Shown: positions 1 through 64,000 of the stretch, piece after piece
Layout of the letters: every line of letters starts with the position of its first letter
Position numbering within the stretch: the stretch's first letter is position 1
From: Ralstonia pickettii DTP0602
GTDB lineage: Bacteria; Pseudomonadota; Gammaproteobacteria; Burkholderiales; Burkholderiaceae
DNA length: 64,000 nucleotides
Assembly (NCBI GenBank): GCA_000471925.1
Contig: CP006667.1
Coordinates: 3,658,001 to 3,722,000, forward strand
Direction: 5' to 3'
The notes under the pieces: model-generated
The model's database searches: none
The model's input: the letters and a program-made list of their open reading frames with translations, nothing else
Told to the model about the DNA's origin: nothing
Position numbers and translations under genes: made by a program

Positions 1-48
1 GTTCGGCCCGAGCCGCGGGATCACCCGCGAAGTGGTGCGTTCGCTCAT
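1..48 (-). CDS. partial CDS, start of an unidentified protein downstream of holC
   Basis: Only the first 16 codons are in the window (MSERTTSRVIPRLGPN). The ATG overlaps the TGA stop of holC in an ATGA arrangement, which is typical of translational coupling, so this is probably the next gene of the pepA-holC transcription unit. Too little is visible to name a family. Confidence 0.35.
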   Translation of the reverse strand, partial: MSERTTSRVIPRLGPN

Positions 49-479
49 GCGGCGTCTCCCTTGGGCTGGCCGATGTCGTGGTGCGTCAGCGGATAGCCGC
101 GTTCGCGATAGAAGCGGTAGCGCTGGCGGCCGGCCTCGCGGGCCGCATCGCCGGCACCCACCACCTCGATCAGGCGTTCGAAGCTGGCGAATTGCGCCGG
201 CGCCTCGTCGGCCAGGTTGATCAGCAGCTGGTGGTGCGGCACGCCCTCGGTGGTGGCGGCCAGCAGGATCGGCGTCACCGCCGCATTGGGGCTCTCGAGC
301 CCGCAATGCGGCAGGAAGTCCAGCGCCGAAAACGTCCACAGGCGCGCGTCCAGGTCCGCCAGCTGCGCCGGCGCGCCGTGGATCACGACCTTCTGGCCGG
401 CGCCGTAGGCCTTGCGGACCAGCCGGCAGACATAGCCGAGCACGTCCGGCACGTTGCTGTGGAAGTCGATGCGCGTCAT
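45..479 (-). CDS. holC: DNA polymerase III chi subunit
   Basis: The product is 144 residues, close to the usual HolC length of about 145-150. It begins MTRIDFHSNVPD and contains the HolC-type core around residues 35-75 (KVVIHG, LWTFSALDFLPHC) and a C-terminal LINLADEAP segment. Chi joins psi in the clamp loader and contacts single-strand binding protein during replication; that role is known for the family. I chose the ATG at 479 because it gives the family length; the longer open frame upstream of it is antisense to nothing conserved and runs into pepA. It lies 32 bases after pepA on the same strand, an order common in beta-proteobacteria, and its stop overlaps the next start. Confidence 0.9.
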   Translation of the reverse strand: MTRIDFHSNVPDVLGYVCRLVRKAYGAGQKVVIHGAPAQLADLDARLWTFSALDFLPHCGLESPNAAVTPILLAATTEGVPHHQLLINLADEAPAQFASFERLIEVVGAGDAAREAGRQRYRFYRERGYPLTHHDIGQPKGDAA

Positions 480-511
480 GGACTTGTCGATGCCTGGGTT
501 GCGCGCCGCGG

Positions 512-2062
512 TCAGGCCGCGCGGTCCATCAGGAACTGCGTCAGCATCGGCACCGGGCGACCGGTGGCGCCCTTGGCCGCGCCGCTCTTCCACGCGGTGC
601 CGGCGATGTCCAGGTGGGCCCAGTCGTACTTCTCGGTAAAGCGCGAAAGGAAGCAGGCCGCGGTGACGCTGCCCGCCGGGCGGCCGCCGATATTGCCCAT
701 GTCGGCAAAGTTGGACTTGAGCTGGTCCTGGTACTCGTCGTCCAGCGGCATGCGCCAGGCGGTGTCCATGGCGCGGCGGCCGGCCTGCAGCAGCTGGTCG
801 GCGAGCAGGTCGGAGCGCGCGTACAGGCCGCTGTTGATATGGCCCAGCGCGATGATGCAGGCGCCGGTCAGCGTGGCGACGTCGATCACCGCGGCCGGCT
901 TGAAGCGCTCGACATAGGTCAGCGCATCGCACAGGATCAGGCGGCCTTCGGCGTCGGTGTTCAGGATCTCGATGGTCTGGCCCGACATGCTGGTGACGAC
1001 ATCGCCCGGCTTGGTGGCGATGCCGCTGGGCATGTTCTCGCAGGTCGGCACCACGGCGATCACGTTCAGCTTCAGGCCCATTTCTGCCACGGCCTGGATG
1101 GTACCCAGCACCGAAGCCGCGCCGCACATGTCGTACTTCATCTCGTCCATGCCCTCGCCCGGCTTGAGCGAGATGCCGCCGGTGTCGAAGGTGATGCCCT
1201 TGCCCACCAGCACCACCGGTGAGTGCTTGGCGCCGGCGCCGTCATAGCGCAGCACGATGAACTGGGGCGGCTCTTCGCTGCCCTTGGTCACGGCGAGGAA
1301 GGCGCCCATGTTCAGCGCCTCGATCTGCTTGCGGCCCAGCACTTCGGCCTTGAGCTTGTGGCGCTTGGCGATGCCGCGCGCGGTGCTGGCCAGGTAGGTC
1401 GGGGTGCAGATATTGGACGGCAGGTTGCCCAGATCGCGCGTCAGTTCCATGCCGTTGGCGATGGCGGTGCCGCGCACTGCGGCCTGGGTGGCGGCGCGGG
1501 CATCGTCGCTGTCCACCGCGATCACGACCTTGCGCAGCGAGGACTTGTCAGTGCCGTTGGGCTTGCCGTTGGCGGCATTGTGCGCATTGGCACGTTTCAG
1601 GCCCGGGTGGCGCTCCAGCAGGCGGTAGCCGGCGTCGCGCACCAGCGTGATGGTGGTGATGACCGACCAGGCGACATCGCGCTGCTGCGGCGCCTGTTGC
1701 GCCAGGCACCACAGCGCCGAGGCCGCACGCGTGGACGACAAGGCACGCACGGCGGTGCGCACGGCGTCGGCAAAGGCCTTGTCCGAGAACTCGGCCTCCT
1801 TGCCCAGGCCCACCAGCAGCACCCGCGCGGCGCCCACACCGGCGACTTCGTGCAGCATCAGGTGCGTGCCGCGCTTGCCTTCGAAGTCACCCTGCTTGAC
1901 CAGCCGCGCCACCAAGCCCTTCGTGGCCACGTCCAGCGCCTTGGCCACGCCGGCAAGGTTCTGGCCTTCGAACAGGCCGACCACCAGGCAGTCGGTCTTG
2001 GTCGCCAGGAAACCATTTTGGCCGGCTTTGCTCCAATCCAGGGCTTTTGTGCTAAATTCCAT
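512..2062 (-). CDS. pepA: leucyl aminopeptidase (M17)
   Basis: The product is 516 residues, matching the roughly 500-residue M17 family. The signature NTDAEGRL lies near residue 360 and the metal/catalytic segment [13 protein letters not shown] near residue 285; both are hallmarks of the two-metal cytosolic aminopeptidase, which removes N-terminal residues and in enteric bacteria also binds DNA. The start at 2062 (MEFSTKAL) is preferred because GGAAGGAAG stands just upstream; an in-frame start at 2092 would add ten residues. It is divergent from lptF with about 180 bases between, a layout also seen in enteric bacteria. Confidence 0.95.
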
Positions 2063-2240
2063 CGCGCTTCCTTCCAGGGGCTCGTTAGACACGAAAGCCT
2101 CTATTATCCGCGATTTTCACCCGCGACCTGCCGCCGCTGATCCGCCCCGCTGACAGCCCGCTGTCTTGTCAGCTGTTCTCCCAGGCACATCTCGCACGGC
2201 ACATCGCCCGCTCCGGCCGGCAGACCGGAACCGAACCCGC

Positions 2241-3368
2241 ATGATCCTTCAACAAGCCCTGCGACGCGAGCTCGCCTACACCGCCGGGGCGGTGTTCCTG
2301 GTGATGCTGACCTTCATGCTCACGTCGCTCGTGATCCGCATCCTGGGGCTGGCCGCCAATGGCAAGGCCAGCCCCAACGACGTGCTGATGCTGATCGGCC
2401 TGGCCACCATCGGCTACCTGTCGATCCTGCTTTCGGCCACGCTCTTCATCTCCACCCTGATCGTGCTCACGCGCTGGTACAAGGATTCGGAGATGGTGGT
2501 GTGGTTCTCGGCGGGCATCTCGCTGCGCGACCTGGTCAAGCCGGTGCTGCAGTTCGCCGCGCCCCTCATCGTGCTGGCGCTGCTGCTGGGCATGTTCGCC
2601 TGGCCGTGGGCCAACCAGCAGAGCGCGCTCTTTCGCGACCGCTTCGAGCAGCGCGGCGTGATCTCGATGATCGCCGCCGGGCGCTTTATCGAGCCCGCCA
2701 AGGCCAACTACGTACTGTTCATCGAGGGCATCGACGCCGACATGAAGCATGCGCGCAATGTCTTCGTCGCCAATTCCGAGGCCGACAAGATCGGCGTGGC
2801 GCTGGCGCACCAGGGCAGCTTCGAGACCATGCCCAACGGCGACCGGCTGGTGGTGATGGAGAACGGCCGCCGCTATTCCGGCACGCCGGGCCAGATCGAC
2901 TACCGCATCATCGAGTTCGAACGCTATGCGGTCAAGGTGGACAGCAAGCCGCCTGAGTCGGAGGCCAAGCTGCCGCCCAAGAGCCGCGACACCATCGACC
3001 TGATCCGCAATCCGACGCCGGAGAACCTGGGCGAGCTGGTGTGGCGCATCTCGCTGCCGATCCTGGCCTTCAACTTCGTGATGATCGCGATCCCGCTGGC
3101 CTACGTGAACCCGCGCCTGGGCCGCTACACGCCGCTGGTGTTCGCGGTGCTGATCTACCTGACCTACAGCAACCTGATCAACCTGTCGCAGTCCTGGGTG
3201 CGCTCGGGCGCGATCCCGTTCTGGCTGGCATGGTGGCCGATCCACCTGGCGGTGTTCCTGGGAGCGCTGATGCTGTTCCGCTACCGGCAAAACCGCAGCC
3301 TGGGCGGCTGGAGGGCGGTGTTCGGACTGCGCCGCCGCAATGCCGCGCCCACCGGAGGCCGGGCATGA
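2241..3368 (+). CDS. lptF: LPS export permease LptF
   Basis: The product is 375 residues and begins MILQQALRREL. Hydrophobic segments near residues 15-37, 55-85 and 100-125, then a periplasmic domain to about 280, then three more membrane spans near 290-365, give the six-span LptF/LptG architecture with a jellyroll domain in the large periplasmic loop. With LptG and the ATPase LptB it extracts lipopolysaccharide from the inner membrane. I chose the internal ATG at 2241 over an upstream in-frame start because the extra N-terminal residues are low-complexity and not membrane-like. The stop overlaps the lptG start (ATGA). Confidence 0.93.
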   Translation: MILQQALRRELAYTAGAVFLVMLTFMLTSLVIRILGLAANGKASPNDVLMLIGLATIGYLSILLSATLFISTLIVLTRWYKDSEMVVWFSAGISLRDLVKPVLQFAAPLIVLALLLGMFAWPWANQQSALFRDRFEQRGVISMIAAGRFIEPAKANYVLFIEGIDADMKHARNVFVANSEADKIGVALAHQGSFETMPNGDRLVVMENGRRYSGTPGQIDYRIIEFERYAVKVDSKPPESEAKLPPKSRDTIDLIRNPTPENLGELVWRISLPILAFNFVMIAIPLAYVNPRLGRYTPLVFAVLIYLTYSNLINLSQSWVRSGAIPFWLAWWPIHLAVFLGALMLFRYRQNRSLGGWRAVFGLRRRNAAPTGGRA

Positions 3369-4543
3369 GGATCCTGCGCGTCTATGAACGCTACTTCGGC
3401 CGGCTGGTCTACGGCGTGTTCGCCTTTATCCTGTTCGCGGTGCTGTCGCTGTTCGTGTTCTTCGACATGCTCAACGAGCTGGAGAACGTCAACAGCCAGT
3501 ACACCTCGCTGGTCGCGCTGTTCCACGTGCTGCTGCAGGCGCCCACGCGGGTGTATGAGGTACTGCCGATTGCAGTGCTGATCAGCGCGATCTACGTGTT
3601 CTCGCAGCTCGCCAGCCAGTCCGAGTACACCATCTTCCGCGTGGCCGGCCTGAACACGCGCCAGGCGCTGTTCTCGCTGTTCAAGCTGGCGGTGCCGCTG
3701 GCGCTGGTGACGTTTATCTTCGGCGAGTTCATCGGCCCGCGCGCGGAGCAGTATGCGCAGAAGATCAAGCTCGAGGCGATCGGCGCGACGGTGTCCGCGG
3801 GCTTCCGCTCCGGGGTCTGGGTCAAGGACCGCGACAAGGACGCCACCGACGGCGGCGAGATCACCCGCTTCGTCAACGTGGCGGGGCTGCGTCCGGACCA
3901 GACCATCACCGGCATCACGATCTACGAATTCGATCCCGAGTACCGCCTGCGCGTGATCCGCGTGGCGCAGGAAGGGCGCTACCAGGGCGGTCAGTCGTGG
4001 GAACTGCAGAACGTCAGCGAGACGCGTTTTGCCGAGCTGGCCAAGACGGCGCAACCGACGCCGGCGGCACAGCCCGCCGCGCGCAGCGACGCGCTGGCGC
4101 CGGTCTTCCGTGCCGAGCAGATGAAGTTCCCGCGCGTGACCATGCATTCCGAGCTGACGCCGCAGATCCTGTCGGTGCTGCTGGTGACGCCCGAGCGCAT
4201 GTCGACGCTGGATCTGTTCCGCTATATCCGCCACCTGCGCGACAACAAGCAGGACACGCAGCGCTACGAGATCGCGTTCTGGAAGAAGGTGATCTACCCG
4301 CTGACGCTGTTCGTGATGGTGGCGCTGGCCCTGCCCTTCGCCTATCTCCACGCCCGTGCCGGCGCGGTCGGCGTCAAGGTGTTCGGCGGCATCATGCTGG
4401 GGCTGTCGTTCCACTTGTCGAACACGCTGTTCTCGCACGTGGGGCTGCTGCATACGTGGCCACCGATCATCTCGGCGCTGGTGCCAGGCACGCTCTACCT
4501 GATGTTGGCGCTGCTGGCGCTGCGCTGGGTGGATCGTCACTGA
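3365..4543 (+). CDS. lptG: LPS export permease LptG
   Basis: The product is 392 residues and begins MRILRVYERYFGRLVYGVFAF-like, the usual LptG N-terminus, followed by six predicted membrane spans split 3+3 by a periplasmic domain at about residues 120-290. LptG pairs with LptF in the LptB2FG transporter. The alanine/proline-rich insert around residues 225-245 (AKTAQPTPAAQPAAR) is a likely flexible loop that is variable in the family. Its ATG overlaps the lptF stop, so the two subunits are translationally coupled. The longer frame upstream of this ATG is antiparallel noise inside lptF. Confidence 0.93.
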   Translation: MRILRVYERYFGRLVYGVFAFILFAVLSLFVFFDMLNELENVNSQYTSLVALFHVLLQAPTRVYEVLPIAVLISAIYVFSQLASQSEYTIFRVAGLNTRQALFSLFKLAVPLALVTFIFGEFIGPRAEQYAQKIKLEAIGATVSAGFRSGVWVKDRDKDATDGGEITRFVNVAGLRPDQTITGITIYEFDPEYRLRVIRVAQEGRYQGGQSWELQNVSETRFAELAKTAQPTPAAQPAARSDALAPVFRAEQMKFPRVTMHSELTPQILSVLLVTPERMSTLDLFRYIRHLRDNKQDTQRYEIAFWKKVIYPLTLFVMVALALPFAYLHARAGAVGVKVFGGIMLGLSFHLSNTLFSHVGLLHTWPPIISALVPGTLYLMLALLALRWVDRH

Positions 4544-4567
4544 GCCGGCACCGACGGACGCGCTGCC

Positions 4568-4966
4568 ATGACCGCCTCCGCCCAGGCCCTGGTACTGTTC
4601 GCGCACGGGGCGCGCGATGCACGCTGGCGCGAACCGTTCGACCGGTTGCAGCAGAAGCTGGCCACCGCCCTGCCCCATTGCGAGGTGCGGCTGGCCTTCC
4701 TCGAACTGATGTCGCCCGGCCTGCCGGAATTGCTGGCCGATCTTGCGGCAAGCGGCGTGGCCGAGGTTACGGTGGTGCCGGTGTTCTTCGGCCAGGGTGG
4801 TCACCTGCGGCGCGACCTGCCCGCGCTGCTCGACCAATGCAGGCAAACCCATCCCGGCCTGCGCATCCATTGCGCCACGGCGGTGGGCGAAGCGGATGCG
4901 GTGCTGGACGCGATCGCGGCCTACTGCATCGCCTCGCTGCCAGCCGCCGCTACCGGACAGGCCTGA
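4568..4966 (+). CDS. CbiX/SirB-type sirohydrochlorin chelatase
   Basis: The 132-residue protein is a short single-domain CbiX: it starts with LVLFAHGARD (the family's HGS/HGA metal-site histidine near residue 13) and has VVPVFFGQGGHLRRDLP near residues 70-86 with the second conserved histidine. Such proteins insert iron or cobalt into sirohydrochlorin, the last step to siroheme. The placement facing cobA and the sulfite reductase operon fits a role in siroheme supply; the metal is inferred. It follows lptG by 24 bases and may be co-transcribed with it, and a perfect bidirectional terminator follows. Confidence 0.8.
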   Translation: MTASAQALVLFAHGARDARWREPFDRLQQKLATALPHCEVRLAFLELMSPGLPELLADLAASGVAEVTVVPVFFGQGGHLRRDLPALLDQCRQTHPGLRIHCATAVGEADAVLDAIAAYCIASLPAAATGQA

Positions 4967-4990
4967 CCCTGACCCGCGTGCCAATGACAA

Positions 4991-5036
4991 AAGCCCTGTG
5001 ACGGCGACATGCCGTCACAGGGCTTCTTGTTTTTCG
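4991..5036. terminator. bidirectional rho-independent terminator
   Basis: A perfect 15-base-pair stem (4991-5005 with 5011-5025, loop gacat) is followed by a T-rich run on the plus strand and preceded by an A-rich run for the minus strand. It separates the convergent chelatase gene and cobA. Confidence 0.9.
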
Positions 5037-5050
5037 GGGACTGCGCGGAG

Positions 5051-5851
5051 TCAGGCGGCGCGCGGCGTACGGTCGATGGTCTCGCCAGCGTCGTCGCGCG
5101 GCGCTTCCGTCGCGCGCGCGGCCAGTGCCGCGCCGATCATCAGCAGGCTCGGCTGCACCGGATCGATCCAGGCCGCCGCTTCTCCCGCCGCCATCTGGCC
5201 AAGCGTGAATTCACGGCTGCGCTGCTGCGGCGTGGTGGCGGCTTCGACCACCCATGCCGGCGTCGACGCCGGCTTGCCATGCGCGATCAGTTGCGCGGCA
5301 ATCGAGGCGGCCTGGTCGCGGCCCATGTAGTAGACCAGCGTATCGGCCTTGACCGCGGCCTCGATATCGGCGGAGCCTTCACCGTCCGCCGCCTTGGCCT
5401 GGGTGGCAAAGGCCACGCTGCGCGACACGCCGCGCTTGGTCAGCGGCTTGCCGATCGCCGAGGCGGCGGCCAGCGCGGCGGTAATGCCCGGCACCACCTC
5501 ATACTCGATGCCGGCGGCTTCCAGCGCCTGCAGTTCCTCGTCGGCGCGGCCGAACAGCATCGGGTCGCCGCCCTTGAGGCGCACCACGCGCTCGTACTTG
5601 CTGGCGAGGTCGACGATCTGGCGGTTGATGAACAGCTGCGCGGTGGAGCGCTGGCCGCAGCGCTTGCCCACCTCGACCAGCTCCGCCTGCGGACACCAGG
5701 CCAGCATCTCCGGCGACACCAGTGCATCGTGCAGCACCACCTGGGCTTCGCCCAAAAGCCGTGCACCACGCACCGTAATGAGGTCTGCCGCACCGGGGCC
5801 TGCCCCGATGAGGGTCACCTTGCCGTAAGTCTTCTGAGCCTGCTTGTCCAT
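5051..5851 (-). CDS. cobA: uroporphyrinogen-III C-methyltransferase
   Basis: The 266-residue protein has the complete SUMT signature set: VTLIGAGPGAADLITVRG near residue 12, VRLKGGDPMLFGR near residue 88 and VVPGITAALAAAS near residue 118. It uses two S-adenosylmethionine to make precorrin-2, the branch point to siroheme. It stands last in the tauE-cysI-DUF934-cysHDN unit, 27 bases after cysN, so siroheme precursor and the siroheme enzyme CysI are made together. Only the methylase is encoded here, not the dehydrogenase/ferrochelatase half of a fused CysG. Confidence 0.93.
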   Translation of the reverse strand: MDKQAQKTYGKVTLIGAGPGAADLITVRGARLLGEAQVVLHDALVSPEMLAWCPQAELVEVGKRCGQRSTAQLFINRQIVDLASKYERVVRLKGGDPMLFGRADEELQALEAAGIEYEVVPGITAALAAASAIGKPLTKRGVSRSVAFATQAKAADGEGSADIEAAVKADTLVYYMGRDQAASIAAQLIAHGKPASTPAWVVEAATTPQQRSREFTLGQMAAGEAAAWIDPVQPSLLMIGAALAARATEAPRDDAGETIDRTPRAA

Positions 5852-5878
5852 CTGTTGCCCCTTCCCGTTCGTTACCGA

Positions 5879-7183
5879 TCAGGAGAATGCACGGATCATG
5901 CCCGCGGCCACCGTGTGGTTGGTCGCTTCGTCGATCAGCACGAAGGCGCCCGTTGCCGGGTTGTCGCCATAGGCATCGCACACGATCGGCTTCTGCAGCG
6001 AGATCTGCACCGAACCGATATCGTTCAGGCGGATGTCATGGCGGCCGGTTTCGTGCGACAGCGTATGCACGTCCAGCACGCGGTCCACCGCCGACACGCG
6101 CGCGAACACGCTGGCCGTGGTGTGCTTGAGCACGTACTTGCGCGCCGGGTTCAGCGACTCGTCGTCGAACCAGCACAGGTCCGCCTGCAGCTTCTTGGCC
6201 GGCGCGGTGGCGGCATCGGCGGCGACGAACATGTCACCGCGTGATACATCGACGTCCTCGGCCAGGCGCACGGTGACCGTGTCGCCGACATTGGCGGATT
6301 CGGCGGCGCCGTTGGGCGTCAGCACTTCGGCCACCACCGCCTCGCGGTTGGCGGGCAGCACGCGCAGCTTCTGGCCCACGCGCACGGTGCCGGCTTCGAT
6401 ACGGCCGGCATAGCCGCGGAAGTCGTCCGACTGCGAACCGTCCTGGCGGATCACCAACTGCACCGGGAAGCGCAGCGCGGCGTCATCCTCGGGCGCGGCC
6501 TCTTCCACCGGCAGTTCTTCCAGCAGCGGCAGCAGCGGCTCGCCCTGGTACCAGGGCATGGCATCGCTCTCGTGCACGATGTTGTCGCCGCGCAGCGCCG
6601 ACACCGGCACGTAGCGCACGTCCTTCAGGCCGAGCTGGGCGGCCAGTTCGGTGTAGGCGGTGCGGATTTCGTTGAAGCGCTGCTCGCTGTAGTCGACCAG
6701 GTCCATCTTGTTGACGGCCACGATCACGTGCCGGATCTCCAGCAGCTTCAGGATGGCCGAGTGGCGCTTGGTCTGCGCCAGCAGCTCGGCACGGCCGTCG
6801 GTGACGGTGACGCGGGTGGCATCGACCAGCACGATGGCCGCGTCCGCGGTCGAGGCGCCGGTGACCATGTTGCGGGTGTACTGCTCGTGGCCCGGCGTGT
6901 CCGCGATGATGAACTTGCGGCGCGCAGTCGAGAAGTAGCGGTAAGCCACGTCGATGGTGATGCCCTGCTCGCGCTCGGCTTCCAGGCCGTCGGTCAGCAA
7001 CGAGAAGTCGATCTGCTCGCCGGCGGTGCGTTTGTTCTTGGCGTTGGTCAGCGCGGTCAGCTGGTCGGACAGCACGGCCTTGCTGTCGTACAGCAGGCGG
7101 CCGATCAGCGTGCTCTTGCCGTCGTCGACGGAGCCGGCGGTGATGAAGCGCAGCAGGCCTTGATGAGTTGCTTGGTGAGTCAT
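5879..7183 (-). CDS. cysN: sulfate adenylyltransferase subunit 1 (GTPase)
   Basis: The 434-residue protein is an EF-Tu-like GTPase with the P-loop GSVDDGKST near residue 17, DTPGHEQYTRNM near residue 95 and NKMDLVDY near residue 158. CysN couples GTP hydrolysis to formation of adenylyl sulfate by CysD. It is shorter than the 475-residue enteric form and has no fused APS kinase domain, as expected where APS is reduced directly. It lies 26 bases after cysD. Confidence 0.95.
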   Translation of the reverse strand: MTHQATHQGLLRFITAGSVDDGKSTLIGRLLYDSKAVLSDQLTALTNAKNKRTAGEQIDFSLLTDGLEAEREQGITIDVAYRYFSTARRKFIIADTPGHEQYTRNMVTGASTADAAIVLVDATRVTVTDGRAELLAQTKRHSAILKLLEIRHVIVAVNKMDLVDYSEQRFNEIRTAYTELAAQLGLKDVRYVPVSALRGDNIVHESDAMPWYQGEPLLPLLEELPVEEAAPEDDAALRFPVQLVIRQDGSQSDDFRGYAGRIEAGTVRVGQKLRVLPANREAVVAEVLTPNGAAESANVGDTVTVRLAEDVDVSRGDMFVAADAATAPAKKLQADLCWFDDESLNPARKYVLKHTTASVFARVSAVDRVLDVHTLSHETGRHDIRLNDIGSVQISLQKPIVCDAYGDNPATGAFVLIDEATNHTVAAGMIRAFS

Positions 7184-7209
7184 GTTGAATTCCTTTGCTG
7201 CGTCCGGGA

Positions 7210-8175
7210 TCAGAAGTAGCCTTCTTTCTTCCGGCGTTCCATCGAGGCTTCGCTGGTCTGGTCGTCCATGCGGGTCGCGCCGCGCTCGGTGATTTCGGTC
7301 ACCGCGGTCTCGGCGATGATCGCTTCCGGCGAATCGGCAACGCTGGCCACCGGGCAGGTGCAGCTGATGTCGCCGACGGTGCGGAAGCGGACCGACAGCA
7401 CTTCGCTGACGTCGCCGTCCTGCTTGGGGGTGATTGGCGTGACCGGCACCAGCAGGCCGTTCTTGCGCACCACTTCACGCTGGTGCGAATAGTAGATCGG
7501 CGGCAGCGCCAGCTTCTCGCGGGCGATGTACTGCCACACGTCCAGCTCGGTCCAGTTCGAGATCGGGAACACGCGCATCTGCTCGCCCTGTGCCATGCGG
7601 GCGTTGTACAGGCTCCACAGCTCGGGGCGCTGGGCCTTCGGGTCCCACTGGCCGAACTCGTCGCGGAACGAGAAGATGCGTTCCTTGGCGCGGGCCTTCT
7701 CTTCGTCGCGGCGGGCACCGCCCATCAGCGCGTCGAACTGGTGCGCCTCGATGGTTTCGAGCAGCGTCACGGCTTGTGCGGCGTTGCGCGAATCGGTTTC
7801 CTTGCGCAGGCGCACGGTGCCGCGCTTGATCGAGTCTTCCACATGGCCCACCACCAGGCGCGCACCCAGTTCGGCGACGCGCTGGTCACGGAATTCGATC
7901 ACTTCCGGATAGTTATGGCCGGTGTCGATATGCACCAGCGGGAACGGCAGCTCGACCTTGCGGTCGCCCAGGCGGAACGCCTTCAGCGCCAGGTGCAGCA
8001 TCACGATCGAGTCCTTACCGCCGGAGAACAGCAGCGCCGGGTTGCGGCACTCGGCCACCACTTCGCGGATGATGTAGATCGACTCGGCTTCGAGACGGTC
8101 GAGATGGTCGTTCTGTACCTGCAACAGGTGCGCCACGCTGCTGGTGGCTTCTGCGATGTCGTTCATGATGCCCAT
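7210..8175 (-). CDS. cysD: sulfate adenylyltransferase subunit 2
   Basis: The product is 321 residues if it starts MGIMNDIAE, or 318 from the second methionine. It contains the PP-loop ATP-binding motif LLFSGGKDSIVMLHLA and ends ERRKKEGYF, both typical of CysD, which makes adenylyl sulfate from ATP and sulfate with CysN. I chose 8175 because a GAGG sequence, overlapping the cysH stop, stands about 12 bases upstream; the further in-frame extension upstream runs into cysH and is Arg-rich shadow. Confidence 0.93.
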   Translation of the reverse strand: MGIMNDIAEATSSVAHLLQVQNDHLDRLEAESIYIIREVVAECRNPALLFSGGKDSIVMLHLALKAFRLGDRKVELPFPLVHIDTGHNYPEVIEFRDQRVAELGARLVVGHVEDSIKRGTVRLRKETDSRNAAQAVTLLETIEAHQFDALMGGARRDEEKARAKERIFSFRDEFGQWDPKAQRPELWSLYNARMAQGEQMRVFPISNWTELDVWQYIAREKLALPPIYYSHQREVVRKNGLLVPVTPITPKQDGDVSEVLSVRFRTVGDISCTCPVASVADSPEAIIAETAVTEITERGATRMDDQTSEASMERRKKEGYF

Positions 8176-8188
8176 TTTTGTACCGGCC

Positions 8189-8992
8189 TCAATGCTTGAT
8201 GTTCTGTTCGTGGAGCCCGCACTCTTTCGAGTCCTTGCTCTCCCACCACCAGCGTCCCGCGCGCACATCCTCGCCCGCGCGCACCGCACGCGTACACGGC
8301 TCGCAGCCGATGCTGGGATAGCCCTTGGCGTGCAGGTCGTTGATCGGCACGTTGTGGCGCTTCAGGTAGGCCCACACCTCGGCCTCGCTCCAGTCCGCCA
8401 GCGGATTGAACTTGGGGATACCGCGGGCCTCGTCCATTTCCTCGAACGGCAGCTCGGCGCGCGTGACGGCCTGCTCGCGGCGCTGGCCGGTCATCCAGGC
8501 GTCGGCGTGCGAGAGCGCGCGGTTGAGCGGCTCGACCTTGCGGATGCCGCAGCATTCCTTGCGCAGGTCAATGCTGTCGTAGAAGCCGTTCAGGCCATGC
8601 TTCTTCAGGTAGTTCTCGACGGCCTCCGCGTCCGGCGTGTACTGCTCGATGCTGTAGCCGTAGTGCGACTGCACCTTGTCCAGCACCGCCAGCGTCTCGG
8701 CGTGCAGGCGTCCGGTCTGCAGCGTGAAGACACGGATGCCAGCGCGCACGGCGGGGGTACCGCGCAGGATGGCATCAGTCAGCACCATGTCTTCAGCCGC
8801 CAGGCTCGAGGCAAAGCGCGCGCGGAAAAAACGCGAGGCGATGCCGGCCAGGCGCTCGCCCAGCTCGCGTTCCTTCTGCTCCAGCGCTTCGATGCTGCCG
8901 GTGTACTCCGGCGCCGCCCACAGCGCGGGCGGCCGCAGTCCCGACACCGCGCCGGCATCGACCACCGCGATCTCGCTCAGCACCGTGCTCAT
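8189..8992 (-). CDS. cysH: adenylyl-sulfate reductase (4Fe-4S, thioredoxin-dependent)
   Basis: The 267-residue protein carries the iron-sulfur cysteines of the APS-type enzyme: ECCGIRKVEPL near residue 140, GCEPCTR near residue 225 and the catalytic C-terminal ECGLH. Enteric PAPS reductases lack the CC and CxxC pairs, so the substrate is probably adenylyl sulfate, which agrees with the lack of an APS kinase in the block. Its ATG overlaps the DUF934 stop (ATGA), and its stop overlaps the ribosome site of cysD. Confidence 0.92.
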   Translation of the reverse strand: MSTVLSEIAVVDAGAVSGLRPPALWAAPEYTGSIEALEQKERELGERLAGIASRFFRARFASSLAAEDMVLTDAILRGTPAVRAGIRVFTLQTGRLHAETLAVLDKVQSHYGYSIEQYTPDAEAVENYLKKHGLNGFYDSIDLRKECCGIRKVEPLNRALSHADAWMTGQRREQAVTRAELPFEEMDEARGIPKFNPLADWSEAEVWAYLKRHNVPINDLHAKGYPSIGCEPCTRAVRAGEDVRAGRWWWESKDSKECGLHEQNIKH

Positions 8993-9573
8993 GCCGTTTC
9001 CTTCGGCTGCACGGCGCCGCCTTCGGTGCGGGCGCGGCGGAACAGCGGCAGCGGCTCGTCGACCGAAGCCTGGTAGGTCACGGTGAACTCGGTGAAGCCC
9101 TTGATGGCGTCGTCGATGCTCTTGTCGGCGCGCACCGCGAAGGCGTCGAAGCCGCAGCGCTTCATGAAGTTGAGCTGGTCGCGCAGCACGTCGCCGATGG
9201 CGCGCAGCTGGCCGTTCCAGTTATAGCGGGTGCGCAGCAGGTAGGCGGTCGAGAAGCCGCGGCCATCGCGGAACACCGGGAAGTCCACCGCCACCAGCGA
9301 CACGCGCTCGAAGTACTGGGCCACGTCGCCCGGCTCGTCTTCCGGAGCCAGCCACACGCCGGTGCGGGCCACGTCGCGGCCGGCCAGCAGCGCTTCGTGG
9401 GCCAGCCACACCGACAGCGGGAACAGCACGGCGTCCTGGCTCTGCACGGCGGCAGCGATCTGCTCGTCGGTCAGCGGTTGTTCGGCGGTGCCGCGCAGCA
9501 CGGTCCAGTTATCTTCGACGATGACCGGGACGACATTGGCGCCGTCGCGTTGCAGTTGAATAATCTTTGCCAT
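8989..9573 (-). CDS. DUF934 family protein of the sulfite reductase operon
   Basis: The 194-residue protein begins MAKIIQLQRDGANVV and has the DUF934 features VWLAPEDEPGDV, VDFPVFRDGRGFSTAYLLR and a C-terminal FTVTYQASVDEPLPLFRRAR. The family regularly lies between cysI and cysH in proteobacteria and is assumed to support sulfite reduction, perhaps in electron supply to CysI where no CysJ flavoprotein is present. That role is inference. Start at 9573 follows a GGAG-type site 16 bases after cysI. Confidence 0.88.
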   Translation of the reverse strand: MAKIIQLQRDGANVVPVIVEDNWTVLRGTAEQPLTDEQIAAAVQSQDAVLFPLSVWLAHEALLAGRDVARTGVWLAPEDEPGDVAQYFERVSLVAVDFPVFRDGRGFSTAYLLRTRYNWNGQLRAIGDVLRDQLNFMKRCGFDAFAVRADKSIDDAIKGFTEFTVTYQASVDEPLPLFRRARTEGGAVQPKETA

Positions 9574-9589
9574 GTTCAGTCTCCGGTCC

Positions 9590-11272
9590 TCAGGCCTCAG
9601 CGCGCTCGCGCGGCTGCTTGTCGGCGTACACGCGTTCCTTGAACGGCGCGATGCCGATGCGGGACAGGGTTTCGATAAAGCGTTCGTCCTCGATGCGGTT
9701 GGCAACGAAGGTGTCGATGATGCGGGTCACCACCTCGGGCATTTCCTCGGCGCTGAACGACGGGCCGATCACCTTGCCCAGCGCGGTCTTGTTGCCCTGG
9801 GCGCCGCCCAGCGTGACCTGGTACCACTCCGAACCGTCCTTGTCGACGCCCAGCACGCCGATGTTGCCGACGTGGTGGTGGCCGCAGGCGTTGATGCAGC
9901 CCGAGATGTTCAGCGAGATCTCGCCCAGGTCGTAGACGTAGTCCAGGTCGTCAAAACGGTCCTGGATCGCCTGCGCGATGGGGATCGACTTGGCGTTGGC
10001 CAGCGAGCAGAAGTCGCCGCCCGGGCAGGCGATGATGTCGGTCAGCAGGCCGATGTTGGGCGTGGCCAGGCCAGCCTTCTTGGCCAGTTGCCACAGCTCG
10101 TACAGGTCCTGCTTCTTCACGTCCGGCAGCACCAGGTTCTGCTCGTGCGCCACGCGCAGTTCGCCAAAGCCGAAGCGGTCGGCCAGGTCGGCCACGGTCT
10201 CGATCTGCGTGTCGGTGGCATCCCCCGGGGGCGAGGCCACGCCCGGCTTGGTCGACAGCGTCACCGCGGCGTAGCCCGGCACCTTGTGGCCGTGCACGCT
10301 GCGGCTGACCCAGCGCGCGAAGGCCTTGTCTTCCAGCAGGTGCTTCTCGTACGAGGTGTCGGTATCGGCCAGCTTCTCATAGGCCGGCGGCGCGAAGTAC
10401 TGCGCCACGCGGTCGAACTCGGCCTGCGTCAGCGTGGCGGGGCCGTCCTTGCTGTGCTGCCATTCTTCCTCGACTTCCTGCGCGAACTTCTCCACGCCGA
10501 TGGCCTTGACCAGGATCTTGATGCGGGCCTTGTACTTGTTGTCGCGGCGACCATAGCGGTTGTACACGCGGATCGCCGACTCGACGTAGGTCAGCATGTG
10601 CTGCCACGGCAGGTCTTCCTTGATCACCGAGCCCAGGATCGGCGTGCGGCCCAGGCCGCCACCGGCCAGGATCCGCAGGCGCACTTCGCCGTCAGCGTTC
10701 TTGTAGGCATAGATGCCGATGTCGTGCATCTGCACCACGGCGCGGTCGTCGGCCGAGGCGGAGATGGCGATCTTGAACTTGCGCGGCAGGAAGGCGAATT
10801 CCGGCTGGAAGGTGCTCCACTGGCGCAGCAGCTCGGCCAGCACACGCGGGTCCACCGACTCGTCCGGCGCGACGCCGGCGAAGTGGTCGGTGGTGATGTT
10901 GCGCACGCAGTTGCCCGAGGTCTGGATGGCGTGCATCTCGACGCTGGCCAGCTCGGCCAGCACGTCGGGCACGCGCTCCAGCTCCATCCAGTTGTACTGG
11001 ATGTTCTGGCGCGTGGAGAAGTGGCCATAGCCGCGGTCATACTCGCGCGCGATATGGCCCAGCTTGCGCATCTGGTTCGACGACAGCAGGCCGTACGGAA
11101 TCGCCACGCGCAGCATGTAGGCGTGACGCTGCATGTACAGGCCGTTCTGCAGCCGCAGCGGCAGGAACTCTTCCTCGGTCAGCTCGTCGGACAGGCGGCG
11201 GCGCACCTGGTCACGGAACTGGGCGACGCGCTCGGCGACGATGCGCTGGTCATATTGGTCGTACTGATACAT
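9590..11272 (-). CDS. cysI: sulfite/nitrite reductase hemoprotein, siroheme and 4Fe-4S
   Basis: The 560-residue protein has the duplicated nitrite/sulfite reductase fold. Cluster and siroheme cysteines are visible as CPGGDFCSLANAKS near residue 430 and NISGCINACGHHH near residue 470, the C-x5-C ... C-x3-C pattern, and FSTRQNIQYNW near residue 85 is the siroheme-binding arginine segment. It reduces sulfite to sulfide. No cysJ flavoprotein is near, so electrons probably come from ferredoxin. It follows the permease gene by 28 bases. Confidence 0.93.
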   Translation of the reverse strand: MYQYDQYDQRIVAERVAQFRDQVRRRLSDELTEEEFLPLRLQNGLYMQRHAYMLRVAIPYGLLSSNQMRKLGHIAREYDRGYGHFSTRQNIQYNWMELERVPDVLAELASVEMHAIQTSGNCVRNITTDHFAGVAPDESVDPRVLAELLRQWSTFQPEFAFLPRKFKIAISASADDRAVVQMHDIGIYAYKNADGEVRLRILAGGGLGRTPILGSVIKEDLPWQHMLTYVESAIRVYNRYGRRDNKYKARIKILVKAIGVEKFAQEVEEEWQHSKDGPATLTQAEFDRVAQYFAPPAYEKLADTDTSYEKHLLEDKAFARWVSRSVHGHKVPGYAAVTLSTKPGVASPPGDATDTQIETVADLADRFGFGELRVAHEQNLVLPDVKKQDLYELWQLAKKAGLATPNIGLLTDIIACPGGDFCSLANAKSIPIAQAIQDRFDDLDYVYDLGEISLNISGCINACGHHHVGNIGVLGVDKDGSEWYQVTLGGAQGNKTALGKVIGPSFSAEEMPEVVTRIIDTFVANRIEDERFIETLSRIGIAPFKERVYADKQPRERAEA

Positions 11273-11300
11273 GGCGGGGTCCGTTCAGTATTCGTTGAAT

Positions 11301-12074
11301 TCAGGAAACGAGCTTGATGGCGACCAGCGTCAGCGTGGTTGCCAGTGCGGCACGCACGAGCCGTTCGGGCAGCGCCCGCGACAGTTGCGCGCCCAGCCAG
11401 ATGCCGGGGATCGAGCCCACCAGCAGCGCCAGCAGCAAATTCCAGTCGACCGTGCCGAGCCACACATGGCCCAGCCCGGCAATCGCCGTCAGCGGGACGG
11501 CGTAGGCAATGTCGGTACCGGCGACTTCGGCCGGCTTCATATGGGGGTACAGCAGCAGGATCAGCGTGGCGCCGACCGCGCCGGCGCCAATCGACGATAC
11601 CGTCACCAGCACGCCGATCACGGCACCGACCGCGATGGTGGCAATGACCTGGGCGCGGCCGTGCAGCTGGAAGCGCGGATTGCGTTCCAGCCAGGCCAGC
11701 ATCTGCTTGCGGAACAGCAGCGACAATACGGTCAGCAGCACTGACACGCCGATGGTCACGCGGATCGCGTGCAGCCACTGGGCGTTGAGTTCACCTGCGC
11801 TCTTGAGCACCAGGATCGCGGCCACCGCCGTCGGCAGGCTGCCGATGCACAGGCGCCGCACCACCTGCCACTGCACATGGCCGTGGGCGCGGTGCGCGAT
11901 GGTGCCGAAACCCTTGGTGATGGCCGCGAAGGCCAGGTCGGTGCCGACCGCGGTCGCCGGCGAGAAGCCGAACAGCAGCGTCAGCAGCGGCGTCATCAAC
12001 GAGCCTCCACCCACCCCGGTCAGACCGACGAGGACGCCTACAAACAGACCGGAAACGGTATAGGCAACAGACAT
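11301..12074 (-). CDS. TauE/SafE family anion permease
   Basis: The 257-residue protein has about eight hydrophobic segments and the family N-terminus GLFVGVLVGLTGVGGGSLMTP, with a second copy of the glycine-rich repeat near residue 150 (GVLVTVSSIGAGAVGAT). TauE/SafE proteins move sulfite, sulfoacetate or other organic/inorganic sulfur anions across the inner membrane. As first gene of the cys unit and adjacent to a CysB-type regulator, sulfate or sulfite transport is likely here; direction and substrate are inference. Confidence 0.88.
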   Translation of the reverse strand: MSVAYTVSGLFVGVLVGLTGVGGGSLMTPLLTLLFGFSPATAVGTDLAFAAITKGFGTIAHRAHGHVQWQVVRRLCIGSLPTAVAAILVLKSAGELNAQWLHAIRVTIGVSVLLTVLSLLFRKQMLAWLERNPRFQLHGRAQVIATIAVGAVIGVLVTVSSIGAGAVGATLILLLYPHMKPAEVAGTDIAYAVPLTAIAGLGHVWLGTVDWNLLLALLVGSIPGIWLGAQLSRALPERLVRAALATTLTLVAIKLVS

Positions 12075-12239
12075 GGAGGACTCGGCTGGGCCTGGCCAGT
12101 GGGTCTCGCATCACAAAGTGGCTGCTGCGAGAGGACGCACTGAGGGCAGGCTGTTCATTAACAAAGTTCGAGAATCGTAATAAACTGGCCTCATACCTCA
12201 AACTAATAAGAAGTTGTTTGTTTATACGAACCTAGATAT
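12075..12239. promoter_or_regulatory. divergent control region between the cys unit and the CysB-type regulator
   Basis: This 165-base gap separates the divergent permease gene and the LysR gene. Its right half is markedly AT-rich (from about 12155), with ATAA/TTAT-containing stretches typical of CysB-family binding regions. I cannot fix individual boxes. The regulator has no clear ribosome site before its ATG at 12240. Confidence 0.5.
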
Positions 12240-13181
12240 ATGAACCTGCACCAGTTTCGCTTCGTGCGCGAAGCCGTCCGGCAGAACTACAACCTGACCG
12301 AGGCCGCCAAAGCGCTCTACACATCACAACCCGGTGTGTCCAAGGCCATCATCGAGCTGGAAGAAGAGCTGGGCGTCGATATCTTCACGCGCCACGGCAA
12401 GCGCATCCGCAGCCTGACCGAGCCTGGGCGGCGCATTCTCAGCTCCGTGGAGAAGATCCTGCAGGAGGTGGAAAGCCTGAAGCGCGTCGGCATGGACTAT
12501 GCGGCACAGGACCAGGGCAACTTCACCATCGCCACCACCCACACGCAGGCCCGCTACGCACTGCCTCGGGTGATCGGCGAGTTCACCAAGCGCTACCCCA
12601 AGGTGCGGCTGTCGATCCAGCAGGGCAACCCGACGCAGATCGCCGACATGCTGCTGCACGACCAGGCCGATATCGGTATCGCCACGGAAGGCATCACCAA
12701 CGACAAGAACCTGGTGTCGTTGCCGGGCTACCAGTGGACGCATATGGTGATTACGCCACCCGACCACCCGCTGCTGGACAAGAAGCACCTGGCGATCGAG
12801 GACCTGATGGGCTACCCGCTGATCACCTACGACCCCAACTTCGCCGGGCGGCCCAAGATCGACAAGGCCTTCGAGCTGCGCCACCTGAAGCCCGACATCG
12901 TGCTGGAGGCGATTGACGCGGACGTGATCAAGACCTACGTGGAGATCGGCCTGGGCGTGGGCATCGTCGCCGGGGTCGCCTATGATGCGGAGCGCGACCG
13001 CAACCTGCGCGGGATCCCGGCCGGACACCTGTTCGGCAGCAATGTGACGCACCTGGCGGTCAAGCAGGGCGCCTACCTGCGCAGCTTTGTCTACACCTTC
13101 ATCGAGCTGTTCTCGCCGACGCTGAACCGCAAGCTGGTCGAGCAGGCCATGTCCGGCGACCACGAAGCCTACGAACTCTGA
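12240..13181 (+). CDS. cysB: CysB-family LysR transcriptional regulator
   Basis: The 313-residue protein has an N-terminal winged helix (FVREAVRQNYNLTEAAKALYTSQPGVSK is split over residues 6-34; SQPGVSKAI recognition helix) and a C-terminal substrate-binding domain. The TTHTQARYALP segment near residue 100 and the SIQQGNPTQIADML stretch are diagnostic of CysB/Cbl, which bind O- or N-acetylserine and activate sulfate genes. Divergent placement next to the whole cys unit supports this; whether it is CysB proper or a Cbl-type paralogue cannot be settled from sequence alone. Confidence 0.88.
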   Translation: MNLHQFRFVREAVRQNYNLTEAAKALYTSQPGVSKAIIELEEELGVDIFTRHGKRIRSLTEPGRRILSSVEKILQEVESLKRVGMDYAAQDQGNFTIATTHTQARYALPRVIGEFTKRYPKVRLSIQQGNPTQIADMLLHDQADIGIATEGITNDKNLVSLPGYQWTHMVITPPDHPLLDKKHLAIEDLMGYPLITYDPNFAGRPKIDKAFELRHLKPDIVLEAIDADVIKTYVEIGLGVGIVAGVAYDAERDRNLRGIPAGHLFGSNVTHLAVKQGAYLRSFVYTFIELFSPTLNRKLVEQAMSGDHEAYEL

Positions 13182-13225
13182 GCGCGGCACGCTGCCGCCC
13201 TCTCTATATAAGAAGCAGACCAACC

Positions 13226-13270
13226 ATGCATTGCATATCCATCACGCCGCACCGGCCGGAGGCCCTGTGA
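13226..13270 (+). CDS. possible 14-codon upstream ORF coupled to the methyltransferase gene
   Basis: An ATG at 13226 opens MHCISITPHRPEAL and its TGA overlaps the GTG start of the next gene in a GTGA arrangement. An AGAAG sequence about ten bases upstream could be its ribosome site. It may be a translational leader or simply chance; no composition signal can be read from 14 codons. Confidence 0.25.
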   Translation: MHCISITPHRPEAL

Positions 13271-14430
13271 GCCCCGAGCGCGAACTGCCCCGGATCCACT
13301 GGACCGAAGACGGCGCCGAACGCAGCGCCGCCTGGCGCTCCGAAGCCGGCACCACGCCGCCGCGGCGCGTGGTGATCGCCGACGACACCACCAGCGCCGA
13401 CACCGCCTACCGCCTGGCCTGCGAGGGCACCGCCCTGCTCTGGCGCGGCGACTTCCAGAACGCGCGCCAACTGCTGCAGGCAATGGCCCGCCGCACCGAA
13501 CGCAAGCCCAAGAAGGCCAGCCGGCCCGGCCAGAAGGCCAAGGCCGCGGCGCCGCACTCACCCACCGAGGCCTTCCACCTGCACCGGCTGGCGCAGTCGC
13601 AGCGCGCCCGCACGCTGGGCATGCTGCTGCTGCCTTTCGAGGCCGACCACAGCGTACCGCTGCGCCGCGCGCCGGACGTGCGCGAGGCCTGCGAGCAGGT
13701 CTATGGCCCGGCCGACGAACCCTACGTTGCGTCGATGCGCGAGCTGCTCGGCATGATCGGCGCCTATGAATGGCGCAAGAAAGGCGTGGAGATCCCGGCG
13801 CTGGAAGACCGCATCCACCCCTGGTACGGCGTGTTCTCGCCGGTGCGCGGCGAGTATGTCGACCTGGTCGCGGCCGAGCCGCTTCCGGCGAAGACGCTGG
13901 CCTTCGACATCGGCACCGGCACCGGCGTGCTGGCCGCGGTGCTGGCCCGGCGCGGCGTGAAGCGCATCGTGGCGACCGACCAGGACCCGCGTGCGCTCGC
14001 CTGCGCCCGCGAGAACATCGACCGGCTCGGCTATGCCGGGCAGGTCGAGATCGTGCAGGCCGACCTGTTCCCCGAAGGCCGCGCGCCGCTGGTGGTGTGC
14101 AACCCGCCCTGGGTGCCGGCACGGCCCAGCTCGCCGGTCGAGCGCGCGGTCTACGATCCGGACAGCGCCATGCTGCGCGGCTTCCTGCAAGGGCTGGCCG
14201 TGCACCTGGAGCCGGACGGCGAAGGCTGGCTGCTGCTGTCGGACCTGGCCGAACACCTGGGCCTGCGTCCGCGCGAGGAACTGATGGGCTGGATCGAGGC
14301 AGCCGGGCTGAAGGTGCTGGGCCGCTCCGATATCCGCCCGCGCCACCCGCGCGCGAGCGACGCCATCGACCCGCTGCATGCGGCGCGTTCCGCCGAGGTG
14401 ACCACGCTCTGGCGTCTGGGCGCGCGCTGA
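13267..14430 (+). CDS. class I SAM-dependent methyltransferase, N5-glutamine/PrmC-like core
   Basis: The 387-residue product has a Rossmann methyltransferase core in its second half: motif I AFDIGTGTGVLAAVLARRG near residue 218, ATDQDP (motif II) and the catalytic-type VVCNPPWVPARP near residue 278. NPPW is shared by PrmC/HemK glutamine methylases and some RNA or small-molecule N-methylases; the acceptor here is unknown. The first 200 residues include a basic KPKKASRPGQKAK linker near residue 80. I prefer the GTG at 13267, with GGAGG four bases before it, over an in-frame TTG at 13231. Confidence 0.75.
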   Translation: MSPERELPRIHWTEDGAERSAAWRSEAGTTPPRRVVIADDTTSADTAYRLACEGTALLWRGDFQNARQLLQAMARRTERKPKKASRPGQKAKAAAPHSPTEAFHLHRLAQSQRARTLGMLLLPFEADHSVPLRRAPDVREACEQVYGPADEPYVASMRELLGMIGAYEWRKKGVEIPALEDRIHPWYGVFSPVRGEYVDLVAAEPLPAKTLAFDIGTGTGVLAAVLARRGVKRIVATDQDPRALACARENIDRLGYAGQVEIVQADLFPEGRAPLVVCNPPWVPARPSSPVERAVYDPDSAMLRGFLQGLAVHLEPDGEGWLLLSDLAEHLGLRPREELMGWIEAAGLKVLGRSDIRPRHPRASDAIDPLHAARSAEVTTLWRLGAR

Positions 14431-14503
14431 CGCGCCCCGGGCGTGCCCCTCGGGCAGAGTTCGGCTATCCTTTCCCGTCACATATAAGAAAGGAGGAGAC
14501 AAG

Positions 14504-15673
14504 ATGCCGAACCTGCCCCGCCTGCTGCCCGCCGCCGTGCTCACCGCCCTGCTCTGCGCCAGCGCCACCGCGCTGGCTGACATCCGCGTCGGCATCGACG
14601 TATCCACCACCGGGCCAGCGGCCTCGATCGGCATCCCCTCCAAGAACACCGTGCTGATGTGGCCGCAGACGCTGGGCGGCCAGAAGGCGCATTACGTGAT
14701 CCTGGACGACGGCTCCGACCCGGCCGCGGCGGTGCGCAACGTGCGCAAGCTGATTTCCGAGGAAAAGGTCGACGTGATCGTCGGCCCCAACATCACGCCC
14801 ACCGCCATCGCCGCGCTCGACGCCGTGTCCGAGAGCGAGACGCCGATGGTGGCGCTGGCGGCCTCGGCCGCCATCGTCGAGCCCCAGACCGACACCAAGC
14901 GCCGCTGGGCCTTCAAGATGCCGCAGAACGACTCGCACATGGCGACCGTGCTGACCGAGTACATGAGCAACCACGGCGTCAAGACCGTCGGCTTTATCGG
15001 CTTTGCCGACGCCTATGGCGAAAGCTGGTGGCGCGAGTTCTCGAAGCTGGCCGAGGTGCGCAAGATCAGGGTCGTTGCCAACGAGCGCTTCTCGCGCAAC
15101 GACACCTCGGTGACCGGCCAGGTGCTCAAGCTGATGGCCGCCAACCCCGACGCGGTGCTGATCGCCGGCGCCGGCACGCCCTCGGTGCTGCCGCAGAAGA
15201 CGCTGGGCGAGCGCGGCTACAAAGGCAAGGTCTACCAGACCCACGGCATCGCCACCTGGGACTTCCTGCGCATGGGCGGCAAGGACGTGGAAGGCACGCT
15301 GTTCCCGACCGGCCCGGTGGTGGTCGCGCGCCAGCTGCCCGAGAGCCACCCGGTGCGCAAGGTCGCGCTGGACTTCGTCAACCGCTACGAGGCCAAGTAC
15401 GGCGCCGACAGCGTGACCCAGTTCGCCGGCGACGCCTGGGGCGCATGGATGCTGCTCGACGATGCCACGCGCCGCGCGCTCAAGACGGGCGCCCAGCCCG
15501 GCACGCGCGAATTCCGCGCCGCCATGCGCGACGCGCTGGAATCCACCACCAACCTCACCATCCCCAATGGCGTGATGAACATGAACCCGAAGGACCACCA
15601 GGGCTTCGACCAGCGTTCACGCGTGATGGGGGTGATCCGCAACGGCAAGTTCGCCTATGCGGGCGAAAAGTAG
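14504..15673 (+). CDS. ABC transporter periplasmic binding protein, Leu/Ile/Val (LivJ/K) type
   Basis: The 389-residue protein has a clear signal peptide (hydrophobic core to ASATALA, cut near residue 25) and a two-lobe type I periplasmic binding fold: DIRVGIDVSTTGPAASIG at the N-terminus, VDVIVGPNITPTAIAALD near residue 90 and FIGFADAYGE near residue 165. It lacks the lipobox of the LivK-like protein at 59.5 kb. A strong AAAGGAGG ribosome site stands before the start. No permease or ATPase genes are adjacent, so it may be an orphan that serves a transporter elsewhere or a non-transport sensor. Substrate unknown. Confidence 0.85.
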   Translation: MPNLPRLLPAAVLTALLCASATALADIRVGIDVSTTGPAASIGIPSKNTVLMWPQTLGGQKAHYVILDDGSDPAAAVRNVRKLISEEKVDVIVGPNITPTAIAALDAVSESETPMVALAASAAIVEPQTDTKRRWAFKMPQNDSHMATVLTEYMSNHGVKTVGFIGFADAYGESWWREFSKLAEVRKIRVVANERFSRNDTSVTGQVLKLMAANPDAVLIAGAGTPSVLPQKTLGERGYKGKVYQTHGIATWDFLRMGGKDVEGTLFPTGPVVVARQLPESHPVRKVALDFVNRYEAKYGADSVTQFAGDAWGAWMLLDDATRRALKTGAQPGTREFRAAMRDALESTTNLTIPNGVMNMNPKDHQGFDQRSRVMGVIRNGKFAYAGEK

Positions 15674-15706
15674 CCCGCTGCCTCAAGCCTGAAAGGAAGC
15701 ATTCGC

Positions 15707-16582
15707 ATGACCACCACCCCCACCACCGTTGCCTTTATCGGCCTGGGCGCCATGGGCTCGCACATGGTCCGCCACCTGCTGGCGGCCGGCCATGCCGTGC
15801 GCGCCTTCGTGCGCCGCCCGGAGGCCGCCGAGGCCGCGCGCGCCATGGGTGCGGAACCGTACTTCACGCCGGCCGAAGCCGCGCGCGGCGCCAGCGTCGT
15901 CTTCACCAACGTGACCTCGTCCGAAGACGTGCGCGAAGTGCTGCTGGGCGAGCAAGGCGTGATCCACGGCGCCGCGCCCGGCACCATCTGCGTGGACCAC
16001 AGCACCATCTCGCCGATCGTCACGCGCGAGATCGCGGCGGCGCTGGCCGCGCGGGGCATCGAGGCGCTGGACTGCCCGGTGTCGGGCGGCACCGCGGGCG
16101 CCGAGGCCGCCACGCTTACCATCATGGTCGGCGGCAAGCCCGAGATGCTGGAGCGCGTGCGCCCGCTGCTGCAACTGCTGGGCAAGACCATCACCCATAT
16201 CGGCGACAACGGCGCCGGCCAGGTCGCCAAGCTGTGCAACCAGATCGCGCAGGTGGTCAATATCGAAGGCATCGCCGAAGCCATGCGCTTTGCCGCCGCA
16301 CAGAACGTCGATACCGGCCGCGTGTTCGAGGCCATGGCGACCGGCATGGCGGGCAGCCGCATGCTCGACCTGATGGGCCCCAAGATGGTGGCGCGCAACT
16401 TCGCCGCCGGCATCGAGGCGCGCCTGCACGACAAGGACTTCGGGCTGGCGCGCGATATCGCCGAGGAAATCGGCCTGGACCTGCCGGCGATGCAGGCCAC
16501 CTCGGCGCAGTTGCGCATGCTGATGGCCAACGGCTGGGGCAAGGACGATACGTCGTCGCTGCTGCGCGTGCTCGAGGACTGA
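15707..16582 (+). CDS. NAD(P)-dependent beta-hydroxyacid dehydrogenase (3-hydroxyisobutyrate dehydrogenase family)
   Basis: The 291-residue protein starts with the dinucleotide-binding motif VAFIGLGAMGSHM, has the family substrate motif DCPVSGGTAGAEAATLTIMVGG near residue 123 split as D-CPVSGG-xxGA, and the catalytic lysine segment NGAGQVAKLCNQ near residue 170. Members oxidise 3-hydroxyisobutyrate, tartronate semialdehyde or related acids. It lies 33 bases after the binding protein gene on the same strand, so the two may form a small operon for uptake and oxidation of one acid; that link is inference. Confidence 0.88.
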   Translation: MTTTPTTVAFIGLGAMGSHMVRHLLAAGHAVRAFVRRPEAAEAARAMGAEPYFTPAEAARGASVVFTNVTSSEDVREVLLGEQGVIHGAAPGTICVDHSTISPIVTREIAAALAARGIEALDCPVSGGTAGAEAATLTIMVGGKPEMLERVRPLLQLLGKTITHIGDNGAGQVAKLCNQIAQVVNIEGIAEAMRFAAAQNVDTGRVFEAMATGMAGSRMLDLMGPKMVARNFAAGIEARLHDKDFGLARDIAEEIGLDLPAMQATSAQLRMLMANGWGKDDTSSLLRVLED

Positions 16583-16593
16583 CCGACCCTGCC

Positions 16594-17514
16594 CTAGCGG
16601 CCCATCAGGCGCAGTACCGCGCGCGTCAGCGTGCTGTCCGCCTCGCTGAAGCCGTCGAGCACATTGAAGTGGTGGCAGCCCGGCAGCACGATATCGCTCG
16701 CTGCCGGGTGCCCCACGTTGGCCGGCCACGCCGCGCGCATCAGCGCATGCTGGCGCTGGTACTCGTCCGCCTCCAGCTCGCCCACGGCAAGCGCCAGCGG
16801 CGCTGCGCCGGCCGGCGGCATGAACGCCGGCGACAGGCGCGCGACATCCTCTTCCGACAGCCGCAGGTCGCACTGCAGGAAGGCCGCGCGCCGCAGCGGC
16901 TCCATGTCGTACAGCCCGCTGACCGAGAGCCCGCCCTTGACCAGGTCGACCGGCAGATCGGCGCCGAGCTCCGGCCAGCGCGCCGCCATCAGCATCGCCA
17001 CCAGGTGGCCGCCGACGGAATGCCCGGCCACGAACAGCCGGTCCGGATCGTGCCCGAACTGGTCCGACTCGCGGTACAGCCAGGCAACGCTGTCCAGCAC
17101 CTGCCGCACGATCTCCGGCACCGTCACGGACGGCACCAGCGAGTAGTTGACCACCGCCACCGCTACGCCCAGCGCCGGCAGCACGCTGGCGACAAAGCTG
17201 TGGTCGCGCTTGTCCAGCGCACGGAAATAGCCGCCGTGTACGAACACCAGCAGCGGCGGCAGCGATCCGTTCGCCCTCTGCGCCGGGAAATAGTCCAGCG
17301 TCTGGTCCTGCGGATGCCGTGCGCACGCGCCGGCATAGCTCAGGTCGGCGAGGAAGCCGCCGCGCTCGCGCACCTCGGCGGACCACTGCGCCCAGCGTGC
17401 CATATGCGCCGGGTTGTCCGGCACATTGGCGCGGTTGTTATATTCTCGGTCGTAGAACTCAGGATCCTGCGAGGGAAGGCTGGCAAGGCTCGCCAGCGAA
17501 GCTTGGTCGGTCAT
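16594..17514 (-). CDS. alpha/beta hydrolase, kynurenine formamidase/carboxylesterase-like
   Basis: The 306-residue protein has the oxyanion-hole motif VFVHGGYF near residue 92 and the nucleophile elbow AGHSVGGH near residue 158, followed by a C-terminal histidine in CHHFNV near residue 282. HGG plus GxSxGG is the hormone-sensitive-lipase/kynurenine formamidase pattern. The start MTDQAS at 17514 gives a family-like length; the open frame continues upstream without homology signs. It converges with the dehydrogenase gene, only 11 bases apart. Substrate not predictable. Confidence 0.82.
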   Translation of the reverse strand: MTDQASLASLASLPSQDPEFYDREYNNRANVPDNPAHMARWAQWSAEVRERGGFLADLSYAGACARHPQDQTLDYFPAQRANGSLPPLLVFVHGGYFRALDKRDHSFVASVLPALGVAVAVVNYSLVPSVTVPEIVRQVLDSVAWLYRESDQFGHDPDRLFVAGHSVGGHLVAMLMAARWPELGADLPVDLVKGGLSVSGLYDMEPLRRAAFLQCDLRLSEEDVARLSPAFMPPAGAAPLALAVGELEADEYQRQHALMRAAWPANVGHPAASDIVLPGCHHFNVLDGFSEADSTLTRAVLRLMGR

Positions 17515-17631
17515 GGCGTTCGGTGCGTTGCGGTAGCTGGAAGGCCGGCGCCGATCGCATGACGTGCGCCGTGCCGGCGATCCTAACCGGATTTGCGTGC
17601 CGCAGGCCATCCGTGCCACTACCGTTTATCC

Positions 17632-17997
17632 ATGGTCGTCAAACGCCACCTGCGCTCCGGCCGGGCCAGCCAGCTCGGCCCCCCGCCCCCACCCCCGGAC
17701 AGTCCGGCCGCCACGCGCTGCCCCTTATGCGGCCGCGAACTGGTGCCGGGCCCCAGCACCGACCTGCACCATCCCGTCCCGCGCAGCCACGGCGGCCGCG
17801 AGGTCGTGCCGATGCACCGCGTCTGCCACCAGAAGATCCATTCCGTCTTCACCGAGGCCGAACTGGCGACCACCTTCCACGACTGGCACGCGCTGCGCCG
17901 CCACCCCGCCATGGCCGAGTTCATCCGCTGGATCGCCCGCAAGCCGCCCGAGTACTACGACCGCAACCGCACCGCCCGGGCCCGGCGCGGGCGTTGA
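17632..17997 (+). CDS. small HNH endonuclease-domain protein
   Basis: The 121-residue protein contains CPLCGREL near residue 28, DLHHPVPRSHGG near residue 44 and HRVCHQKIH near residue 60: two Cys pairs plus the HH/H residues of an HNH zinc nuclease. The C-terminus is basic. Similar short HNH proteins occur singly in Cupriavidus and Ralstonia chromosomes; biological role unknown. I chose the ATG at 17632 (MVVKRHLRSG) over an upstream in-frame start. Confidence 0.75.
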   Translation: MVVKRHLRSGRASQLGPPPPPPDSPAATRCPLCGRELVPGPSTDLHHPVPRSHGGREVVPMHRVCHQKIHSVFTEAELATTFHDWHALRRHPAMAEFIRWIARKPPEYYDRNRTARARRGR

Positions 17998-18013
17998 ACC
18001 AACCGGACGCCGG

Positions 18014-18042
18014 TTGTCGGGCGGGTGGATTTGCGGCATAAT
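18014..18042 (+). promoter_or_regulatory. sigma70-type promoter of tRNA-Leu
   Basis: TTGTCG at 18014-18019 and CATAAT at 18037-18042 are 17 bases apart. Transcription would start about 35 bases before the mature tRNA. Confidence 0.6.
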
Positions 18043-18083
18043 CCTCGGCTCAGCACGGCATCGGTTCCGATGCCAGACACCCT

Positions 18084-18168
18084 GCCCGGGTGGTGAAACA
18101 GGTAGACGCAGGGGACTCAAAATCCCCCGCCGCAAGGCGTGTCGGTTCGAGTCCGACCCCGGGCACCA
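18084..18168 (+). tRNA. tRNA-Leu (anticodon CAA)
   Basis: The 85-base sequence folds as a class II tRNA: acceptor GCCCGGG pairs with CCCGGGC, the anticodon stem GGGGA/TCCCC holds the loop CTCAAAA (anticodon CAA, reads UUG), a long variable arm follows, the T arm is GTCGG-TTCGAGT-CCGAC, and the CCA end is encoded. Its 3' end is the integration target of the island that follows. Confidence 0.95.
18146..18168 (+). repeat. attL: tRNA-Leu 3' end
   Basis: TTCGAGTCCGACCCC plus GGGCACCA, identical to the right-hand copy at 39127-39148 except for one extra G. It covers the T loop to the CCA end, the usual crossover site for P4-type integrases. Confidence 0.88.
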
Positions 18169-18201
18169 AGAACAATTCCCAAGCAGTCCCGAGAATTCCG
18201 G

Positions 18202-18236
18202 AAACCCCCGCCCAGCCTAGCTTTGCGGGGGTTTTT
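18202..18236 (+). terminator. rho-independent terminator after tRNA-Leu
   Basis: AAACCCCCGC (18202-18211) pairs with GCGGGGGTTT (18225-18234) over a 13-base loop and is followed by a T run. Confidence 0.8.
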
Positions 18237-18271
18237 GCTTCCCGAGTAGTCCGAGAACGTTCGTTGACAGC

Positions 18272-18342
18272 GGGGGTATCTTGGGGGTACATCTGGGGGT
18301 ATGTGGCGTGAAGTACCTCATTCCTCGCGAAATGTACCCCCA
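18272..18342. repeat. left arm-type integrase repeats
   Basis: Three tandem units of the form GGGGGTA(T/C)(C/A/G)T, spaced 11-12 bases, start at 18272, 18283 and 18295. An inverted copy, ATGTACCCCCA, lies at 18332-18342, just before the integrase ATG. The same TGGGGGTACAT unit occurs twice near the right end (39053-39075). The placement inside both ends fits arm-type integrase or excisionase sites, and the copy touching the integrase start suggests autoregulation. Confidence 0.65.
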
Positions 18343-18344
18343 CC

Positions 18345-19574
18345 ATGCCTACCACTGACATTGCGATCAAGAACGCGATCAAGGCCTCCAAGGACGCTGA
18401 CAAACCGCTCAAGCTGTTCGATGGCGGCGGGCTGTTCCTGCTCATCACCCCTGCCGGGGGGCGCTACTGGCGACTCAAGTACCGGATGGCCGGGAAGGAG
18501 AAATTGCTAGCGCTGGGCGTCTATCCTGATGTGGGGCTGGCGGCGGCGCGAAAGAAGCGCGAGGTGGCGCGCGAACGGGTTGCGGCAGGGGTAGACCCGG
18601 GCGAAGCGAAGAAGGCCGAACAGCGGGCCGCCAAGCTGGCCGCAGACAATTCGTTCGAGGCCGTGGCGCGTGACTGGCTGGAGGAGCGCAAAAGCACGGT
18701 GGAGGAGGCGCAGCACATTAAGACCCTGGCCCGCCTGGTGAATGACGTGTTTCCATGGATCGGCAACAGGCCAATCACGCAGATCGACGCACCGGAGATT
18801 CTGGCGGTACTCAAGCGGATCGACCGCCGGGGCGCTCGTTTTTCCGCCCACCGTGTCAGGTCGGAAATCAGCCGGGTATTCCGCTATGCAATCAAGGAAG
18901 GCAAAGCCAAGTCCGACCCGGCCAAAGATCTGATCGGCGCCATACCGCCAGCGGTGGAAACGCACTTTGCCGCCATCACGGACCCTGCCAAGGTAGGTGA
19001 GATGCTGCGCGCCTTCGAAGGGTTCAGCGGCACGTTCCCTGTGCTGTGCGCGCTCAAGCTGGCCCCCCTTCTGTTCGTGCGGCCTGGCGAGCTTCGCAAG
19101 GCTGAGTGGGCACAGATTGACCTAGAACGGGGGGAGTGGCGCTATCGAGTCAGCAAGACCAAGACTGATCATCTCGTCCCGCTTGCCACCCAGGCCGTGG
19201 CGATCCTGCGCGAGTTGCACGCTCTGACCGGCAATGGTCAATACGTCTTCCCTGGCGCGCGCTCAGCTCTGCGCCCCATGAGCGAGGCGGCAATCAATGC
19301 GGCGCTGCGGCGGCTTGGCTATGACACGCGCACCGAGATTACCGGCCACGGCTTCCGGGCGATGGCTCGCACGATCTTGCACGAGGAATTGCACCAGAAG
19401 CCGGAGGTAATCGAGCATCAACTAGCGCACACTGTGCCGGACGCCTTGGGAGCCGCATACAACAGAACGCGGTTCATAAAGGAACGGCGGGAGATGATGC
19501 AGGCGTGGGCCGACTATCTTGACGAGTTGAAGCGCGGTGCCAAGGTGTTTCCCCTTACCACCCCTGCCGCCTGA
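18345..19574 (+). CDS. intP4: P4-type tyrosine integrase
   Basis: The 409-residue protein has the N-terminal arm-binding domain of the P4 family (DUF4102-like; KLFDGGGLFLLI, GRYWRLKYRMAGKEK near residues 22-52), a core-binding domain at about 100-190, and the catalytic domain with RPGELRKAEW (Arg near 245), HGFRAMART (His-x-x-Arg near 338) and the tyrosine in GAAYNRTRF near 370. It recombines the element with the tRNA 3' end. There is no ribosome site before the ATG; an inverted arm repeat sits there instead. Confidence 0.93.
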   Translation: MPTTDIAIKNAIKASKDADKPLKLFDGGGLFLLITPAGGRYWRLKYRMAGKEKLLALGVYPDVGLAAARKKREVARERVAAGVDPGEAKKAEQRAAKLAADNSFEAVARDWLEERKSTVEEAQHIKTLARLVNDVFPWIGNRPITQIDAPEILAVLKRIDRRGARFSAHRVRSEISRVFRYAIKEGKAKSDPAKDLIGAIPPAVETHFAAITDPAKVGEMLRAFEGFSGTFPVLCALKLAPLLFVRPGELRKAEWAQIDLERGEWRYRVSKTKTDHLVPLATQAVAILRELHALTGNGQYVFPGARSALRPMSEAAINAALRRLGYDTRTEITGHGFRAMARTILHEELHQKPEVIEHQLAHTVPDALGAAYNRTRFIKERREMMQAWADYLDELKRGAKVFPLTTPAA

Positions 19575-19727
19575 CTGCCACCCTCTACGCCAGTCCAGTG
19601 CTTATCAGTACAATCCAAGTGCGTCCATTGGGGCGCCTCGATCAAGCCGCGCCTACCCCCATTGATCAAAATTGGTTCTGCGGCAGGCGCGCCATCTGAA
19701 CATTAACGACCGTGAAAGGCGCACGGA

Positions 19728-20363
19728 ATGAATAGTTTTGACTACTGGCTGCTGTGCGACGAACTGAGCATCAGCCAAGCGGCGCATTTGATCATCGGAA
19801 TGGCTCCCGGCGAAGTCGACGCGGTAGGCGAGACAGGAGGCGAATTGACGGGACGCTCTCTGGTCGAATATCGCACGAACCTGAGCGCAGCTCAGACGGC
19901 GTTAGCGAATGCCATAGTTGGCGAACGTCTACCGGGAAATATTCAGTACGTGGCGACGCAGAGCTGGGATACGATCGCGGAATGCATGACCGAGATTGTT
20001 ACCGAAGAGCTTGATTTGGACCGTACCACGCTGCTCGTATCGGACTTGAAAAAATGGCTATGGGAACGCGGCTTGCGCACGGGATTTTTCTTCCCTGACA
20101 GCGGGATGGGTGCAGACTACCTGAATCCACGCCATCCACGCTATGCACCAAAATTGGCGGCTGCGGTGCGCGCATGGGAGGCCGTACCCGATACAAACGG
20201 TAGGCACCCAAAGCAGGCGCTTACAAAATGGCTGCGGGAACACGGCGTGGAATTCGGCCTAACCGACCTCGACGGGAAGCCGAACGAGACGGGGATCGAG
20301 GAAATCGCCAAGGTCGCAAACTGGCAGCCTAGCGGTGGCGCTCCCAAGACCCCCGGCACCTAG
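19728..20363 (+). CDS. hypothetical protein typical of P4-integrase islands
   Basis: The 211-residue protein has no catalytic motif I recognise. Its C-terminal half (DYLNPRHPRYAPKLAAAVRAW near residue 128, then KQALTKWLREHG and GIEEIAKVANWQPSGGAPKTPGT) resembles a conserved hypothetical protein that I know from similar integrative elements next to AlpA and primase genes. It begins 153 bases after the integrase stop, which is a gene-free gap with no clear signal. A role in element maintenance is a guess from position. Confidence 0.65.
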   Translation: MNSFDYWLLCDELSISQAAHLIIGMAPGEVDAVGETGGELTGRSLVEYRTNLSAAQTALANAIVGERLPGNIQYVATQSWDTIAECMTEIVTEELDLDRTTLLVSDLKKWLWERGLRTGFFFPDSGMGADYLNPRHPRYAPKLAAAVRAWEAVPDTNGRHPKQALTKWLREHGVEFGLTDLDGKPNETGIEEIAKVANWQPSGGAPKTPGT

Positions 20364-20566
20364 CCCCTTTCAGATCCGCGTCGGCGCTGACTTTGCCCCG
20401 CCGACGCTTTCAAACCCCACCCCCAATTCGGCAGGAACTCCCCCCCTCCCCCCACTCATTGGTACTGGGGGTTTTCGTGATTCGCCTGCCTATTCCCCGG
20501 GGTTCAGAAATCATTGAATGACCATGTGTTCCCGGATGGGCCGGGACGATTCACTACAGGTGAAAC

Positions 20567-20782
20567 ATGGCCAAGCAACTCCGCGCCGCATTGGCAATCC
20601 TCCGCCGCAAGCAGGTAGAGCAGGAAACTGGGCTGTCCCGCTCCACAATCTATTCCCGCATCAAACTCAAGACCTTTCCCCCGGGCGTCCAGTTGGGGCC
20701 ACGCTCGGTCGGCTGGCGGCGCGGCGACATCGATGCGTTCCTGGCCAATCCTTCCGAGTACAAGTACAGGGCGGAGGACTGA
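20567..20782 (+). CDS. AlpA-family excisionase/regulator
   Basis: The 71-residue protein has the AlpA/MerR-like helix-turn-helix: LRRKQVEQETGLSRSTIYSRI near residues 12-32 split by the turn, then the wing GPRSVGWRRGDIDAFLAN. AlpA proteins act as excisionase or as activator of the integrase in P4-like elements. It leads a tightly packed run of genes (small ORF, primase, TubC_N-like protein, SSB remnant). Confidence 0.85.
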   Translation: MAKQLRAALAILRRKQVEQETGLSRSTIYSRIKLKTFPPGVQLGPRSVGWRRGDIDAFLANPSEYKYRAED

Positions 20783-20783
20783 A

Positions 20784-20867
20784 ATGGAAAAGAAGGAGAC
20801 CACTACTCGCGCCGCGACCGAGAGCGGCGTCTTAGCCGTCGGCATCCACCTGACGGAGGGCGCATGA
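20784..20867 (+). CDS. 27-codon small protein coupled to the primase gene
   Basis: The frame MEKKETTTRAATESGVL (27 residues in all) starts one base after the AlpA stop, and its TGA overlaps the primase ATG (ATGA). Tight coupling on both sides supports translation. It has no recognisable domain and may serve only to deliver ribosomes to the primase start. Confidence 0.45.
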   Translation: MEKKETTTRAATESGVLAVGIHLTEGA

Positions 20868-23341
20868 ACGCACCGCTGATGCTCGATCGCGATCTACACA
20901 AGGCGCTGGCCCAGGCTTGCGCGGACGTCGGTATCGAATACAAGGACGTTCCCGCCGATGGGCAATGGCACCGTACCGATGTTCTGGACGACCGCAACGG
21001 CAGGGGTGACGCCTCCATCAAGTTGTTTCCTGACGGGGCTGGCGGCATCGTTTGCAACTGGAAAGGCGCGACGCAAGTGTTCTTCGCTGACGCTGGCCGC
21101 AAGCTGTCGGATGACGAATGGGCAGACCGCAAACGTCGTGCCGATGCCGCGCAGGCAGAAACCGAAGGCGAGCGCCAGAATCGGGCGAGCCGCGCCGCTT
21201 TGCAGGTTATGGGTGTCACCCAGGCGGCAACCAAGGCCAGCGCGGACCACCCGTATTTGACGAGCAAAGGGATCGCGCCTGCGGGCCCGCTGTACGAGAT
21301 GGTCGTCGAGCGCCTGGTGGAATTGATTGGGTACCACCCGAAATCGAGCGACGAGCCTTTGAGCGGGCGCATCCTGATCGCACAAGTATCCATCAACGGC
21401 AAGCCCGCTACCTTGGAAATGATCGACGAGCGCGGGCGCAAATCGGCTCTGTACGGTGGCGCGAAAGCTGGCGGGTACTGGTCCACAAACGAACTTTCAA
21501 CGATGGACGACGCCGCTACCGTGCTGATTTGCGAGGGCGTGGCCACAGCCATCTCGGTTCACGAGGCGACAGGACACACAGCACTGGCAGCGTTGTCCTG
21601 CGGGAACCTGGAACTTGTGGCTAAAGCCATGCGGGCGAAGTATCCAGCGGGTGACCTCGTGGTTTGTGCCGATCTTGGCAATGGGCAGGCTGACGCGGAG
21701 CGCGCCGCCCAAACCGTCGGCGGGCGCGTGGCCATCCCCACCTTCGAGGCTGGCGCACAGATTGACGGTAAGCCGCCGACTGACTTCAACGATATGCACG
21801 CCTTGGCGGGTATAACCGCGGTGCGCGTCTGCATCGAGCGTGCCATGGCACTGGACAACCTTGCGAAGACCGATATTGGCGAGCCGGAAACCGACGAACA
21901 GGCAATAGCACGTCTGGCGGCGCTCACTCCGTTCCAGTATGACCGCGTGCGCAGGACGGAAGCCCATCGAATGGGCGTACAGGTGAGCACGCTCGATCGG
22001 CGAGTGAAGAATCTGCGCGGCCATGCGGATACCGTGGACGCCGACCCTTTCGAAGATGTGGAGCCACACCCGGAGCCGGTTGACGGCGCGGTGCTGCTGT
22101 CAGACATAGCCCGCACTATCCGCCGCTTCGTCGTTTGCGACCCGGAAGTTGTGGCCGCTACGGCCCTTTGGTGCATGGCTGCTTGGCTGGTGGATCAGCT
22201 CAGTGTCTGCCCGATCCTGCTCATCAACGCCCCAGAGAAGGCTTGTGGCAAGACGCAACTGCTGACCGTGACAGGGAATCTCGTCCCGAAGCCTGCGCGG
22301 GCGGCAGGTATTTCTCCCTCTGTTCTGTTCCGTATGATCGAGAAGTACCAGCCCACACTGCTGGTGGACGAAATCGAAACGGTGCTGACCAGAGAAGCGG
22401 AAGAACTGCGCGGGCTGATGAACGCCGGACACACCCGAGATTCTGCCTATGTCTGGCGCAGTGTCGCGGTGGGCGATGACTTTGAGCCTAAGCGATTCAA
22501 AGTGTTTGGCTTTAAGGCCATTGCAGGCATCAACGCTGATAAGTTGGCCGAGACCATTACCAGCCGCGCCATTGTCGCCACATTGCGCAAGAAGCGCCCC
22601 GAGGAATCCGTCGAGCGCCTGCGTCATGCCGAACCAAGATTGTTCGATAGTCTGCGCGCCAAGCTGGCGCGGTGGGCCTTGGATAATGCCGAAGCGATCC
22701 GGCATGCCCGTCCTGACCTACCGGACGCATTGGGAGACCGGGATCAGGACAACTGGGAACCGCTGCTTGCCGTTGCCGATCTGGTTGGCGGCTCCTGGCC
22801 GAAGTACACGCGTTCGGCAGCGCTCAAGCTGTCCGGCAGGAAGCAGGCGCAAAGCACGGGGTCTGAACTGCTGGCGGACATTCAGGAGGTATTCGAGAGC
22901 AAGCAAGTAGAGCGGATTTCGTCCGCCGATCTGCTGACGGAGCTTTGTAAGGACGAGGAAAGGCCGTGGGCAACCTGGAACCGCGGCGACCGGATTACCG
23001 CGCGTCAACTTGCCCGGAAGCTGGACGAGTACGGTATTAAGAGCAAGACTTTGCGCATTGGCTCCCAAGTATTCAAAGGGTTCGCCAAAGATGCTTTTGC
23101 AGATGCCTTCTCGCGCTACCTCCCCCAAAGCGCCGAATCATCGGTAACAAGGTTACAACCCAACGCCAATGCGGGTTTCAGCGTTACTGAAAGTAGTCAT
23201 GTGACCGCAACAGGCAACTCTTCGGTAACGCCGAATCTCGCGCCCGCTAAGGGCTGTAACTCTGTTACCGATAAGGATGGCAAATTGGGGGGGAGCGCGG
23301 TAGACGATATCGCTGATGACCCTGGATCGGTGGAGGTGTGA
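20864..23341 (+). CDS. toprim/DUF3631 primase-helicase of the element
   Basis: The 825-residue protein has a zinc-free primase-like N-terminus, a toprim segment (VLICEGVATAIS near residue 218 with its catalytic Glu; VVCADLGNG near 264) and a DUF3631 NTPase with a P-loop variant APEKACGKTQLL near residue 452 and Walker B TLLVDEIE near residue 496. Such proteins start replication of P4-like and related integrative elements. The toprim acidic motif usually read ADxDxxG is ADLGNG here, one acid short. A low-complexity Ser/Thr/Asn tail follows residue 750. Confidence 0.82.
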   Translation: MNAPLMLDRDLHKALAQACADVGIEYKDVPADGQWHRTDVLDDRNGRGDASIKLFPDGAGGIVCNWKGATQVFFADAGRKLSDDEWADRKRRADAAQAETEGERQNRASRAALQVMGVTQAATKASADHPYLTSKGIAPAGPLYEMVVERLVELIGYHPKSSDEPLSGRILIAQVSINGKPATLEMIDERGRKSALYGGAKAGGYWSTNELSTMDDAATVLICEGVATAISVHEATGHTALAALSCGNLELVAKAMRAKYPAGDLVVCADLGNGQADAERAAQTVGGRVAIPTFEAGAQIDGKPPTDFNDMHALAGITAVRVCIERAMALDNLAKTDIGEPETDEQAIARLAALTPFQYDRVRRTEAHRMGVQVSTLDRRVKNLRGHADTVDADPFEDVEPHPEPVDGAVLLSDIARTIRRFVVCDPEVVAATALWCMAAWLVDQLSVCPILLINAPEKACGKTQLLTVTGNLVPKPARAAGISPSVLFRMIEKYQPTLLVDEIETVLTREAEELRGLMNAGHTRDSAYVWRSVAVGDDFEPKRFKVFGFKAIAGINADKLAETITSRAIVATLRKKRPEESVERLRHAEPRLFDSLRAKLARWALDNAEAIRHARPDLPDALGDRDQDNWEPLLAVADLVGGSWPKYTRSAALKLSGRKQAQSTGSELLADIQEVFESKQVERISSADLLTELCKDEERPWATWNRGDRITARQLARKLDEYGIKSKTLRIGSQVFKGFAKDAFADAFSRYLPQSAESSVTRLQPNANAGFSVTESSHVTATGNSSVTPNLAPAKGCNSVTDKDGKLGGSAVDDIADDPGSVEV

Positions 23342-23342
23342 C

Positions 23343-23984
23343 ATGGGCGTGCGTGAGCTTTTACATGATCTGCGCATGTCGGGGTACCGGGTGGACGTCA
23401 GCGGCGACAAACTGCGCATCACTCCCGCCACGGTTCCCGCCGACCTGCTGGCAGCGGTGAAGGCCAATAAACCCGACCTACTGGCGCTGCTGTCCGAAGT
23501 GCATCCCCGATGGGGCATCCGCATTAAGGGTGGCCGCGCGGTAGAGGTGGCTGCCTGCCCGCCGATGACCCGAGCCGAGGTGCTGGCGAACTATCCCGAC
23601 GCCGTGGATGCGACGCCATGTCCAAGCCTGTCAGGCGCGGAAGCGGTACGTTCCGATCTAGTACACGCGGTTGGAGAGGTGGCCGACGCGGAGGGCTGGC
23701 CGGATGCACAACGGGCGCATTTGCTGGCCTTGGTGGCCCGCCAGCCTGCCTTTACTTTGGCAGATGACGTGGCGCACTTCCGACAACGTCTGCAAGCCCT
23801 GCACGCTGCTAATCGTGCATCCGAAATTGCGGCGTGCGCCTGCGGCACCTGCGCCCATCGGGAAAAAAACACGGCGGGGGTTCGCTGCGCAATGGCACGC
23901 GCGATGGATTGGCGGCATCACGCTTGGCTTGATGCGCCCGAACAGGCGAATGACTGCGGACTATATGAGAGAGGTGAACGATGA
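23343..23984 (+). CDS. TubC_N-domain-like hypothetical protein with Cys-rich C-terminus
   Basis: The 213-residue protein begins MGVRELLHDLRMSGYRVDV, followed by LRITPATVPADLLAAVKANKPDLLALL, which matches the short TubC N-terminal docking fold that also occurs in many island proteins near primases. The C-terminus carries CACGTCAHR, GVRCAMA and DCGLYE, a possible zinc site. Its ATG follows the primase stop after one base and its own stop overlaps the next start. Function unknown. Confidence 0.7.
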   Translation: MGVRELLHDLRMSGYRVDVSGDKLRITPATVPADLLAAVKANKPDLLALLSEVHPRWGIRIKGGRAVEVAACPPMTRAEVLANYPDAVDATPCPSLSGAEAVRSDLVHAVGEVADAEGWPDAQRAHLLALVARQPAFTLADDVAHFRQRLQALHAANRASEIAACACGTCAHREKNTAGVRCAMARAMDWRHHAWLDAPEQANDCGLYERGER

Positions 23985-24133
23985 TCGATGGGTTAATCGG
24001 AGGCAAAGCTGTACCACACGGCGAGCAGCAATGTGGGCGCCGGCGGAAGGAGTTCGTTACGACGAAGGTGCGTGCTGCAGGCACGTCGTTTATGAAGGGC
24101 GCTGCTTTCGCTGACATTCCGGATGAATCTTGA
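23981..24133 (+). pseudogene. truncated SSB-like gene
   Basis: MIDGLIGGKAV and EFVTTKVRAAG match, as I remember them, the N-terminus of short single-strand binding proteins that follow the TubC_N gene in related islands (pattern MIDGL..GK...FVTAKVRAA). The frame here ends after 50 codons (ADIPDES), before the rest of the OB fold, so the gene seems cut by a deletion. Start overlaps the previous stop (ATGA). Confidence 0.5.
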
Positions 24134-24259
24134 TGCCGGAACGCGCAAACGCCCATGCCGGCATCCAGGCTGTGGTGCGCTAGTCACCAATCAGGACAGC
24201 CTCTGTCCACTGCCTCTCCCAGCGATGCGGCAGCGCGTGAATTCACAGCGCGGCAAGTC

Positions 24260-24360
24260 GCCCATGACATGCACGCTGTCGATGTAAGCCCTTTGGTTCC
24301 CTCCTAGCCTATCAACCATCTGGTGTATGGATTGCGTGACGACGATTACTTAGTCTGTAG
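24260..24360 (+). repeat. diverged direct repeat, copy 1 (gene remnant)
   Basis: This stretch shares GCCCATGACATGCACGCTGTCG and ATCAACCATCTGGTGTAT with 25205-25306. In one frame it reads AHDMHAVDVSP, a stop, then INHLVYGLRDDDYLV, which parallels INHLVYSMHDGDYLA of copy 2. Both look like decayed 3' ends of one duplicated gene that I cannot name. The rest of the gap 24134-24400 shows nothing else. Confidence 0.6.
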
Positions 24361-24400
24361 AAGTGCGCAAAGCTGAGGTCCAGATTTCCGAGGGGTAACA

Positions 24401-24616
24401 ATGAAAAGAAAGCGTGCCATCAAAGAATTAGAGGAAAATCTTCGTGAGCTACCGCAAGAGGAGCTATTGGCATTATTCGACTCGCTGTATTCGCGAGTAA
24501 AAACCGAAATAGCGCAAGGAAAACAATATTCCCATGAAGATATCCGCCGGATTAATAATTCTCGCAAATCAATCCAACGCTTCAAGGAAAGATTAAAGGG
24601 GCATATCAAAGAATAA
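24401..24616 (+). CDS. hypothetical small protein, helical and charged
   Basis: The 71-residue protein is almost entirely Glu/Lys/Arg-rich helix (IKELEENLRELPQEELLALF and FKERLKGHI) with no recognised domain. The AT-rich codon use differs sharply from the flanking chromosome. A GAGGGG ribosome site stands nine bases before the ATG. It pairs with the next gene 18 bases later. Possible roles such as a toxin-antitoxin partner or phage-type regulator are only guesses. Confidence 0.55.
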   Translation: MKRKRAIKELEENLRELPQEELLALFDSLYSRVKTEIAQGKQYSHEDIRRINNSRKSIQRFKERLKGHIKE

Positions 24617-24634
24617 CTCTTACAGGAGGCAGAA

Positions 24635-25096
24635 ATGAAAATTTTCAGAGGACCCGCGGGAGAATCCCTCGAAGATCCATCCTATGTGTGCGTCAGCGAG
24701 CACGACCTCTCAACAAACGAGCAATCCTGGACGAGGACCTACACAATCCGCTTCAATATTGCAAAGGACAAGAATGCGCAAAAGCAGTCTGCCATATATG
24801 TCGAGATTGATGAAGCCGACGTTTTGATGTTACATCATACGCTTCTAGAAGGTTTGCAGACGAAATTGGCGTCGCTGGAAGCATCCGAGAAATTGATGCA
24901 AGTACTACGAAAGAAGATCACTACAGTTGGGGACACTGTGGAGGCGGCAAGCACAGTGATCTGTCGAGAATATGAGAAGCAAGTAGTAGATGCCCCCACC
25001 CAAGAATCGGGGAAGGCCGGGTCGGCATTGAATGGCAGACAAAGGATTGCTTGCAAAGCCGAGTGGCCGTTTCCAACCGGATCGCGCCCGCGCTAA
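24635..25096 (+). CDS. hypothetical protein
   Basis: The 153-residue protein has no recognised motif. Residues 1-95 look like a compact mixed fold (KIFRGPAGESLEDPSYVCVSE, TYTIRFNIAKDK), and the tail after about 125 is low in structure and may have been altered by the surrounding rearrangements. An AGGAGG ribosome site precedes it. AT-rich base use matches its neighbour at 24401, so the pair probably arrived together. Confidence 0.5.
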   Translation: MKIFRGPAGESLEDPSYVCVSEHDLSTNEQSWTRTYTIRFNIAKDKNAQKQSAIYVEIDEADVLMLHHTLLEGLQTKLASLEASEKLMQVLRKKITTVGDTVEAASTVICREYEKQVVDAPTQESGKAGSALNGRQRIACKAEWPFPTGSRPR

Positions 25097-25147
25097 GCAA
25101 CCACACTTTTGGTCTGAATGCACAGGCACCGCGGAGAGCGTGACATC

Positions 25148-25306
25148 ATGAGCAAAGAGAACGAACGCAAGCGTGGCGGCATTTCTAAGAAGTGGACAAA
25201 AGGCGCCCATGACATGCACGCTGTCGCTGTAGTTCTCCAATTCCTTAATCAACCATCTGGTGTATAGCATGCACGACGGCGACTACCTAGCTGCAAGAGG
25301 TTTGCC
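25148..25306 (+). repeat. diverged direct repeat, copy 2 (gene remnant)
   Basis: An open frame from 25148 (MSKENERKRGGISKKWTKG, 39 codons to 25267) contains AHDMHAVAVVLQFL, then a one-base shift is needed to continue into INHLVYSMHDGDYLAARGLPIMP. The core 25205-25306 is the second copy of the repeat at 24260. The frameshift shows this copy is also broken. Confidence 0.55.
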
Positions 25307-25423
25307 GATTATGCCCTGAACAACATGGCCGCTGCCCTGGCGGAGGATGGGGGCCTGAATGACGCGGAATTTTCGAACCAAGGGCAAAAGAAGAAGATTA
25401 ACCACGAACCCAGGGAGGTCATC

Positions 25424-25726
25424 ATGAAGAAGAAACTGTTGGTAGCAGTTCTGATGGTATCTGCCGTGCAAGTTCAGGCAAGGGAAACCTCGACTGAACG
25501 TTTGTGTCAGTCGATTGCGAATGCTGCCGAGTCAGCAGCCGAGAATCGTGATATTGGTGTACCCCTAAGCAAGATGATTAAGGCTGTTGATGAAGCCAAA
25601 CTTCCACAGAAGGCTCTCACGGATGCAACAAAGCGTATGGTCAGGGTTATTTATGATACTCCTGCTATCACTCCAGCGATGGCCAGGTCAGCTTATCTTG
25701 ATGGTTGTTTGAAAGGTATGAGGTAA
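25424..25726 (+). CDS. hypothetical secreted protein
   Basis: The 100-residue protein has a signal peptide MKKKLLVAVLMVSAVQVQA with a likely cut after residue 19, and two cysteines (LCQSIANAAES, LDGCLKG) that could form a disulfide in the periplasm. GGGAGG lies just upstream of the ATG. The pattern of a short secreted protein ending in YLDGCLKG recalls Rap1a/Tai-type immunity proteins, but I cannot confirm that. Directly after it, another frame reads YDLYNEVEEECDGYPERALV to a stop at 25848 and has no start codon. Confidence 0.5.
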   Translation: MKKKLLVAVLMVSAVQVQARETSTERLCQSIANAAESAAENRDIGVPLSKMIKAVDEAKLPQKALTDATKRMVRVIYDTPAITPAMARSAYLDGCLKGMR

Positions 25727-26347
25727 CTTCGCCCATTCCCTTTTATGATCTTTATAATGAGGTAGAAGAGGAATGCGACGGTTATCCCGAACGCGCGCTC
25801 GTGATTGGCTTTATTGAAGGCGCACGTGCTATCTGCGACCACGTGTGACATCCTGCTAGTCACCCAACACGGTAACGGCCCGCCCATGCGCCGGGCCACC
25901 TACGACGGCTTTCGCCTTGCGCCGCTGGCGCACCAGAATGCGCTCAGCGCGCACGCACAGCCCCGCAGGCACGGGGTTCCCTGCAGCGCGCTCCTCCGGC
26001 GCACTATGGGCCGCGTAGCGGGCCGGCGCCCGCCCTCGTGGAAAGGGGGAGGGGGCATCACATCTCTACATGCTGCACTGCCGCGACCGCGCGGGAGCGG
26101 TCATTTTTACCGCCGCGATTCTGAGGATGGGGGGAAGAGCTTTCTCTCCACTTTTCGTTCTTGCTGCAATGGCGTGCGGGGCTCGCTTTGGTCGGCGGCT
26201 CGGCCCAGTTAGCGGAAGCCCGAAGCGTCCTGGCAGTCGGGTACCGGCCGATAGATGTGCCAGATGCGGGCACGTATATGATTTCGTTTTGCCTACCGCG
26301 AATCTTGCTCACTAATTTAGCGAGCACTGCCGCGAGCTTAGGGGGAG
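25727..26347. other. 621 bases without a supported gene
   Basis: The first 120 bases contain a start-less open fragment ending at 25848 (FIEGARAICDHV). From about 25880 to 26200 base composition changes and the plus frame (RLAPLAHQNALSAHAQ, GITSLHAALPRPRGSGHFYRR) recalls Ash-like sequences common in P4-type elements, without a credible start. A hairpin GACCGC/GCGGTC with a following T run at 26085-26108 may end transcription. The rest shows nothing I can support. Confidence 0.4.
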
Positions 26348-27922
26348 TCACTGGCCAGCTGGTAGTTCACGAGCTAGCGCAGCGCCCAATTCAACGCAGA
26401 GATGCATGGCTGCATACGCAGTACCCGGATCGATGGGCGCGCCTTCTTGATGTTGCCCAAAATCCCCGAAGGCATGGACCGCGTTCATCAGAACATAGGT
26501 TCCTTTCGTGACGTGTTTCGCGCAAGGTTTGCTCTTGTCAGTCCCAGTCATCAAGTTGAGCAAGCGCACACGGTGGACCCCTTGCGGGAATGTCGTCTGC
26601 CACTCATCGACTCCGCGTTCCTGATTGTACTTCCAGGTCGACATCCAGCCAGAAGGAATGGACTTCTCTCCTAGCTCTGCCTTCCAGATCAGCTCAAATG
26701 CCTGGTTCACGATGCCGCGAACGTGGCTCAGAAACACGTCAGGATGGTCCGGCAAGTCCTCGGTGTTTCGTTCAAGGTAGCGCCTGAGCGTTGAGTCGAT
26801 GCCGACGATCTGCGTGATCCTGCGCTCCAGTACACCCTTGAAGTGTTTCTGGTAAGCGTCGGCGGTGCCGAACAAGCGAACAAGTGCGTTGCCTTCGTGC
26901 GGATGCTCCTCCAGGTACTTGCCGAGCAGTCGGCTCGCTCTCTGCAGCCTGTTACCCGCTGATTGCACGAATCCACGCTCAATCAGCGGCTCAGCATCCG
27001 CGGTTGCGATGCCAGCGCGTGCCACAGATCCCTCGTCCAGAACTCGCCGCAGCAGGTCTTGGCAAGAAGGCGGACAGTCGCTCCAGAGATCATCCAACGT
27101 GTCGCGCAGCGCGGGGAATGCACTGTCGCACGCGCCTCGCATTGCTTCGGGGCTGACTGATCCCGCTGCACTCATCTCGCAAACGGCGTTTAGAACACCG
27201 AGCATCAATACGGGAAATCCGTTACTGGCCTTCCAGAGCTCTGTTTGGGCACCAACTGCGAGTTCCAGATCCGGCTGAGCAGCCAGAACTTCAATCAGGT
27301 CGCTTTCATCAAAACAACTGACTCGCACCGGGGTCGGATCAAAGATGTTCCAGAAATCGCTGGTCTGTGCGTCTGGGTGGCGGATCAGGTCCCGAAGCGT
27401 GCGTCGACTGGCAGTGATCAATCGCAGACTGGGCTTGAGCGCGAGTTCCCGAAGCTGATCCCACAAATTGCGCGTCAGCTGACTCTTGGACAATGGCTTG
27501 TCAAACCCATCCATGATTGCCAACACTTTGGCACCCTCGTCCTTCAGAATGTCAAGTACTTCGGCGATGTCATGATAGGGGTTGCCCTGCGGATTCCTAA
27601 GATGGTCGGCGTAGTCCGGGTGGCTACTTTTCAGCACGGCAGACAGCTCTCGCGCTAGGCGTTGCATGAAAAGCTCGTCGGTCCCCGGTGTCTGATGACC
27701 GAGGTCCCACAACACGACGGCTGAATAAGGGGAGCCGGTCTTTCGCAATCGCGCAGCAAGCTCATGCAAGATCACCGTCTTGCCCGCAAATCTCGGCCCG
27801 ACAACTTGCAAGTGATCCGGAATCTCCTTAGTCAGCGAACCCATCATCTTCTGCAAAATGGCCGCCCGTCCGATCATGGGCGGCACCGAGGTGCCTAGTA
27901 TGGGAAATCTGCTGTCAGGCAT
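26348..27922 (-). CDS. AAA/STAND-type ATPase, last gene of the restriction cassette
   Basis: The 524-residue protein has a P-loop VGPRFAGKTV near residues 41-50, a Walker B-like LAIMDGFDKPL near 134-144 and a sensor-like LITASRR near 168. The acidic residue that normally follows the Walker B Asp is Gly (DGFD, against DEFD in the upstream fusion protein), so hydrolysis may be impaired. The two ATPases share the order GREE/GRAA-P-loop-D(E/G)FDK-(T/A)SRR and look like paralogues that could act as a pair. A helical region follows to about 400, then an unassigned domain. Its ATG overlaps the stop of the fusion gene by 8 bases, so they are coupled. Confidence 0.75.
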   Translation of the reverse strand: MPDSRFPILGTSVPPMIGRAAILQKMMGSLTKEIPDHLQVVGPRFAGKTVILHELAARLRKTGSPYSAVVLWDLGHQTPGTDELFMQRLARELSAVLKSSHPDYADHLRNPQGNPYHDIAEVLDILKDEGAKVLAIMDGFDKPLSKSQLTRNLWDQLRELALKPSLRLITASRRTLRDLIRHPDAQTSDFWNIFDPTPVRVSCFDESDLIEVLAAQPDLELAVGAQTELWKASNGFPVLMLGVLNAVCEMSAAGSVSPEAMRGACDSAFPALRDTLDDLWSDCPPSCQDLLRRVLDEGSVARAGIATADAEPLIERGFVQSAGNRLQRASRLLGKYLEEHPHEGNALVRLFGTADAYQKHFKGVLERRITQIVGIDSTLRRYLERNTEDLPDHPDVFLSHVRGIVNQAFELIWKAELGEKSIPSGWMSTWKYNQERGVDEWQTTFPQGVHRVRLLNLMTGTDKSKPCAKHVTKGTYVLMNAVHAFGDFGQHQEGAPIDPGTAYAAMHLCVELGAALARELPAGQ

Positions 27923-30900
27923 CTTCTTCCTCCGCCTCAGTGCGGGCACGGCTTGCCACCACATCGGCATCTTGTTGTTGTTCGATCCAATCCGTCATCA
28001 ACGGAATCGCTAAGCGGTATTGGCCATCGCCGATCTCGCCAGAGAGCTCTACCAGTTCCAACTCGCGCAGATAGGTCAGATCGGCATCCAGTGCTTCGTC
28101 GTCGACGTCCACGCCGACCTGTGCCAATTGCTCGTGCAAGGTGCCGAAACCAATGTGCGTTCCCTGCTTGAAGCTCAGCGCGCAAAGCAACAGGATCAGT
28201 TGTCGGCGATGACGCCCTCTATCTGGACCCAAGCCGGCGTAGTCCCACAAGCTGGCGAAATGCTCATTGTCCCGTACCAGCCCGAGTGCCGCATCATTGA
28301 CGACGCTCGCGGTGATTGAGCGGCTCTTGGTCTGCACGGCGTAGTCGAACACCCTGTTGCACAGGCACTGCATCAGGTAGGGATGCCGTGCCGTGACCTC
28401 GATCACACGCTCGACGGCCTCCTGCGAAAAGGCCAGTTGATCACGCACGGGCTCGGTGACCACCTTGCGCGCGCTCTCCGTATCGAGCGCCGTAACCGGA
28501 ATGCTCGTTCCCAGGCCATACAGCGCAGACCAGTACTCCTCGCGTAGGCGCTTCAGGCGGCGCGATCCGGTCAGGATGGCCGAGAACGTTGGATATGTCT
28601 GGATCAGGAAACGAATGTTCTCTGGTACCTGAGGCGAAGTCACACCATTGTCGATACCCTCCTGGAGTTTGTCGAACTCGTCGAGCATCAAAACCAAGCC
28701 AAGCCCCAGGGGCTCCAGAACGGCCAGCACCAATTCCAGATAGTCGCGGAAGTCTGCGAACGGTGACTCGGTACTGATGCCCTCCCGACAAGCGCGCGCA
28801 ACACCCAGCGCCGGCTTGCCGGCAGCAATCGCATGGCCATTGGGCAGCGGCACTTCAACACCCAGCTTGGTCAGGGCGGTGGCGATACTGCGCGCAATCT
28901 CGCGAAACACCTCAGCCGTGGGCACACCAACGACTTGCGAGGCACCTTCGGCCCCTTGCAGGCTGGAATAGGCCGCCAACCAGCCCGGGATGGCGGCTCG
29001 CCCTTCAAGATGCTTGAGGATCGAGGTCTTGCCGGCCCGCCGATTGCCTTCCAGCAGCACCACGTTGCCATGGGTCGCGATCTGGCGGCTAATCTTGCCG
29101 ATCAGTTCTTCGCGGCCGTAAAAGACACTGTGGCCGTGCTGCGGCTCCAGCGGGCTGCCAGTCACGTAGGGGCTGCCGCCCAGATCGGCGGCCAACGTGC
29201 TTGCCGCTTGCTCGGGTTCGGCCACGCGGATTGCCAGCTCGATCTCACCCTCGACCACTTGGCCAGACAACGTGCGTGCCTGCCACTGCAGGCGCAACGA
29301 AAGGTCACCCCCTTGTTTGGGTACGTCCCCTCGCAAATTGATCGTGAAAGCGCTTCGCTCCGCGAGATAGGGCGCCTCGGCGATGCCCCAATCAGGCTGC
29401 GTTTCGATGCGGACATTGCGCAGTGGCAAAGCTCCCTGGTTCTCCAGGTCAACAGAAAACTCTGCGAAGCTGCCCGCTACCAGCGATGCGGGCGCGGCGC
29501 GTACCTGCAGGCCGGTCGCATCGACAAGATCCGAAATGGCGGCGTGCAGCCATTCGCGCAAGCGCTCGGCAACGGCACGCGCCTGCGATTCGGCCGCCAG
29601 ATGGCTGGTGGTCTGCTCCAGCATGGCTATGACCCCGCGCTCCGCATCCTGCAACACGTTCAGCAGCCCAGGCCCCGGCGGAATCTGGACCACGCCCGCC
29701 AGCGGTAGCAGCGCTTGCGTCAGCGGCGTCAACCAACGCGCCGCTTGGCTGCCGACTTGCTCCTGATCCAGCCAGCGCCGCGCCGTACCGGCCAAGAGCA
29801 CAATGGGCTCGAACTGGCTGAGTGCAGGTGTGTCATCCAGGCCGCCCACAAACTTGGGCACCTTACCGTCCAAGTCGGCCAGCCAGGCGGTGAGGCGATC
29901 CGATTCGCTGCTGCCCATGGCCTCCGCCAAAAATGCCAGCGCATCGGTGCCAAACTCGCGGAATTGCGCAGCGGCACGAGTCTGCATGGACAGCGGAGGC
30001 AGGGGCACCGGCAAGCCATCGAGCACCGCCCGGTTGAGGTGCTGAATTACCGCCCCGCGCGACTGTGCGGCCAGCCAATTCTGACAGGCCGGGCTCGCAA
30101 GATATGCCAGCAGAAAGCCAGCGTCCAGTCGCTCCTGGTTCGTGCGCAGCACATAAAGCCCGTTCGCCGCGACCGACCCGACCGCACCATTGCGTACCAA
30201 GGCGGCCTTGCCGATGGTGCCGGATTTGGACACCAGCACATCACCGGGCAACAAGGCCCACCGCTGTTCTTGGCTTGCTAGCTCAGGCCGCAACCAGCTT
30301 GAAGTGCGGCCCACCTTGCCTTGACTCAAGTCCTTGATCCGCACATAACCCACGGCGCGCTCGAGCGGCGGCTCATCGAGCAAGTCAGTCGACTTGATGG
30401 CGCGCCCGGCAAACACCTGCCCCACCTCGGACAAGCGTGTCAAGGCGCCCGCCTCACCCAAGGCCTCCTTGAGGCTAACCAGCAGTTCATCCAGCCCCCC
30501 TTTTTCCCGACGCCGGGGCGACAAGTCCCAATCCGCTGCAGCCAGCTCGTTTGTCGTCACCTCCCACACCGAGCGCGCCAGAACTCCGGTGCCTAGGGTA
30601 CCTTCGGCAACGCCGGGCGGCAGCTCCGGCCCATTGCGCAGCTCAGCGCGCCGAACTTCGTTGGCAAGCTGTTGCGCAATATCTGCCCGAATCTTCGGCG
30701 CCTTGCGGCCCGACCTTTGCTCAAACAAGGCGCTCGCATCGGCCATTCGCACCCGGCTGATACCACCTTGCTTGCTGAGCACCAACAAGTTGCCCTTGAC
30801 GCTGGTGTAGGGTGCAAAGGCGCCAGCAGGCAAGCCGATCACGGCTTCCACCTGCCCCTGTTCCAACAAGTAGCGGCGTAACTCACGCTCGGCCCCGCCG

Positions 30901-31901
30901 CGAAACAAAAAGCCCTCTGGCACGGCGATGACCGCCCGCCCGTGAGGTTTGAGTTGCGAGAGGGCGTGCTGAACGAACAGGCCCGTGCTGTCGTTAGTGG
31001 GGATGGCAAAGTGCTGGTAAAGCCAAGGTTCGCGGCCGGCTTTGGCACCAATGGGGGGGTTGGCCAACACCACATCAAAGCCTTGGAGGCTGGGGCTGCT
31101 TAGCGATTCGCGCTCCAAGCTGTTACCCAGCTCCAAGCGTGGCGCATCGATACCCGCCAGCAACATGCGCGTGAGGCCGATCAGATAGGCGCTGCCATTG
31201 ATCTCGATGCCGGCAACATCAAGCACGGCGCCGGGACGGCGCAGTTCGTTGCGGCTGCGCTCGGCCTGCTGCCAGGCCGCCACCAGAAAATTGCCCGAAC
31301 CGAAGCACGGGTCATACACGCGCTCGCTTGGCTGCGGGTTCGCCAGCGCAGCCACCAGACGAGAGATATTGATCGGCGTCGCGTACTGGCCGTCGTAGGG
31401 GTCGCCGGTCTCGGCGATCACCTGATCGAACACATCGAGCAGCGCCCGCCGCTCGACCGGGGTTTCGAAGGGCAGCCCGCCCACCCAGTGCACTAGGTCA
31501 TGCAGGTAGACGAAGTTCACCTCCAGTACACGGCGCAGAGGGGCAGCCAGGGCGTGCAGGTAGCCGGCCACCGGGTGTGCCGCATCGCCGCGCAGACCTT
31601 CCACGTACTGCGCCAGTTCGCGCAACCTGGCAGCGATGGTATAGGGGTTATCCAAACGCGCCCAGTGCCGCCACTGCAAGGGCGCGGGCAGCAGCGGCTG
31701 GTAAGTCCGGTCTTCGAAGACGGCCATCGCCTCCTGTTCTGTGTCCTGCAGGTCGGACCAGCGCAGCAGCAGGAAGGCCGCAAAGATCTCGCGGACCAGC
31801 GATCTGGACTCGCTGATTGGCATCTCGCCCCTCAGCACGTCCAACGCAGCAACCCACTTGGTGGTGTCCTCGTGCAGTTCTTTGTCTTGCACGTTCCTCA
31901 C
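27915..31901 (-). CDS. N6-adenine methylase + target-recognition domain + AAA ATPase fusion
   Basis: The 1328-residue protein is a chain of domains. Residues 1-430 are a type I HsdM-like methylase: motif I YDPCFGSGNF near 196 and motif IV ANPPIGAK at 280-287. Residues 440-650 resemble half an HsdS (SEVGQVFAGRAIKSTDLL, YVRIKDLSQGKVG, LPGDVLVSKSGTIGKAAL, LPVPLPPLSMQ). About 800-895 is a CARDB-like beta-sandwich. From 925 there is an ATPase with FYGREEL, P-loop EGNRRAGKTS (951-960) and Walker B LVLMLDEFDKL (1069-1079), and a winged-helix tail. NPPI lacks the aromatic residue normal in NPPY/F/W. The start is GTG, overlapping the hsdS stop. Confidence 0.85.
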   Translation of the reverse strand: MRNVQDKELHEDTTKWVAALDVLRGEMPISESRSLVREIFAAFLLLRWSDLQDTEQEAMAVFEDRTYQPLLPAPLQWRHWARLDNPYTIAARLRELAQYVEGLRGDAAHPVAGYLHALAAPLRRVLEVNFVYLHDLVHWVGGLPFETPVERRALLDVFDQVIAETGDPYDGQYATPINISRLVAALANPQPSERVYDPCFGSGNFLVAAWQQAERSRNELRRPGAVLDVAGIEINGSAYLIGLTRMLLAGIDAPRLELGNSLERESLSSPSLQGFDVVLANPPIGAKAGREPWLYQHFAIPTNDSTGLFVQHALSQLKPHGRAVIAVPEGFLFRGGAERELRRYLLEQGQVEAVIGLPAGAFAPYTSVKGNLLVLSKQGGISRVRMADASALFEQRSGRKAPKIRADIAQQLANEVRRAELRNGPELPPGVAEGTLGTGVLARSVWEVTTNELAAADWDLSPRRREKGGLDELLVSLKEALGEAGALTRLSEVGQVFAGRAIKSTDLLDEPPLERAVGYVRIKDLSQGKVGRTSSWLRPELASQEQRWALLPGDVLVSKSGTIGKAALVRNGAVGSVAANGLYVLRTNQERLDAGFLLAYLASPACQNWLAAQSRGAVIQHLNRAVLDGLPVPLPPLSMQTRAAAQFREFGTDALAFLAEAMGSSESDRLTAWLADLDGKVPKFVGGLDDTPALSQFEPIVLLAGTARRWLDQEQVGSQAARWLTPLTQALLPLAGVVQIPPGPGLLNVLQDAERGVIAMLEQTTSHLAAESQARAVAERLREWLHAAISDLVDATGLQVRAAPASLVAGSFAEFSVDLENQGALPLRNVRIETQPDWGIAEAPYLAERSAFTINLRGDVPKQGGDLSLRLQWQARTLSGQVVEGEIELAIRVAEPEQAASTLAADLGGSPYVTGSPLEPQHGHSVFYGREELIGKISRQIATHGNVVLLEGNRRAGKTSILKHLEGRAAIPGWLAAYSSLQGAEGASQVVGVPTAEVFREIARSIATALTKLGVEVPLPNGHAIAAGKPALGVARACREGISTESPFADFRDYLELVLAVLEPLGLGLVLMLDEFDKLQEGIDNGVTSPQVPENIRFLIQTYPTFSAILTGSRRLKRLREEYWSALYGLGTSIPVTALDTESARKVVTEPVRDQLAFSQEAVERVIEVTARHPYLMQCLCNRVFDYAVQTKSRSITASVVNDAALGLVRDNEHFASLWDYAGLGPDRGRHRRQLILLLCALSFKQGTHIGFGTLHEQLAQVGVDVDDEALDADLTYLRELELVELSGEIGDGQYRLAIPLMTDWIEQQQDADVVASRARTEAEEEDA

Positions 31902-33082
31902 AGCTCCCCCGCGAAGGCCTTGCGGAGGATGGCCTCACGCATGGCTCCACTCTCGGACATCACGGCGCTCAGTTCAGCAACGAGTTGCGCAGCCTGAGCT
32001 TCACGCTGCTCCATCTGTTCCAAGAGGCGCGCTTGCTCAGCGATTGCCGGCACCGGAAACGGAATCGAACGCAAATTCTCCGAATTGATGTTGAATTGCC
32101 CCGCAGATGTCCGCCTGCGACTGTCAATCTCTGCGCGACCGTTCGTGCTGTTGAGAAAGTAGGCCAGATAACGCGGCAGGACCTTCGTTGTGTCGACGCG
32201 AACTCGGATGAGGTACGAGGCGAAGCCGAAAGAATGCCCTAGTCCCTCACCGTTGAATACGGCGCAGCGCCCCACCAAATCTCGGCTGCCATTGGTTCGG
32301 ACAAACAGCAAGTCGCCACTTGAAAGGCGAACTCGGTCTTCGTCCGCCTTGGTCAGATTGCAGTACTTCAGGTCATCGAAGTTAACGGCCCCTTGAGCAA
32401 CGTTCGGGATACGCAAGATTGGAGTACCGGTAGCCTCTGTATGGCACTTTTGCGATGTGCCGTACCGAGTCTCCGTCGAGATTTCGCCAATGGTCATCAC
32501 CGGGGCGATGTTTGCTTGCGAAGCAAAAACTTCGTTCAACACAGAGGGTAAGACGGCCGTTGCTTCTTGAAAGGTCTCGCGCCTGAGCCTCTCAATTTCC
32601 TCCACCCTCTCCATACACGCCTTTATGCGGGCGACGATGCGGCGTTGCTCGTCTCGCGCTGGAAAGGTGAAATCAATTCCACGAATGGATTTGGCCGAAA
32701 GGTGTTTAACCGTCACATATGGCGTTGCGTCTTCAATTCGCTTAAGGTGCGCATTGATGCCAAACCCTACAAACTCCGGTTCGATTTCATTTGAAAAATC
32801 AATGAGTCTACAAACTCGCTGATTCAGAAGGCTATCGTCGCCGGACCACCGATAGCAGCGGAATTCGCCGTCCATACCGATCAGGAGCTCCCCCGCGCGA
32901 ACGACGTATTTGTCGTCGAACTCCCCATTAAATCGAATGGCTGTATCAGAGCCATTCTTCAGATCACGAATACGGATTAGCGGCATCCCTTGGATCTCGG
33001 AAAACTTATCCGACTCAAAGGCAAAGCCATTCTGTACATCAAGTAGCTCGCCAAGCTTCTTGGTATTCCAGCCAGTCAGCAT
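31898..33082 (-). CDS. hsdS: type I restriction-modification specificity subunit
   Basis: The 394-residue protein has two target-recognition halves: the first starts KKLGELLDVQNGFAFES and ends with the conserved helix ARDEQRRIVARIKACMERVEEI near residue 160; the second starts APVMTIGEISTETRYGTS near 207 and ends AIAEQARLLEQMEQREAQAAQL near 350. This is the standard two-TRD HsdS that sets the bipartite target of the HsdM/HsdR complex. Its ATG overlaps the hsdM TAA by one base, and the fusion gene starts on its stop codon. Confidence 0.92.
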   Translation of the reverse strand: MLTGWNTKKLGELLDVQNGFAFESDKFSEIQGMPLIRIRDLKNGSDTAIRFNGEFDDKYVVRAGELLIGMDGEFRCYRWSGDDSLLNQRVCRLIDFSNEIEPEFVGFGINAHLKRIEDATPYVTVKHLSAKSIRGIDFTFPARDEQRRIVARIKACMERVEEIERLRRETFQEATAVLPSVLNEVFASQANIAPVMTIGEISTETRYGTSQKCHTEATGTPILRIPNVAQGAVNFDDLKYCNLTKADEDRVRLSSGDLLFVRTNGSRDLVGRCAVFNGEGLGHSFGFASYLIRVRVDTTKVLPRYLAYFLNSTNGRAEIDSRRRTSAGQFNINSENLRSIPFPVPAIAEQARLLEQMEQREAQAAQLVAELSAVMSESGAMREAILRKAFAGEL

Positions 33083-34563
33083 TAATCGTCCCCTTCGAGC
33101 AGGAATTCGAGCTCGTCCAGAAGCTCTGTAATCCGGGCCTCTTTGGTCTTGATCGACTCCACCAGTTCCAAGGCTGGCCGGTGTTCGTAGTCATCCACCC
33201 GGTTTGGGTTTTTGGCCGAAAGGTCATAGCCCTTAGCCACAATGGTGGCCAGCGGCACAGTCCAGGAGTTCTCACCTTCCACACGGCTTTGCCACTTCTC
33301 CAGAAAGTCGGGGAGTTGGTTGCCTGCAATGGGCTTGCGCGTCTGCTTCAGCTCGAAGCCGTCGTTGGTCAGGTCGTAATACCAGATGCAGTCCGTGCCC
33401 GAGCCGTCTTCGGCGCGGTCGAAGAAAATCACGTTTGTTTTGACACCGGTGTAGGGCAGGAAGCAACCCGCCGGCAGCGACAGTATGGTGTGCACCTTGA
33501 ACTGCTCTAACAGTTCCTTGCGCACCTTTTGATCCGGCCCCCCCCGGAATAGCACGCCTTCGGGGATGACGACTGCGGCGCGGCCGCCCTTGGCCAGGTT
33601 GGCCATGATGTGCTGCAAGAACAGGCACTCGGTAGCGCTGCTGCGCACGCGGAAGTTGGTTTGCAGCTCCTGCGCCATTTTGCCGCCGTAAGGTGGGTTG
33701 GCGAGGATAACCTGGTATTTGTCTTTCTCGGCGACGTTATGGCTGTGAACTTCCAGCGTGTTGGCCAGCTCCAGGTTGGCACCCTCGATGCCGTGCAGGA
33801 TCATGTTCATCGAGCCCAACAGATAGGTCAAGGGCTTGAGCTCCAGGCCAAAGAAGGCCTTGTGCTGCAAATCGTCCAGTTGTTTACCGCTGAGGGTGCT
33901 GTGATGGCGCAAGTAATCCGCGGCCTCGCCCAAAAAACCGGCCGTGCCGAAGCAGGGGTCGTACACGCGCTCGCCGGCCTTTGGCTGCACCACCTGCACC
34001 ATGGCGCGGATGATGTGGCGCTGAGTGTAGAACTCGCCGGCGTAACCGGCCGAGTCGGCAGCCACGCGCTTGAGCAGGTCTTCGTAAATCTCAGACAGGA
34101 CAATGACATCGGTCTCGCTGGAGAAGTGCAGCTTGTCGACCTGCTGCACCACCTTGGCAAAGCTCACACCCCGGCGGCCGTAGTTGCGCACGTTGTCGAA
34201 TATTCGGCGGAAGCGCTGGGCCAGCGCATCATTGCCCAGGCCTTTGGTCCGGTCAGGGCTGGTGAGCTTGATCCACAGTTTGCCGTCCACGAACTCCAGC
34301 ATCTCGTCGGGGTGGTCGGTGTCCTTGGCCCAATGGCTCCAGGCATACTCGCCGGCTAGACGACGCTCGTAAGGCGTGTCATCGAAGGCGGCTTCCTGCT
34401 CCTTGCGCGTTTCAGCTTCGTCAAAGGCCTTGAGGAAGAAAAGCCACGCGAGCTGCTCAACATAGTTGCGGGCATCCACGCCCTCGGCATTGAGCTGATC
34501 GCAGGCGTTCTTTACGATCTGCTGCACTTCCTGGCGGCGGTGATCGGTGGTGTTTTGGGTCAT
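33082..34563 (-). CDS. hsdM: type I restriction-modification N6-adenine methylase
   Basis: The 493-residue protein has the HsdM N-terminal helical domain (KNACDQLNAEGVDARNYVEQL), motif I YDPCFGTAGF near residue 198 and the catalytic NPPYGGKM near residue 286. GEFYTQR (residue 176) is the usual TRD-proximal signature. It methylates adenine at the site chosen by HsdS. Unlike the fusion protein downstream, its motif IV is canonical. It lies 33 bases after hsdR. Confidence 0.95.
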   Translation of the reverse strand: MTQNTTDHRRQEVQQIVKNACDQLNAEGVDARNYVEQLAWLFFLKAFDEAETRKEQEAAFDDTPYERRLAGEYAWSHWAKDTDHPDEMLEFVDGKLWIKLTSPDRTKGLGNDALAQRFRRIFDNVRNYGRRGVSFAKVVQQVDKLHFSSETDVIVLSEIYEDLLKRVAADSAGYAGEFYTQRHIIRAMVQVVQPKAGERVYDPCFGTAGFLGEAADYLRHHSTLSGKQLDDLQHKAFFGLELKPLTYLLGSMNMILHGIEGANLELANTLEVHSHNVAEKDKYQVILANPPYGGKMAQELQTNFRVRSSATECLFLQHIMANLAKGGRAAVVIPEGVLFRGGPDQKVRKELLEQFKVHTILSLPAGCFLPYTGVKTNVIFFDRAEDGSGTDCIWYYDLTNDGFELKQTRKPIAGNQLPDFLEKWQSRVEGENSWTVPLATIVAKGYDLSAKNPNRVDDYEHRPALELVESIKTKEARITELLDELEFLLEGDD

Positions 34564-34596
34564 GTTGATTCCTGTTGCTCTTTGGGCCCGGCCGCA

Positions 34597-36888
34597 TTAG
34601 GCGGCCATGGGCACGTAAAGGTGCTTCTTCACCAGCTCAAGGTCGGCCTTAAGCAGCGCCGGGCCGCCGTAGCGCTGGGTCAGCGTGGCGAAGCTGCCGA
34701 ACTGTTCGGCAAACTGCGGTGCGCTATAGGTGCGAGCCTGCTCGAGGTCGTCGATGCCAAATAGGCGGTAGTGGTCGAGCGCGGTTTGCCACAGGTGGGT
34801 CTTGAAGCGCTGGCTCTCGGCCAGCGCGGCTTCGCCCAAGTGGTCGAGCAGCCAGATCTGGTCTTCGTCCCACAGGCGGTTGGCACGGTCGGCGCGGTTG
34901 GGTACACGTGGCAGCTGGAAGCCGATCTTGGCCAGGATGTCCACGTCGTCGGCATCGGGCAGGTCGAGGTAATGCCGGAAGGCTGAGGGATAAATGTCAC
35001 GATCGTGCAGGGCCTCACGCAATTCTTGGCGGCTTCCTTTGTCGATCCAGATGCGCAGCAGCTCATCCATTCCCTTGTGGCTGACATCCAGGATGAACTC
35101 GCGCGACTGCTCGGTGTACTCGTCAAACGGCACCTTGCGGCCATCGGCCAGACAGACATAGCGGTTCTCGGTGGAGATGACCACCGAAACGCCTTCCCCT
35201 ATGGGTTTGGGCGTAGTGTCCTCGCCCTTCTTCTTGGGCTTGCTGCCGGCGGCCGTGGCCTTTTGCCGGTTGGCGGGATGGCCGTCGAATTCGGCATCTT
35301 CCAACTGGCTGGCGCCGGAGTAATCGAAGATGGTGAAGTACCGCTTGTTGATGTCCTCGCACAAGCGGGTGCCACGCCCCTTCATCTGCTTGTAAAGGAT
35401 GGCACTGCGCAGCGGGCGCACGAACACCACGTTCTTAACGTCGGGCGCGTCAAAGCCCGTGGTGAGCAGATCGACCGTGACGGCCACGCGCGGGTTACTG
35501 GGGCCGACAACGGCAAAGTTGCGCTCTAGCTGATGGCTATTGCGCTCCGCCCGTGTGATGCGGGCAGCGTAGTCGTTGCTACCGGACAGTCGGCGCAGTT
35601 CTTGCGCCATGAAGGCGGCATGGGTGTCGTCCACGCAGAACACGATGGTTTTTTCATCGCGCAGCTCGTACTTGCCCAGCACCTCCCACAGGTCTTCGGC
35701 GATGGCTTTGGTTCGATCCGGCATGCGGATGTCGCGCTCGAAATTGGCGGTGGTGTAGCGCTTGCCGTCCAGGCCAGTGTAGCCGTCTTCATCGACGTTG
35801 GTGATGCGCTCTTCTAGCAGGTAGGGCACGAGGAAGCCATCCTCGATGGCCTGCTTGAGGCTATAGGTGAAAACCGGATCGCCAAAGTAATGCTGGGTGT
35901 CGCGGCGCTTTTCGTCGTCTGTTAGCGCCCGCTCGCCTTCTTCCAGCTCCCGTGGTGTGGCGGTAAGGCCCAGCTGCAGGGCAGCGCCAAAGTGTTCAAG
36001 CACGCCAAACCAGTCGCCAAATCCTGAGCGATGACACTCGTCCACGACCACCAGATCAAAGAAGTCCGGGTCGTAGTGCTCATAGACCTTCTTTCCATCC
36101 AGTTCCTCGTCAAGGCTCTGGTAATTGGCAAAGAACATCTTGCCCACCAGATGCTGCCCTTTGGCGACGGTATCCTTGTCGATCTGAACACGCTCGGAAG
36201 CCGAATAGGCACTGAACGCCCGATAAGCCTGGTCCTTGAGGCTATTGCGGTCAGTCAAGAACAGCACGTGTTCGCGCTTAAGCGCCTTGCCATTCAATAG
36301 CTTCCACACCAACTGGAAGACGGTGAAGGTCTTGCCCGTGCCGGTGGCCATGAGCAGCAACACACGGTCATTGCCCTGGGCAAACTGCCACAGTGCCTTG
36401 TTAATGGCCACGTCCTGATAGGGGCGCACGCCTTTGCGCGAGACCTGATCCATGTAATAGCCGGCGGCGAACGCCCCCTCCCAGCGGGACCAGTCGACCG
36501 ACACGCCCATACGGGCGACCAACTCGTCAGGCGACGGCGGCGCGCTCAGCGGCTCGAAATCGCCGGTGTCGTTATCCGTCAGGATCCAGTCGTTGCCGTT
36601 CGAGGCAATTGAGAAACGCAGGGAGAGGCGGCGTGCATAGCGCGATGCCTGCTGCATGCCATCGGCAGCACTTTCACCCTCGGATTTAACCTCCAGAATG
36701 GCAAGTGGCACTCCTTTGTAGCGCAGTAAGTAATCCGCGATGATCGACTGCGTTTCGTCGTACATCGCCTCACCAGTGAGGTTGACCCGTCCAGGCCCGA
36801 TGCGAAGTTGGTCCTGCCACGACCAACCGAGCGCCGACAGGCGGGGCTCAATTAGCTCTTTGCAGGTCAGTCGTTCGTTGCGTGCCAT
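34597..36888 (-). CDS. hsdR: type I restriction endonuclease, motor subunit
   Basis: The 763-residue protein has an N-terminal PD-(D/E)xK nuclease (DETQSIIADYLL near 44, LAILEVKSEG near 63), a P-loop MATGTGKTF near residue 180, DECHRSGFGDWF near 284 and helicase motif VI QMKGRGTRLCED near 496. A Lys-rich linker KPKKKGEDTTPKP precedes the C-terminal domain. It is of the shorter EcoEI-type length. It cuts unmodified DNA after translocation. As first gene after the sigma54 promoter it would be the most directly controlled. Confidence 0.93.
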   Translation of the reverse strand: MARNERLTCKELIEPRLSALGWSWQDQLRIGPGRVNLTGEAMYDETQSIIADYLLRYKGVPLAILEVKSEGESAADGMQQASRYARRLSLRFSIASNGNDWILTDNDTGDFEPLSAPPSPDELVARMGVSVDWSRWEGAFAAGYYMDQVSRKGVRPYQDVAINKALWQFAQGNDRVLLLMATGTGKTFTVFQLVWKLLNGKALKREHVLFLTDRNSLKDQAYRAFSAYSASERVQIDKDTVAKGQHLVGKMFFANYQSLDEELDGKKVYEHYDPDFFDLVVVDECHRSGFGDWFGVLEHFGAALQLGLTATPRELEEGERALTDDEKRRDTQHYFGDPVFTYSLKQAIEDGFLVPYLLEERITNVDEDGYTGLDGKRYTTANFERDIRMPDRTKAIAEDLWEVLGKYELRDEKTIVFCVDDTHAAFMAQELRRLSGSNDYAARITRAERNSHQLERNFAVVGPSNPRVAVTVDLLTTGFDAPDVKNVVFVRPLRSAILYKQMKGRGTRLCEDINKRYFTIFDYSGASQLEDAEFDGHPANRQKATAAGSKPKKKGEDTTPKPIGEGVSVVISTENRYVCLADGRKVPFDEYTEQSREFILDVSHKGMDELLRIWIDKGSRQELREALHDRDIYPSAFRHYLDLPDADDVDILAKIGFQLPRVPNRADRANRLWDEDQIWLLDHLGEAALAESQRFKTHLWQTALDHYRLFGIDDLEQARTYSAPQFAEQFGSFATLTQRYGGPALLKADLELVKKHLYVPMAA

Positions 36889-36958
36889 TGGATGTGCCTT
36901 GTTGTTAAGTTCTCTATGTCGGCCTGGGCCATAAGAAAAGTTGCGATTGGGCTCTTAT

Positions 36959-36976
36959 AAGCAGGAGGCGTGCCAA
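36959..36976 (-). promoter_or_regulatory. sigma54 (-24/-12) promoter for the hsdRMS-fusion-ATPase operon
   Basis: The minus strand reads TTGGCACGCCTCCTGCTT. GG and GC are exactly ten bases apart, the -24 element TTGGCACG is a full match and the -12 element CTGCT matches 4 of 5 positions of TTGCW. It begins one base after the stop codon of the sigma54 activator and about 75 bases before hsdR; transcription would start near 36950. Confidence 0.85.
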
Positions 36977-38473
36977 CTAGCCAACCCCATATTTTTGCAG
37001 CCAATTGCTCAGAGTTTGGTAGCTGCCCAGGCCAAGCAGGCGGGCTGCCTCGGACTTGTTGCCATGGGTCTGCGCCATCGCGCGCTCAAGGTAGTGGCGT
37101 GCCACGTCTCCGATGATTTCTGGCAGAGAAATGGCTTGGTCTAGAGGGCGCCCAAGAACAGACTCAATCTCGGGAACGACGGTCACCGCCAATGACTCTG
37201 CGACGTCTTGAGTCGTGATCCGGTCGCCAGTCGCCCAGATACTGGCGCGGAGCAAGGTATTGTGAAGCTCTCGCACATTGCCGGGCCAAGGATGCTGAAT
37301 CAGAAGATTTTTTGCACCGACATCAAGTTTTTTATGCCTAAAGCCTGGTTGAGTTGATGCCTCCGCATTGATGTTGGCCAGCATCGAGTCAATCAACAGA
37401 CCCAGGTCGCCTTCTCGCTGCCGAAGCGGTGGCAGCAGCAAAACGCCCACGGCCAGGCGGTGGAACAGGTCTTCACGGAAGCGGCCCGCCCGAATCTCCT
37501 CCGGCAGGACGCGGTTGGTTGCGGCGATGACCCTTATGTCGATCGGCTTGGCTCGGGTAGCGCCGACACGTGTGACTTCTCGCTCCTGCAAGACCCGAAG
37601 CAAACGGACTTGGGAGGCTAGGGGCAACTCCCCGATTTCATCTAGAAACAGGGTGCCGCCGTCAGTGGATTCAAAGTAGCCAGCTCGCGCGACCGTTGCG
37701 CCAGTAAACGCCCCTTTTTCATGACCGAAGAGCTCTGCATCGACCAGTTCTTGGGGTATGGCACCGCAGTTGACCGCAATGAACGGCTTGCCACTTCGGA
37801 CACTGGCTTGGTGGATCGCGCGGGCAAAAAGCTCCTTTCCGGTCCCGGACTCACCCTGGATCAGCACCGGCACATCTCGCAGAGCCAACCGGTGGGCCAT
37901 GGCAACGGTGCGCCTCATTGCCGCACAACGATGAATGATCGCGGTAAAGGCCGGCGACTCTGGCGGTAGGCCCTGCATCAGCCGTGTTAGCGCTTCGTCG
38001 GCATTTTTGTCAGCACCAGGCGAGAACTCTGCAGACAGCTCAAACGGGATACGGATTTCCTTGACACCCTGCTCGCGCGATGACTCGATCAACCTAGCCG
38101 GGTAACGCGTCTTAGCCAGCAACAACCAGATGGCGGCCATCGCCGGCGTGCCCGGACTGAGATGGAACGTCAGGGGAGCAGAAGGCGAAGCATTCCGAAT
38201 TTCTTCGATCACGGCGATGGCCGCCTTGAATATCTCCTCAAAACTGGTAGGGCTGGTGAGCTTGACCTGGTGCGCGGTAGCGACCACATTGGACTGCTCG
38301 CCTAGCCAGCGCACATACGCTCGAGTTGCAGGCGCGGCGTGATCGGACAACAGATGAACTGCCTCAAAGGCGAATGCCTTGACTGCTCCGAGGATGGGCC
38401 CTCGCTCTCCGGAGCCAGGCGACTCGGATGCGCGCAGGTCTGTATTGCCCAGCCAGGCCAGCAGAATCGACAT
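36977..38473 (-). CDS. CARF-like/sigma54 activator (RtcR architecture)
   Basis: The 498-residue protein has three parts. Residues 1-150 begin SILLAWLGNTDLRA and include LTFHLSPGTPAMAAIWLLLA (101-120), the nucleotide-pocket pattern of CARF-like domains as in RtcR. Residues 175-410 are the sigma54-activating AAA+ domain: GESGTGKE at 207-214, the sigma54-contact loop GAFTGA at 254-259, and DEIGELPL. Residues 455-498 are a Fis-type helix-turn-helix (NKSEAARLLGLGSYQTLSNWL). It is adjacent to restriction genes and a sigma54 promoter, not to rtcAB, so RNA repair is unlikely to be its target. No ribosome site is clear before the ATG. Confidence 0.88.
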   Translation of the reverse strand: MSILLAWLGNTDLRASESPGSGERGPILGAVKAFAFEAVHLLSDHAAPATRAYVRWLGEQSNVVATAHQVKLTSPTSFEEIFKAAIAVIEEIRNASPSAPLTFHLSPGTPAMAAIWLLLAKTRYPARLIESSREQGVKEIRIPFELSAEFSPGADKNADEALTRLMQGLPPESPAFTAIIHRCAAMRRTVAMAHRLALRDVPVLIQGESGTGKELFARAIHQASVRSGKPFIAVNCGAIPQELVDAELFGHEKGAFTGATVARAGYFESTDGGTLFLDEIGELPLASQVRLLRVLQEREVTRVGATRAKPIDIRVIAATNRVLPEEIRAGRFREDLFHRLAVGVLLLPPLRQREGDLGLLIDSMLANINAEASTQPGFRHKKLDVGAKNLLIQHPWPGNVRELHNTLLRASIWATGDRITTQDVAESLAVTVVPEIESVLGRPLDQAISLPEIIGDVARHYLERAMAQTHGNKSEAARLLGLGSYQTLSNWLQKYGVG

Positions 38474-39126
38474 TAACTAGAACTTTTCGTGCAGAAAGAT
38501 AAGAAAGATTGTACTTTACCCGAGTATGGCTTCGTGATCGATCAGCGCCTGAAAACGCATGCTCACCGCCCAGCTCTCTGCACTGAGGTCGTCGACGAGT
38601 GGAACATGCTCCATACCTGATCGGGTCGGTTTCCCTACAGCGCCGCATCAAGACACGATTCGGCCGCGATCTTTGGTGACCATGCGAGCCCAACGACGAC
38701 GTAAATGCGTGAACCCGTCGGCCTCTGACTGGATAGTCGCCCCATTCGTCGTCCAGCCCGCCCAATTTCACATGTGCGAGGGTACCGATCCGTCGAATGC
38801 TTAACATGCACCTGATGTGGCTGGGGACAGCCACGCAGGCTGCTGCTGTTGATCGGCTTGCCGATTTGGCCGAGGCTGTCCCCGCCAAAGACTCGATAGA
38901 CAGAATCAATAAATAGTCAACCCATCGCGCAGTCTCATAAGCGGAACAACAGCGAGCTTGAGTCACGGGTAGCTAATTGTGATTTATGTAGCGCTTTTTG
39001 TCTTGACCCAGTCGAGGGGTTTCGCGAATAGGTGGCTGCAGCGATACGAATCTGGGGGTACATTTGGGGGTACATGACACAAGAAGGATCTACAACACGC
39101 CGTACGTCTTAGCTTTTCCGGCTGTG
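38474..39126. other. right end of island without a supported gene
   Basis: About 650 bases hold only short unconvincing frames. An inverted repeat GGGGACAGCC (38823-38832) / GGCTGTCCCC (38874-38883) could form a hairpin or be the end of a lost insertion. The promoter of the activator gene should lie just right of 38473, where the minus strand has TACAAT in an AT-rich patch near 38508. Two arm-type repeats are at the right edge. Confidence 0.4.
39053..39075. repeat. right arm-type integrase repeats
   Basis: Two direct copies of TGGGGGTACAT (39053-39063 and 39065-39075), 12 bases apart, match the repeats inside the left end of the island at 18272-18304 and the inverted copy at 18332-18342. Confidence 0.65.
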
Positions 39127-39148
39127 TTCGAGTCCGACCCCGGCACCA
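39127..39148 (+). repeat. attR: copy of the tRNA-Leu 3' end
   Basis: TTCGAGTCCGACCCC plus GGCACCA; the tRNA copy has GGGCACCA. A 13-base A run follows directly at about 39151, and the chromosomal remnant of vapC after it. Confidence 0.85.
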
Positions 39149-39241
39149 TCAAAAAAAAAAAAATCCTTTGCTTTGCATAATGCGCAATCGGCCTTGACCG
39201 AGACGCGTTCGTTGGCGAGGCGCAGCTAGCCAGAGCTCCCG

Positions 39242-39470
39242 TTATCTGAGCAGTCTCATCCCGGCGACGTTCGCTGCCTTGGCATCAAACGTCGCCGTGT
39301 ATTCGCACTGCGCTTCGTGGCACGTCTTCTCGATCAGGCAGTCCGCAAAATCGGCCGACGAACCAGCGTACAGCCGCAACGCCTTCCAGACTGTTTCCGC
39401 CGCCTCGATTACCAGTTCCTTCGTTCGCAGCAGCGTCTCGATGACCTGTGCGATTTCACAACACTTTCGG
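39242..39470 (-). pseudogene. vapC-like PIN-domain toxin remnant
   Basis: The minus frame ends SSADFADCLIEKT, then CEYTATFDAKAANVAGMRLLR and a TAA at 39242-39244. This matches the C-terminus of VapC toxins (DFAD.LI...A...C..T.TFD..A....GM.LL), including two PIN-domain acidic residues. No start codon exists in frame; a TAG blocks it upstream near 39510 and no vapB is present. The gene is truncated, probably by island integration or later deletion. Confidence 0.6.
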
Positions 39471-39620
39471 TGAGTTGAATCAGCAGCCCGATGTCCGGGC
39501 CTACAAATGCTTTGAGGGCCACTATTCGGAAGCCCGATGTCGGACGGCGTCCACTAGCGCACCCTCCTCCCGCTTCCTATCCTATGGCATTGCCCATTCC
39601 ATTCTCCCCCGGAGCGAACC

Positions 39621-40364
39621 ATGAAGCGACTCACCCTCTCCGCCCTAGCCTGCGCCACCCTGCTTGCCGGCTGCGCCGGTGCCAACGTGGAAAACCTCAC
39701 CCAGGCCGGCGGCAGCCTCTTCACCGCCGCTACCTTGTCGGACGCCAACGTCAAGACGCTGTCCGACCAGTCATGCGCGGAGATGGATAAGAAGAACACC
39801 CTCGCGCCTGCGGACAGCACCTACACCAAGCGCCTGGCCACGGTGATGAGCGGGCTTGGCAATACCGGCCTGCCGCTCGACGCCAAGGTGTACATGACCA
39901 AGGACATCAATGCCTGGGCGATGGCCAATGGCTGCGTGCGGGTCTACAGCGGGCTGATGGATTTTTTGAGCGACGATGAAGTGCGCGGCGTGGTGGGCCA
40001 TGAGATCGGGCACGTGGCGCTCGGCCATACCAAGGCAGCGATGCAGGTGGCCTATACCGCGGCCGCTGCGCGCGGGTTGCTCGGGTCGACCAGCATCGCT
40101 TCGCTGACTGCGCTATCGTCGTCGCAGATTGGGGACCTGGCCGAAAAGTTCGTCAATGCGCAATTCTCACAGCGCCAGGAAACCGCGGCCGATGACTATT
40201 CGTTCGACCTGCTGACGAAGAACGGCGCCAACCGGCAGGCGCTGGCGACGGCGTTCCGCAAGATGTCGACGCTCGACGGCGGGCAGTCGAGCATGCTCAG
40301 TTCGCACCCGGGCTCGCAGGAGCGTGCCAAGCATATCGAGGACCGCCTGGCCAGGCAGCGCTGA
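39621..40364 (+). CDS. M48-family zinc metalloprotease lipoprotein
   Basis: The 247-residue protein has a lipoprotein signal ending LLAGC (Cys 18) and the zinc motif GHEIGHVALGHT near residue 134, followed by the third ligand region RQETAADDYSFDLL near 192. This is the LoiP/YggG-type M48 protease, active in the periplasm on damaged outer-membrane or envelope proteins. It has its own GGAG-type ribosome site. It is the first intact gene right of the island. Confidence 0.9.
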   Translation: MKRLTLSALACATLLAGCAGANVENLTQAGGSLFTAATLSDANVKTLSDQSCAEMDKKNTLAPADSTYTKRLATVMSGLGNTGLPLDAKVYMTKDINAWAMANGCVRVYSGLMDFLSDDEVRGVVGHEIGHVALGHTKAAMQVAYTAAAARGLLGSTSIASLTALSSSQIGDLAEKFVNAQFSQRQETAADDYSFDLLTKNGANRQALATAFRKMSTLDGGQSSMLSSHPGSQERAKHIEDRLARQR

Positions 40365-40426
40365 GCCGCGCTCTGCCTCTCCACGTCCCACTGCCCATCT
40401 CCTCCATCGGGGATGCCAAATCAGCC

Positions 40427-40624
40427 CTGTGCGCCGATGCGGCAAAAGCCAACAGCAAGCTGAGGCAGCTTACTGTTGGCTCGCACGGACTGGCACGGAT
40501 GGCGCATATCCCGGTGCCGCAAAAAGTGGGCAACCTTACCTTCGGTGGCGTCGCGGGCAATGAATGGTTCATCGCCGCCAGCACCTCGCTCTACCGCCTG
40601 CGGCTTGGCCAGCAAGTCGCCTGA
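40427..40624 (+). pseudogene. SMP-30/gluconolactonase C-terminal remnant
   Basis: The plus frame reads ARMAHIPVPQKVGNLTFGG, then EWFIAASTSLYRLRL and a stop at 40622-40624. VPxKVxNxTFGG and LFIAASTSLYRLRL are the end of the six-bladed SMP-30/gluconolactonase fold. No start or N-terminal part is present, so it is a leftover of a deleted sugar lactonase gene. The remaining 62 bases to the M48 gene show nothing else. Confidence 0.6.
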
Positions 40625-40653
40625 GCTTTGCCGCGGCTGGCAGAGCGCTGTGC

Positions 40654-41469
40654 TCAGCGGGACTCGACGAACTCCAGCACCGTCGCCAGCATGCCGCGCA
40701 ACGCCGGCTGCAGTGCCGAGGCACGCGCCTCGTCATAGGCGAACGGATACACCTCGCTCATATACGCGCACTGCGACAGCTCGAGCTGCACCGCGTGCAC
40801 GCCGTCCTGCGGCTTTCCATACTGGCGCGTAATGTAGCCACCCTTGAAGCGGCCGTTCAGCACCGCGGTATGGCCCGGCACCGCGGCGGCCTGCTCCAGC
40901 AACTGGTTCGCCAGCATGGCATCGCAGCTGTCGCCGTTGGCCGTGCCGAGGTTGAAGTCCGGCAGCCTGCCTTCGAAGAAGCGCGGCAGCACCGAGCGGA
41001 TCGAATGCGCGTCCCACAGCGCGATGGTGCCGTGTTCCGCTTTCAGTCGGGCCAGTTCCGCGGCCAGCGCCTCGTGGTACGGGCGCCAGATCGCGTCGCG
41101 GCGGGCGACGATCTCCGCATCGTCCGGGCCGTTGCAGCCGTCGGCGTACACCGGCGTCTTGTCGAAGGTATCGACCGGGCACAGGCCGGTGGTGTCCTGG
41201 CCGGGATACAGGTTGGCGTTATCGGGCGGCCGGTTCAGGTCGACCACGTAGCGCGAGTGCGTGGCGGCCAGCACCGATGCGCCCAGCTCGCGGGCAAAGT
41301 CGTAGAGACGTTCCAGGTGCCAGTCGGTATCGGGCACGGTGCGAGCTTCGGCGGTCAGCCGTTGCGAGACGGATGCCGGCAGGTGCGTGCCGACATGCGG
41401 CATCGATACCAGCAGCGGGCGCGTGCCACGGTGCAGGGTGAAGGCGGGGGTATCGGTGGAGAAGGACAT
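40654..41469 (-). CDS. hutG: N-formylglutamate deformylase
   Basis: The 271-residue protein has the formylglutamate amidohydrolase pattern: LLVSMPHVGTHLP near residue 20 with a metal histidine, DLNRPPDNANLYPGQ near 77, ALWDAHSIRS near 150 and NGRFKGGYITRQYG near 203. It releases formate and glutamate in the last step of the five-step histidine pathway, matching HutF next to it. It is the last gene of the hut block, 33 bases after hutF. Confidence 0.93.
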   Translation of the reverse strand: MSFSTDTPAFTLHRGTRPLLVSMPHVGTHLPASVSQRLTAEARTVPDTDWHLERLYDFARELGASVLAATHSRYVVDLNRPPDNANLYPGQDTTGLCPVDTFDKTPVYADGCNGPDDAEIVARRDAIWRPYHEALAAELARLKAEHGTIALWDAHSIRSVLPRFFEGRLPDFNLGTANGDSCDAMLANQLLEQAAAVPGHTAVLNGRFKGGYITRQYGKPQDGVHAVQLELSQCAYMSEVYPFAYDEARASALQPALRGMLATVLEFVESR

Positions 41470-41502
41470 GGTCTTTGCGATGCGGTGGGCGAGCGCCCGG
41501 TT

Positions 41503-42909
41503 TCAGTCGGCCATCAGGCTGGCGCGGGCCGCGATGAAGAGCCGGCCCGCGTCCGCCTGCAGCGGATGCGCGCCATGCTGCACGCGGCTACGGCCGGCGG
41601 TGCGGACATCCGCTAGTGTCTCATGACCGTGATTGGCGAACACGTGGTTGGCGAGCGCCTGCGCGCCGTCGAGCCCGGCCAGCGCGGGATGCGCGCCGTC
41701 CAGCACGACGAAATCCGCCTGCTGTCCCATTGCCAGTCCGCTTATGGCGCGGCCGCTGGCGCGTGCGCCGCCGGCCACGGCTTCCAGATACAAACGGTCG
41801 GCCACCTGCGCATGTGTGTCGGAGGCCAGCACGTTGCGCCGCTGCAGACCTAACCGCTGGCCGTACTCGAACAGGCGCAGTTCCTCGGCCACGCTGACAC
41901 TGGCGTGGCTGTCCGAGCCGATACCCCATGCGCCGTGCTGCGCGAGGTAAGGCGCGGCTTCGAACACGCCGTCGCCAAGGTTGGCCTCAGTGGTCGGGCA
42001 GATGCCGGCCACCGCGCCGCTGTGCGCGAGGCGCCGTCGTTCGTCCCAATCCATATGGGTGGCATGCACCAGGCACCAGCGCGCATCGACTTCAACATGG
42101 TCGAACAACCAGGTGACCGGGCGCGTGCCGGACCAGGCGATGCAATCGTCGACTTCGCGCTGCTGTTCGGCGATATGGATATGGATGGGCGCCTGCGGGT
42201 CGATGGCCTTCAGGCCCGCCAGCGCGTGCGCCAGGCTGCCTTCCGGCACCGCACGCAACGAATGCGGTGCCAGCCCGAGCCGTGCGCCGGACTGCGCGCA
42301 TACGGGCGCGAGCCGTTCCAGCAGGCGCAGCATCGCGTCGGTGTCGTGCAGGAAACGGCGCTGCTCCGCCAGCGGCGGCTTGCCGCCAAAGCCGGCGGTC
42401 TGGTACAGCACCGGCAGCAGCGTCATGCCGATGTCGGTGCGCTGCGCCGCGCGCAGCAGGCGCAGCGACATCTCGGAGGCGTCGGCATAGGGCTTGCCGT
42501 CGGCATCGTGATGCACGTAGTGGAACTCGCACACGCTGGTGTAGCCGGCGCGCAGCATCTCGATATAGAGCTGCGTGGCGATCGCCTCCAGCGTATCTGG
42601 CGACAGACGTTGCGCAAAGCGGTACATCAGCGTGCGCCAGCTCCAGAACGAGTCGGCGCCGGCCGGGTCGTCGCCCTGCGGACGGCTGCGGTACTCAGTG
42701 AGGCCGGCAAAGCCGCGCTGGAAGGCGTGTGAATGCAGGTTGGGCATGCCGGGCAGCACCGGGCCGACCGCGCGCGGCAAGCCGGCCGCAGGCGTGGCGT
42801 CGGGCTGCACGGTGGTCAAGCGGCCCTGTTCGTCCCATGCGAGTAGCACATCGCGCGCCCAGCCGGACGGCAGCAGTGCATAAGGTGCGAGAAGTTGCGT
42901 AGCGCTCAT
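41503..42909 (-). CDS. hutF: formimidoylglutamate deiminase
   Basis: The 468-residue amidohydrolase has [17 protein letters not shown] near residue 53 (metal HxH), [15 protein letters not shown] near 207 and [17 protein letters not shown] near 320. It converts formiminoglutamate to formylglutamate and ammonia, so this organism uses the deiminase route and not direct HutG formiminoglutamase. Its ATG overlaps the hutI stop. Confidence 0.93.
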
Positions 42910-44162
42910 GCCGATGCGCCTCCGTGCGCGTGATAGACGCGGCCCTGACGCACCACCGTCACCACCGGGTTGCGGCCGAACCAGTAGGCCAGCTCAGCGG
43001 GCGAATCGATGCCCCACAGCGCGAAGTCGGCAACACGCCCCGCTTCAAGCTTGCCGTGCCGGTCGGCCGCGCCCAGCGCGCGCGCTGCGTGCACGGTCAC
43101 GCCGGCCAGTGCTTCGGGCACGGTCAGGCGGAACAGCGTGCAGGCCATATTCATCATCAGCAGCAGCGACGTCACCGGCGACGTGCCCGGGTTGTGGTCG
43201 GTCGAGATCGCCATCGGCACGCCGTACTGGCGCAGCAGCGCGATCGGCGGCAGGTTGGTGTCGCGCAGGAAGTAGTAGGCGCCGGGCAGCAGCACCGCGA
43301 CCGTGCCGGCCTCCGCCATCGCCGCAACGCCGGCTTCATCGAGATGTTCGAGATGATCGGCGGACAAGGCGCGATGGCGCGCGGCCAGTGCGGCTGCGCC
43401 GAGGTTGCTCAGTTGCTCGGCATGCAGCTTGACGCGCAGCCCGTGGCGCGTGGCGGCATCGAAGACGCGTTCGGTCTGGGCGATCGAGAAGCCGATCGAT
43501 TCGCAGAATGCATCGACCGCGTCGACCAGCCCCTCCTCTGCCAGAGCCGGCAGCATGGTGTTGCAGACCAGGTCGATGTAGTCGTCGGCACGGCCCGCGT
43601 ACTCGGGCGGCAAGGCATGCGCGCCGAGGAAGGTGGTGTGGACAGAGACACCGAACTGCTCGCCCAGCCGCCGCGCCACGCGCAGCTGCTTGCGCTCGGC
43701 TTCGAGGCTCAGGCCGTAGCCCGACTTGATCTCGAGCGCGGTCACGCCCTCGGCCAGCAGCGGCTGCAGGCGCGCGGCGGCCTGTGCGAACAGCGTGTCT
43801 TCGTCGGCGGCGCGGGTGGCGCGCACGGTGGAGACGATGCCACCGCCTGCGCGCGCAATTTCTTCGTAGCCGGCGCCCGCAAGGCGCATCGCGAATTCAT
43901 CGGCGCGCTGGCCGCCGTAGACCAGGTGGGTATGGCAGTCGACCAGGCCGGGGGTGATCCAGGCCTCGTTGGCATCATGGCGCGGCAAGCCGCGGTACGC
44001 GTCCGGCATCTCGGCGGCAACGCCGAGCCACGCGACACGTCCCTGCTCGACAACCAGCGCGGCATCGCGGATCGCCTGCGCGGGGTCGGCATCCGGCAGC
44101 AGGTGGCAGTTGTGCCAGACGCCGTCTGCACTGGGGGCGGACGATACAGAGGTCAGCGTCAT
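42906..44162 (-). CDS. hutI: imidazolonepropionase
   Basis: The 418-residue protein has the amidohydrolase metal motif [12 protein letters not shown] near residue 73, the family signature [19 protein letters not shown] near residue 145 split by YGL, and [13 protein letters not shown] near residue 320. It opens the imidazolone ring to formiminoglutamate. Start overlaps the hutD stop and its own stop overlaps the hutF start, so the three are coupled. Confidence 0.94.
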
Positions 44163-44761
44163 TGGCCCGGCTCCGTCTCAAGGGTGACGCAAAGGCACAG
44201 CGCTTCATCACCCACAGGTTCAAACGGTTGCGTCGATGCAGTCCCGGCGGCGCCATATAGCGCCCCTTCGCCTGCCTGCAGCGACAGACTGGCGTCCTGC
44301 GCCTGCCAGGCGCCGCTGACGGCAAACAGGCACACGGTATGGTCGCCGGTGCTGACCGCAAACCCCTGGCGGAAAGCTTCGACACGCGCACGGCACCTGC
44401 CACGGCGCGTCATCACATTGAAGTCGCGCGTCGCGCCATCGAGCAGCGCTGCCTGCAGGCCGGTGTCGCCGGAAAAGGCAAACGGCTCGCCCGGCTGCGC
44501 GAGCCGATGGCTGAAGCTGCCGTCATCGGCGGCAAGCGTCACGCCCGCGCCTTCGAGCAGCACGATCTGGCGGTCGATGCCCGGGAACGGCGAGAACGGG
44601 CCATCCGCTTCGATATCGGCCACGCTCAGCCGCCACACAAAGTCGTCCATGCCGGCGCCGTCCGGCCACACCGCGATCTCGCGCGTGTTGCCGCCGCCGT
44701 TCTTCCAGCGCGTTGGGGCGATCTCATCCAGCGCAAAGCGCTGCGGCAGGGTCGTGCTCAT
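44159..44761 (-). CDS. hutD: HutD-family protein
   Basis: The 200-residue protein starts [29 protein letters not shown] split as in the family pattern (TxWKNGGGxTREI) and has [19 protein letters not shown] near residue 55, typical of the HutD cupin-like fold. HutD is proposed to buffer or sense urocanate levels and helps growth on histidine; enzymatic activity is not established. I chose the ATG at 44761 because it overlaps the hutU stop (ATGA). Confidence 0.9.
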
Positions 44762-46458
44762 AAGCCCTTCACCATCGGCAGGTTGAGGCCCTTCTCGTGC
44801 GCGCATTCGATGGCCACTTCATAGCCCGCGTCCGCATGACGCATCACGCCGGTGGCCGGATCGTTCCACAGCACGCGTTCGATGCGCTTGGCAGCGGCGT
44901 CGGTGCCGTCGCACACGATCACAACGCCCGAATGCTGCGAGAAGCCCATGCCAACGCCGCCACCGTGATGCAGGCTGACCCACGTGGCACCGCCAGCGGT
45001 GTTCAGCAGCGCGTTCAGCAGCGGCCAGTCGGAAACCGCATCCGAGCCGTCGCGCATCGCTTCGGTCTCGCGGTTGGGCGAAGCCACCGAGCCGCAGTCC
45101 AGGTGGTCGCGGCCGATCACTACCGGCGCCTTCAGCTCACCGGACTTCACCATCTCGTTGAAGGCCAGGCCGGCGCGGTGGCGCTCGTCCAGCCCCACCC
45201 AGCAGATGCGCGCCGGCAGGCCCTGGAAGGCGATGCGGTCATGCGCCATGTCGAGCCAGCGGTGCAGGTGCTTGTCCTCGGGGAACAGCTCCTTCATCTT
45301 GGCGTCGGTCTTGTAGATATCCTCCGGGTCGCCCGACAGCGCCACCCAGCGGAACGGGCCCTTGCCGCGGCAGAACAGCGGGCGGATATAGGCCGGCACG
45401 AAACCCGGGAAATCGAAGGCATTCTTCACGCCCTCGTCGAACGCGACCTGGCGAATGTTATTGCCGTAGTCGACCGTCGGCACGCCCATCTTCTGGAAGT
45501 CGAGCATGGCCTGCACGTGCTTGACGATCGACGGACGCGCTGCGGCTTCCACCGACTTGGGATCCTGCTTGCGCGCTTGCTCCCACTGCTCGACGGTCCA
45601 GCCTTCCGGCAGGTAGCCATTGACCAGGTCATGCGCAGAGGTCTGGTCGGTGACGATATCCGGGCGCATGCCGCCGGCCTGCGCGCGCTTGACCAGTTCA
45701 GGGACGATCTCGGCGGCGTTGCCGAGCAGGCCGACCGAGATCGCTTCCTTCTTCTGCGTGGCTTCGGCAATCATCGCCAGCGCTTCGTCGAGCGTGGTGG
45801 CCTTCTTGTCGACGTAGCGCGTGCGCAGGCGGAAGTCGATACGCGACTCCTGGCATTCGATCGCCAGCACGCAGGCGCCGGCGAGCACACCCGCCAGCGG
45901 CTGCGCACCGCCCATGCCGCCCAGGCCCGCGGTCAGGATCCACTTGCCCGACAGGTCGCCGTTGTAGTGCTGGCGGCCTGCCTCGACAAAGGTCTCATAG
46001 GTGCCCTGCACGATGCCCTGCGTGCCGATGTAGATCCACGAGCCCGCGGTCATCTGCCCGTACATCATCAGGCCGGCGCGGTCCAGTTCGTTGAATTTGT
46101 CCCAGTTGGCCCAGTGCGGCACCAGGTTGGAGTTGGCGATCAGCACGCGCGGCGCGTCGACATGCGTGCGGAACACGCCGACCGGCTTGCCCGACTGCAC
46201 CAGCAGCGATTCGTCCTCGCCCAGGCGGCGCAGGCTGTCCAGGATCGCGTCGAAGCATTCCCAGTTGCGCGCGGCCTTGCCGATGCCGCCGTACACCACC
46301 AGGTCCTGCGGGCGCTCGGCCACGTCGGGATCGAGGTTGTTCTGGATCATGCGGTAGGCGGCTTCGATCAGCCAGTTCTTGCAGTGCAGCTGGCTGCCGC
46401 GCGGGGCACGGATTTCGCGCTGGCCGCGCTGGATGAATTGGTTTTCGTTGGCGTTCAT
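44758..46458 (-). CDS. hutU: urocanate hydratase
   Basis: The 566-residue protein matches the urocanase length and has [11 protein letters not shown] near residue 56, QGTYETF near 150, [15 protein letters not shown] near 173 (NAD site) and [18 protein letters not shown] with the conserved active-site cysteine near 412. It adds water to urocanate. Its ATG lies 36 bases after the hutH stop with an AGGAG-type site between. Confidence 0.95.
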
Positions 46459-46494
46459 GTCTTGTTCTCCTGCTGCGTGTCTGCTCTTGCTGGG

Positions 46495-48084
46495 TCAGTT
46501 GCGGTCGCATTCCGACAGGTTGGTCGGCAGGATCGCGCGCACGGCGTCGGGCCAGCCCGCACCGGCATCGCCCTGCACCACCCATTGCTTCATCGCTTCG
46601 ATATCCGGCGCCAGGTAGCGGTCGCCTTCCACGAAGTCCACGCGCGCGCGGATGCGGGCCAGTTCGGTTTCCACCAGCGGCGACGACTTCAGCGGACGAT
46701 GGAATTCGATGCCCTGTGCGGCCGCCATCGCTTCGATGCCGACCACCACCGCGGTATTGGCCGCCATCTCGCCCAGCCGGCGCGCACCGTAGGTAGCCAT
46801 CGACACATGGTCTTCCTGGTTGGCCGACGTCGGCAGGCTGTCGACGCTGGACGGATGCGCCAGCGACTTGTTCTCGGAAGCCAGCGCGGCTGCGGTCACC
46901 TGCGCGATCATGAAGCCCGAGTTCAACCCGCCCTCGCGCACCAGGAACGGCGGCAAGCCCGACAGCCCGGTATCGAGCAGCAGCGCCAGCCGGCGCTCGG
47001 AAATCGCGCCGATCTCGGCGATCGCCAGCGCGATGATGTCGGCGGCAAACGCCACCGGCTCGGCGTGGAAATTGCCGCCGGAGACCACATCGCCCTGCTC
47101 CGGGAACACCAGCGGGTTGTCCGACGCGGCATTGGCCTCGATCTGCAGGATGCGCGCGGCGTGCTGCAGGTTGTCCAGGCACGCGCCCATCACCTGCGGC
47201 TGGCAGCGGATCGAGTACGGGTCCTGCACGCGGCCGCAGGCCTTGTGCGAATCGACGATCTCGCTGCCGTCGAGCATCGCGCGCACGGCGCCGGCCACGG
47301 CGATCTGGCCAGCCTGGCCGCGGGCTTCATGGATACGGGCATCGAACGGCTTGACCGAGCCCTTGATCGCTTCCAGCGACAGCGCACCTGCCACCAGCCC
47401 GGCGGCAAACGCGTCTTCGGCGCCGAACAGGCCGGCCAGCGCCAGTGCGGTCGACACCTGGGTGCCGTTGAGCAATGCCAGGCCTTCCTTCGGGCCAAGT
47501 TCAAATGCTTTCAGGCCGGCATGGGCCAGGCCCTCTGCAGCCGGCACGCGCTTGCCGTCGACCAGCACATCGCCCACGCCGATCAGCGTGCACGACATAT
47601 GCGCCAGCGGAGCCAGGTCGCCGGAGGCGCCCACCGAGCCCTTGGCCGGGATGCACGGCGTCACGCCGTGGTTCACCAGCGCCAGCAGCGCCTCGATCAG
47701 TTCCGGCCGCACGCCCGAGTGGCCGCGCGCCAGGCTGACCGCCTTGGTCGCCAGGATCAGGCGCACGGTGTCCTCGGCCAGGTCGGGGCCTGTGCCGACG
47801 CTGTGCGACAGCACCAGGTTGCGCTGCAGCTGGGCCAGCTTGTCGTGCGGGATGCGGCTCTGCGCCAGCTTGCCGAAGCCGGTGTTGATGCCGTAGACCA
47901 CGGCGTCGGCGTCGATGATGTCCTGCACCGTGGCCTGCGCGGCGCGCACGCCCGCCCAGGCGGATTCGGCCATCTCCAGGCGCACTTCGCCACGGTAGAT
48001 GCGGCGCAGGTCGGCCAGGGTGACATGGCCCGGCTGCAGGGTCAGCAGCGGGCGGGAAGCTTGGTCGTGTTGGCTGGCGCTCAT
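46495..48084 (-). CDS. hutH: histidine ammonia-lyase
   Basis: The 529-residue protein has the MIO-forming ASG in [14 protein letters not shown] near residue 148, [10 protein letters not shown] near 63 and the QEDHVSM motif near 428. It deaminates histidine to urocanate, the first step and the source of the inducer of HutC. The gene starts 63 bases after the hutC stop, and that gap holds a HutC-like palindrome. Confidence 0.95.
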
Positions 48085-48085
48085 T

Positions 48086-48105
48086 TGTATGTTCCTGTCT
48101 ATACA
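48086..48105. promoter_or_regulatory. HutC-like operator before hutH
   Basis: On the minus strand the site reads TGTATAGACAGGAACATACA, an inverted repeat TGTAT-N10-ATACA; its first ten bases nearly match TGTA-N2-TACA. It starts 21 bases upstream of the hutH ATG and would overlap a -10 (TATAGA) and the ribosome site, so repression is easily explained. Confidence 0.6.
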
Positions 48106-48147
48106 GCTTAAGGTAAAAATTGAACCATGGGCTGATCCGTCGGGGAA

Positions 48148-48906
48148 TCAGCCGAAAGCGGGATTGCCGTCGGCGCGGAAGCGGCTGCCGAGGCGGTAGC
48201 GGTTGCCCGGATGCAGGCACCGCACGAAAGTCACCGGCACGCCGTTGGTCCAGGTGCGGCGCGTCAGCATCAGGCAAGGTTGCGTGGGCGGCATTTCCAG
48301 TTGCGCGGCCTGCTCGGGGGTGGCGGCGATCGCATCGACCACATGCTCTACCTGATCGTAGGGCACATGGCGCAACAGGTACTCGCCGGGCTGGGTCTGG
48401 CTGAAATCCTGGCCGATAAAGTCCGGCGCCACGCGCGGATTGACGTAGCGGTCTTCCAGCTGCACCGGCACGCCGTCCTCGCGATGCACGCAGACGGAGT
48501 GGTACACCGATTCGCCGGTGCGCAGCTCCAGCGCGGCGGCCACCTCGATCGACGCCGAGACGCGCTCCACCAGGATCACGTCGCAGGCATAGTCATGCCC
48601 GCGCATGCGGATCTCGTCCTGCAGGTTGACCACGCTCAGCAGCGTGGACTGCGGCTTGTGCTCGGCGACGAAGGTGCCCACGCCGGCCACGCGCACCACC
48701 CGGCCCTGCTCCGACAGCTCGCGCAGTGCCCGGTTGACGGTCATGCGCGAGACGCCGAAGCGGTTCACCAGCTCCTGCTCCGACGGCACCCGGTCGCCCG
48801 GCTGCCACGCGCCGCTCTGGATCTGGCGGGCGATGTACTCCTTGACCTGCTGGTAGAGCGCGGTGGGAGACGAAGGAGCGGAAGTAGGGCCTACTGCGTG
48901 GTTCAT
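48148..48906 (-). CDS. hutC: GntR-family histidine utilisation repressor
   Basis: The 252-residue protein has a GntR winged helix (ALYQQVKEYIARQIQSGAW split over residues 17-35; RVPSEQELVNRFGVSRMTVNRAL) and a UTRA effector domain from about 95, ending MLTRRTWTNGVPVTFVRCLHPGNRYRLGSRF-like, the HutC signature. Urocanate relieves HutC repression in known systems. It is cotranscribed after the ABC transporter genes and before hutH, so it probably controls both promoters, including its own. Confidence 0.93.
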   Translation of the reverse strand: MNHAVGPTSAPSSPTALYQQVKEYIARQIQSGAWQPGDRVPSEQELVNRFGVSRMTVNRALRELSEQGRVVRVAGVGTFVAEHKPQSTLLSVVNLQDEIRMRGHDYACDVILVERVSASIEVAAALELRTGESVYHSVCVHREDGVPVQLEDRYVNPRVAPDFIGQDFSQTQPGEYLLRHVPYDQVEHVVDAIAATPEQAAQLEMPPTQPCLMLTRRTWTNGVPVTFVRCLHPGNRYRLGSRFRADGNPAFG

Positions 48907-48912
48907 GTTGTT

Positions 48913-49692
48913 TCAGTGCTCGGCCGCGGCCATGGCCTCGGCGCGGATCTCTTCCGTCAGGCGCGCCTTGAGCGCGGAAAACTCGGGAGAGGTCTTGATC
49001 GTGTAATGGCGCGGATGCGGGAAATCCACCGCGATCTCGCTCTTGATCCGACCCGGCCTGGCGGAAAAAACCGCCACCCGGTTGGCCATGAAGATGGCCT
49101 CGTCGATATCGTGGGTCACGAATAATACCGTCTTGCGCGAGGCTTCCCAGATGCCGAGCAGCAACTCCTGCATCAGCACGCGGGTCTGGTTGTCGAGCGC
49201 GCCGAAGGGCTCGTCGAGCAGCAGGATCTTGGGATCGTTGGCCAGCGCCCGCGCGATCGCGGTGCGCTGCTGCATGCCGCCAGAGAGCTGTTTCGGGTAG
49301 TGGTGCTCGAAGCCGCGCAGGCCGACGCGCTGCATGAAGAAGTCGCTGCGCTCCTTCTGCTCGGCCGCGCTCATGCCGCGCTCGCGCAGGCCGAAGCGCA
49401 CGTTCTGCTCGATCGTCAGCCAGGGAAACAGCGTGTACGACTGGAACACCATGCCGCGGTCGGCGCCGGGGGCGGACACTGGCTGGCCGTCCAGCAGCAC
49501 GCGGCCGCTGGAGGGGGTGTCAAGCCCCGCGACGATGCGCAGCAGCGTGGACTTGCCGCAGCCCGAAGGCCCGAGGATGGTGACGAAGTCGTTGTCGCGG
49601 ACCTCGAAGTCGACCGGCTGCAGCGCCAGGGTCTGGCCACCGCGCGGGTTGGCGAAGGTGCGCGAGACCTGCTGGATGGACAGTGCGCTCAT
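48913..49692 (-). CDS. ABC transporter ATPase, NitT/TauT type
   Basis: The 259-residue protein has Walker A LGPSGCGKSTLLR near residue 40, Q-loop VFQSYTLFPW, signature LSGGMQQRTAIARAL near 135 and Walker B ILLLDEPFGALD near 160. The start MSALSIQ at 49692 overlaps the permease stop (ATGA). It powers the permease and binding protein upstream; its gene ends 6 bases before hutC, which links this transporter to histidine use. Confidence 0.92.
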   Translation of the reverse strand: MSALSIQQVSRTFANPRGGQTLALQPVDFEVRDNDFVTILGPSGCGKSTLLRIVAGLDTPSSGRVLLDGQPVSAPGADRGMVFQSYTLFPWLTIEQNVRFGLRERGMSAAEQKERSDFFMQRVGLRGFEHHYPKQLSGGMQQRTAIARALANDPKILLLDEPFGALDNQTRVLMQELLLGIWEASRKTVLFVTHDIDEAIFMANRVAVFSARPGRIKSEIAVDFPHPRHYTIKTSPEFSALKARLTEEIRAEAMAAAEH

Positions 49693-50558
49693 TGGATCGA
49701 ACTCCACGGGAACAGGCGCTGGTTGGCGCGCTTGAAGACAAGGTCGGAGACCAGCCCGATGCAGCCGATCACGATGATGCCGAAGATGATCTGCCCGGTA
49801 TTGAGCAGCGCCTGGCTGTCGGTGATCATGTGGCCGATGCCGGATGACGAGCCGATCAGCTCGGCCACGATCACGTAGGTCCAGGCCCAGCCCAGCACCA
49901 GCCGCAGGATCTCGGCGATCTCTGGCGCCGCCCCGGGGATCAGCACGCGCCGCACGATGCCGGCGCTGTTGGCGCCCAGCGTGTAGGCCGCCTCGACCAG
50001 GTCCTTGCGCGCGCCGCCGACGGCCACCGCCACCATCAGCACGATCTGGAAGAACGAGCCGATAAAGATCACCAGCAACTTCTGGGTCTCACCGATGCCG
50101 GCCCACAGGATCAGCAGCGGGATAAAGGCAGACGCGGGCAGGTAGCGGCAGAAAGACACGAAGGGCTCGAAGAACGCCTCGGCCGCCTTGTACGAGCCCA
50201 TGAAGATGCCCAGCGGCACGGCCAGCACCGCGGCCAGCACGAAGCCGCCGACCACGCGCCAGACGGTCATGCCGATGTCGCCGATGAAGTTGTGCTCGGT
50301 GAAAAGGATGAAGCCCTCCTTGGCCATCGTCATCGGATCGGCCAGGAACGTGCGCGGCACAAAGCCGCCCAGCGTGACCGCGGCCCAGATGCCGAAGAAC
50401 AGCACAAAGAAAGACAGGCCGAGGATCCAGCGCGTGTTCGGCGACACCGGGACCAGCGGGGCCAGCCACGGATGGCGCCGGCGCGCGGGCGCCTCGGCGG
50501 AGCCGCCGGCGGCCACCGCGGCCGCCGGGGCAGATGAACCAATTCGGGCTTGCGTCAT
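49689..50558 (-). CDS. ABC transporter permease, NitT/TauT type
   Basis: The 289-residue protein has an Ala-rich cytoplasmic start, then about six membrane spans and the EAA-type loop EAAYTLGANSAGIVRRVLIPGAAPEI near residue 195 that docks the ATPase. It is the membrane part of an importer for a small anionic or heterocyclic compound; given the hut context, urocanate, histidine or a related imidazole is possible. That substrate is inference. Confidence 0.9.
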   Translation of the reverse strand: MTQARIGSSAPAAAVAAGGSAEAPARRRHPWLAPLVPVSPNTRWILGLSFFVLFFGIWAAVTLGGFVPRTFLADPMTMAKEGFILFTEHNFIGDIGMTVWRVVGGFVLAAVLAVPLGIFMGSYKAAEAFFEPFVSFCRYLPASAFIPLLILWAGIGETQKLLVIFIGSFFQIVLMVAVAVGGARKDLVEAAYTLGANSAGIVRRVLIPGAAPEIAEILRLVLGWAWTYVIVAELIGSSSGIGHMITDSQALLNTGQIIFGIIVIGCIGLVSDLVFKRANQRLFPWSSIQ

Positions 50559-50585
50559 GACGTCACGCCTCCTGAAAACTGCGGG

Positions 50586-51569
50586 TTACTTGAGGAAACG
50601 CGCGTCGTACAGCGTCGTCACGTCCGGCACCTGGCGGATCACGCCGATGTCGAGCAGCACCGCCGCCGCTTCCTTGCTGAAGCTGGCGAGCTCTCCGGAG
50701 AAGAACTTCTTGTTGGCCTCACGGTCCTGCCAACGCAGGTAGGCGGCCGACTTGGCGAACTGCTCGCCGGTCTGCTTGACCGCGGCGCCCATGATCTCGT
50801 TGGCCTTCTCGGGATCCTTGCGGATCATCTCCAGCGCCTCGAAGTAGCTGTCGACCAGAGCCTGCGCCGCCTTCGGGTTCTCCTTGAGCCACTTCGGCGC
50901 GCAGCCGAGCGTATCGGTCACCATCGGGTAGTCGAGCGTGGTCGCCAGGATCTTGCCCTTGTCCGGGTTCTGGCGCACCGTCGACAGGTACGGCTCATAG
51001 GTCATGGCGCCGTCGTTCTGGCCGGCCACGAAGGCCTGCGCGGCCGCCTGCGGCGACAGCGTGGTGGTCTTCACGTCCTTGAGCGTCATGCCGTTCTTCT
51101 TCAGCATCCAGGCCAGGCCGAAGTACGGCGCGGTACCCGGCGCATCGACACCGATGGTCTTGCCCTTCAGGTCGGCAAAGCTCTTCACGTCGGTGCGCAC
51201 GGCCAGGCCGTCGGCACCGTAGGACTTGTCCAGCTGCACGATCTGGGTGATCGGCACGCCGTTGGCGTTCCAGGCCACGTGGGTCTCGACCGTGGTGGCC
51301 GCGCACTGGATCGCACCCGAGGCCAGCGCCAGGTGGCGGTCCTTCTGCGGGATCATCTTGATGTCGACTTCCACGCCGTTCTTCTTGAAGATGCCGGCCT
51401 TGTCGGCCAGCGTCAGCGGCGCGAAGCCGGTCCAGCCGCTCATGCCGAGCGTCACTTTGGTGGTCTGGGCGTGCGCGGTGCCGCCCGCGGCCACCACCGC
51501 GAACAGCATCGCGGCCCCAACTGCCATCCGACCGCGGATCCTGCTGTGAATGCGGCTCTGAATCCTCAT
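50586..51569 (-). CDS. NitT/TauT-type periplasmic binding protein linked to hut genes
   Basis: The 327-residue protein has a signal peptide (core AVGAAMLFAVVAAGG, cut after AHA near residue 34) and an NMT1/SsuA-like fold: TLGMSGWTGFAPLTLADKAGIF near 41, CAATTVETHVAW, GKTIGVDAPGTAPYFGLAW near 140. AAAGGAG precedes the chosen ATG at 51569. It heads a unit of transporter genes then hutC and the hut enzymes. Its promoter spacer is filled by a perfect HutC-type palindrome. Confidence 0.9.
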   Translation of the reverse strand: MRIQSRIHSRIRGRMAVGAAMLFAVVAAGGTAHAQTTKVTLGMSGWTGFAPLTLADKAGIFKKNGVEVDIKMIPQKDRHLALASGAIQCAATTVETHVAWNANGVPITQIVQLDKSYGADGLAVRTDVKSFADLKGKTIGVDAPGTAPYFGLAWMLKKNGMTLKDVKTTTLSPQAAAQAFVAGQNDGAMTYEPYLSTVRQNPDKGKILATTLDYPMVTDTLGCAPKWLKENPKAAQALVDSYFEALEMIRKDPEKANEIMGAAVKQTGEQFAKSAAYLRWQDREANKKFFSGELASFSKEAAAVLLDIGVIRQVPDVTTLYDARFLK

Positions 51570-51634
51570 CTGTACGCTCCTTTGGTGTATCCGTCGACGG
51601 CAGGCCATACCTGTGGCCGCGCTCGTTTTCTGGC

Positions 51635-51663
51635 ATTAAACAATACCTGTATATACAAGTCAA
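51635..51663 (-). promoter_or_regulatory. promoter with HutC-like operator for the transporter-hutC unit
   Basis: On the minus strand TTGACT (51658-51663) and TTTAAT (51635-51640) are 17 bases apart. The perfect palindrome TGTATATACA (51648-51657) fits TGTA-N2-TACA and sits in the spacer directly after the -35 box. A related TGTATAGACA is at 51803-51812, about 150 bases upstream. The rest of the gap 51570-51890 shows no gene. Confidence 0.75.
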
Positions 51664-51890
51664 TGTAGTACTTCCACCGAGCCAATCGATACAAAATCGC
51701 CTTGAAAGGCGCTTTATTTCGAGGATCCGTCAACGATGGTGGCACCACGTCGGTTCAGACGGACCGCCACCAGGCACCAGGCCGGGGCGATCCATGTGCC
51801 GCTGTATAGACAGGGACAAAGTGACGCAAGTGGACAGCAAGCCCCGTGCCAGCAGGAAGACCTTCCAGCAGGGCGCAGCCGCGGGCGCGG

Positions 51891-52889
51891 TCAGGCGTCG
51901 AAGAAGGAAGCGACGGTGGGATAGCGCAGCCGCAGGCGTAGCTCGCGTTTCAGGCGGCGATTGTCGAGCCGGCGCGATTCGCTCATAAAGCTCAGCAGCG
52001 TCGGCTCGATCACTTCACGCGCTTGCCCGCGCGTGATGCGGGGCGGGCGCGGCAGGCCACGGCGGTCGGCTACCAGGTCGAAGTAGTCGGCCATGCGCAG
52101 CTCGGTGTCGTCGCTGGCGTGGACCACGCGCTGCGGGCGGCCGCGGAACAGCGCGGCGACCATGGTGCGCGCCAGGTCGTCGGCGTGGATATGGCTGGTG
52201 TAGACGTCGTCCTGAGGCACCAGCGCCGGCGTGCCGCGTTGCAGCCGCGCCACCGGCAGGCGGTCCGCCGCATAGATACCGGGGATGCGGACGATGCTGG
52301 TGCGCCAGCCGGCGTCGCGGCCTAACGCGCGCACCGACTGCTCGGCGGCCACGCGGCGGCGCGCACGCGCGGTCTGGGGCCGCACGGCGTGGAATTCGGA
52401 TACCCGCGCGCCCTGGCGGTCACCATAGACGCCGGAAGTGCTGGCGTAGACAAACGCAGCGCGGGGCGGGGCCCGGTCGGGTAGAATGGCGGGCTCGCCG
52501 GCAAGCGTGCCCGCAGGTTTCCTGGCCCGGCGCCAGGCCGTGCGGCGCAAGGCGGCGAGCAGTGCACGCGTGCGCGGATCGCCCTCGCCCTGCCCGGGCG
52601 GCGGCGCCAGGTCCAGCACCTGCGTGGCCAGCCCGCCCAGCCGCGCGAGCGTAGCGGGCCGGTCCAGGTCCGCCACCAGCGGCACCGCGCCGGCGGCGCG
52701 CAGTTCGGCGCGGCGCGCCGGCTGCGAGGTCACGGCAAACACGCGCATGCGCGACGACAGGATTCGCAGGCAGCGCGTCCCCACATCCCCGCAGCCAACG
52801 ATCAACAGGCGCGGACGGCCCAGCCGGCGGCCAGGTGCCGGGAGAAGTGGGAGGCGCGAGGGCTGCAGCATCGACTGAATTTGGCTCAT
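51891..52889 (-). CDS. NAD(P)-binding SDR/epimerase-like protein
   Basis: The 332-residue protein has the Rossmann motif LLIVGCGDVGTRCLRI near residue 29, FVYASTSGVYGDRQG near 150 (the extended-SDR YxxxK region is altered to SGVYGDRQG) and SHIHADDLARTMVAAL near 245. It resembles YeeZ/NAD-dependent epimerase proteins of unknown substrate. Start at 52889 gives a normal N-terminus; the longer open frame upstream is antisense to the reductase gene. It is divergent from that gene with only 9 bases between start codons. Confidence 0.8.
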   Translation of the reverse strand: MSQIQSMLQPSRLPLLPAPGRRLGRPRLLIVGCGDVGTRCLRILSSRMRVFAVTSQPARRAELRAAGAVPLVADLDRPATLARLGGLATQVLDLAPPPGQGEGDPRTRALLAALRRTAWRRARKPAGTLAGEPAILPDRAPPRAAFVYASTSGVYGDRQGARVSEFHAVRPQTARARRRVAAEQSVRALGRDAGWRTSIVRIPGIYAADRLPVARLQRGTPALVPQDDVYTSHIHADDLARTMVAALFRGRPQRVVHASDDTELRMADYFDLVADRRGLPRPPRITRGQAREVIEPTLLSFMSESRRLDNRRLKRELRLRLRYPTVASFFDA

Positions 52890-52898
52890 AGACCGATT

Positions 52899-53963
52899 AT
52901 GGCTTATCAAGTAACCGTCATGCCCAGTGGCCACAAGTTCGAAGTGGCCGCGGACGAAACCATCCTTGGCGCGGCCCTGCGCCACAGCATCGGGCTGCCC
53001 TACGGCTGCAAGAACGGCGCCTGCGGCTCGTGCAAGGGCCGCGTGCTCGAAGGCACCATCGTCCAGGGCGACCACGCCCCGTCCGCGCTGACCGCGCAGG
53101 AAAGGACCGAGGGCCGAGCCCTGTTCTGCTGCGCCAACGCGGCCTCGGATGTCACCATCGAATGCCGCGAAGTCCACGGCGCAGGCGACATCCCCATCAA
53201 GAAGGTGCCGTGCCGCGTGACCACGCTGGAGCGCCTGGCCGACGACGTAATCTCGATTCGCCTGCAGCTGCCGGCAACCGAGCGCATGCAGTACCTGGCC
53301 GGCCAGTACGTGGAATTCCTGCTGCGCGACGGCAAGCGCCGCAGCTACTCGATCGCCACGCCGCCGCATGAAGACGGCCCGATCGAACTGCATATCCGCC
53401 ATATGCCCGGGGGCGCCTTCACCGACTACGTGTTCGGTGCCAAGGAAGGCCAGCCGGCGATGAAGGAGCGCGACATCCTGCGCTTCGAAGGCCCGCTGGG
53501 CAGCTTCTTCCTGCGCGAGGAATCGAACGCACCGATCATCCTGCTGGCCTCCGGCACCGGCTTCGCGCCGATCAAGGCGATCGTCGAGCATATGGCCTAC
53601 ACCGGCATCGAGCGCCCGATGACCCTGTACTGGGGCGGCCGCCGGCCCAAGGATCTGTACATGCACGCGCTGTGCGAGCAGTGGGCGCACGACCTGCCCA
53701 ACTTCAAGTACGTGCCGGTGGTGTCCGACGCGCAGCCCCAAGACAACTGGCAGGGCCGCACCGGCTTTGTCCACCAGGCCGTGATCGCCGACCACCCGGA
53801 CCTGTCGGGCCATGAAGTCTATGCCTGCGGCGCCCCGGTGATGGTCAACGCCGCGCGCACCGACTTCACCCGCCAGTGCAAGCTGCACGAGGACGCGTTC
53901 TTCGCCGACTCGTTCACCTCCGAGGCCGATATGCACCCGGCCGGCTCGGCCCCGGCGGCCTGA
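52899..53963 (+). CDS. 2Fe-2S ferredoxin/FAD/NAD(P)H oxidoreductase (CDP-6-deoxy-glucoseen reductase type)
   Basis: The 354-residue protein has an N-terminal plant-type ferredoxin (YGCKNGACGSCKGRVLEG near residue 33, last Cys in LFCCANA near 72), then a ferredoxin-NADP reductase fold: FAD site RRSYSIATPP near 145 and NAD site LLASGTGFAPIKAIVEH near 214, ending with a CGAPVM motif. This is the AscD/phenol-hydroxylase-reductase layout. In beta-proteobacteria it is usually a housekeeping gene; the partner oxidase or dehydratase is not visible here. Confidence 0.88.
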   Translation: MAYQVTVMPSGHKFEVAADETILGAALRHSIGLPYGCKNGACGSCKGRVLEGTIVQGDHAPSALTAQERTEGRALFCCANAASDVTIECREVHGAGDIPIKKVPCRVTTLERLADDVISIRLQLPATERMQYLAGQYVEFLLRDGKRRSYSIATPPHEDGPIELHIRHMPGGAFTDYVFGAKEGQPAMKERDILRFEGPLGSFFLREESNAPIILLASGTGFAPIKAIVEHMAYTGIERPMTLYWGGRRPKDLYMHALCEQWAHDLPNFKYVPVVSDAQPQDNWQGRTGFVHQAVIADHPDLSGHEVYACGAPVMVNAARTDFTRQCKLHEDAFFADSFTSEADMHPAGSAPAA

Positions 53964-54001
53964 ACGGCCAGCCGCCCTGCCCGTTCCGTCAGCGCAACAA
54001 T

Positions 54002-54053
54002 GCCCGGGTCTGCCAAAATTCGTTTTGACACCCGGGCGCATGCGCCTTATATT
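54002..54053 (+). promoter_or_regulatory. strong sigma70 promoter with nested inverted repeat, before argD
   Basis: TTGACA at 54025-54030 and TATATT at 54048-54053 are 17 bases apart. An inverted repeat GCCCGGGT (54002-54009) / ACCCGGGC (54030-54037) with an inner CAAAA/TTTTG pair surrounds the -35 box and could be an operator, or the terminator stem of the gene before. Transcription would begin near 54060. Confidence 0.75.
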
Positions 54054-54060
54054 TGGCCGC

Positions 54061-54129
54061 ATGAACACGACCTTCAACCGACGCCGCAGCTTCCGTACGT
54101 CGCTCCCCAATGGGGTGCCACGCGGCTGA
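54061..54129 (+). CDS. possible Arg-rich leader peptide before argD
   Basis: A 22-codon frame MNTTFNRRRSFRTSLPNGV ending PRG opens exactly where transcription should start, so it would be leaderless. It holds five Arg codons, three in a row. A rho-independent terminator follows 28 bases after the stop, then the acetylornithine aminotransferase gene. The order promoter, Arg-rich peptide, terminator, arginine gene suggests attenuation, but nothing proves translation. Confidence 0.35.
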   Translation: MNTTFNRRRSFRTSLPNGVPRG

Positions 54130-54157
54130 CCGTCGACTGCGTCTGTTCAGGTCAACG

Positions 54158-54190
54158 AGCCACGGGCAAGCCCCGTGGCTTTTTGTTTTG
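54158..54190 (+). terminator. terminator (attenuator candidate) in the argD leader
   Basis: AGCCACGGG (54158-54166) pairs with CCCGTGGCT (54172-54180), loop of five bases, followed by TTTTTGTTTTGG. It lies about 80 bases before the argD start. GCCACG at 54118-54123 could pair with the right arm instead and act as an antiterminator. Confidence 0.75.
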
Positions 54191-54270
54191 GTTTGCCCGT
54201 TTGTTTCCCGCTTTGTTTCGTCGTTCCCGCCCTCCCGTCCATCGTTTAAAGCCGACCCCTGGAGTCCGCC

Positions 54271-55458
<1,188 letters not shown>

Positions 55459-55479
55459 GGCTGGTCATTCGCCAGACGG

Positions 55480-55509
55480 AAAAAAGCCTCGCTCGCGCGA
55501 GGCTTTTTT
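55480..55509. terminator. bidirectional terminator after argD
   Basis: A perfect 13-base-pair stem (55480-55492 with 55497-55509, loop tcgc) has A6 on the left and T6 on the right. Confidence 0.92.
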
Positions 55510-55524
55510 CTTCGTGGTGCCGCA

Positions 55525-55651
55525 GAGGAGTGAGGGAGAGAGCCAGCGCCGCAGAACCCGCGAACACCAGCCTGAGCAGGCGTTGCGCGGGGCCCCGCGG
55601 CAAGGGGAAAGGCCTTGCGCCTGCGTGCGCCTGCCCTCTCCCTCACCCCTC
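55525..55651. repeat. inverted repeat of the GTGAGGGAGAG type
   Basis: GAGGAGTGAGGGAGAG (55525-55540) pairs with CTCTCCCTCACCCCTC (55636-55651) with one mismatch across a 95-base loop. It lies in the gap between argD and livF and looks like a dispersed intergenic repeat unit. Confidence 0.55.
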
Positions 55652-55683
55652 TTGCGGCGGGGTGGGAGGCGGCAGCGCGCGCT

Positions 55684-56400
55684 TTACTCGCCGAGGTACG
55701 CGGCCCGCACCTTGGGGTCGTCGAGCATCTGCTTGGCGTCCCCGCTCATGGTGATCAGGCCGGACTCCATCACGTAGCCGCGGTGCGCAGCCTGCAGCGC
55801 CAGGCGCGCGTTCTGCTCGACCAGCAGCACGGTCACGCCCTGCGACGAAATGTCGCGCACGACCTCGAAGATCTTCTCGACCATGATCGGCGACAGGCCC
55901 ATCGAGGGCTCGTCCAGCAGCAGCAGCTTGGGCTGGCTCATCAGCGCGCGCGCCATCGCCAGCATTTGCTGCTCGCCGCCAGACATGGTGCCCGCAAGCT
56001 GGTTGGCGCGTTCCTTCAGGCGCGGGAAGATGCCGAACATGCGGTCGACGTCGGCCTTGATGCCGGCCTCGTCGTTGCGCGTGTAGGCGCCCATCTGCAG
56101 GTTCTCGGTGATGGTCATGCGCGCGAACACGCCGCGCCCTTCCGGCACCATCGCCATGCCCTGCTTGAGCAGCGCGTAGCTGGGCACGCCCTTGATCGAC
56201 TTGCCCATGTATTCCACGTCGCCGCCGGCCCAGCCCTGCAGGCCGGTGATGGCCTTCATGGTGGTGGTCTTGCCGGCGCCGTTGGCGCCGATCAGCGTCA
56301 CCAGCTCGCCATCCTTGATGTCGAGGTCGATACCCTTGACGGCCTGGATGCCGCCGTAGGCAACCTTCAGGCCCGAGATCTTCAGTACTGTCTGTGTCAT
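55684..56400 (-). CDS. livF: branched-chain amino acid ABC transporter ATPase LivF
   Basis: The 238-residue ATPase has Walker A LIGANGAGKTTTMKAI near residue 36, signature MSGGEQQMLAMARAL near 137 and Walker B LLLLDEPSMGLSP near 157; the MVPEGRGVF segment is typical of LivF. Start MTQTVLK at 56400 gives the family length. It closes the livKHMGF unit, 17 bases after livG. Confidence 0.94.
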   Translation of the reverse strand: MTQTVLKISGLKVAYGGIQAVKGIDLDIKDGELVTLIGANGAGKTTTMKAITGLQGWAGGDVEYMGKSIKGVPSYALLKQGMAMVPEGRGVFARMTITENLQMGAYTRNDEAGIKADVDRMFGIFPRLKERANQLAGTMSGGEQQMLAMARALMSQPKLLLLDEPSMGLSPIMVEKIFEVVRDISSQGVTVLLVEQNARLALQAAHRGYVMESGLITMSGDAKQMLDDPKVRAAYLGE

Positions 56401-56417
56401 TGCTTGTCCTCCGGCCA

Positions 56418-57194
56418 TCAGTGCGCCGATGCGCCGAGGTAGGCCTCGATCACGGCGGGGTTGTTCTGCACCTCGTGCGGCAGGCCCTGGGCAATCACCT
56501 TGCCGTAGTCCAGCACCGTCATGCGGCTGCACAGCCCCATCACCAGCTTCACATCGTGCTCGATCAGTAGGATGGTCTTGCCGTCGTTCTTGATCTTGTC
56601 GAGCAGCCCGCGCAGCTCGACCTTCTCGGTCGCGTTCATGCCCGCGGCCGGTTCGTCCAGCGCCAGCAGCTTGGGCTCGGTCGCCAGCGCACGGGCGATC
56701 TCCAGCCGGCGCTGGTGGCCGTACGACAGGTTGCGCGCGGTGAAGTTGGCGTACTTGCCGATGCCGACGTAGTCGAGCAGGTCGTGCGCCATGTCCTCGA
56801 TGCCCTCTTCCTCGCGGCGCACCGAAGGCGGACGGAAGATCGCGCCGAACAGGCCGGCCTTGGTACGCGCGTGGCGCCCGACCATGACGTTCTCGAGCGC
56901 GGTCATCTCGCCGAACAGGCGGATGTTCTGGAACGTGCGCGCTATACCGGCCTTCGCCACTTCATGCACGGCGGTCGGCTGGTAGGCCTTGCCGCCCAGC
57001 ACGAACTCGCCCGAGTCCGGCGTGTACAGCCCGGTGATCACGTTGAAGAAGGTGGTCTTGCCGGCGCCGTTGGGGCCGATCAGGCCATAGATCTCGCCCG
57101 GCTTGATCTGCAGGCCCACCTCGGACAGCGCCTGCAGGCCGCCGAAACGCTTGTTCACCCCCTGTACCGACAGGAGGAAATCGTTGTTGCTCAT
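56418..57194 (-). CDS. livG: branched-chain amino acid ABC transporter ATPase LivG
   Basis: The 258-residue ATPase has Walker A LIGPNGAGKTTFFNVITG near residue 40, the LivG hallmark GIARTFQNIRLF near 82, signature LSYGHQRRLEIARAL near 155 and Walker B LLALDEPAAGMN. The ATG at 57194 follows a perfect AGGAGG; the longer frame upstream is shadow. Confidence 0.94.
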   Translation of the reverse strand: MSNNDFLLSVQGVNKRFGGLQALSEVGLQIKPGEIYGLIGPNGAGKTTFFNVITGLYTPDSGEFVLGGKAYQPTAVHEVAKAGIARTFQNIRLFGEMTALENVMVGRHARTKAGLFGAIFRPPSVRREEEGIEDMAHDLLDYVGIGKYANFTARNLSYGHQRRLEIARALATEPKLLALDEPAAGMNATEKVELRGLLDKIKNDGKTILLIEHDVKLVMGLCSRMTVLDYGKVIAQGLPHEVQNNPAVIEAYLGASAH

Positions 57195-57207
57195 ATTGTC
57201 CTCCTGG

Positions 57208-58365
57208 TCAGAAACGGCCCACGCTGCCCGCACGGCGCACCACCGGGCGGTCTTCCTTGCGCGGCGACGGCCAGATGCCCGCCGGGCGATACAGCATGAC
57301 GCCAACCAGGGCCAGGCCGAACAGCAGCTGGCGCAGCACTTCGGCATCGACGATCACGTGGCCGAACAGGCCGGTCTGCATCGGCTCGGCGACCACGCGC
57401 AGCAGCTCCTGGAAGCCCACCAGCAGGACGCCACCCAGGATCACGCCCGGGATATGGCCCATGCCGCCGAGCACCACGATGGCCAGCACGTAGATCGATT
57501 CCCACAGCGTGAATGATTCCGGCGACACGAAGCCCTGGAAGGCCCCGAACACCGCGCCCGAGGCACCGCCGAACGACGCGCCCATGGCAAAGGCCAGCAG
57601 CTTGATGTTGCGGGTGTTGACGCCCATCGCCTTGGCCGCGATCTCGTCTTCGCGGATGGCCACGAAGGCGCGGCCGATACGCGAGGTCTGCAGCCGCAGG
57701 CTCACGATCACGATCACGATGACCAGGAACACCAGCAGGTAGTAGTACATGAACACCGGCGAGAACTTCAGCCCGAAGATCTCGTGCGTCTTCGAGAAGT
57801 CGAAGCCGAAGATGTGGACCGGGTCCACCGCGGTGATGCCCTTGGGTCCGTTGGTGATGTTGAGCGGGCGGTCCAGGTTGTTCATGAAGATGCGGACGAT
57901 CTCGCCGAAGCCCAGCGTCACGATGGCGAGGTAGTCTCCGCGCAGCTTCAGCGTTGGCGCCCCGAGCAGCACGCCGAAGGTGGCGGCTACCAGGATCGCG
58001 ATCGGCAATACGAACCACATCGACAGGTGGATGCCGGTGGGGAACAGTTGCTGGATCCACTCGAACTGGTTCGCCAGGTGGGGCGAGCCCAGCAGCGCCA
58101 TCAGGTAGGCGCCCACCGCATAGAACGCGATATAGCCCAGGTCAAGCAGGCCGGCAAAGCCCACCACGATATTCAGGCCCAGCGCCAGCATGATGTATAG
58201 CAGCGCAAAGTCCAGCACGCGGACCCAGTAGTTGCCGCCCAGGGTCTGGACCAAGAACGGTGCGCACAGGGCGATCACCAGGAAGCCAATCAGTGCGGCC
58301 AGGGTCTTGGCCGGCACCTTGGTGGGCGCCGCAACGGCTGCCGTGGATGGAATCGGAGTATTCAT
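57208..58365 (-). CDS. livM: branched-chain amino acid ABC transporter permease LivM
   Basis: The 385-residue protein has about nine to ten membrane spans and the LivM signatures LGLNIVVGFAGLLDLGYIAFYAVGAY split near residues 62-87 and GRAFVAIREDEIAAKAMGVN near 230, the ATPase-docking loop. An Ala/Pro-rich N-terminal tail precedes the first span. It lies 13 bases after livH. Confidence 0.94.
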   Translation of the reverse strand: MNTPIPSTAAVAAPTKVPAKTLAALIGFLVIALCAPFLVQTLGGNYWVRVLDFALLYIMLALGLNIVVGFAGLLDLGYIAFYAVGAYLMALLGSPHLANQFEWIQQLFPTGIHLSMWFVLPIAILVAATFGVLLGAPTLKLRGDYLAIVTLGFGEIVRIFMNNLDRPLNITNGPKGITAVDPVHIFGFDFSKTHEIFGLKFSPVFMYYYLLVFLVIVIVIVSLRLQTSRIGRAFVAIREDEIAAKAMGVNTRNIKLLAFAMGASFGGASGAVFGAFQGFVSPESFTLWESIYVLAIVVLGGMGHIPGVILGGVLLVGFQELLRVVAEPMQTGLFGHVIVDAEVLRQLLFGLALVGVMLYRPAGIWPSPRKEDRPVVRRAGSVGRF

Positions 58366-58378
58366 GGATTCGCTCTCC

Positions 58379-59314
58379 TCAGGCGCGTTCCGCCACGCGT
58401 TCGCCCATGATGCCGGACGGACGGAAGACGAGCACGGTGATCAGCACGATAAAGGCAAAGACGTCCTGGTAGTTCGAACCGAAGACGCCGTTGGTCAGGT
58501 CGCCGATATAGCCGGCGCCGAGCGCTTCGATCAGGCCCAGCAGCATGCCGCCGACCATGGCGCCCGCCAGGTTGCCGATGCCGCCCAGCACCGCGGCGGT
58601 AAACGCCTTCAGGCCGGGGATGAAGCCCATGTAGAAGTGGGCATTGCCGTAGTTGGTGGCCATCATCACGCCGGCCAGCGCCGCCAGCGTGGCGCCGATC
58701 ATGAAGGTGGCGGAGATGACGAAGTTCGGGTTCACGCCCATCAGGCCGGCCACCTTCTGGTTCTCGGCGGTGGCGCGCATGGCGCGGCCGAGCTTGGTGC
58801 GGTTGACCAGGGCCAGCAGGCCGGACATCACCATCACGGCCATGCCGATGATGACCATTTCCTTGCCGGTGATGGTGGCGCCGGTCGTGCCGATATCGAT
58901 CGGCTCGGACGGCAGCAGCTGCGGGAAGGTCAGCGGGTTGCGCGACCAGATCAGCATGCCCATCGTCTGCAGGATGATGGAGACACCGATCGCTGTGATC
59001 AGCGGGGCCAGCCGTGGCGCATTGCGCAAGGGCCGGTAGGCGATCCGCTCGATGGCATAGGACAGGATCGCGCAGACCGGCATGGCGATCAGCGTGGCGA
59101 TCACCAGCGTCAGCCATTCAGGCAGGCCGGGGGCGAACTTCTGCAGACCAAGAATCGCTGACAGGGCGGTCAGCGCGCCGATCATCAGGACATCGCCGTG
59201 GGCGAAGTTGATGATCCCCAGAATGCCGTAGACCATGGTGTAGCCCAGTGCGATCAGCGCATAGATGCTGCCGAGCACCAGACCGTTCACGATCTGCTGG
59301 ATAAAGATATCCAT
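58379..59314 (-). CDS. livH: branched-chain amino acid ABC transporter permease LivH
   Basis: The 311-residue protein starts MDIFIQQIVNGLVLGSIYAL, followed by GYTMVYGILGIINFAHGD near residue 24, both LivH signatures, and has the docking loop GRAMRATAENQKVAGLMGVN near 178. It pairs with LivM. The gene follows the livK terminator region, so it may be transcribed at a lower level than the binding protein. Confidence 0.95.
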   Translation of the reverse strand: MDIFIQQIVNGLVLGSIYALIALGYTMVYGILGIINFAHGDVLMIGALTALSAILGLQKFAPGLPEWLTLVIATLIAMPVCAILSYAIERIAYRPLRNAPRLAPLITAIGVSIILQTMGMLIWSRNPLTFPQLLPSEPIDIGTTGATITGKEMVIIGMAVMVMSGLLALVNRTKLGRAMRATAENQKVAGLMGVNPNFVISATFMIGATLAALAGVMMATNYGNAHFYMGFIPGLKAFTAAVLGGIGNLAGAMVGGMLLGLIEALGAGYIGDLTNGVFGSNYQDVFAFIVLITVLVFRPSGIMGERVAERA

Positions 59315-59465
59315 GAAAACTCCTGCTTCAAGTCCCGGACCTTACGGCATGGTGTGGATGCCGGGGGGACCATAGTGTGTGATGGGTAACGTAGCTGAGG
59401 TTGGGTTGCTGGTAAGCGGCTTCGCCATGCTCCATCCATGGTAAGGATGCTTCTACATTAGGCGA

Positions 59466-59506
59466 GGCTAAAAAGAACGGCACCGCAAAATACTCACGGT
59501 GCCGTT
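59466..59506 (-). terminator. partial terminator between livK and livH
   Basis: AACGGCACCG (59476-59485) and CGGTGCCGTT (59497-59506) form a ten-base-pair stem; on the minus strand it is followed by CTTTTTAGCC. It lies just after the livK stop and could lower transcription into livHMGF. The remaining gap to livH (59315-59465) shows nothing else clear. Confidence 0.75.
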
Positions 59507-59528
59507 CGGATGGGCCGGTAAGCCCAGA

Positions 59529-60722
59529 TTACATCTTCACGACGTCGAGGACGGACTTCTTCTTGTCCTTGTACTCGTACAGCGTGATGGTGCCTTCCTT
59601 CATGTCGCCCTTCTCGTCGAAGGCGATGTTGCCGATCACACCCTTGTAGTTGGTCTTGGGCATTTCGGCCAGGATGGCAGCCGGTTCGGTCGAGTTGGCG
59701 CGCTTCATGGCATCGACGATGACCATCACCGCGTCATACGTGAACGGCGCATAGATCTGCACCGGCGCGTTGAAGCGAGCCTGGTAGCGCTTGGAGAAGT
59801 CCGCGCCCTGCTCCATCTTCGACAGGGCCAGGCCGGCCTCGGAGCAGATGATGTTGGTCACGGCATCGCCCGCCAGCTCGGCCACCTTGTCGGTACAGAC
59901 GCCGTCGCCGCCAACGATCTTGGCGCCGATGCCCAGTTCCTTGGCTTGCTTGGCGAACGGGCCGCCGGTGGCATCCATGCCGCCGTACATGATCACGTCA
60001 GGCTTCTTGCCCTTGATCTTGGTGAGAATGGCCTTGAAGTCGGTGGCCTTGTCGTTGGTGGCCTCGCGCGCCACCACGCTCACGCCGGACGCCTTGGCGG
60101 TCTTCTCAAACTCGTCAGCCAGGCCCTTGCCGTAGGCGGTGGCGTCGTCAACGATCGCCACGCTCTTGGCATGGAGGGTCTTGCTGGCATAGTTGGCCAG
60201 CGCCGGGCCCTGCTGGGCGTCGGTGGCCACCACGCGGTAGGTGGTCTTGAAGCCCTGCTTGGTGTAGTCCGGGTTGGTGGACGACGGCGAGATCTGCACG
60301 ATGCCGGCATCGCTATAGATCTTGGAGGCCGGGATCGACGTGCCCGAGTTCAGGTGGCCGACCACGGCCACGACCTTGGCGTCCACCAGCTTCTGCGCCA
60401 CGGAAGTGCCGGTCTTCGGATCGGCGGCATCGTCTTCGCCGACCAGTTCCAGCTTGATCTTCTTGCCACCGATTTCCAGGCCGGTCTTGTTGACTTCTTC
60501 CACGGCCAGGCGGGCGCCGTTTTCGTTGTCCTTGCCAAGGTGCGCGATGCCGCCGGTCAGCGGGGCCGCGTGGCCGATCTTGACGACGACGTCGCCCGCT
60601 GCGGGAGCGGCTGCCGCCGGCGCCGAAGCCGCATCTGCCGGCTTCTCTTCTTTCTTGCCGCAAGCTGCTACGAGCGCCACTGCGGCCGCGATCGGCAGAA
60701 TCTTGGCAAACGTGATTTGCAT
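59529..60722 (-). CDS. livK: branched-chain amino acid binding lipoprotein
   Basis: The 397-residue protein has a lipobox ALVAACGKK (Cys 21), a Pro/Ala linker, then the type I binding fold: VVVKIGHAAPLTGGIAHLGKD split near residue 45, VVGHLNSGTSIPASKIYSD near 118 and YAPFTYDAVMVIVDAMKRA near 340. A lipid anchor is unusual for LivK, which is normally soluble in enteric bacteria. Start at 60722; the upstream in-frame extension to 60920 contains the promoter. Confidence 0.92.
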   Translation of the reverse strand: MQITFAKILPIAAAVALVAACGKKEEKPADAASAPAAAAPAAGDVVVKIGHAAPLTGGIAHLGKDNENGARLAVEEVNKTGLEIGGKKIKLELVGEDDAADPKTGTSVAQKLVDAKVVAVVGHLNSGTSIPASKIYSDAGIVQISPSSTNPDYTKQGFKTTYRVVATDAQQGPALANYASKTLHAKSVAIVDDATAYGKGLADEFEKTAKASGVSVVAREATNDKATDFKAILTKIKGKKPDVIMYGGMDATGGPFAKQAKELGIGAKIVGGDGVCTDKVAELAGDAVTNIICSEAGLALSKMEQGADFSKRYQARFNAPVQIYAPFTYDAVMVIVDAMKRANSTEPAAILAEMPKTNYKGVIGNIAFDEKGDMKEGTITLYEYKDKKKSVLDVVKM

Positions 60723-60796
60723 GAGTGATCTCCTAGGATTCACAAAAACAGGGATTGCAACGCCTCCCGGACGTTTCCCTGGACCGCCTTTGTTTA

Positions 60797-60845
60797 GTTT
60801 CAATTTGAAACGCGCGCATTGTATCCCCTTTCTTTCCAGATGCAA
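60797..60845 (-). promoter_or_regulatory. livK promoter with palindromic operator at the start site
   Basis: On the minus strand TTGCAT (60840-60845) and TACAAT (60818-60823) are 16 bases apart, placing the start near 60811. There the 15-base perfect palindrome GTTTCAATTTGAAAC (60797-60811) begins, 75 bases before the livK ATG. Confidence 0.6.
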
Positions 60846-61212
60846 TACGCGACGCAACAACATGAACGATTTACCCGTCAAATGAGCTAGGGAATTTCCC
60901 CAATGCACAAATTGGGGCAATTCCCGCCCACATGCCGGGGCCGCCTCACATACTTACAAGAATCGTGCCTGCGCCGCCCGGAGGCGGGATTAAGCACCGA
61001 GGCCGCCACCTATAATGACGCTTAATTAATTAGGCGTTTCATTTCAATTCGGCTGCACCGATCTCTAATGTGCAGAATGTAGCGCCGCACCATAATAGGG
61101 AAAACCCCAGTTACGGGGATTACCCTGATTTGTCTGATTAGGGGAACACCCACGGATTGGTCGCACCAACTGCGTGCATTATGCGTGACATTACAATCGG
61201 CACGCGCAAAGA
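60846..61212. other. gene-free region between livK promoter and ispH terminator
   Basis: No gene is supported. It contains TATAAT at 61011-61016 followed by the near-perfect palindrome ACGCTTAATTAATTAGGCGT at 61018-61037, which could be a regulated plus-strand promoter for a short RNA, although no plus-strand gene follows. Confidence 0.4.
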
Positions 61213-61243
61213 CAAAGGGCGCCGCATTGTGCGGCGCCCTTTG
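61213..61243 (-). terminator. terminator after ispH
   Basis: CAAAGGGCGCCGCA (61213-61226) pairs perfectly with 61230-61243 over a three-base loop. The following minus-strand tract TCTTTGC is only weakly T-rich, so termination may be partial. Confidence 0.65.
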
Positions 61244-61285
61244 GAGGCAAGGCAGGAAATTGACGGGCGGGCGGCCCGCGTCCGC

Positions 61286-62251
61286 TCAGGCAGCGGCGCT
61301 GGTGGGCAGCAGGCCGCGCGGCAGCGGGAACGCCATGTTCTCCTGGATGCCTTCCAGCGGGCGCACCTGGCGCGCGCCGAGTGCGCGCAGGCGCTCGACG
61401 ATGGACTGGGCCAGCGCCTCCGGCGCCGAGGCGCCGGCGGTCAGGCCGATGCGGCGCTTGCCAGCGATCCATTCGGGACGAACCTGCTCGGCCGCGTCCA
61501 CCATGTAGGCCGGCACGCCCAGGCGCTCGGCCAGTTCGCGCAGGCGGTTGGAGTTGGAGCTGTTGGGGCTGCCTACCACGATCACCACCTCGACCTGCGG
61601 CGCCATGAACTTGACTGCGTCCTGGCGGTTCTGCGTGGCATAGCAGATGTCCTGCTTCTTTGGCTCGCGGATCTGCGGGAAGCGGGCCTTGAGCGCGGCC
61701 ACGATCTCGCGGGTCTCGTCCACCGACAGCGTGGTCTGGGTCACGAACGCCAGCCGCTCCGGATCGGCGACCTGCAGCGTGGCGACGTCCGCCACCGACT
61801 CCACCAGCACCATGCCGCCATTGGCCTGGCCCATGGTGCCTTCCACCTCCGGGTGGCCGCGATGGCCGATCATCACGATCTCGCAGCCCTCGGCGCGCAT
61901 CTTGCCGACTTCGACATGCACCTTGGTCACCAGCGGACAGGTGGCATCGAACACGTGCAGCCCGCGCGCGGCGGCGTCCTGGCGAACTTCGCGCGACACG
62001 CCGTGGGCGCTGAAGATGACGGTGGCGCCGGCGGGCACCTCGTCGAGTTCGCGCACGAACACCGCGCCCTTGCGGCGCAGATCGGCCACCACATAGGCGT
62101 TGTGGACGATTTCGTGGCGCACGTAGATCGGCGCGCCGAAGCGCTCGAGCGCCCGCTCGACGATCTCGATGGCGCGGTCGACGCCGGCGCAGAAGCCGCG
62201 CGGCTGGGCCATCAGGACTTCTGCGTCGGGGGCGGTGGTCAGGTCAGGCAT
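61286..62251 (-). CDS. ispH: 4-hydroxy-3-methylbut-2-enyl diphosphate reductase
   Basis: The 321-residue iron-sulfur enzyme has cluster cysteines in [13 protein letters not shown] (near 21), [11 protein letters not shown] (near 104) and [13 protein letters not shown] (near 205), with the catalytic region [11 protein letters not shown] near 234. It makes isopentenyl and dimethylallyl diphosphate at the end of the MEP pathway. It follows fkpB by 40 bases. Confidence 0.95.
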
Positions 62252-62291
62252 GCTGCGGTATCAGGACAGGTTCGGCACACGTGGGTCGCAA

Positions 62292-62780
62292 TCAAAGCAC
62301 GCCGATCAGCTGAACGTCGAACAGGATGGTCTGCCCGGCCAGCGGGTGGTTGAAGTCGAACAGCGCCGCGGTGTCGCCGAATTCCTTCAGCACGCCTGCG
62401 TACTTGCCGCCGCCGGGCGCGTTGAATTCGACCAGATCGCCTGCGTTGTAGTCCTCTTCAAAGGAACTGTTCTCGCGCAGCGTGGCCAGCGACACCCACT
62501 GCAGCAGGTCCGGGTTGCGCGGCCCGAAGGCCTGCTCCGGCGCCAGCCGGTAGGTCATGCGCTCGCCCTCGGGCATGCCCAGCAGCGCCTGCTCCAGCGT
62601 AGGCGCGAGCTGTCCTTGGCCGAGCAGCAACGTGGCGGGCTTGTCCTCGAACGTGCTGACGATCTCGGTGCCGTTCTCGAGCGCGATGCTGTAGTGCAGG
62701 GTCAGGAATGAGTCGGCCTGGACAGTCTTGCGGCCAGCCGTGCCGCCGTCGGCTTCCGACGCGAAAGTTTGCAAATTCAT
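62292..62780 (-). CDS. fkpB: FKBP-type peptidyl-prolyl isomerase, SlpA/FkpB type
   Basis: The 162-residue protein has the SlpA split-FKBP layout: LTLHYSIALENGTEIVSTFEDKP near residue 26 split by NGT, LLGQGQLAPTLEQALLGM near 52, GERMTYRLAPEQAFGPRN near 72 and, after the insert-in-flap region, FDFNHPLAGQTILFDVQL. It pairs with ispH as in many proteobacteria. A group II intron occupies its 5' leader, 15 bases before the ATG, and no good ribosome site is visible. Confidence 0.92.
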   Translation of the reverse strand: MNLQTFASEADGGTAGRKTVQADSFLTLHYSIALENGTEIVSTFEDKPATLLLGQGQLAPTLEQALLGMPEGERMTYRLAPEQAFGPRNPDLLQWVSLATLRENSSFEEDYNAGDLVEFNAPGGGKYAGVLKEFGDTAALFDFNHPLAGQTILFDVQLIGVL

Positions 62781-62795
62781 GGGTGATCAACCGGT

Positions 62796-63337
62796 GTAGG
62801 GTAGGAGCAGGCCATCGCTGGCCCACTCCCCCCCTAAGAACCGTACGTGCGGGTTTCCCCGCATACGGCTCAAACCTTCTCAAAATACCATCAAATCATG
62901 GCACCGGCTTTACAACAGAAAGCCCGTGGTTATGCCATAGCGCGCAGAGCTTTCGCTCCGCCCGAACCCTACCTGCCGGTCCAAACTGGACCGGAAATGC
63001 AAATGCTCCGCCTTGTGGGCAGATGACATTCGCCCACTTGGCGTTTGGCGGCCGACGTGGCCGCGTTCAAACTTGGTGCCAAACTTCGGCATGTGAAACC
63101 ACTGTCCGCTCTCGGAAGAGCAGACAGAGCCACGCCCGAAGGCGTGGTTTGCGCCTTTGGGCGGGCACTGGCTGGTAGGCCAGTACTGCAAGCAACGCTT
63201 CTCAGACAACTCTGAAAAGTGAGCAGGCGCTAGCGGCGTAAGCTATGGTGGGCTTCGTTTCACTAGCAGGTGGGAGTACTCTCCCAGGGGCGATGCGTCT
63301 AACGTGACGCGGACGGACACGAGTGTGCGTGTCGCAC
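62796..63337 (-). mobile_element. ORF-less group II intron in the fkpB leader
   Basis: On the minus strand the element begins GTGCGACACG, the GTGYG group II 5' end. The 34-base hairpin at 62838-62871 is a canonical domain V: AGC triad, a GAAA tetraloop on a GCGGG/CCCGC stem, a two-base AC bulge and ACGTACGGTTC. It is followed by a domain VI hairpin (GGGGGGAGTGGGCC ... GGCCTGCTCCTACCC) with a bulged A seven bases before the 3' end TAC. The 542 bases have no room for a maturase, so a protein from another intron copy would be needed for mobility. Confidence 0.85.
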
Positions 63338-63404
63338 CAACAACCCGTATTGTATTCGACTGGCCCATCGACCGCCGCCTTGGGCCCGGCCGGACCCTTT
63401 CCAG

Positions 63405-63435
63405 ACAGTTTCCGGACTCGTTCCGAACAGTTTCC
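63405..63435 (+). repeat. paired direct repeat before radC
   Basis: ACAGTTTCC occurs at 63405-63413 and 63427-63435, 22 bases apart (two helical turns), 55-85 bases upstream of radC. It may be a regulator site; the region 63338-63490 otherwise shows no gene. Confidence 0.4.
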
Positions 63436-63490
63436 CGGCCCTTCCGTACCGTGCAACACTTTTTACGGCGGGAATCCACCGGGATTGCCC

Positions 63491-64000
63491 ATGACCATTG
63501 CCAACTGGCCCGCCTGCGAGCGACCGCGCGAGAAACTGCTTGAATGCGGCGCCGCCGCCCTTTCCGATGCCGAGCTGCTGGCCGTCTTCCTGCGCGTGGG
63601 CGCGGCCGGCAAGAGTGCCGTGGACCTCGCACGCGAGCTGATGCACCGCTTTGGCTCCCTGACCGCCCTGTTCGCGGCAGAGACGCGGGCGCTGGCGGGG
63701 ACGCTGGCGTCCCTGCCGCACGAAGTCTTCCTGTGCCTGTTCCTGGACCCGCGGAACCGCATGATCGCCAGCGAGGAGCTGTTTCGCGGCACGCTGACGC
63801 GCACAGCCGTCTATCCGCGCGAGGTGGCGCGCCAGGCGCTGGTGCATAATGCCGCCGGCGTGATCGTGGCCCACAACCACCCTTCCGGCACCGCCGCCCC
63901 CAGCCAGAGCGACGTCCGCCTGACCCACGAGCTGGCGCGCACGCTGGACCTCATCGACGTACGGCTGCTCGACCATTTCATCGTCGCCGGGCAGGAAATC
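63491..64000 (+). CDS. radC: RadC-family JAMM protein, internally shortened, runs off the window
   Basis: The first 170 codons are visible. The N-terminus [24 protein letters not shown] and the JAMM metal motif EELFRGT ... [18 protein letters not shown] are intact. Between FGSLTALF and [10 protein letters not shown] there are only 15 residues, where RadC proteins usually have about 60, so the helix-hairpin-helix segment (GxGxAKxAQL) is missing without a frame break. Despite its name the family has no proven repair role. The gene faces away from the intron and fkpB. Confidence 0.85.

Follow-up and report, generated by a model that had tools for sequence, protein, structure and literature searches.

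RtcR-like proteins that are unlinked to rtc are often associated with restriction-modification (R-M) systems, as stated in the part of Makarova 2014 (PMC4012209) considered here. In the superoperons shared with CoCoNuTs, an RtcR homologue precedes HsdR/M/S and further defence genes, all in one direction, and RNA ends have been proposed as signal or feedback for these RtcR-linked CoCoNuTs (PMC11090510, part considered). The occurrence of RtcR-like activators beside restriction genes is thus already published (2014 and 2024).

The cassette described here likewise has an RtcR-type gene upstream of HsdR/M/S, in one direction; the pair of genes that ends it, i.e., a methylase/half-HsdS/ATPase fusion and a second ATPase, is absent from the part of the CoCoNuT superoperon description considered (PMC11090510). 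The initial annotation knew of no named system with this gene set. This holds for the ATPase part of the fusion and for the second ATPase, which match named families only weakly and partially in the libraries searched (of padloc matches, the best 25 per protein), and not for the activator, RtcR-like activators with R-M genes being on record in the considered parts of PMC4012209 and PMC11090510. No name for the pair was found in the family libraries or in the literature covered, preprints and most subscription papers lying outside that scope. The new part thus appears to be the last two genes. The reading tentatively favoured here is that of an inducible two-layer DNA defence, in which the pair would be a fixed-specificity, ATP-driven DNA sensor licensing HsdR.

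Gene content of the cassette and comparison with named systems

The window, i.e., the whole stretch of 64,000 nucleotides of Ralstonia pickettii DTP0602 that was analysed (a Cupriavidus bacterium in the present analysis), contains the six ORFs on the minus strand at the positions first reported (26348..38473), and both the single-strand block and the domain assignments of the six proteins were confirmed, the latter by profile searches and, for the all-beta domain of the fusion, by an AF2 model (Table 1). Activator and hsdR are separated by 88 nt, hsdR and hsdM by 33 nt; hsdM/hsdS overlap by 1 nt, hsdS/fusion by 4 nt and fusion/second ATPase by 8 nt with the corrected start. The ORF of the second ATPase was called as 26348-27970 (540 aa). 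Translation probably begins at the ATG at 27922, given that the 119 homologues listed measure 507-544 aa (median 523), 103 of them falling within 520-530 aa.

Table 1. Features of the cassette and of the island that probably carries it
Feature	Position	Strand	Basis
CARF-AAA+-HTH sigma54 activator, RtcR_PspF2 family, 498 aa	36977..38473	-	PADLOC PDLC01995
sigma54 promoter-like site TGGCACG-CCTC-CTGCT (TGGCACG-N4-CTGCT)	36960..36975	-	hand-made matrix
hsdR, EcoAI-like type I restriction subunit, 763 aa	34597..36888	-	NF046051, ResIII, HSDR_N, EcoEI_R_C
hsdM, motif IV NPPY intact, 493 aa	33082..34563	-	N6_Mtase 223.5 bits, HsdM_N
hsdS, two TRDs, 394 aa	31898..33082	-	Methylase_S, two stretches
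methylase/half-HsdS/ATPase fusion, 1328 aa, GTG start	27915..31901	-	Pfam + AF2 model
fusion: degenerate HsdM-like domain, motif IV NPPI	residues 1-470
fusion: single TRD	residues 485-650
fusion: helical region	residues 660-795
fusion: all-beta domain	residues ~796-900		AF2 model
fusion: ORC/STAND ATPase	residues 908-1195
fusion: winged-helix-like tail	residues 1196-1328		read by eye
second ATPase, ORC/STAND fold, 524 aa from probable ATG at 27922	26348..27922	-	homologue lengths, profiles
second ATPase: C-terminal helical domain, invariant His	residues 338-524
tRNA-Leu(CAA), left end of genomic island	18084..18168	+	ARAGORN
tyrosine integrase of island	18345..19574	+	Pfam Phage_integrase, Phage_int_M, Arm-DNA-bind_3
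orphan copy of the 3' end of tRNA-Leu, shorter by one base; probable right island end	39126..39148	+

The activator contains CARF-type, Sigma54_activat and Fis-type HTH domains, i.e., the same CARF, NtrC-type AAA+ (GAFTGA) and HTH arrangement as RtcR_PspF2 and other RtcR-like activators; the name RtcR_PspF2 reportedly goes back to a 2020 CARF classification. Residues 2-497 of 498 match positions 2-480 of 481 of PDLC01995 with 657.5 bits, a profile for which the library states no cut-off. On the contrary, the activator scores 331.7 bits against RtcR proper (NF038308, equivalog cut-off 650), and the six genes of the cassette do not include rtcAB. In the activator alignment all 22 sequences have a Walker A (GE[ST]GTGKE), and 21, that of the window included, have the sigma54-contacting GAFTGA loop, the remaining one having GSFTGA.

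HsdR, HsdM and a two-TRD HsdS with their catalytic motifs constitute by sequence a type I R-M system. The D...ExK residues of HsdR (DYLL...LEVK) were recognised by eye, and its match to NF046051 (EcoAI/FtnUII HsdR) reaches 522.9 bits over the full length, just below the equivalog cut-off of 550. Motif IV of the operon HsdM is [SAC]NPPY in all 25 related loci, and DPCFG is also present. HsdS is mosaic between relatives: across six close cassettes its two TRDs have median identities of 0.31 and 0.27. The cassette thus has the HsdR, HsdM and two-TRD HsdS of EcoAI-like systems, and differs from them by the sigma54-like promoter in front and by the additional fusion and ATPase.

The gene set of MADS (methylation-associated defence system) includes a methylase, an S-like subunit and an ATPase. 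The cassette has these too, with partial matches to MAD2, MAD5 and mad8, but its scores are far below the equivalog cut-offs (MAD2 at best 94.1 of 720 bits, MAD5 64.5 of 400). BREX PglX reaches 29 and 21.9 of 500 bits, and neither PglZ, BrxA, BrxC, BrxL nor DUF499 was matched in the six proteins (of padloc matches, the best 25 per protein), which separates the cassette from BREX and the DUF499-centred BREX-related systems (PMC12839542, part considered). As for CoCoNuTs (McrB-type GTPase, CnuH-type helicase, coiled coil), the six proteins contain no CoCoNuT/McrBC-type Pfam domain.

The cassette probably sits on an island inserted at tRNA-Leu, with 39126..39148 as its right end. The orphan copy is the sole match within the window (shuffles expect 0), and its best ungapped match to the tRNA shares 18 of 21 bases. 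Moreover, the right-flank gene has a tRNA-Leu(CAA) within ~1.2 kb in 6 of the 8 congener loci scanned.

The sigma54-like site in front of hsdR

The site (36975-36960) begins 2 nt past the stop codon of the activator, ahead of hsdR. With a matrix hand-made from the sigma54 consensus it scores 16.4 of 19.0, a value reached only three times across the two strands of the window, itself included. The best site is placed equivalently in 20 of the 23 related loci, versus none of 28 other sigma54 activators (bEBPs; L070 and L084 were left out of this control set). It must be noticed that 13 of the 28 controls have a site scoring at least 13 elsewhere, 12 of them at 118-224 nt past the last codon and L078 at 58. 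Among the 14 loci without adjacent activator, the best score is at most 7.9 in 11; L036 (18.0), L020 and L021 (both 12.4) have a sigma54-like site nevertheless, the fusions of the last two being 89% identical. In L040, L043, L044 and L045 (activator and pair, no hsdRMS) the site lies directly before the fusion.

Both the placement and the low scores without adjacent activator make a putative sigma54/activator control of the cassette well supported. That hsdR is preceded by a sigma54 site matching an RtcR-type CARF activator, first read from a single sequence, is thereby borne out. Inverted repeats as activator sites were searched: no pair was found in the window at 36880-37200, one in L015 and three in L013. 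The search for internal sigma70 promoters (26300-39000, both strands) gave two matches, one of them on the minus strand (28675), versus 3.4 expected.

Distribution of the fusion and second ATPase

A two-pattern scan found 45 loci, and in 43 of them, across many bacterial phyla, the genes of fusion and second ATPase lie side by side. The other two barely match: L055 and L056 have no second ATPase and reach 68 and 29 bits with the ATPase part. Upstream DNA is readable in 38 loci, sorted by hand, the contig starting too near in L023, L029, L034, L039 and L041. Activator and hsdRMS are both present in 19, hsdRMS only in 5, the activator only in 5, hsdR only in 1 and neither in 8. The whole set of activator, hsdRMS, fusion and ATPase thus recurs in half of the loci, and 30 have the activator, one or more hsd genes, or both, so that the pair is not mostly found without them. 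The activator is absent in 14 of the 38, and so is a full hsdRMS of the cassette kind.

These counts include some incomplete cases: (i) the activator is only partial in L012 (split frames), L027, L030 and L031 (edges), L054 (last 124 residues) and L046 (last 37 residues, 40 bits); (ii) four loci counted as the pair alone have other hsd-like genes nearby, namely L020 and L021 (a type I set of weak similarity at 4-6 kb upstream, its hsdM scoring 164 and 115 bits), L033 (hsdS remnant, 29 bits) and L035 (hsdR remnant, 135 bits); (iii) only 0.4-3.1 kb is visible upstream of the cassette in L026, L036 and L045-L048; (iv) the methylase part was undetected in L042, and the L053 fusion and the L022 hsdR are each split over two frames.

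Since the pair is adjacent in 43 loci while full hsdRMS is absent in 14 of 38, fusion and second ATPase are, judged from their neighbourhoods, the core, and hsdRMS is an optional partner. It is thus the pair that is constant, contrary to its first description as an extra module added to a classic type I system. Mobile elements were also searched: matches to the fusion at E 1e-60 are limited to 3 of 72,556 plasmid records, each from Acinetobacter, none of 50,697 phage records matches the second ATPase at E 1e-10, and none of the 54 viral contig stretches that matched a pattern encodes a relative.

The gene order of the cassette is identical in 19 loci of several phyla, and its recurrence in other phyla with the promoter in the same place indicates more than chance. 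The fusion co-diverges tightly with hsdR (0.89), also with hsdM, and more weakly with the activator (0.36); this owes partly to joint inheritance of the cassette. Defence genes cluster, and a regulated type I system could simply reside beside two linked, functionally separate defence genes. The absence of the activator and of full hsdRMS in 14 informative loci each would fit such ordinary co-residence, but the single gene order in 19 loci, the 43 adjacent pairs and the co-divergence with hsdR and hsdM make it very improbable.

In the stretches fetched for L101-L103 and L106, hsdRMS sets are placed under an activator of this family but lack the pair, thus activator-controlled hsdRMS does not need it. 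This argues against the pair as an anti-suicide device, which would restrain HsdR on the host chromosome during induction instead of licensing it on invaders. An unmethylated chromosome should be at risk when R and M are induced from a single promoter, and the fixed TRD, next to an HsdS that varies, could act as a ruler of host sequence; even so, this explanation is highly unlikely.

Possible functions of the pair

The profiles matched by the fusion are N6_Mtase, one Methylase_S and an AAA_16-like ATPase just under the Pfam cut-off. In N6-adenine methylases motif IV has the consensus [DNS]PP[YFW], from which NPPI of the window fusion departs. Of 38 loci, 24 have a non-canonical motif IV, the polar residue being lost in several (VPPW, APPW, QPPV), and 14 a canonical one; counted by protein, it is canonical in 7 of 120. 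The fused methylase is thus probably crippled, though catalysis may survive in some lineages, given the canonical motif of these 14 loci. Moreover, the TRD of the fusion is unswapped among relatives, whereas those of HsdS swap. The fusion could in principle be a second working modification enzyme, the fused M and half-S dimerising to methylate their own site while the ATPases help a combined restriction complex; the degenerate motif IV and the unswapped TRD render this unlikely. On the same grounds the methylation-sensing effector of the initial annotation is not supported as written and is one possibility only.

The C-terminal part of the fusion and the second ATPase both have the ORC/Cdc6-STAND AAA+ fold with a Walker A, and are paralogous (HHalign probability 98.6, E 6.1e-16). 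The ATPase motifs of the fusion are invariant among relatives. The second ATPase has an intact Walker A and lacks the catalytic glutamate of Walker B (DE->DG), this Gly being found in at least 90% of 59 sequences.

The invariant His of its C-terminal domain closes the motif [RG][ND]xx[QE]H, whose first position is R in 9 of 42 loci and G in the window; the VIA listing hardly covers the protein past residue ~343. The similarity of this domain to HEPN is not significant: with Pfam, HEPN was matched by single members out of 35 at E 0.11 and 0.15, an unrelated family ranking better (0.042), and hhalign gives E 0.054 and a probability of 1% for DUF4145 and E 0.31 for Swt1-HEPN, versus 0.15-0.20 for three control regions. 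The padloc search gave no HEPN match and the PDB profile search nothing below E 0.05. A HEPN/DUF4145 identity of the domain is thus only a lead.

The pair could also be an independent sensor-effector module sharing the sigma54 promoter with hsdRMS, a HEPN-like domain of the partner cutting RNA and the cyclic-phosphate ends feeding CARF. The five loci with activator and pair without hsdRMS (the four named above and L046 with its 40-bit activator fragment), the motif with its invariant His, the first rank of DUF4145 among the five hhalign comparisons and the RNA-end feedback proposed for RtcR-linked CoCoNuTs (PMC11090510, part considered) are consistent with it. Nevertheless, the insignificant similarity, the G of the motif in the window and the tight co-divergence of fusion and hsdR leave it improbable.

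In the favoured two-layer defence, the CARF activator, presumably triggered by ligand binding to its CARF domain (a nucleotide or RNA-derived signal may be involved, as the initial annotation suggested), would switch on the sigma54 promoter that follows its stop codon, which the comparison of loci supports, and hsdR-hsdM-hsdS-fusion-ATPase would be expressed together. By homology, HsdR/M/S would form an ordinary type I enzyme of the EcoAI kind, with a specificity that shifts via TRD swapping in HsdS. Fusion and second ATPase would form a heteromeric ORC/STAND-type switch: the methylase fold and single TRD would read one fixed DNA feature, methylation being unneeded, and recognition would lead to ATP-dependent assembly that licenses or recruits HsdR. 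The motifs of the fusion ATPase are intact, and its partner should bind nucleotide without the Walker B glutamate. Such licensing would help to explain how joint induction of nuclease and methylase spares an under-methylated chromosome.

The pair must do more than license HsdR, activator and matching hsd genes both being missing in 8 of the 38 loci; in lineages without hsdRMS another effector would be licensed, possibly the C-terminal domain of the second ATPase. A broader reading, possible but doubtful, is that the pair is an unnamed, widely scattered two-gene immune core, in which a retired methylase with a fixed TRD serves as ATP-driven DNA sensor licensing a plug-in effector (hsdRMS, hsdR alone or a HEPN-like partner domain), with self-recognition independent of its own methylation and often under an RNA-sensing CARF/sigma54 switch.

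If true, the cassette would exemplify inducible type I restriction in nature, its promoter being located to the base, and co-induction of nuclease and methylase without cutting of the cell's own unmethylated DNA would become directly testable. A methylase fold would have been re-used as a sensor and joined to an ORC/STAND ATPase, and R-M would be linked to a BREX- and NLR-like style of immunity.

Gene content and genomic setting of the cassette

Re-examination of the window returned exactly the six minus-strand open reading frames of the initial annotation. Since 103 of 119 homologues of the second ATPase have 520-530 aa, this last protein probably starts at the ATG at 27922, which leads to an 8-nt overlap with the fusion gene.

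In this genome of 8.1 Mb (three contigs), the cassette is carried by an island of roughly 21 kb inserted at tRNA-Leu(CAA). This follows from the tRNA, the integrase next to it, the copy of the tRNA 3' end and the congener loci: in 6 of 8 loci scanned, no more than about 1.2 kb separates the tRNA from the right-flank gene, and none of 14 (about 3.7 kb around that gene) matches the integrase or pieces of the fusion gene. The island also contains a primase/helicase-like gene with Toprim_3 and DUF3631 domains, of a type frequent in integrative elements. Left of the cassette, two direct-repeat pairs (32 nt at 94%, 43 nt at 81%) with a spacing of about 940 bp suggest a duplicated stretch.

Coordinates of features in the window and in related loci of other genomes (L handles)
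Feature	Locus	Position	Remark
tRNA-Leu(CAA)	window	18084-18168	island end
Tyrosine integrase	window	18345-19574	next after tRNA
Primase/helicase-like gene	window	20864-23341	plus strand
Direct repeats	window	24255-24353 and 25200-25290	two pairs
Sigma54-like site	window	36975-36960	TGGCACG-CCTC-CTGCT
Copy of tRNA-Leu 3' end	window	39126-39148	
Two neighbouring P-loop genes	L018	3794-7713	upstream of pair
Transposase-like ORF (by eye)	L036	5025-6563	between hsdM and hsdS
AAA_15-like ATPase (by eye)	L101	9139-11160	downstream of hsdS
AAA_15-like ATPase (by eye)	L102	8468-10189	downstream of hsdS
AAA_15-like ATPase (by eye)	L106	5384-7066	downstream of hsdS
WYL-domain regulator and hypothetical gene	L107	6666-8234	upstream of hsdR, fusion and ATPase

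Related loci were sought in GTDB species genomes with two short peptide patterns, so that distant members are under-sampled. The fusion adjoins the second ATPase in 43 of the 45 loci obtained, the exceptions being two weak loci. Upstream DNA was readable in 38 loci, which were sorted by hand. The full set (activator, hsdRMS and pair), whose recurrence the initial annotation had proposed as a check, is found in 19 of the 38. The activator is missing from 5 (L017, L026, L036, L047, L048) and hsdRMS from 5 others (L040, L043, L044, L045, and L046 by a fragment only); one has hsdR and the pair (L016), and 8 have the pair alone (L018-L021, L033, L035, L042, L049). Among the latter, a dissimilar type I set stands several kilobases away in L020 and L021, and remnants of hsd genes occur near the pair in L033 and L035. 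Judged by gene content, the pair is the core of the system.

According to record titles, the hosts are proteobacteria, desulfobacteria, planctomycetes, acidobacteria, a spirochaete, Nostoc, a verrucomicrobium, a Chloroflexota MAG and others. The family is uncommon: a phylum-wide sample of 398 genomes has it in 2, the window's own among them, and a full-length fusion occurs in 2 of 60 genomes from the genus. It must be noted that the P-loop genes of L018 (Microbulbifer, pair only) contain GETNAGKST and GGYSEGKTS and are dynamin-like by eye. Apart from its transposase-like ORF, the L036 cassette is complete in its hsd genes and pair.

Divergence of the fusion and its domains

Pairwise distances of the fusion correlate with those of hsdR (0.89, n=25), the second ATPase (0.84, n=44), hsdM (0.80, n=24) and the activator (0.36, n=22), with 0/2000 permutations in each case; the correlation with hsdS is only 0.21 (n=27, 19/2000 permutations). 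Unsplit genes adjacent to the pair score at least 1104 bits (hsdR) and 689 bits (hsdM) against the window's copies, leaving aside L016 (581), the truncated L034, the L035 remnant and the dissimilar L020/L021 sets. The hsdR of other RtcR-type loci score 146-178 bits against the window's hsdR.

In the 15 pairwise comparisons of six close cassettes, the fusion target domain (TRD) has a median identity of 0.75 (lowest 0.66), whereas the HsdS TRDs have medians of 0.31 and 0.27 (lowest 0.19 and 0.14) and are mosaic, e.g., 0.30 for TRD1 and 0.87 for TRD2 between L012 and the window. Across 119 close proteins the fusion TRD (median 0.84) is among the better-conserved parts (methylase 0.79, ATPase 0.91, tail 0.85); in the wider locus set it diverges as the other fusion parts do (0.39). 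Thus, swapping between strains does not seem to affect the target read by the fusion.

Comparison across the loci marks motif IV of the fused methylase as degenerate. It is NPPI in the window, and the canonical [DNS]PP[YFW] is found in 14 of 38 loci and in 7 of 120 close proteins (window's own counted); HsdM of the same operons has [SAC]NPPY in 25/25. Motif I is mostly retained. On an Acinetobacter plasmid (L107), hsdR, fusion (motif IV HPPV) and ATPase follow a WYL regulator and a hypothetical gene, i.e., the same module under a different regulator; no hsdM or hsdS is annotated in its 27.9 kb, the gene table being incomplete.

Activator and sigma54-like promoter

The activator is a full-length match (657.5 bits) to RtcR_PspF2, a CARF-AAA-HTH model of PADLOC. 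Its score against RtcR itself (331.7 bits) is far under the cut-off of 650, and those against Pfam RtcR and Csm6-CARF are under their respective cut-offs. Of 22 aligned activators, 21, the window's among them, carry GAFTGA and the remaining one GSFTGA. Near-full-length matches (at least 447 bits) occur in 7 of 369 class genomes sampled, own included, one being interrupted by an internal stop. The window's genome has 22 activator matches, of which only the window's own covers the first 132 residues, and one match each to RpoN and RtcB.

The sigma54-like site starts two bases past the activator stop codon and scores 16.4 of 19.0 on a hand-made matrix, a score attained by 3 positions when both strands of the window are counted. 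The matching promoter claimed initially is supported by its placement: in 20 of 23 activator-bearing related loci (exceptions L024, L028, L053), the best site starts between -15 and +9 nt relative to the last codon's end, and at least 13 is reached at the same place in 0 of 28 other sigma54 activators (further downstream in 13). Where no activator is adjacent, the best score is at most 7.9 in 11 of 14 loci; the others are L036 (18.0) and L020 and L021 (12.4), the last two with fusions 89% identical and an identical site.

Among six other RtcR_PspF2 activators examined, four precede hsdR, hsdM and hsdS (L106 hsdM included) and three have the site 4-5 nt past the last codon. Going by these like-placed sites, the position is a trait of the activator family, not of the cassette alone. 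The hsd loci L101, L102 and L106 have no fusion; their AAA_15-like ATPases show NFK... and, in two, GPNSAGKS. In L104 and L105 the activators precede genes without hsd match, kinase-like by eye, with best sites 87-88 nt past the last codon.

Novelty and proposed role of the pair

RtcR-like activators close to R-M systems (2014, PMC4012209) and RtcR-headed superoperons with HsdR/M/S (2024, PMC11090510) are already reported. BREX and BREX-related systems likewise join N6-methylases with ORC/STAND ATPases (PMC12839542). Neither the ATPase part of the fusion nor the second ATPase received a family name in library scans, apart from weak matches (mad8 16.5 bits, STAND_TPR 17.8, PDC-S27 12.5 bits), and no description of the pair was found in the literature searched, consulted in part. 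Within these sources, the activator-R-M association is already known and the pair is apparently undescribed; it is possibly a distinct immune core.

Sequence comparison shows the order of the genes, the placement of the promoter, a degenerate motif IV, a TRD that is not swapped and ATPase motifs that are invariant. In the proposed mechanism, a ligand would switch on the activator, the cassette genes would be expressed jointly, and the fusion and second ATPase would act as a switch licensing HsdR. That the pair licenses or restrains is favoured by one puzzle: if hsdR and hsdM are co-induced, the nuclease could meet an unmethylated chromosome, and a second check independent of methylation would ease this problem.
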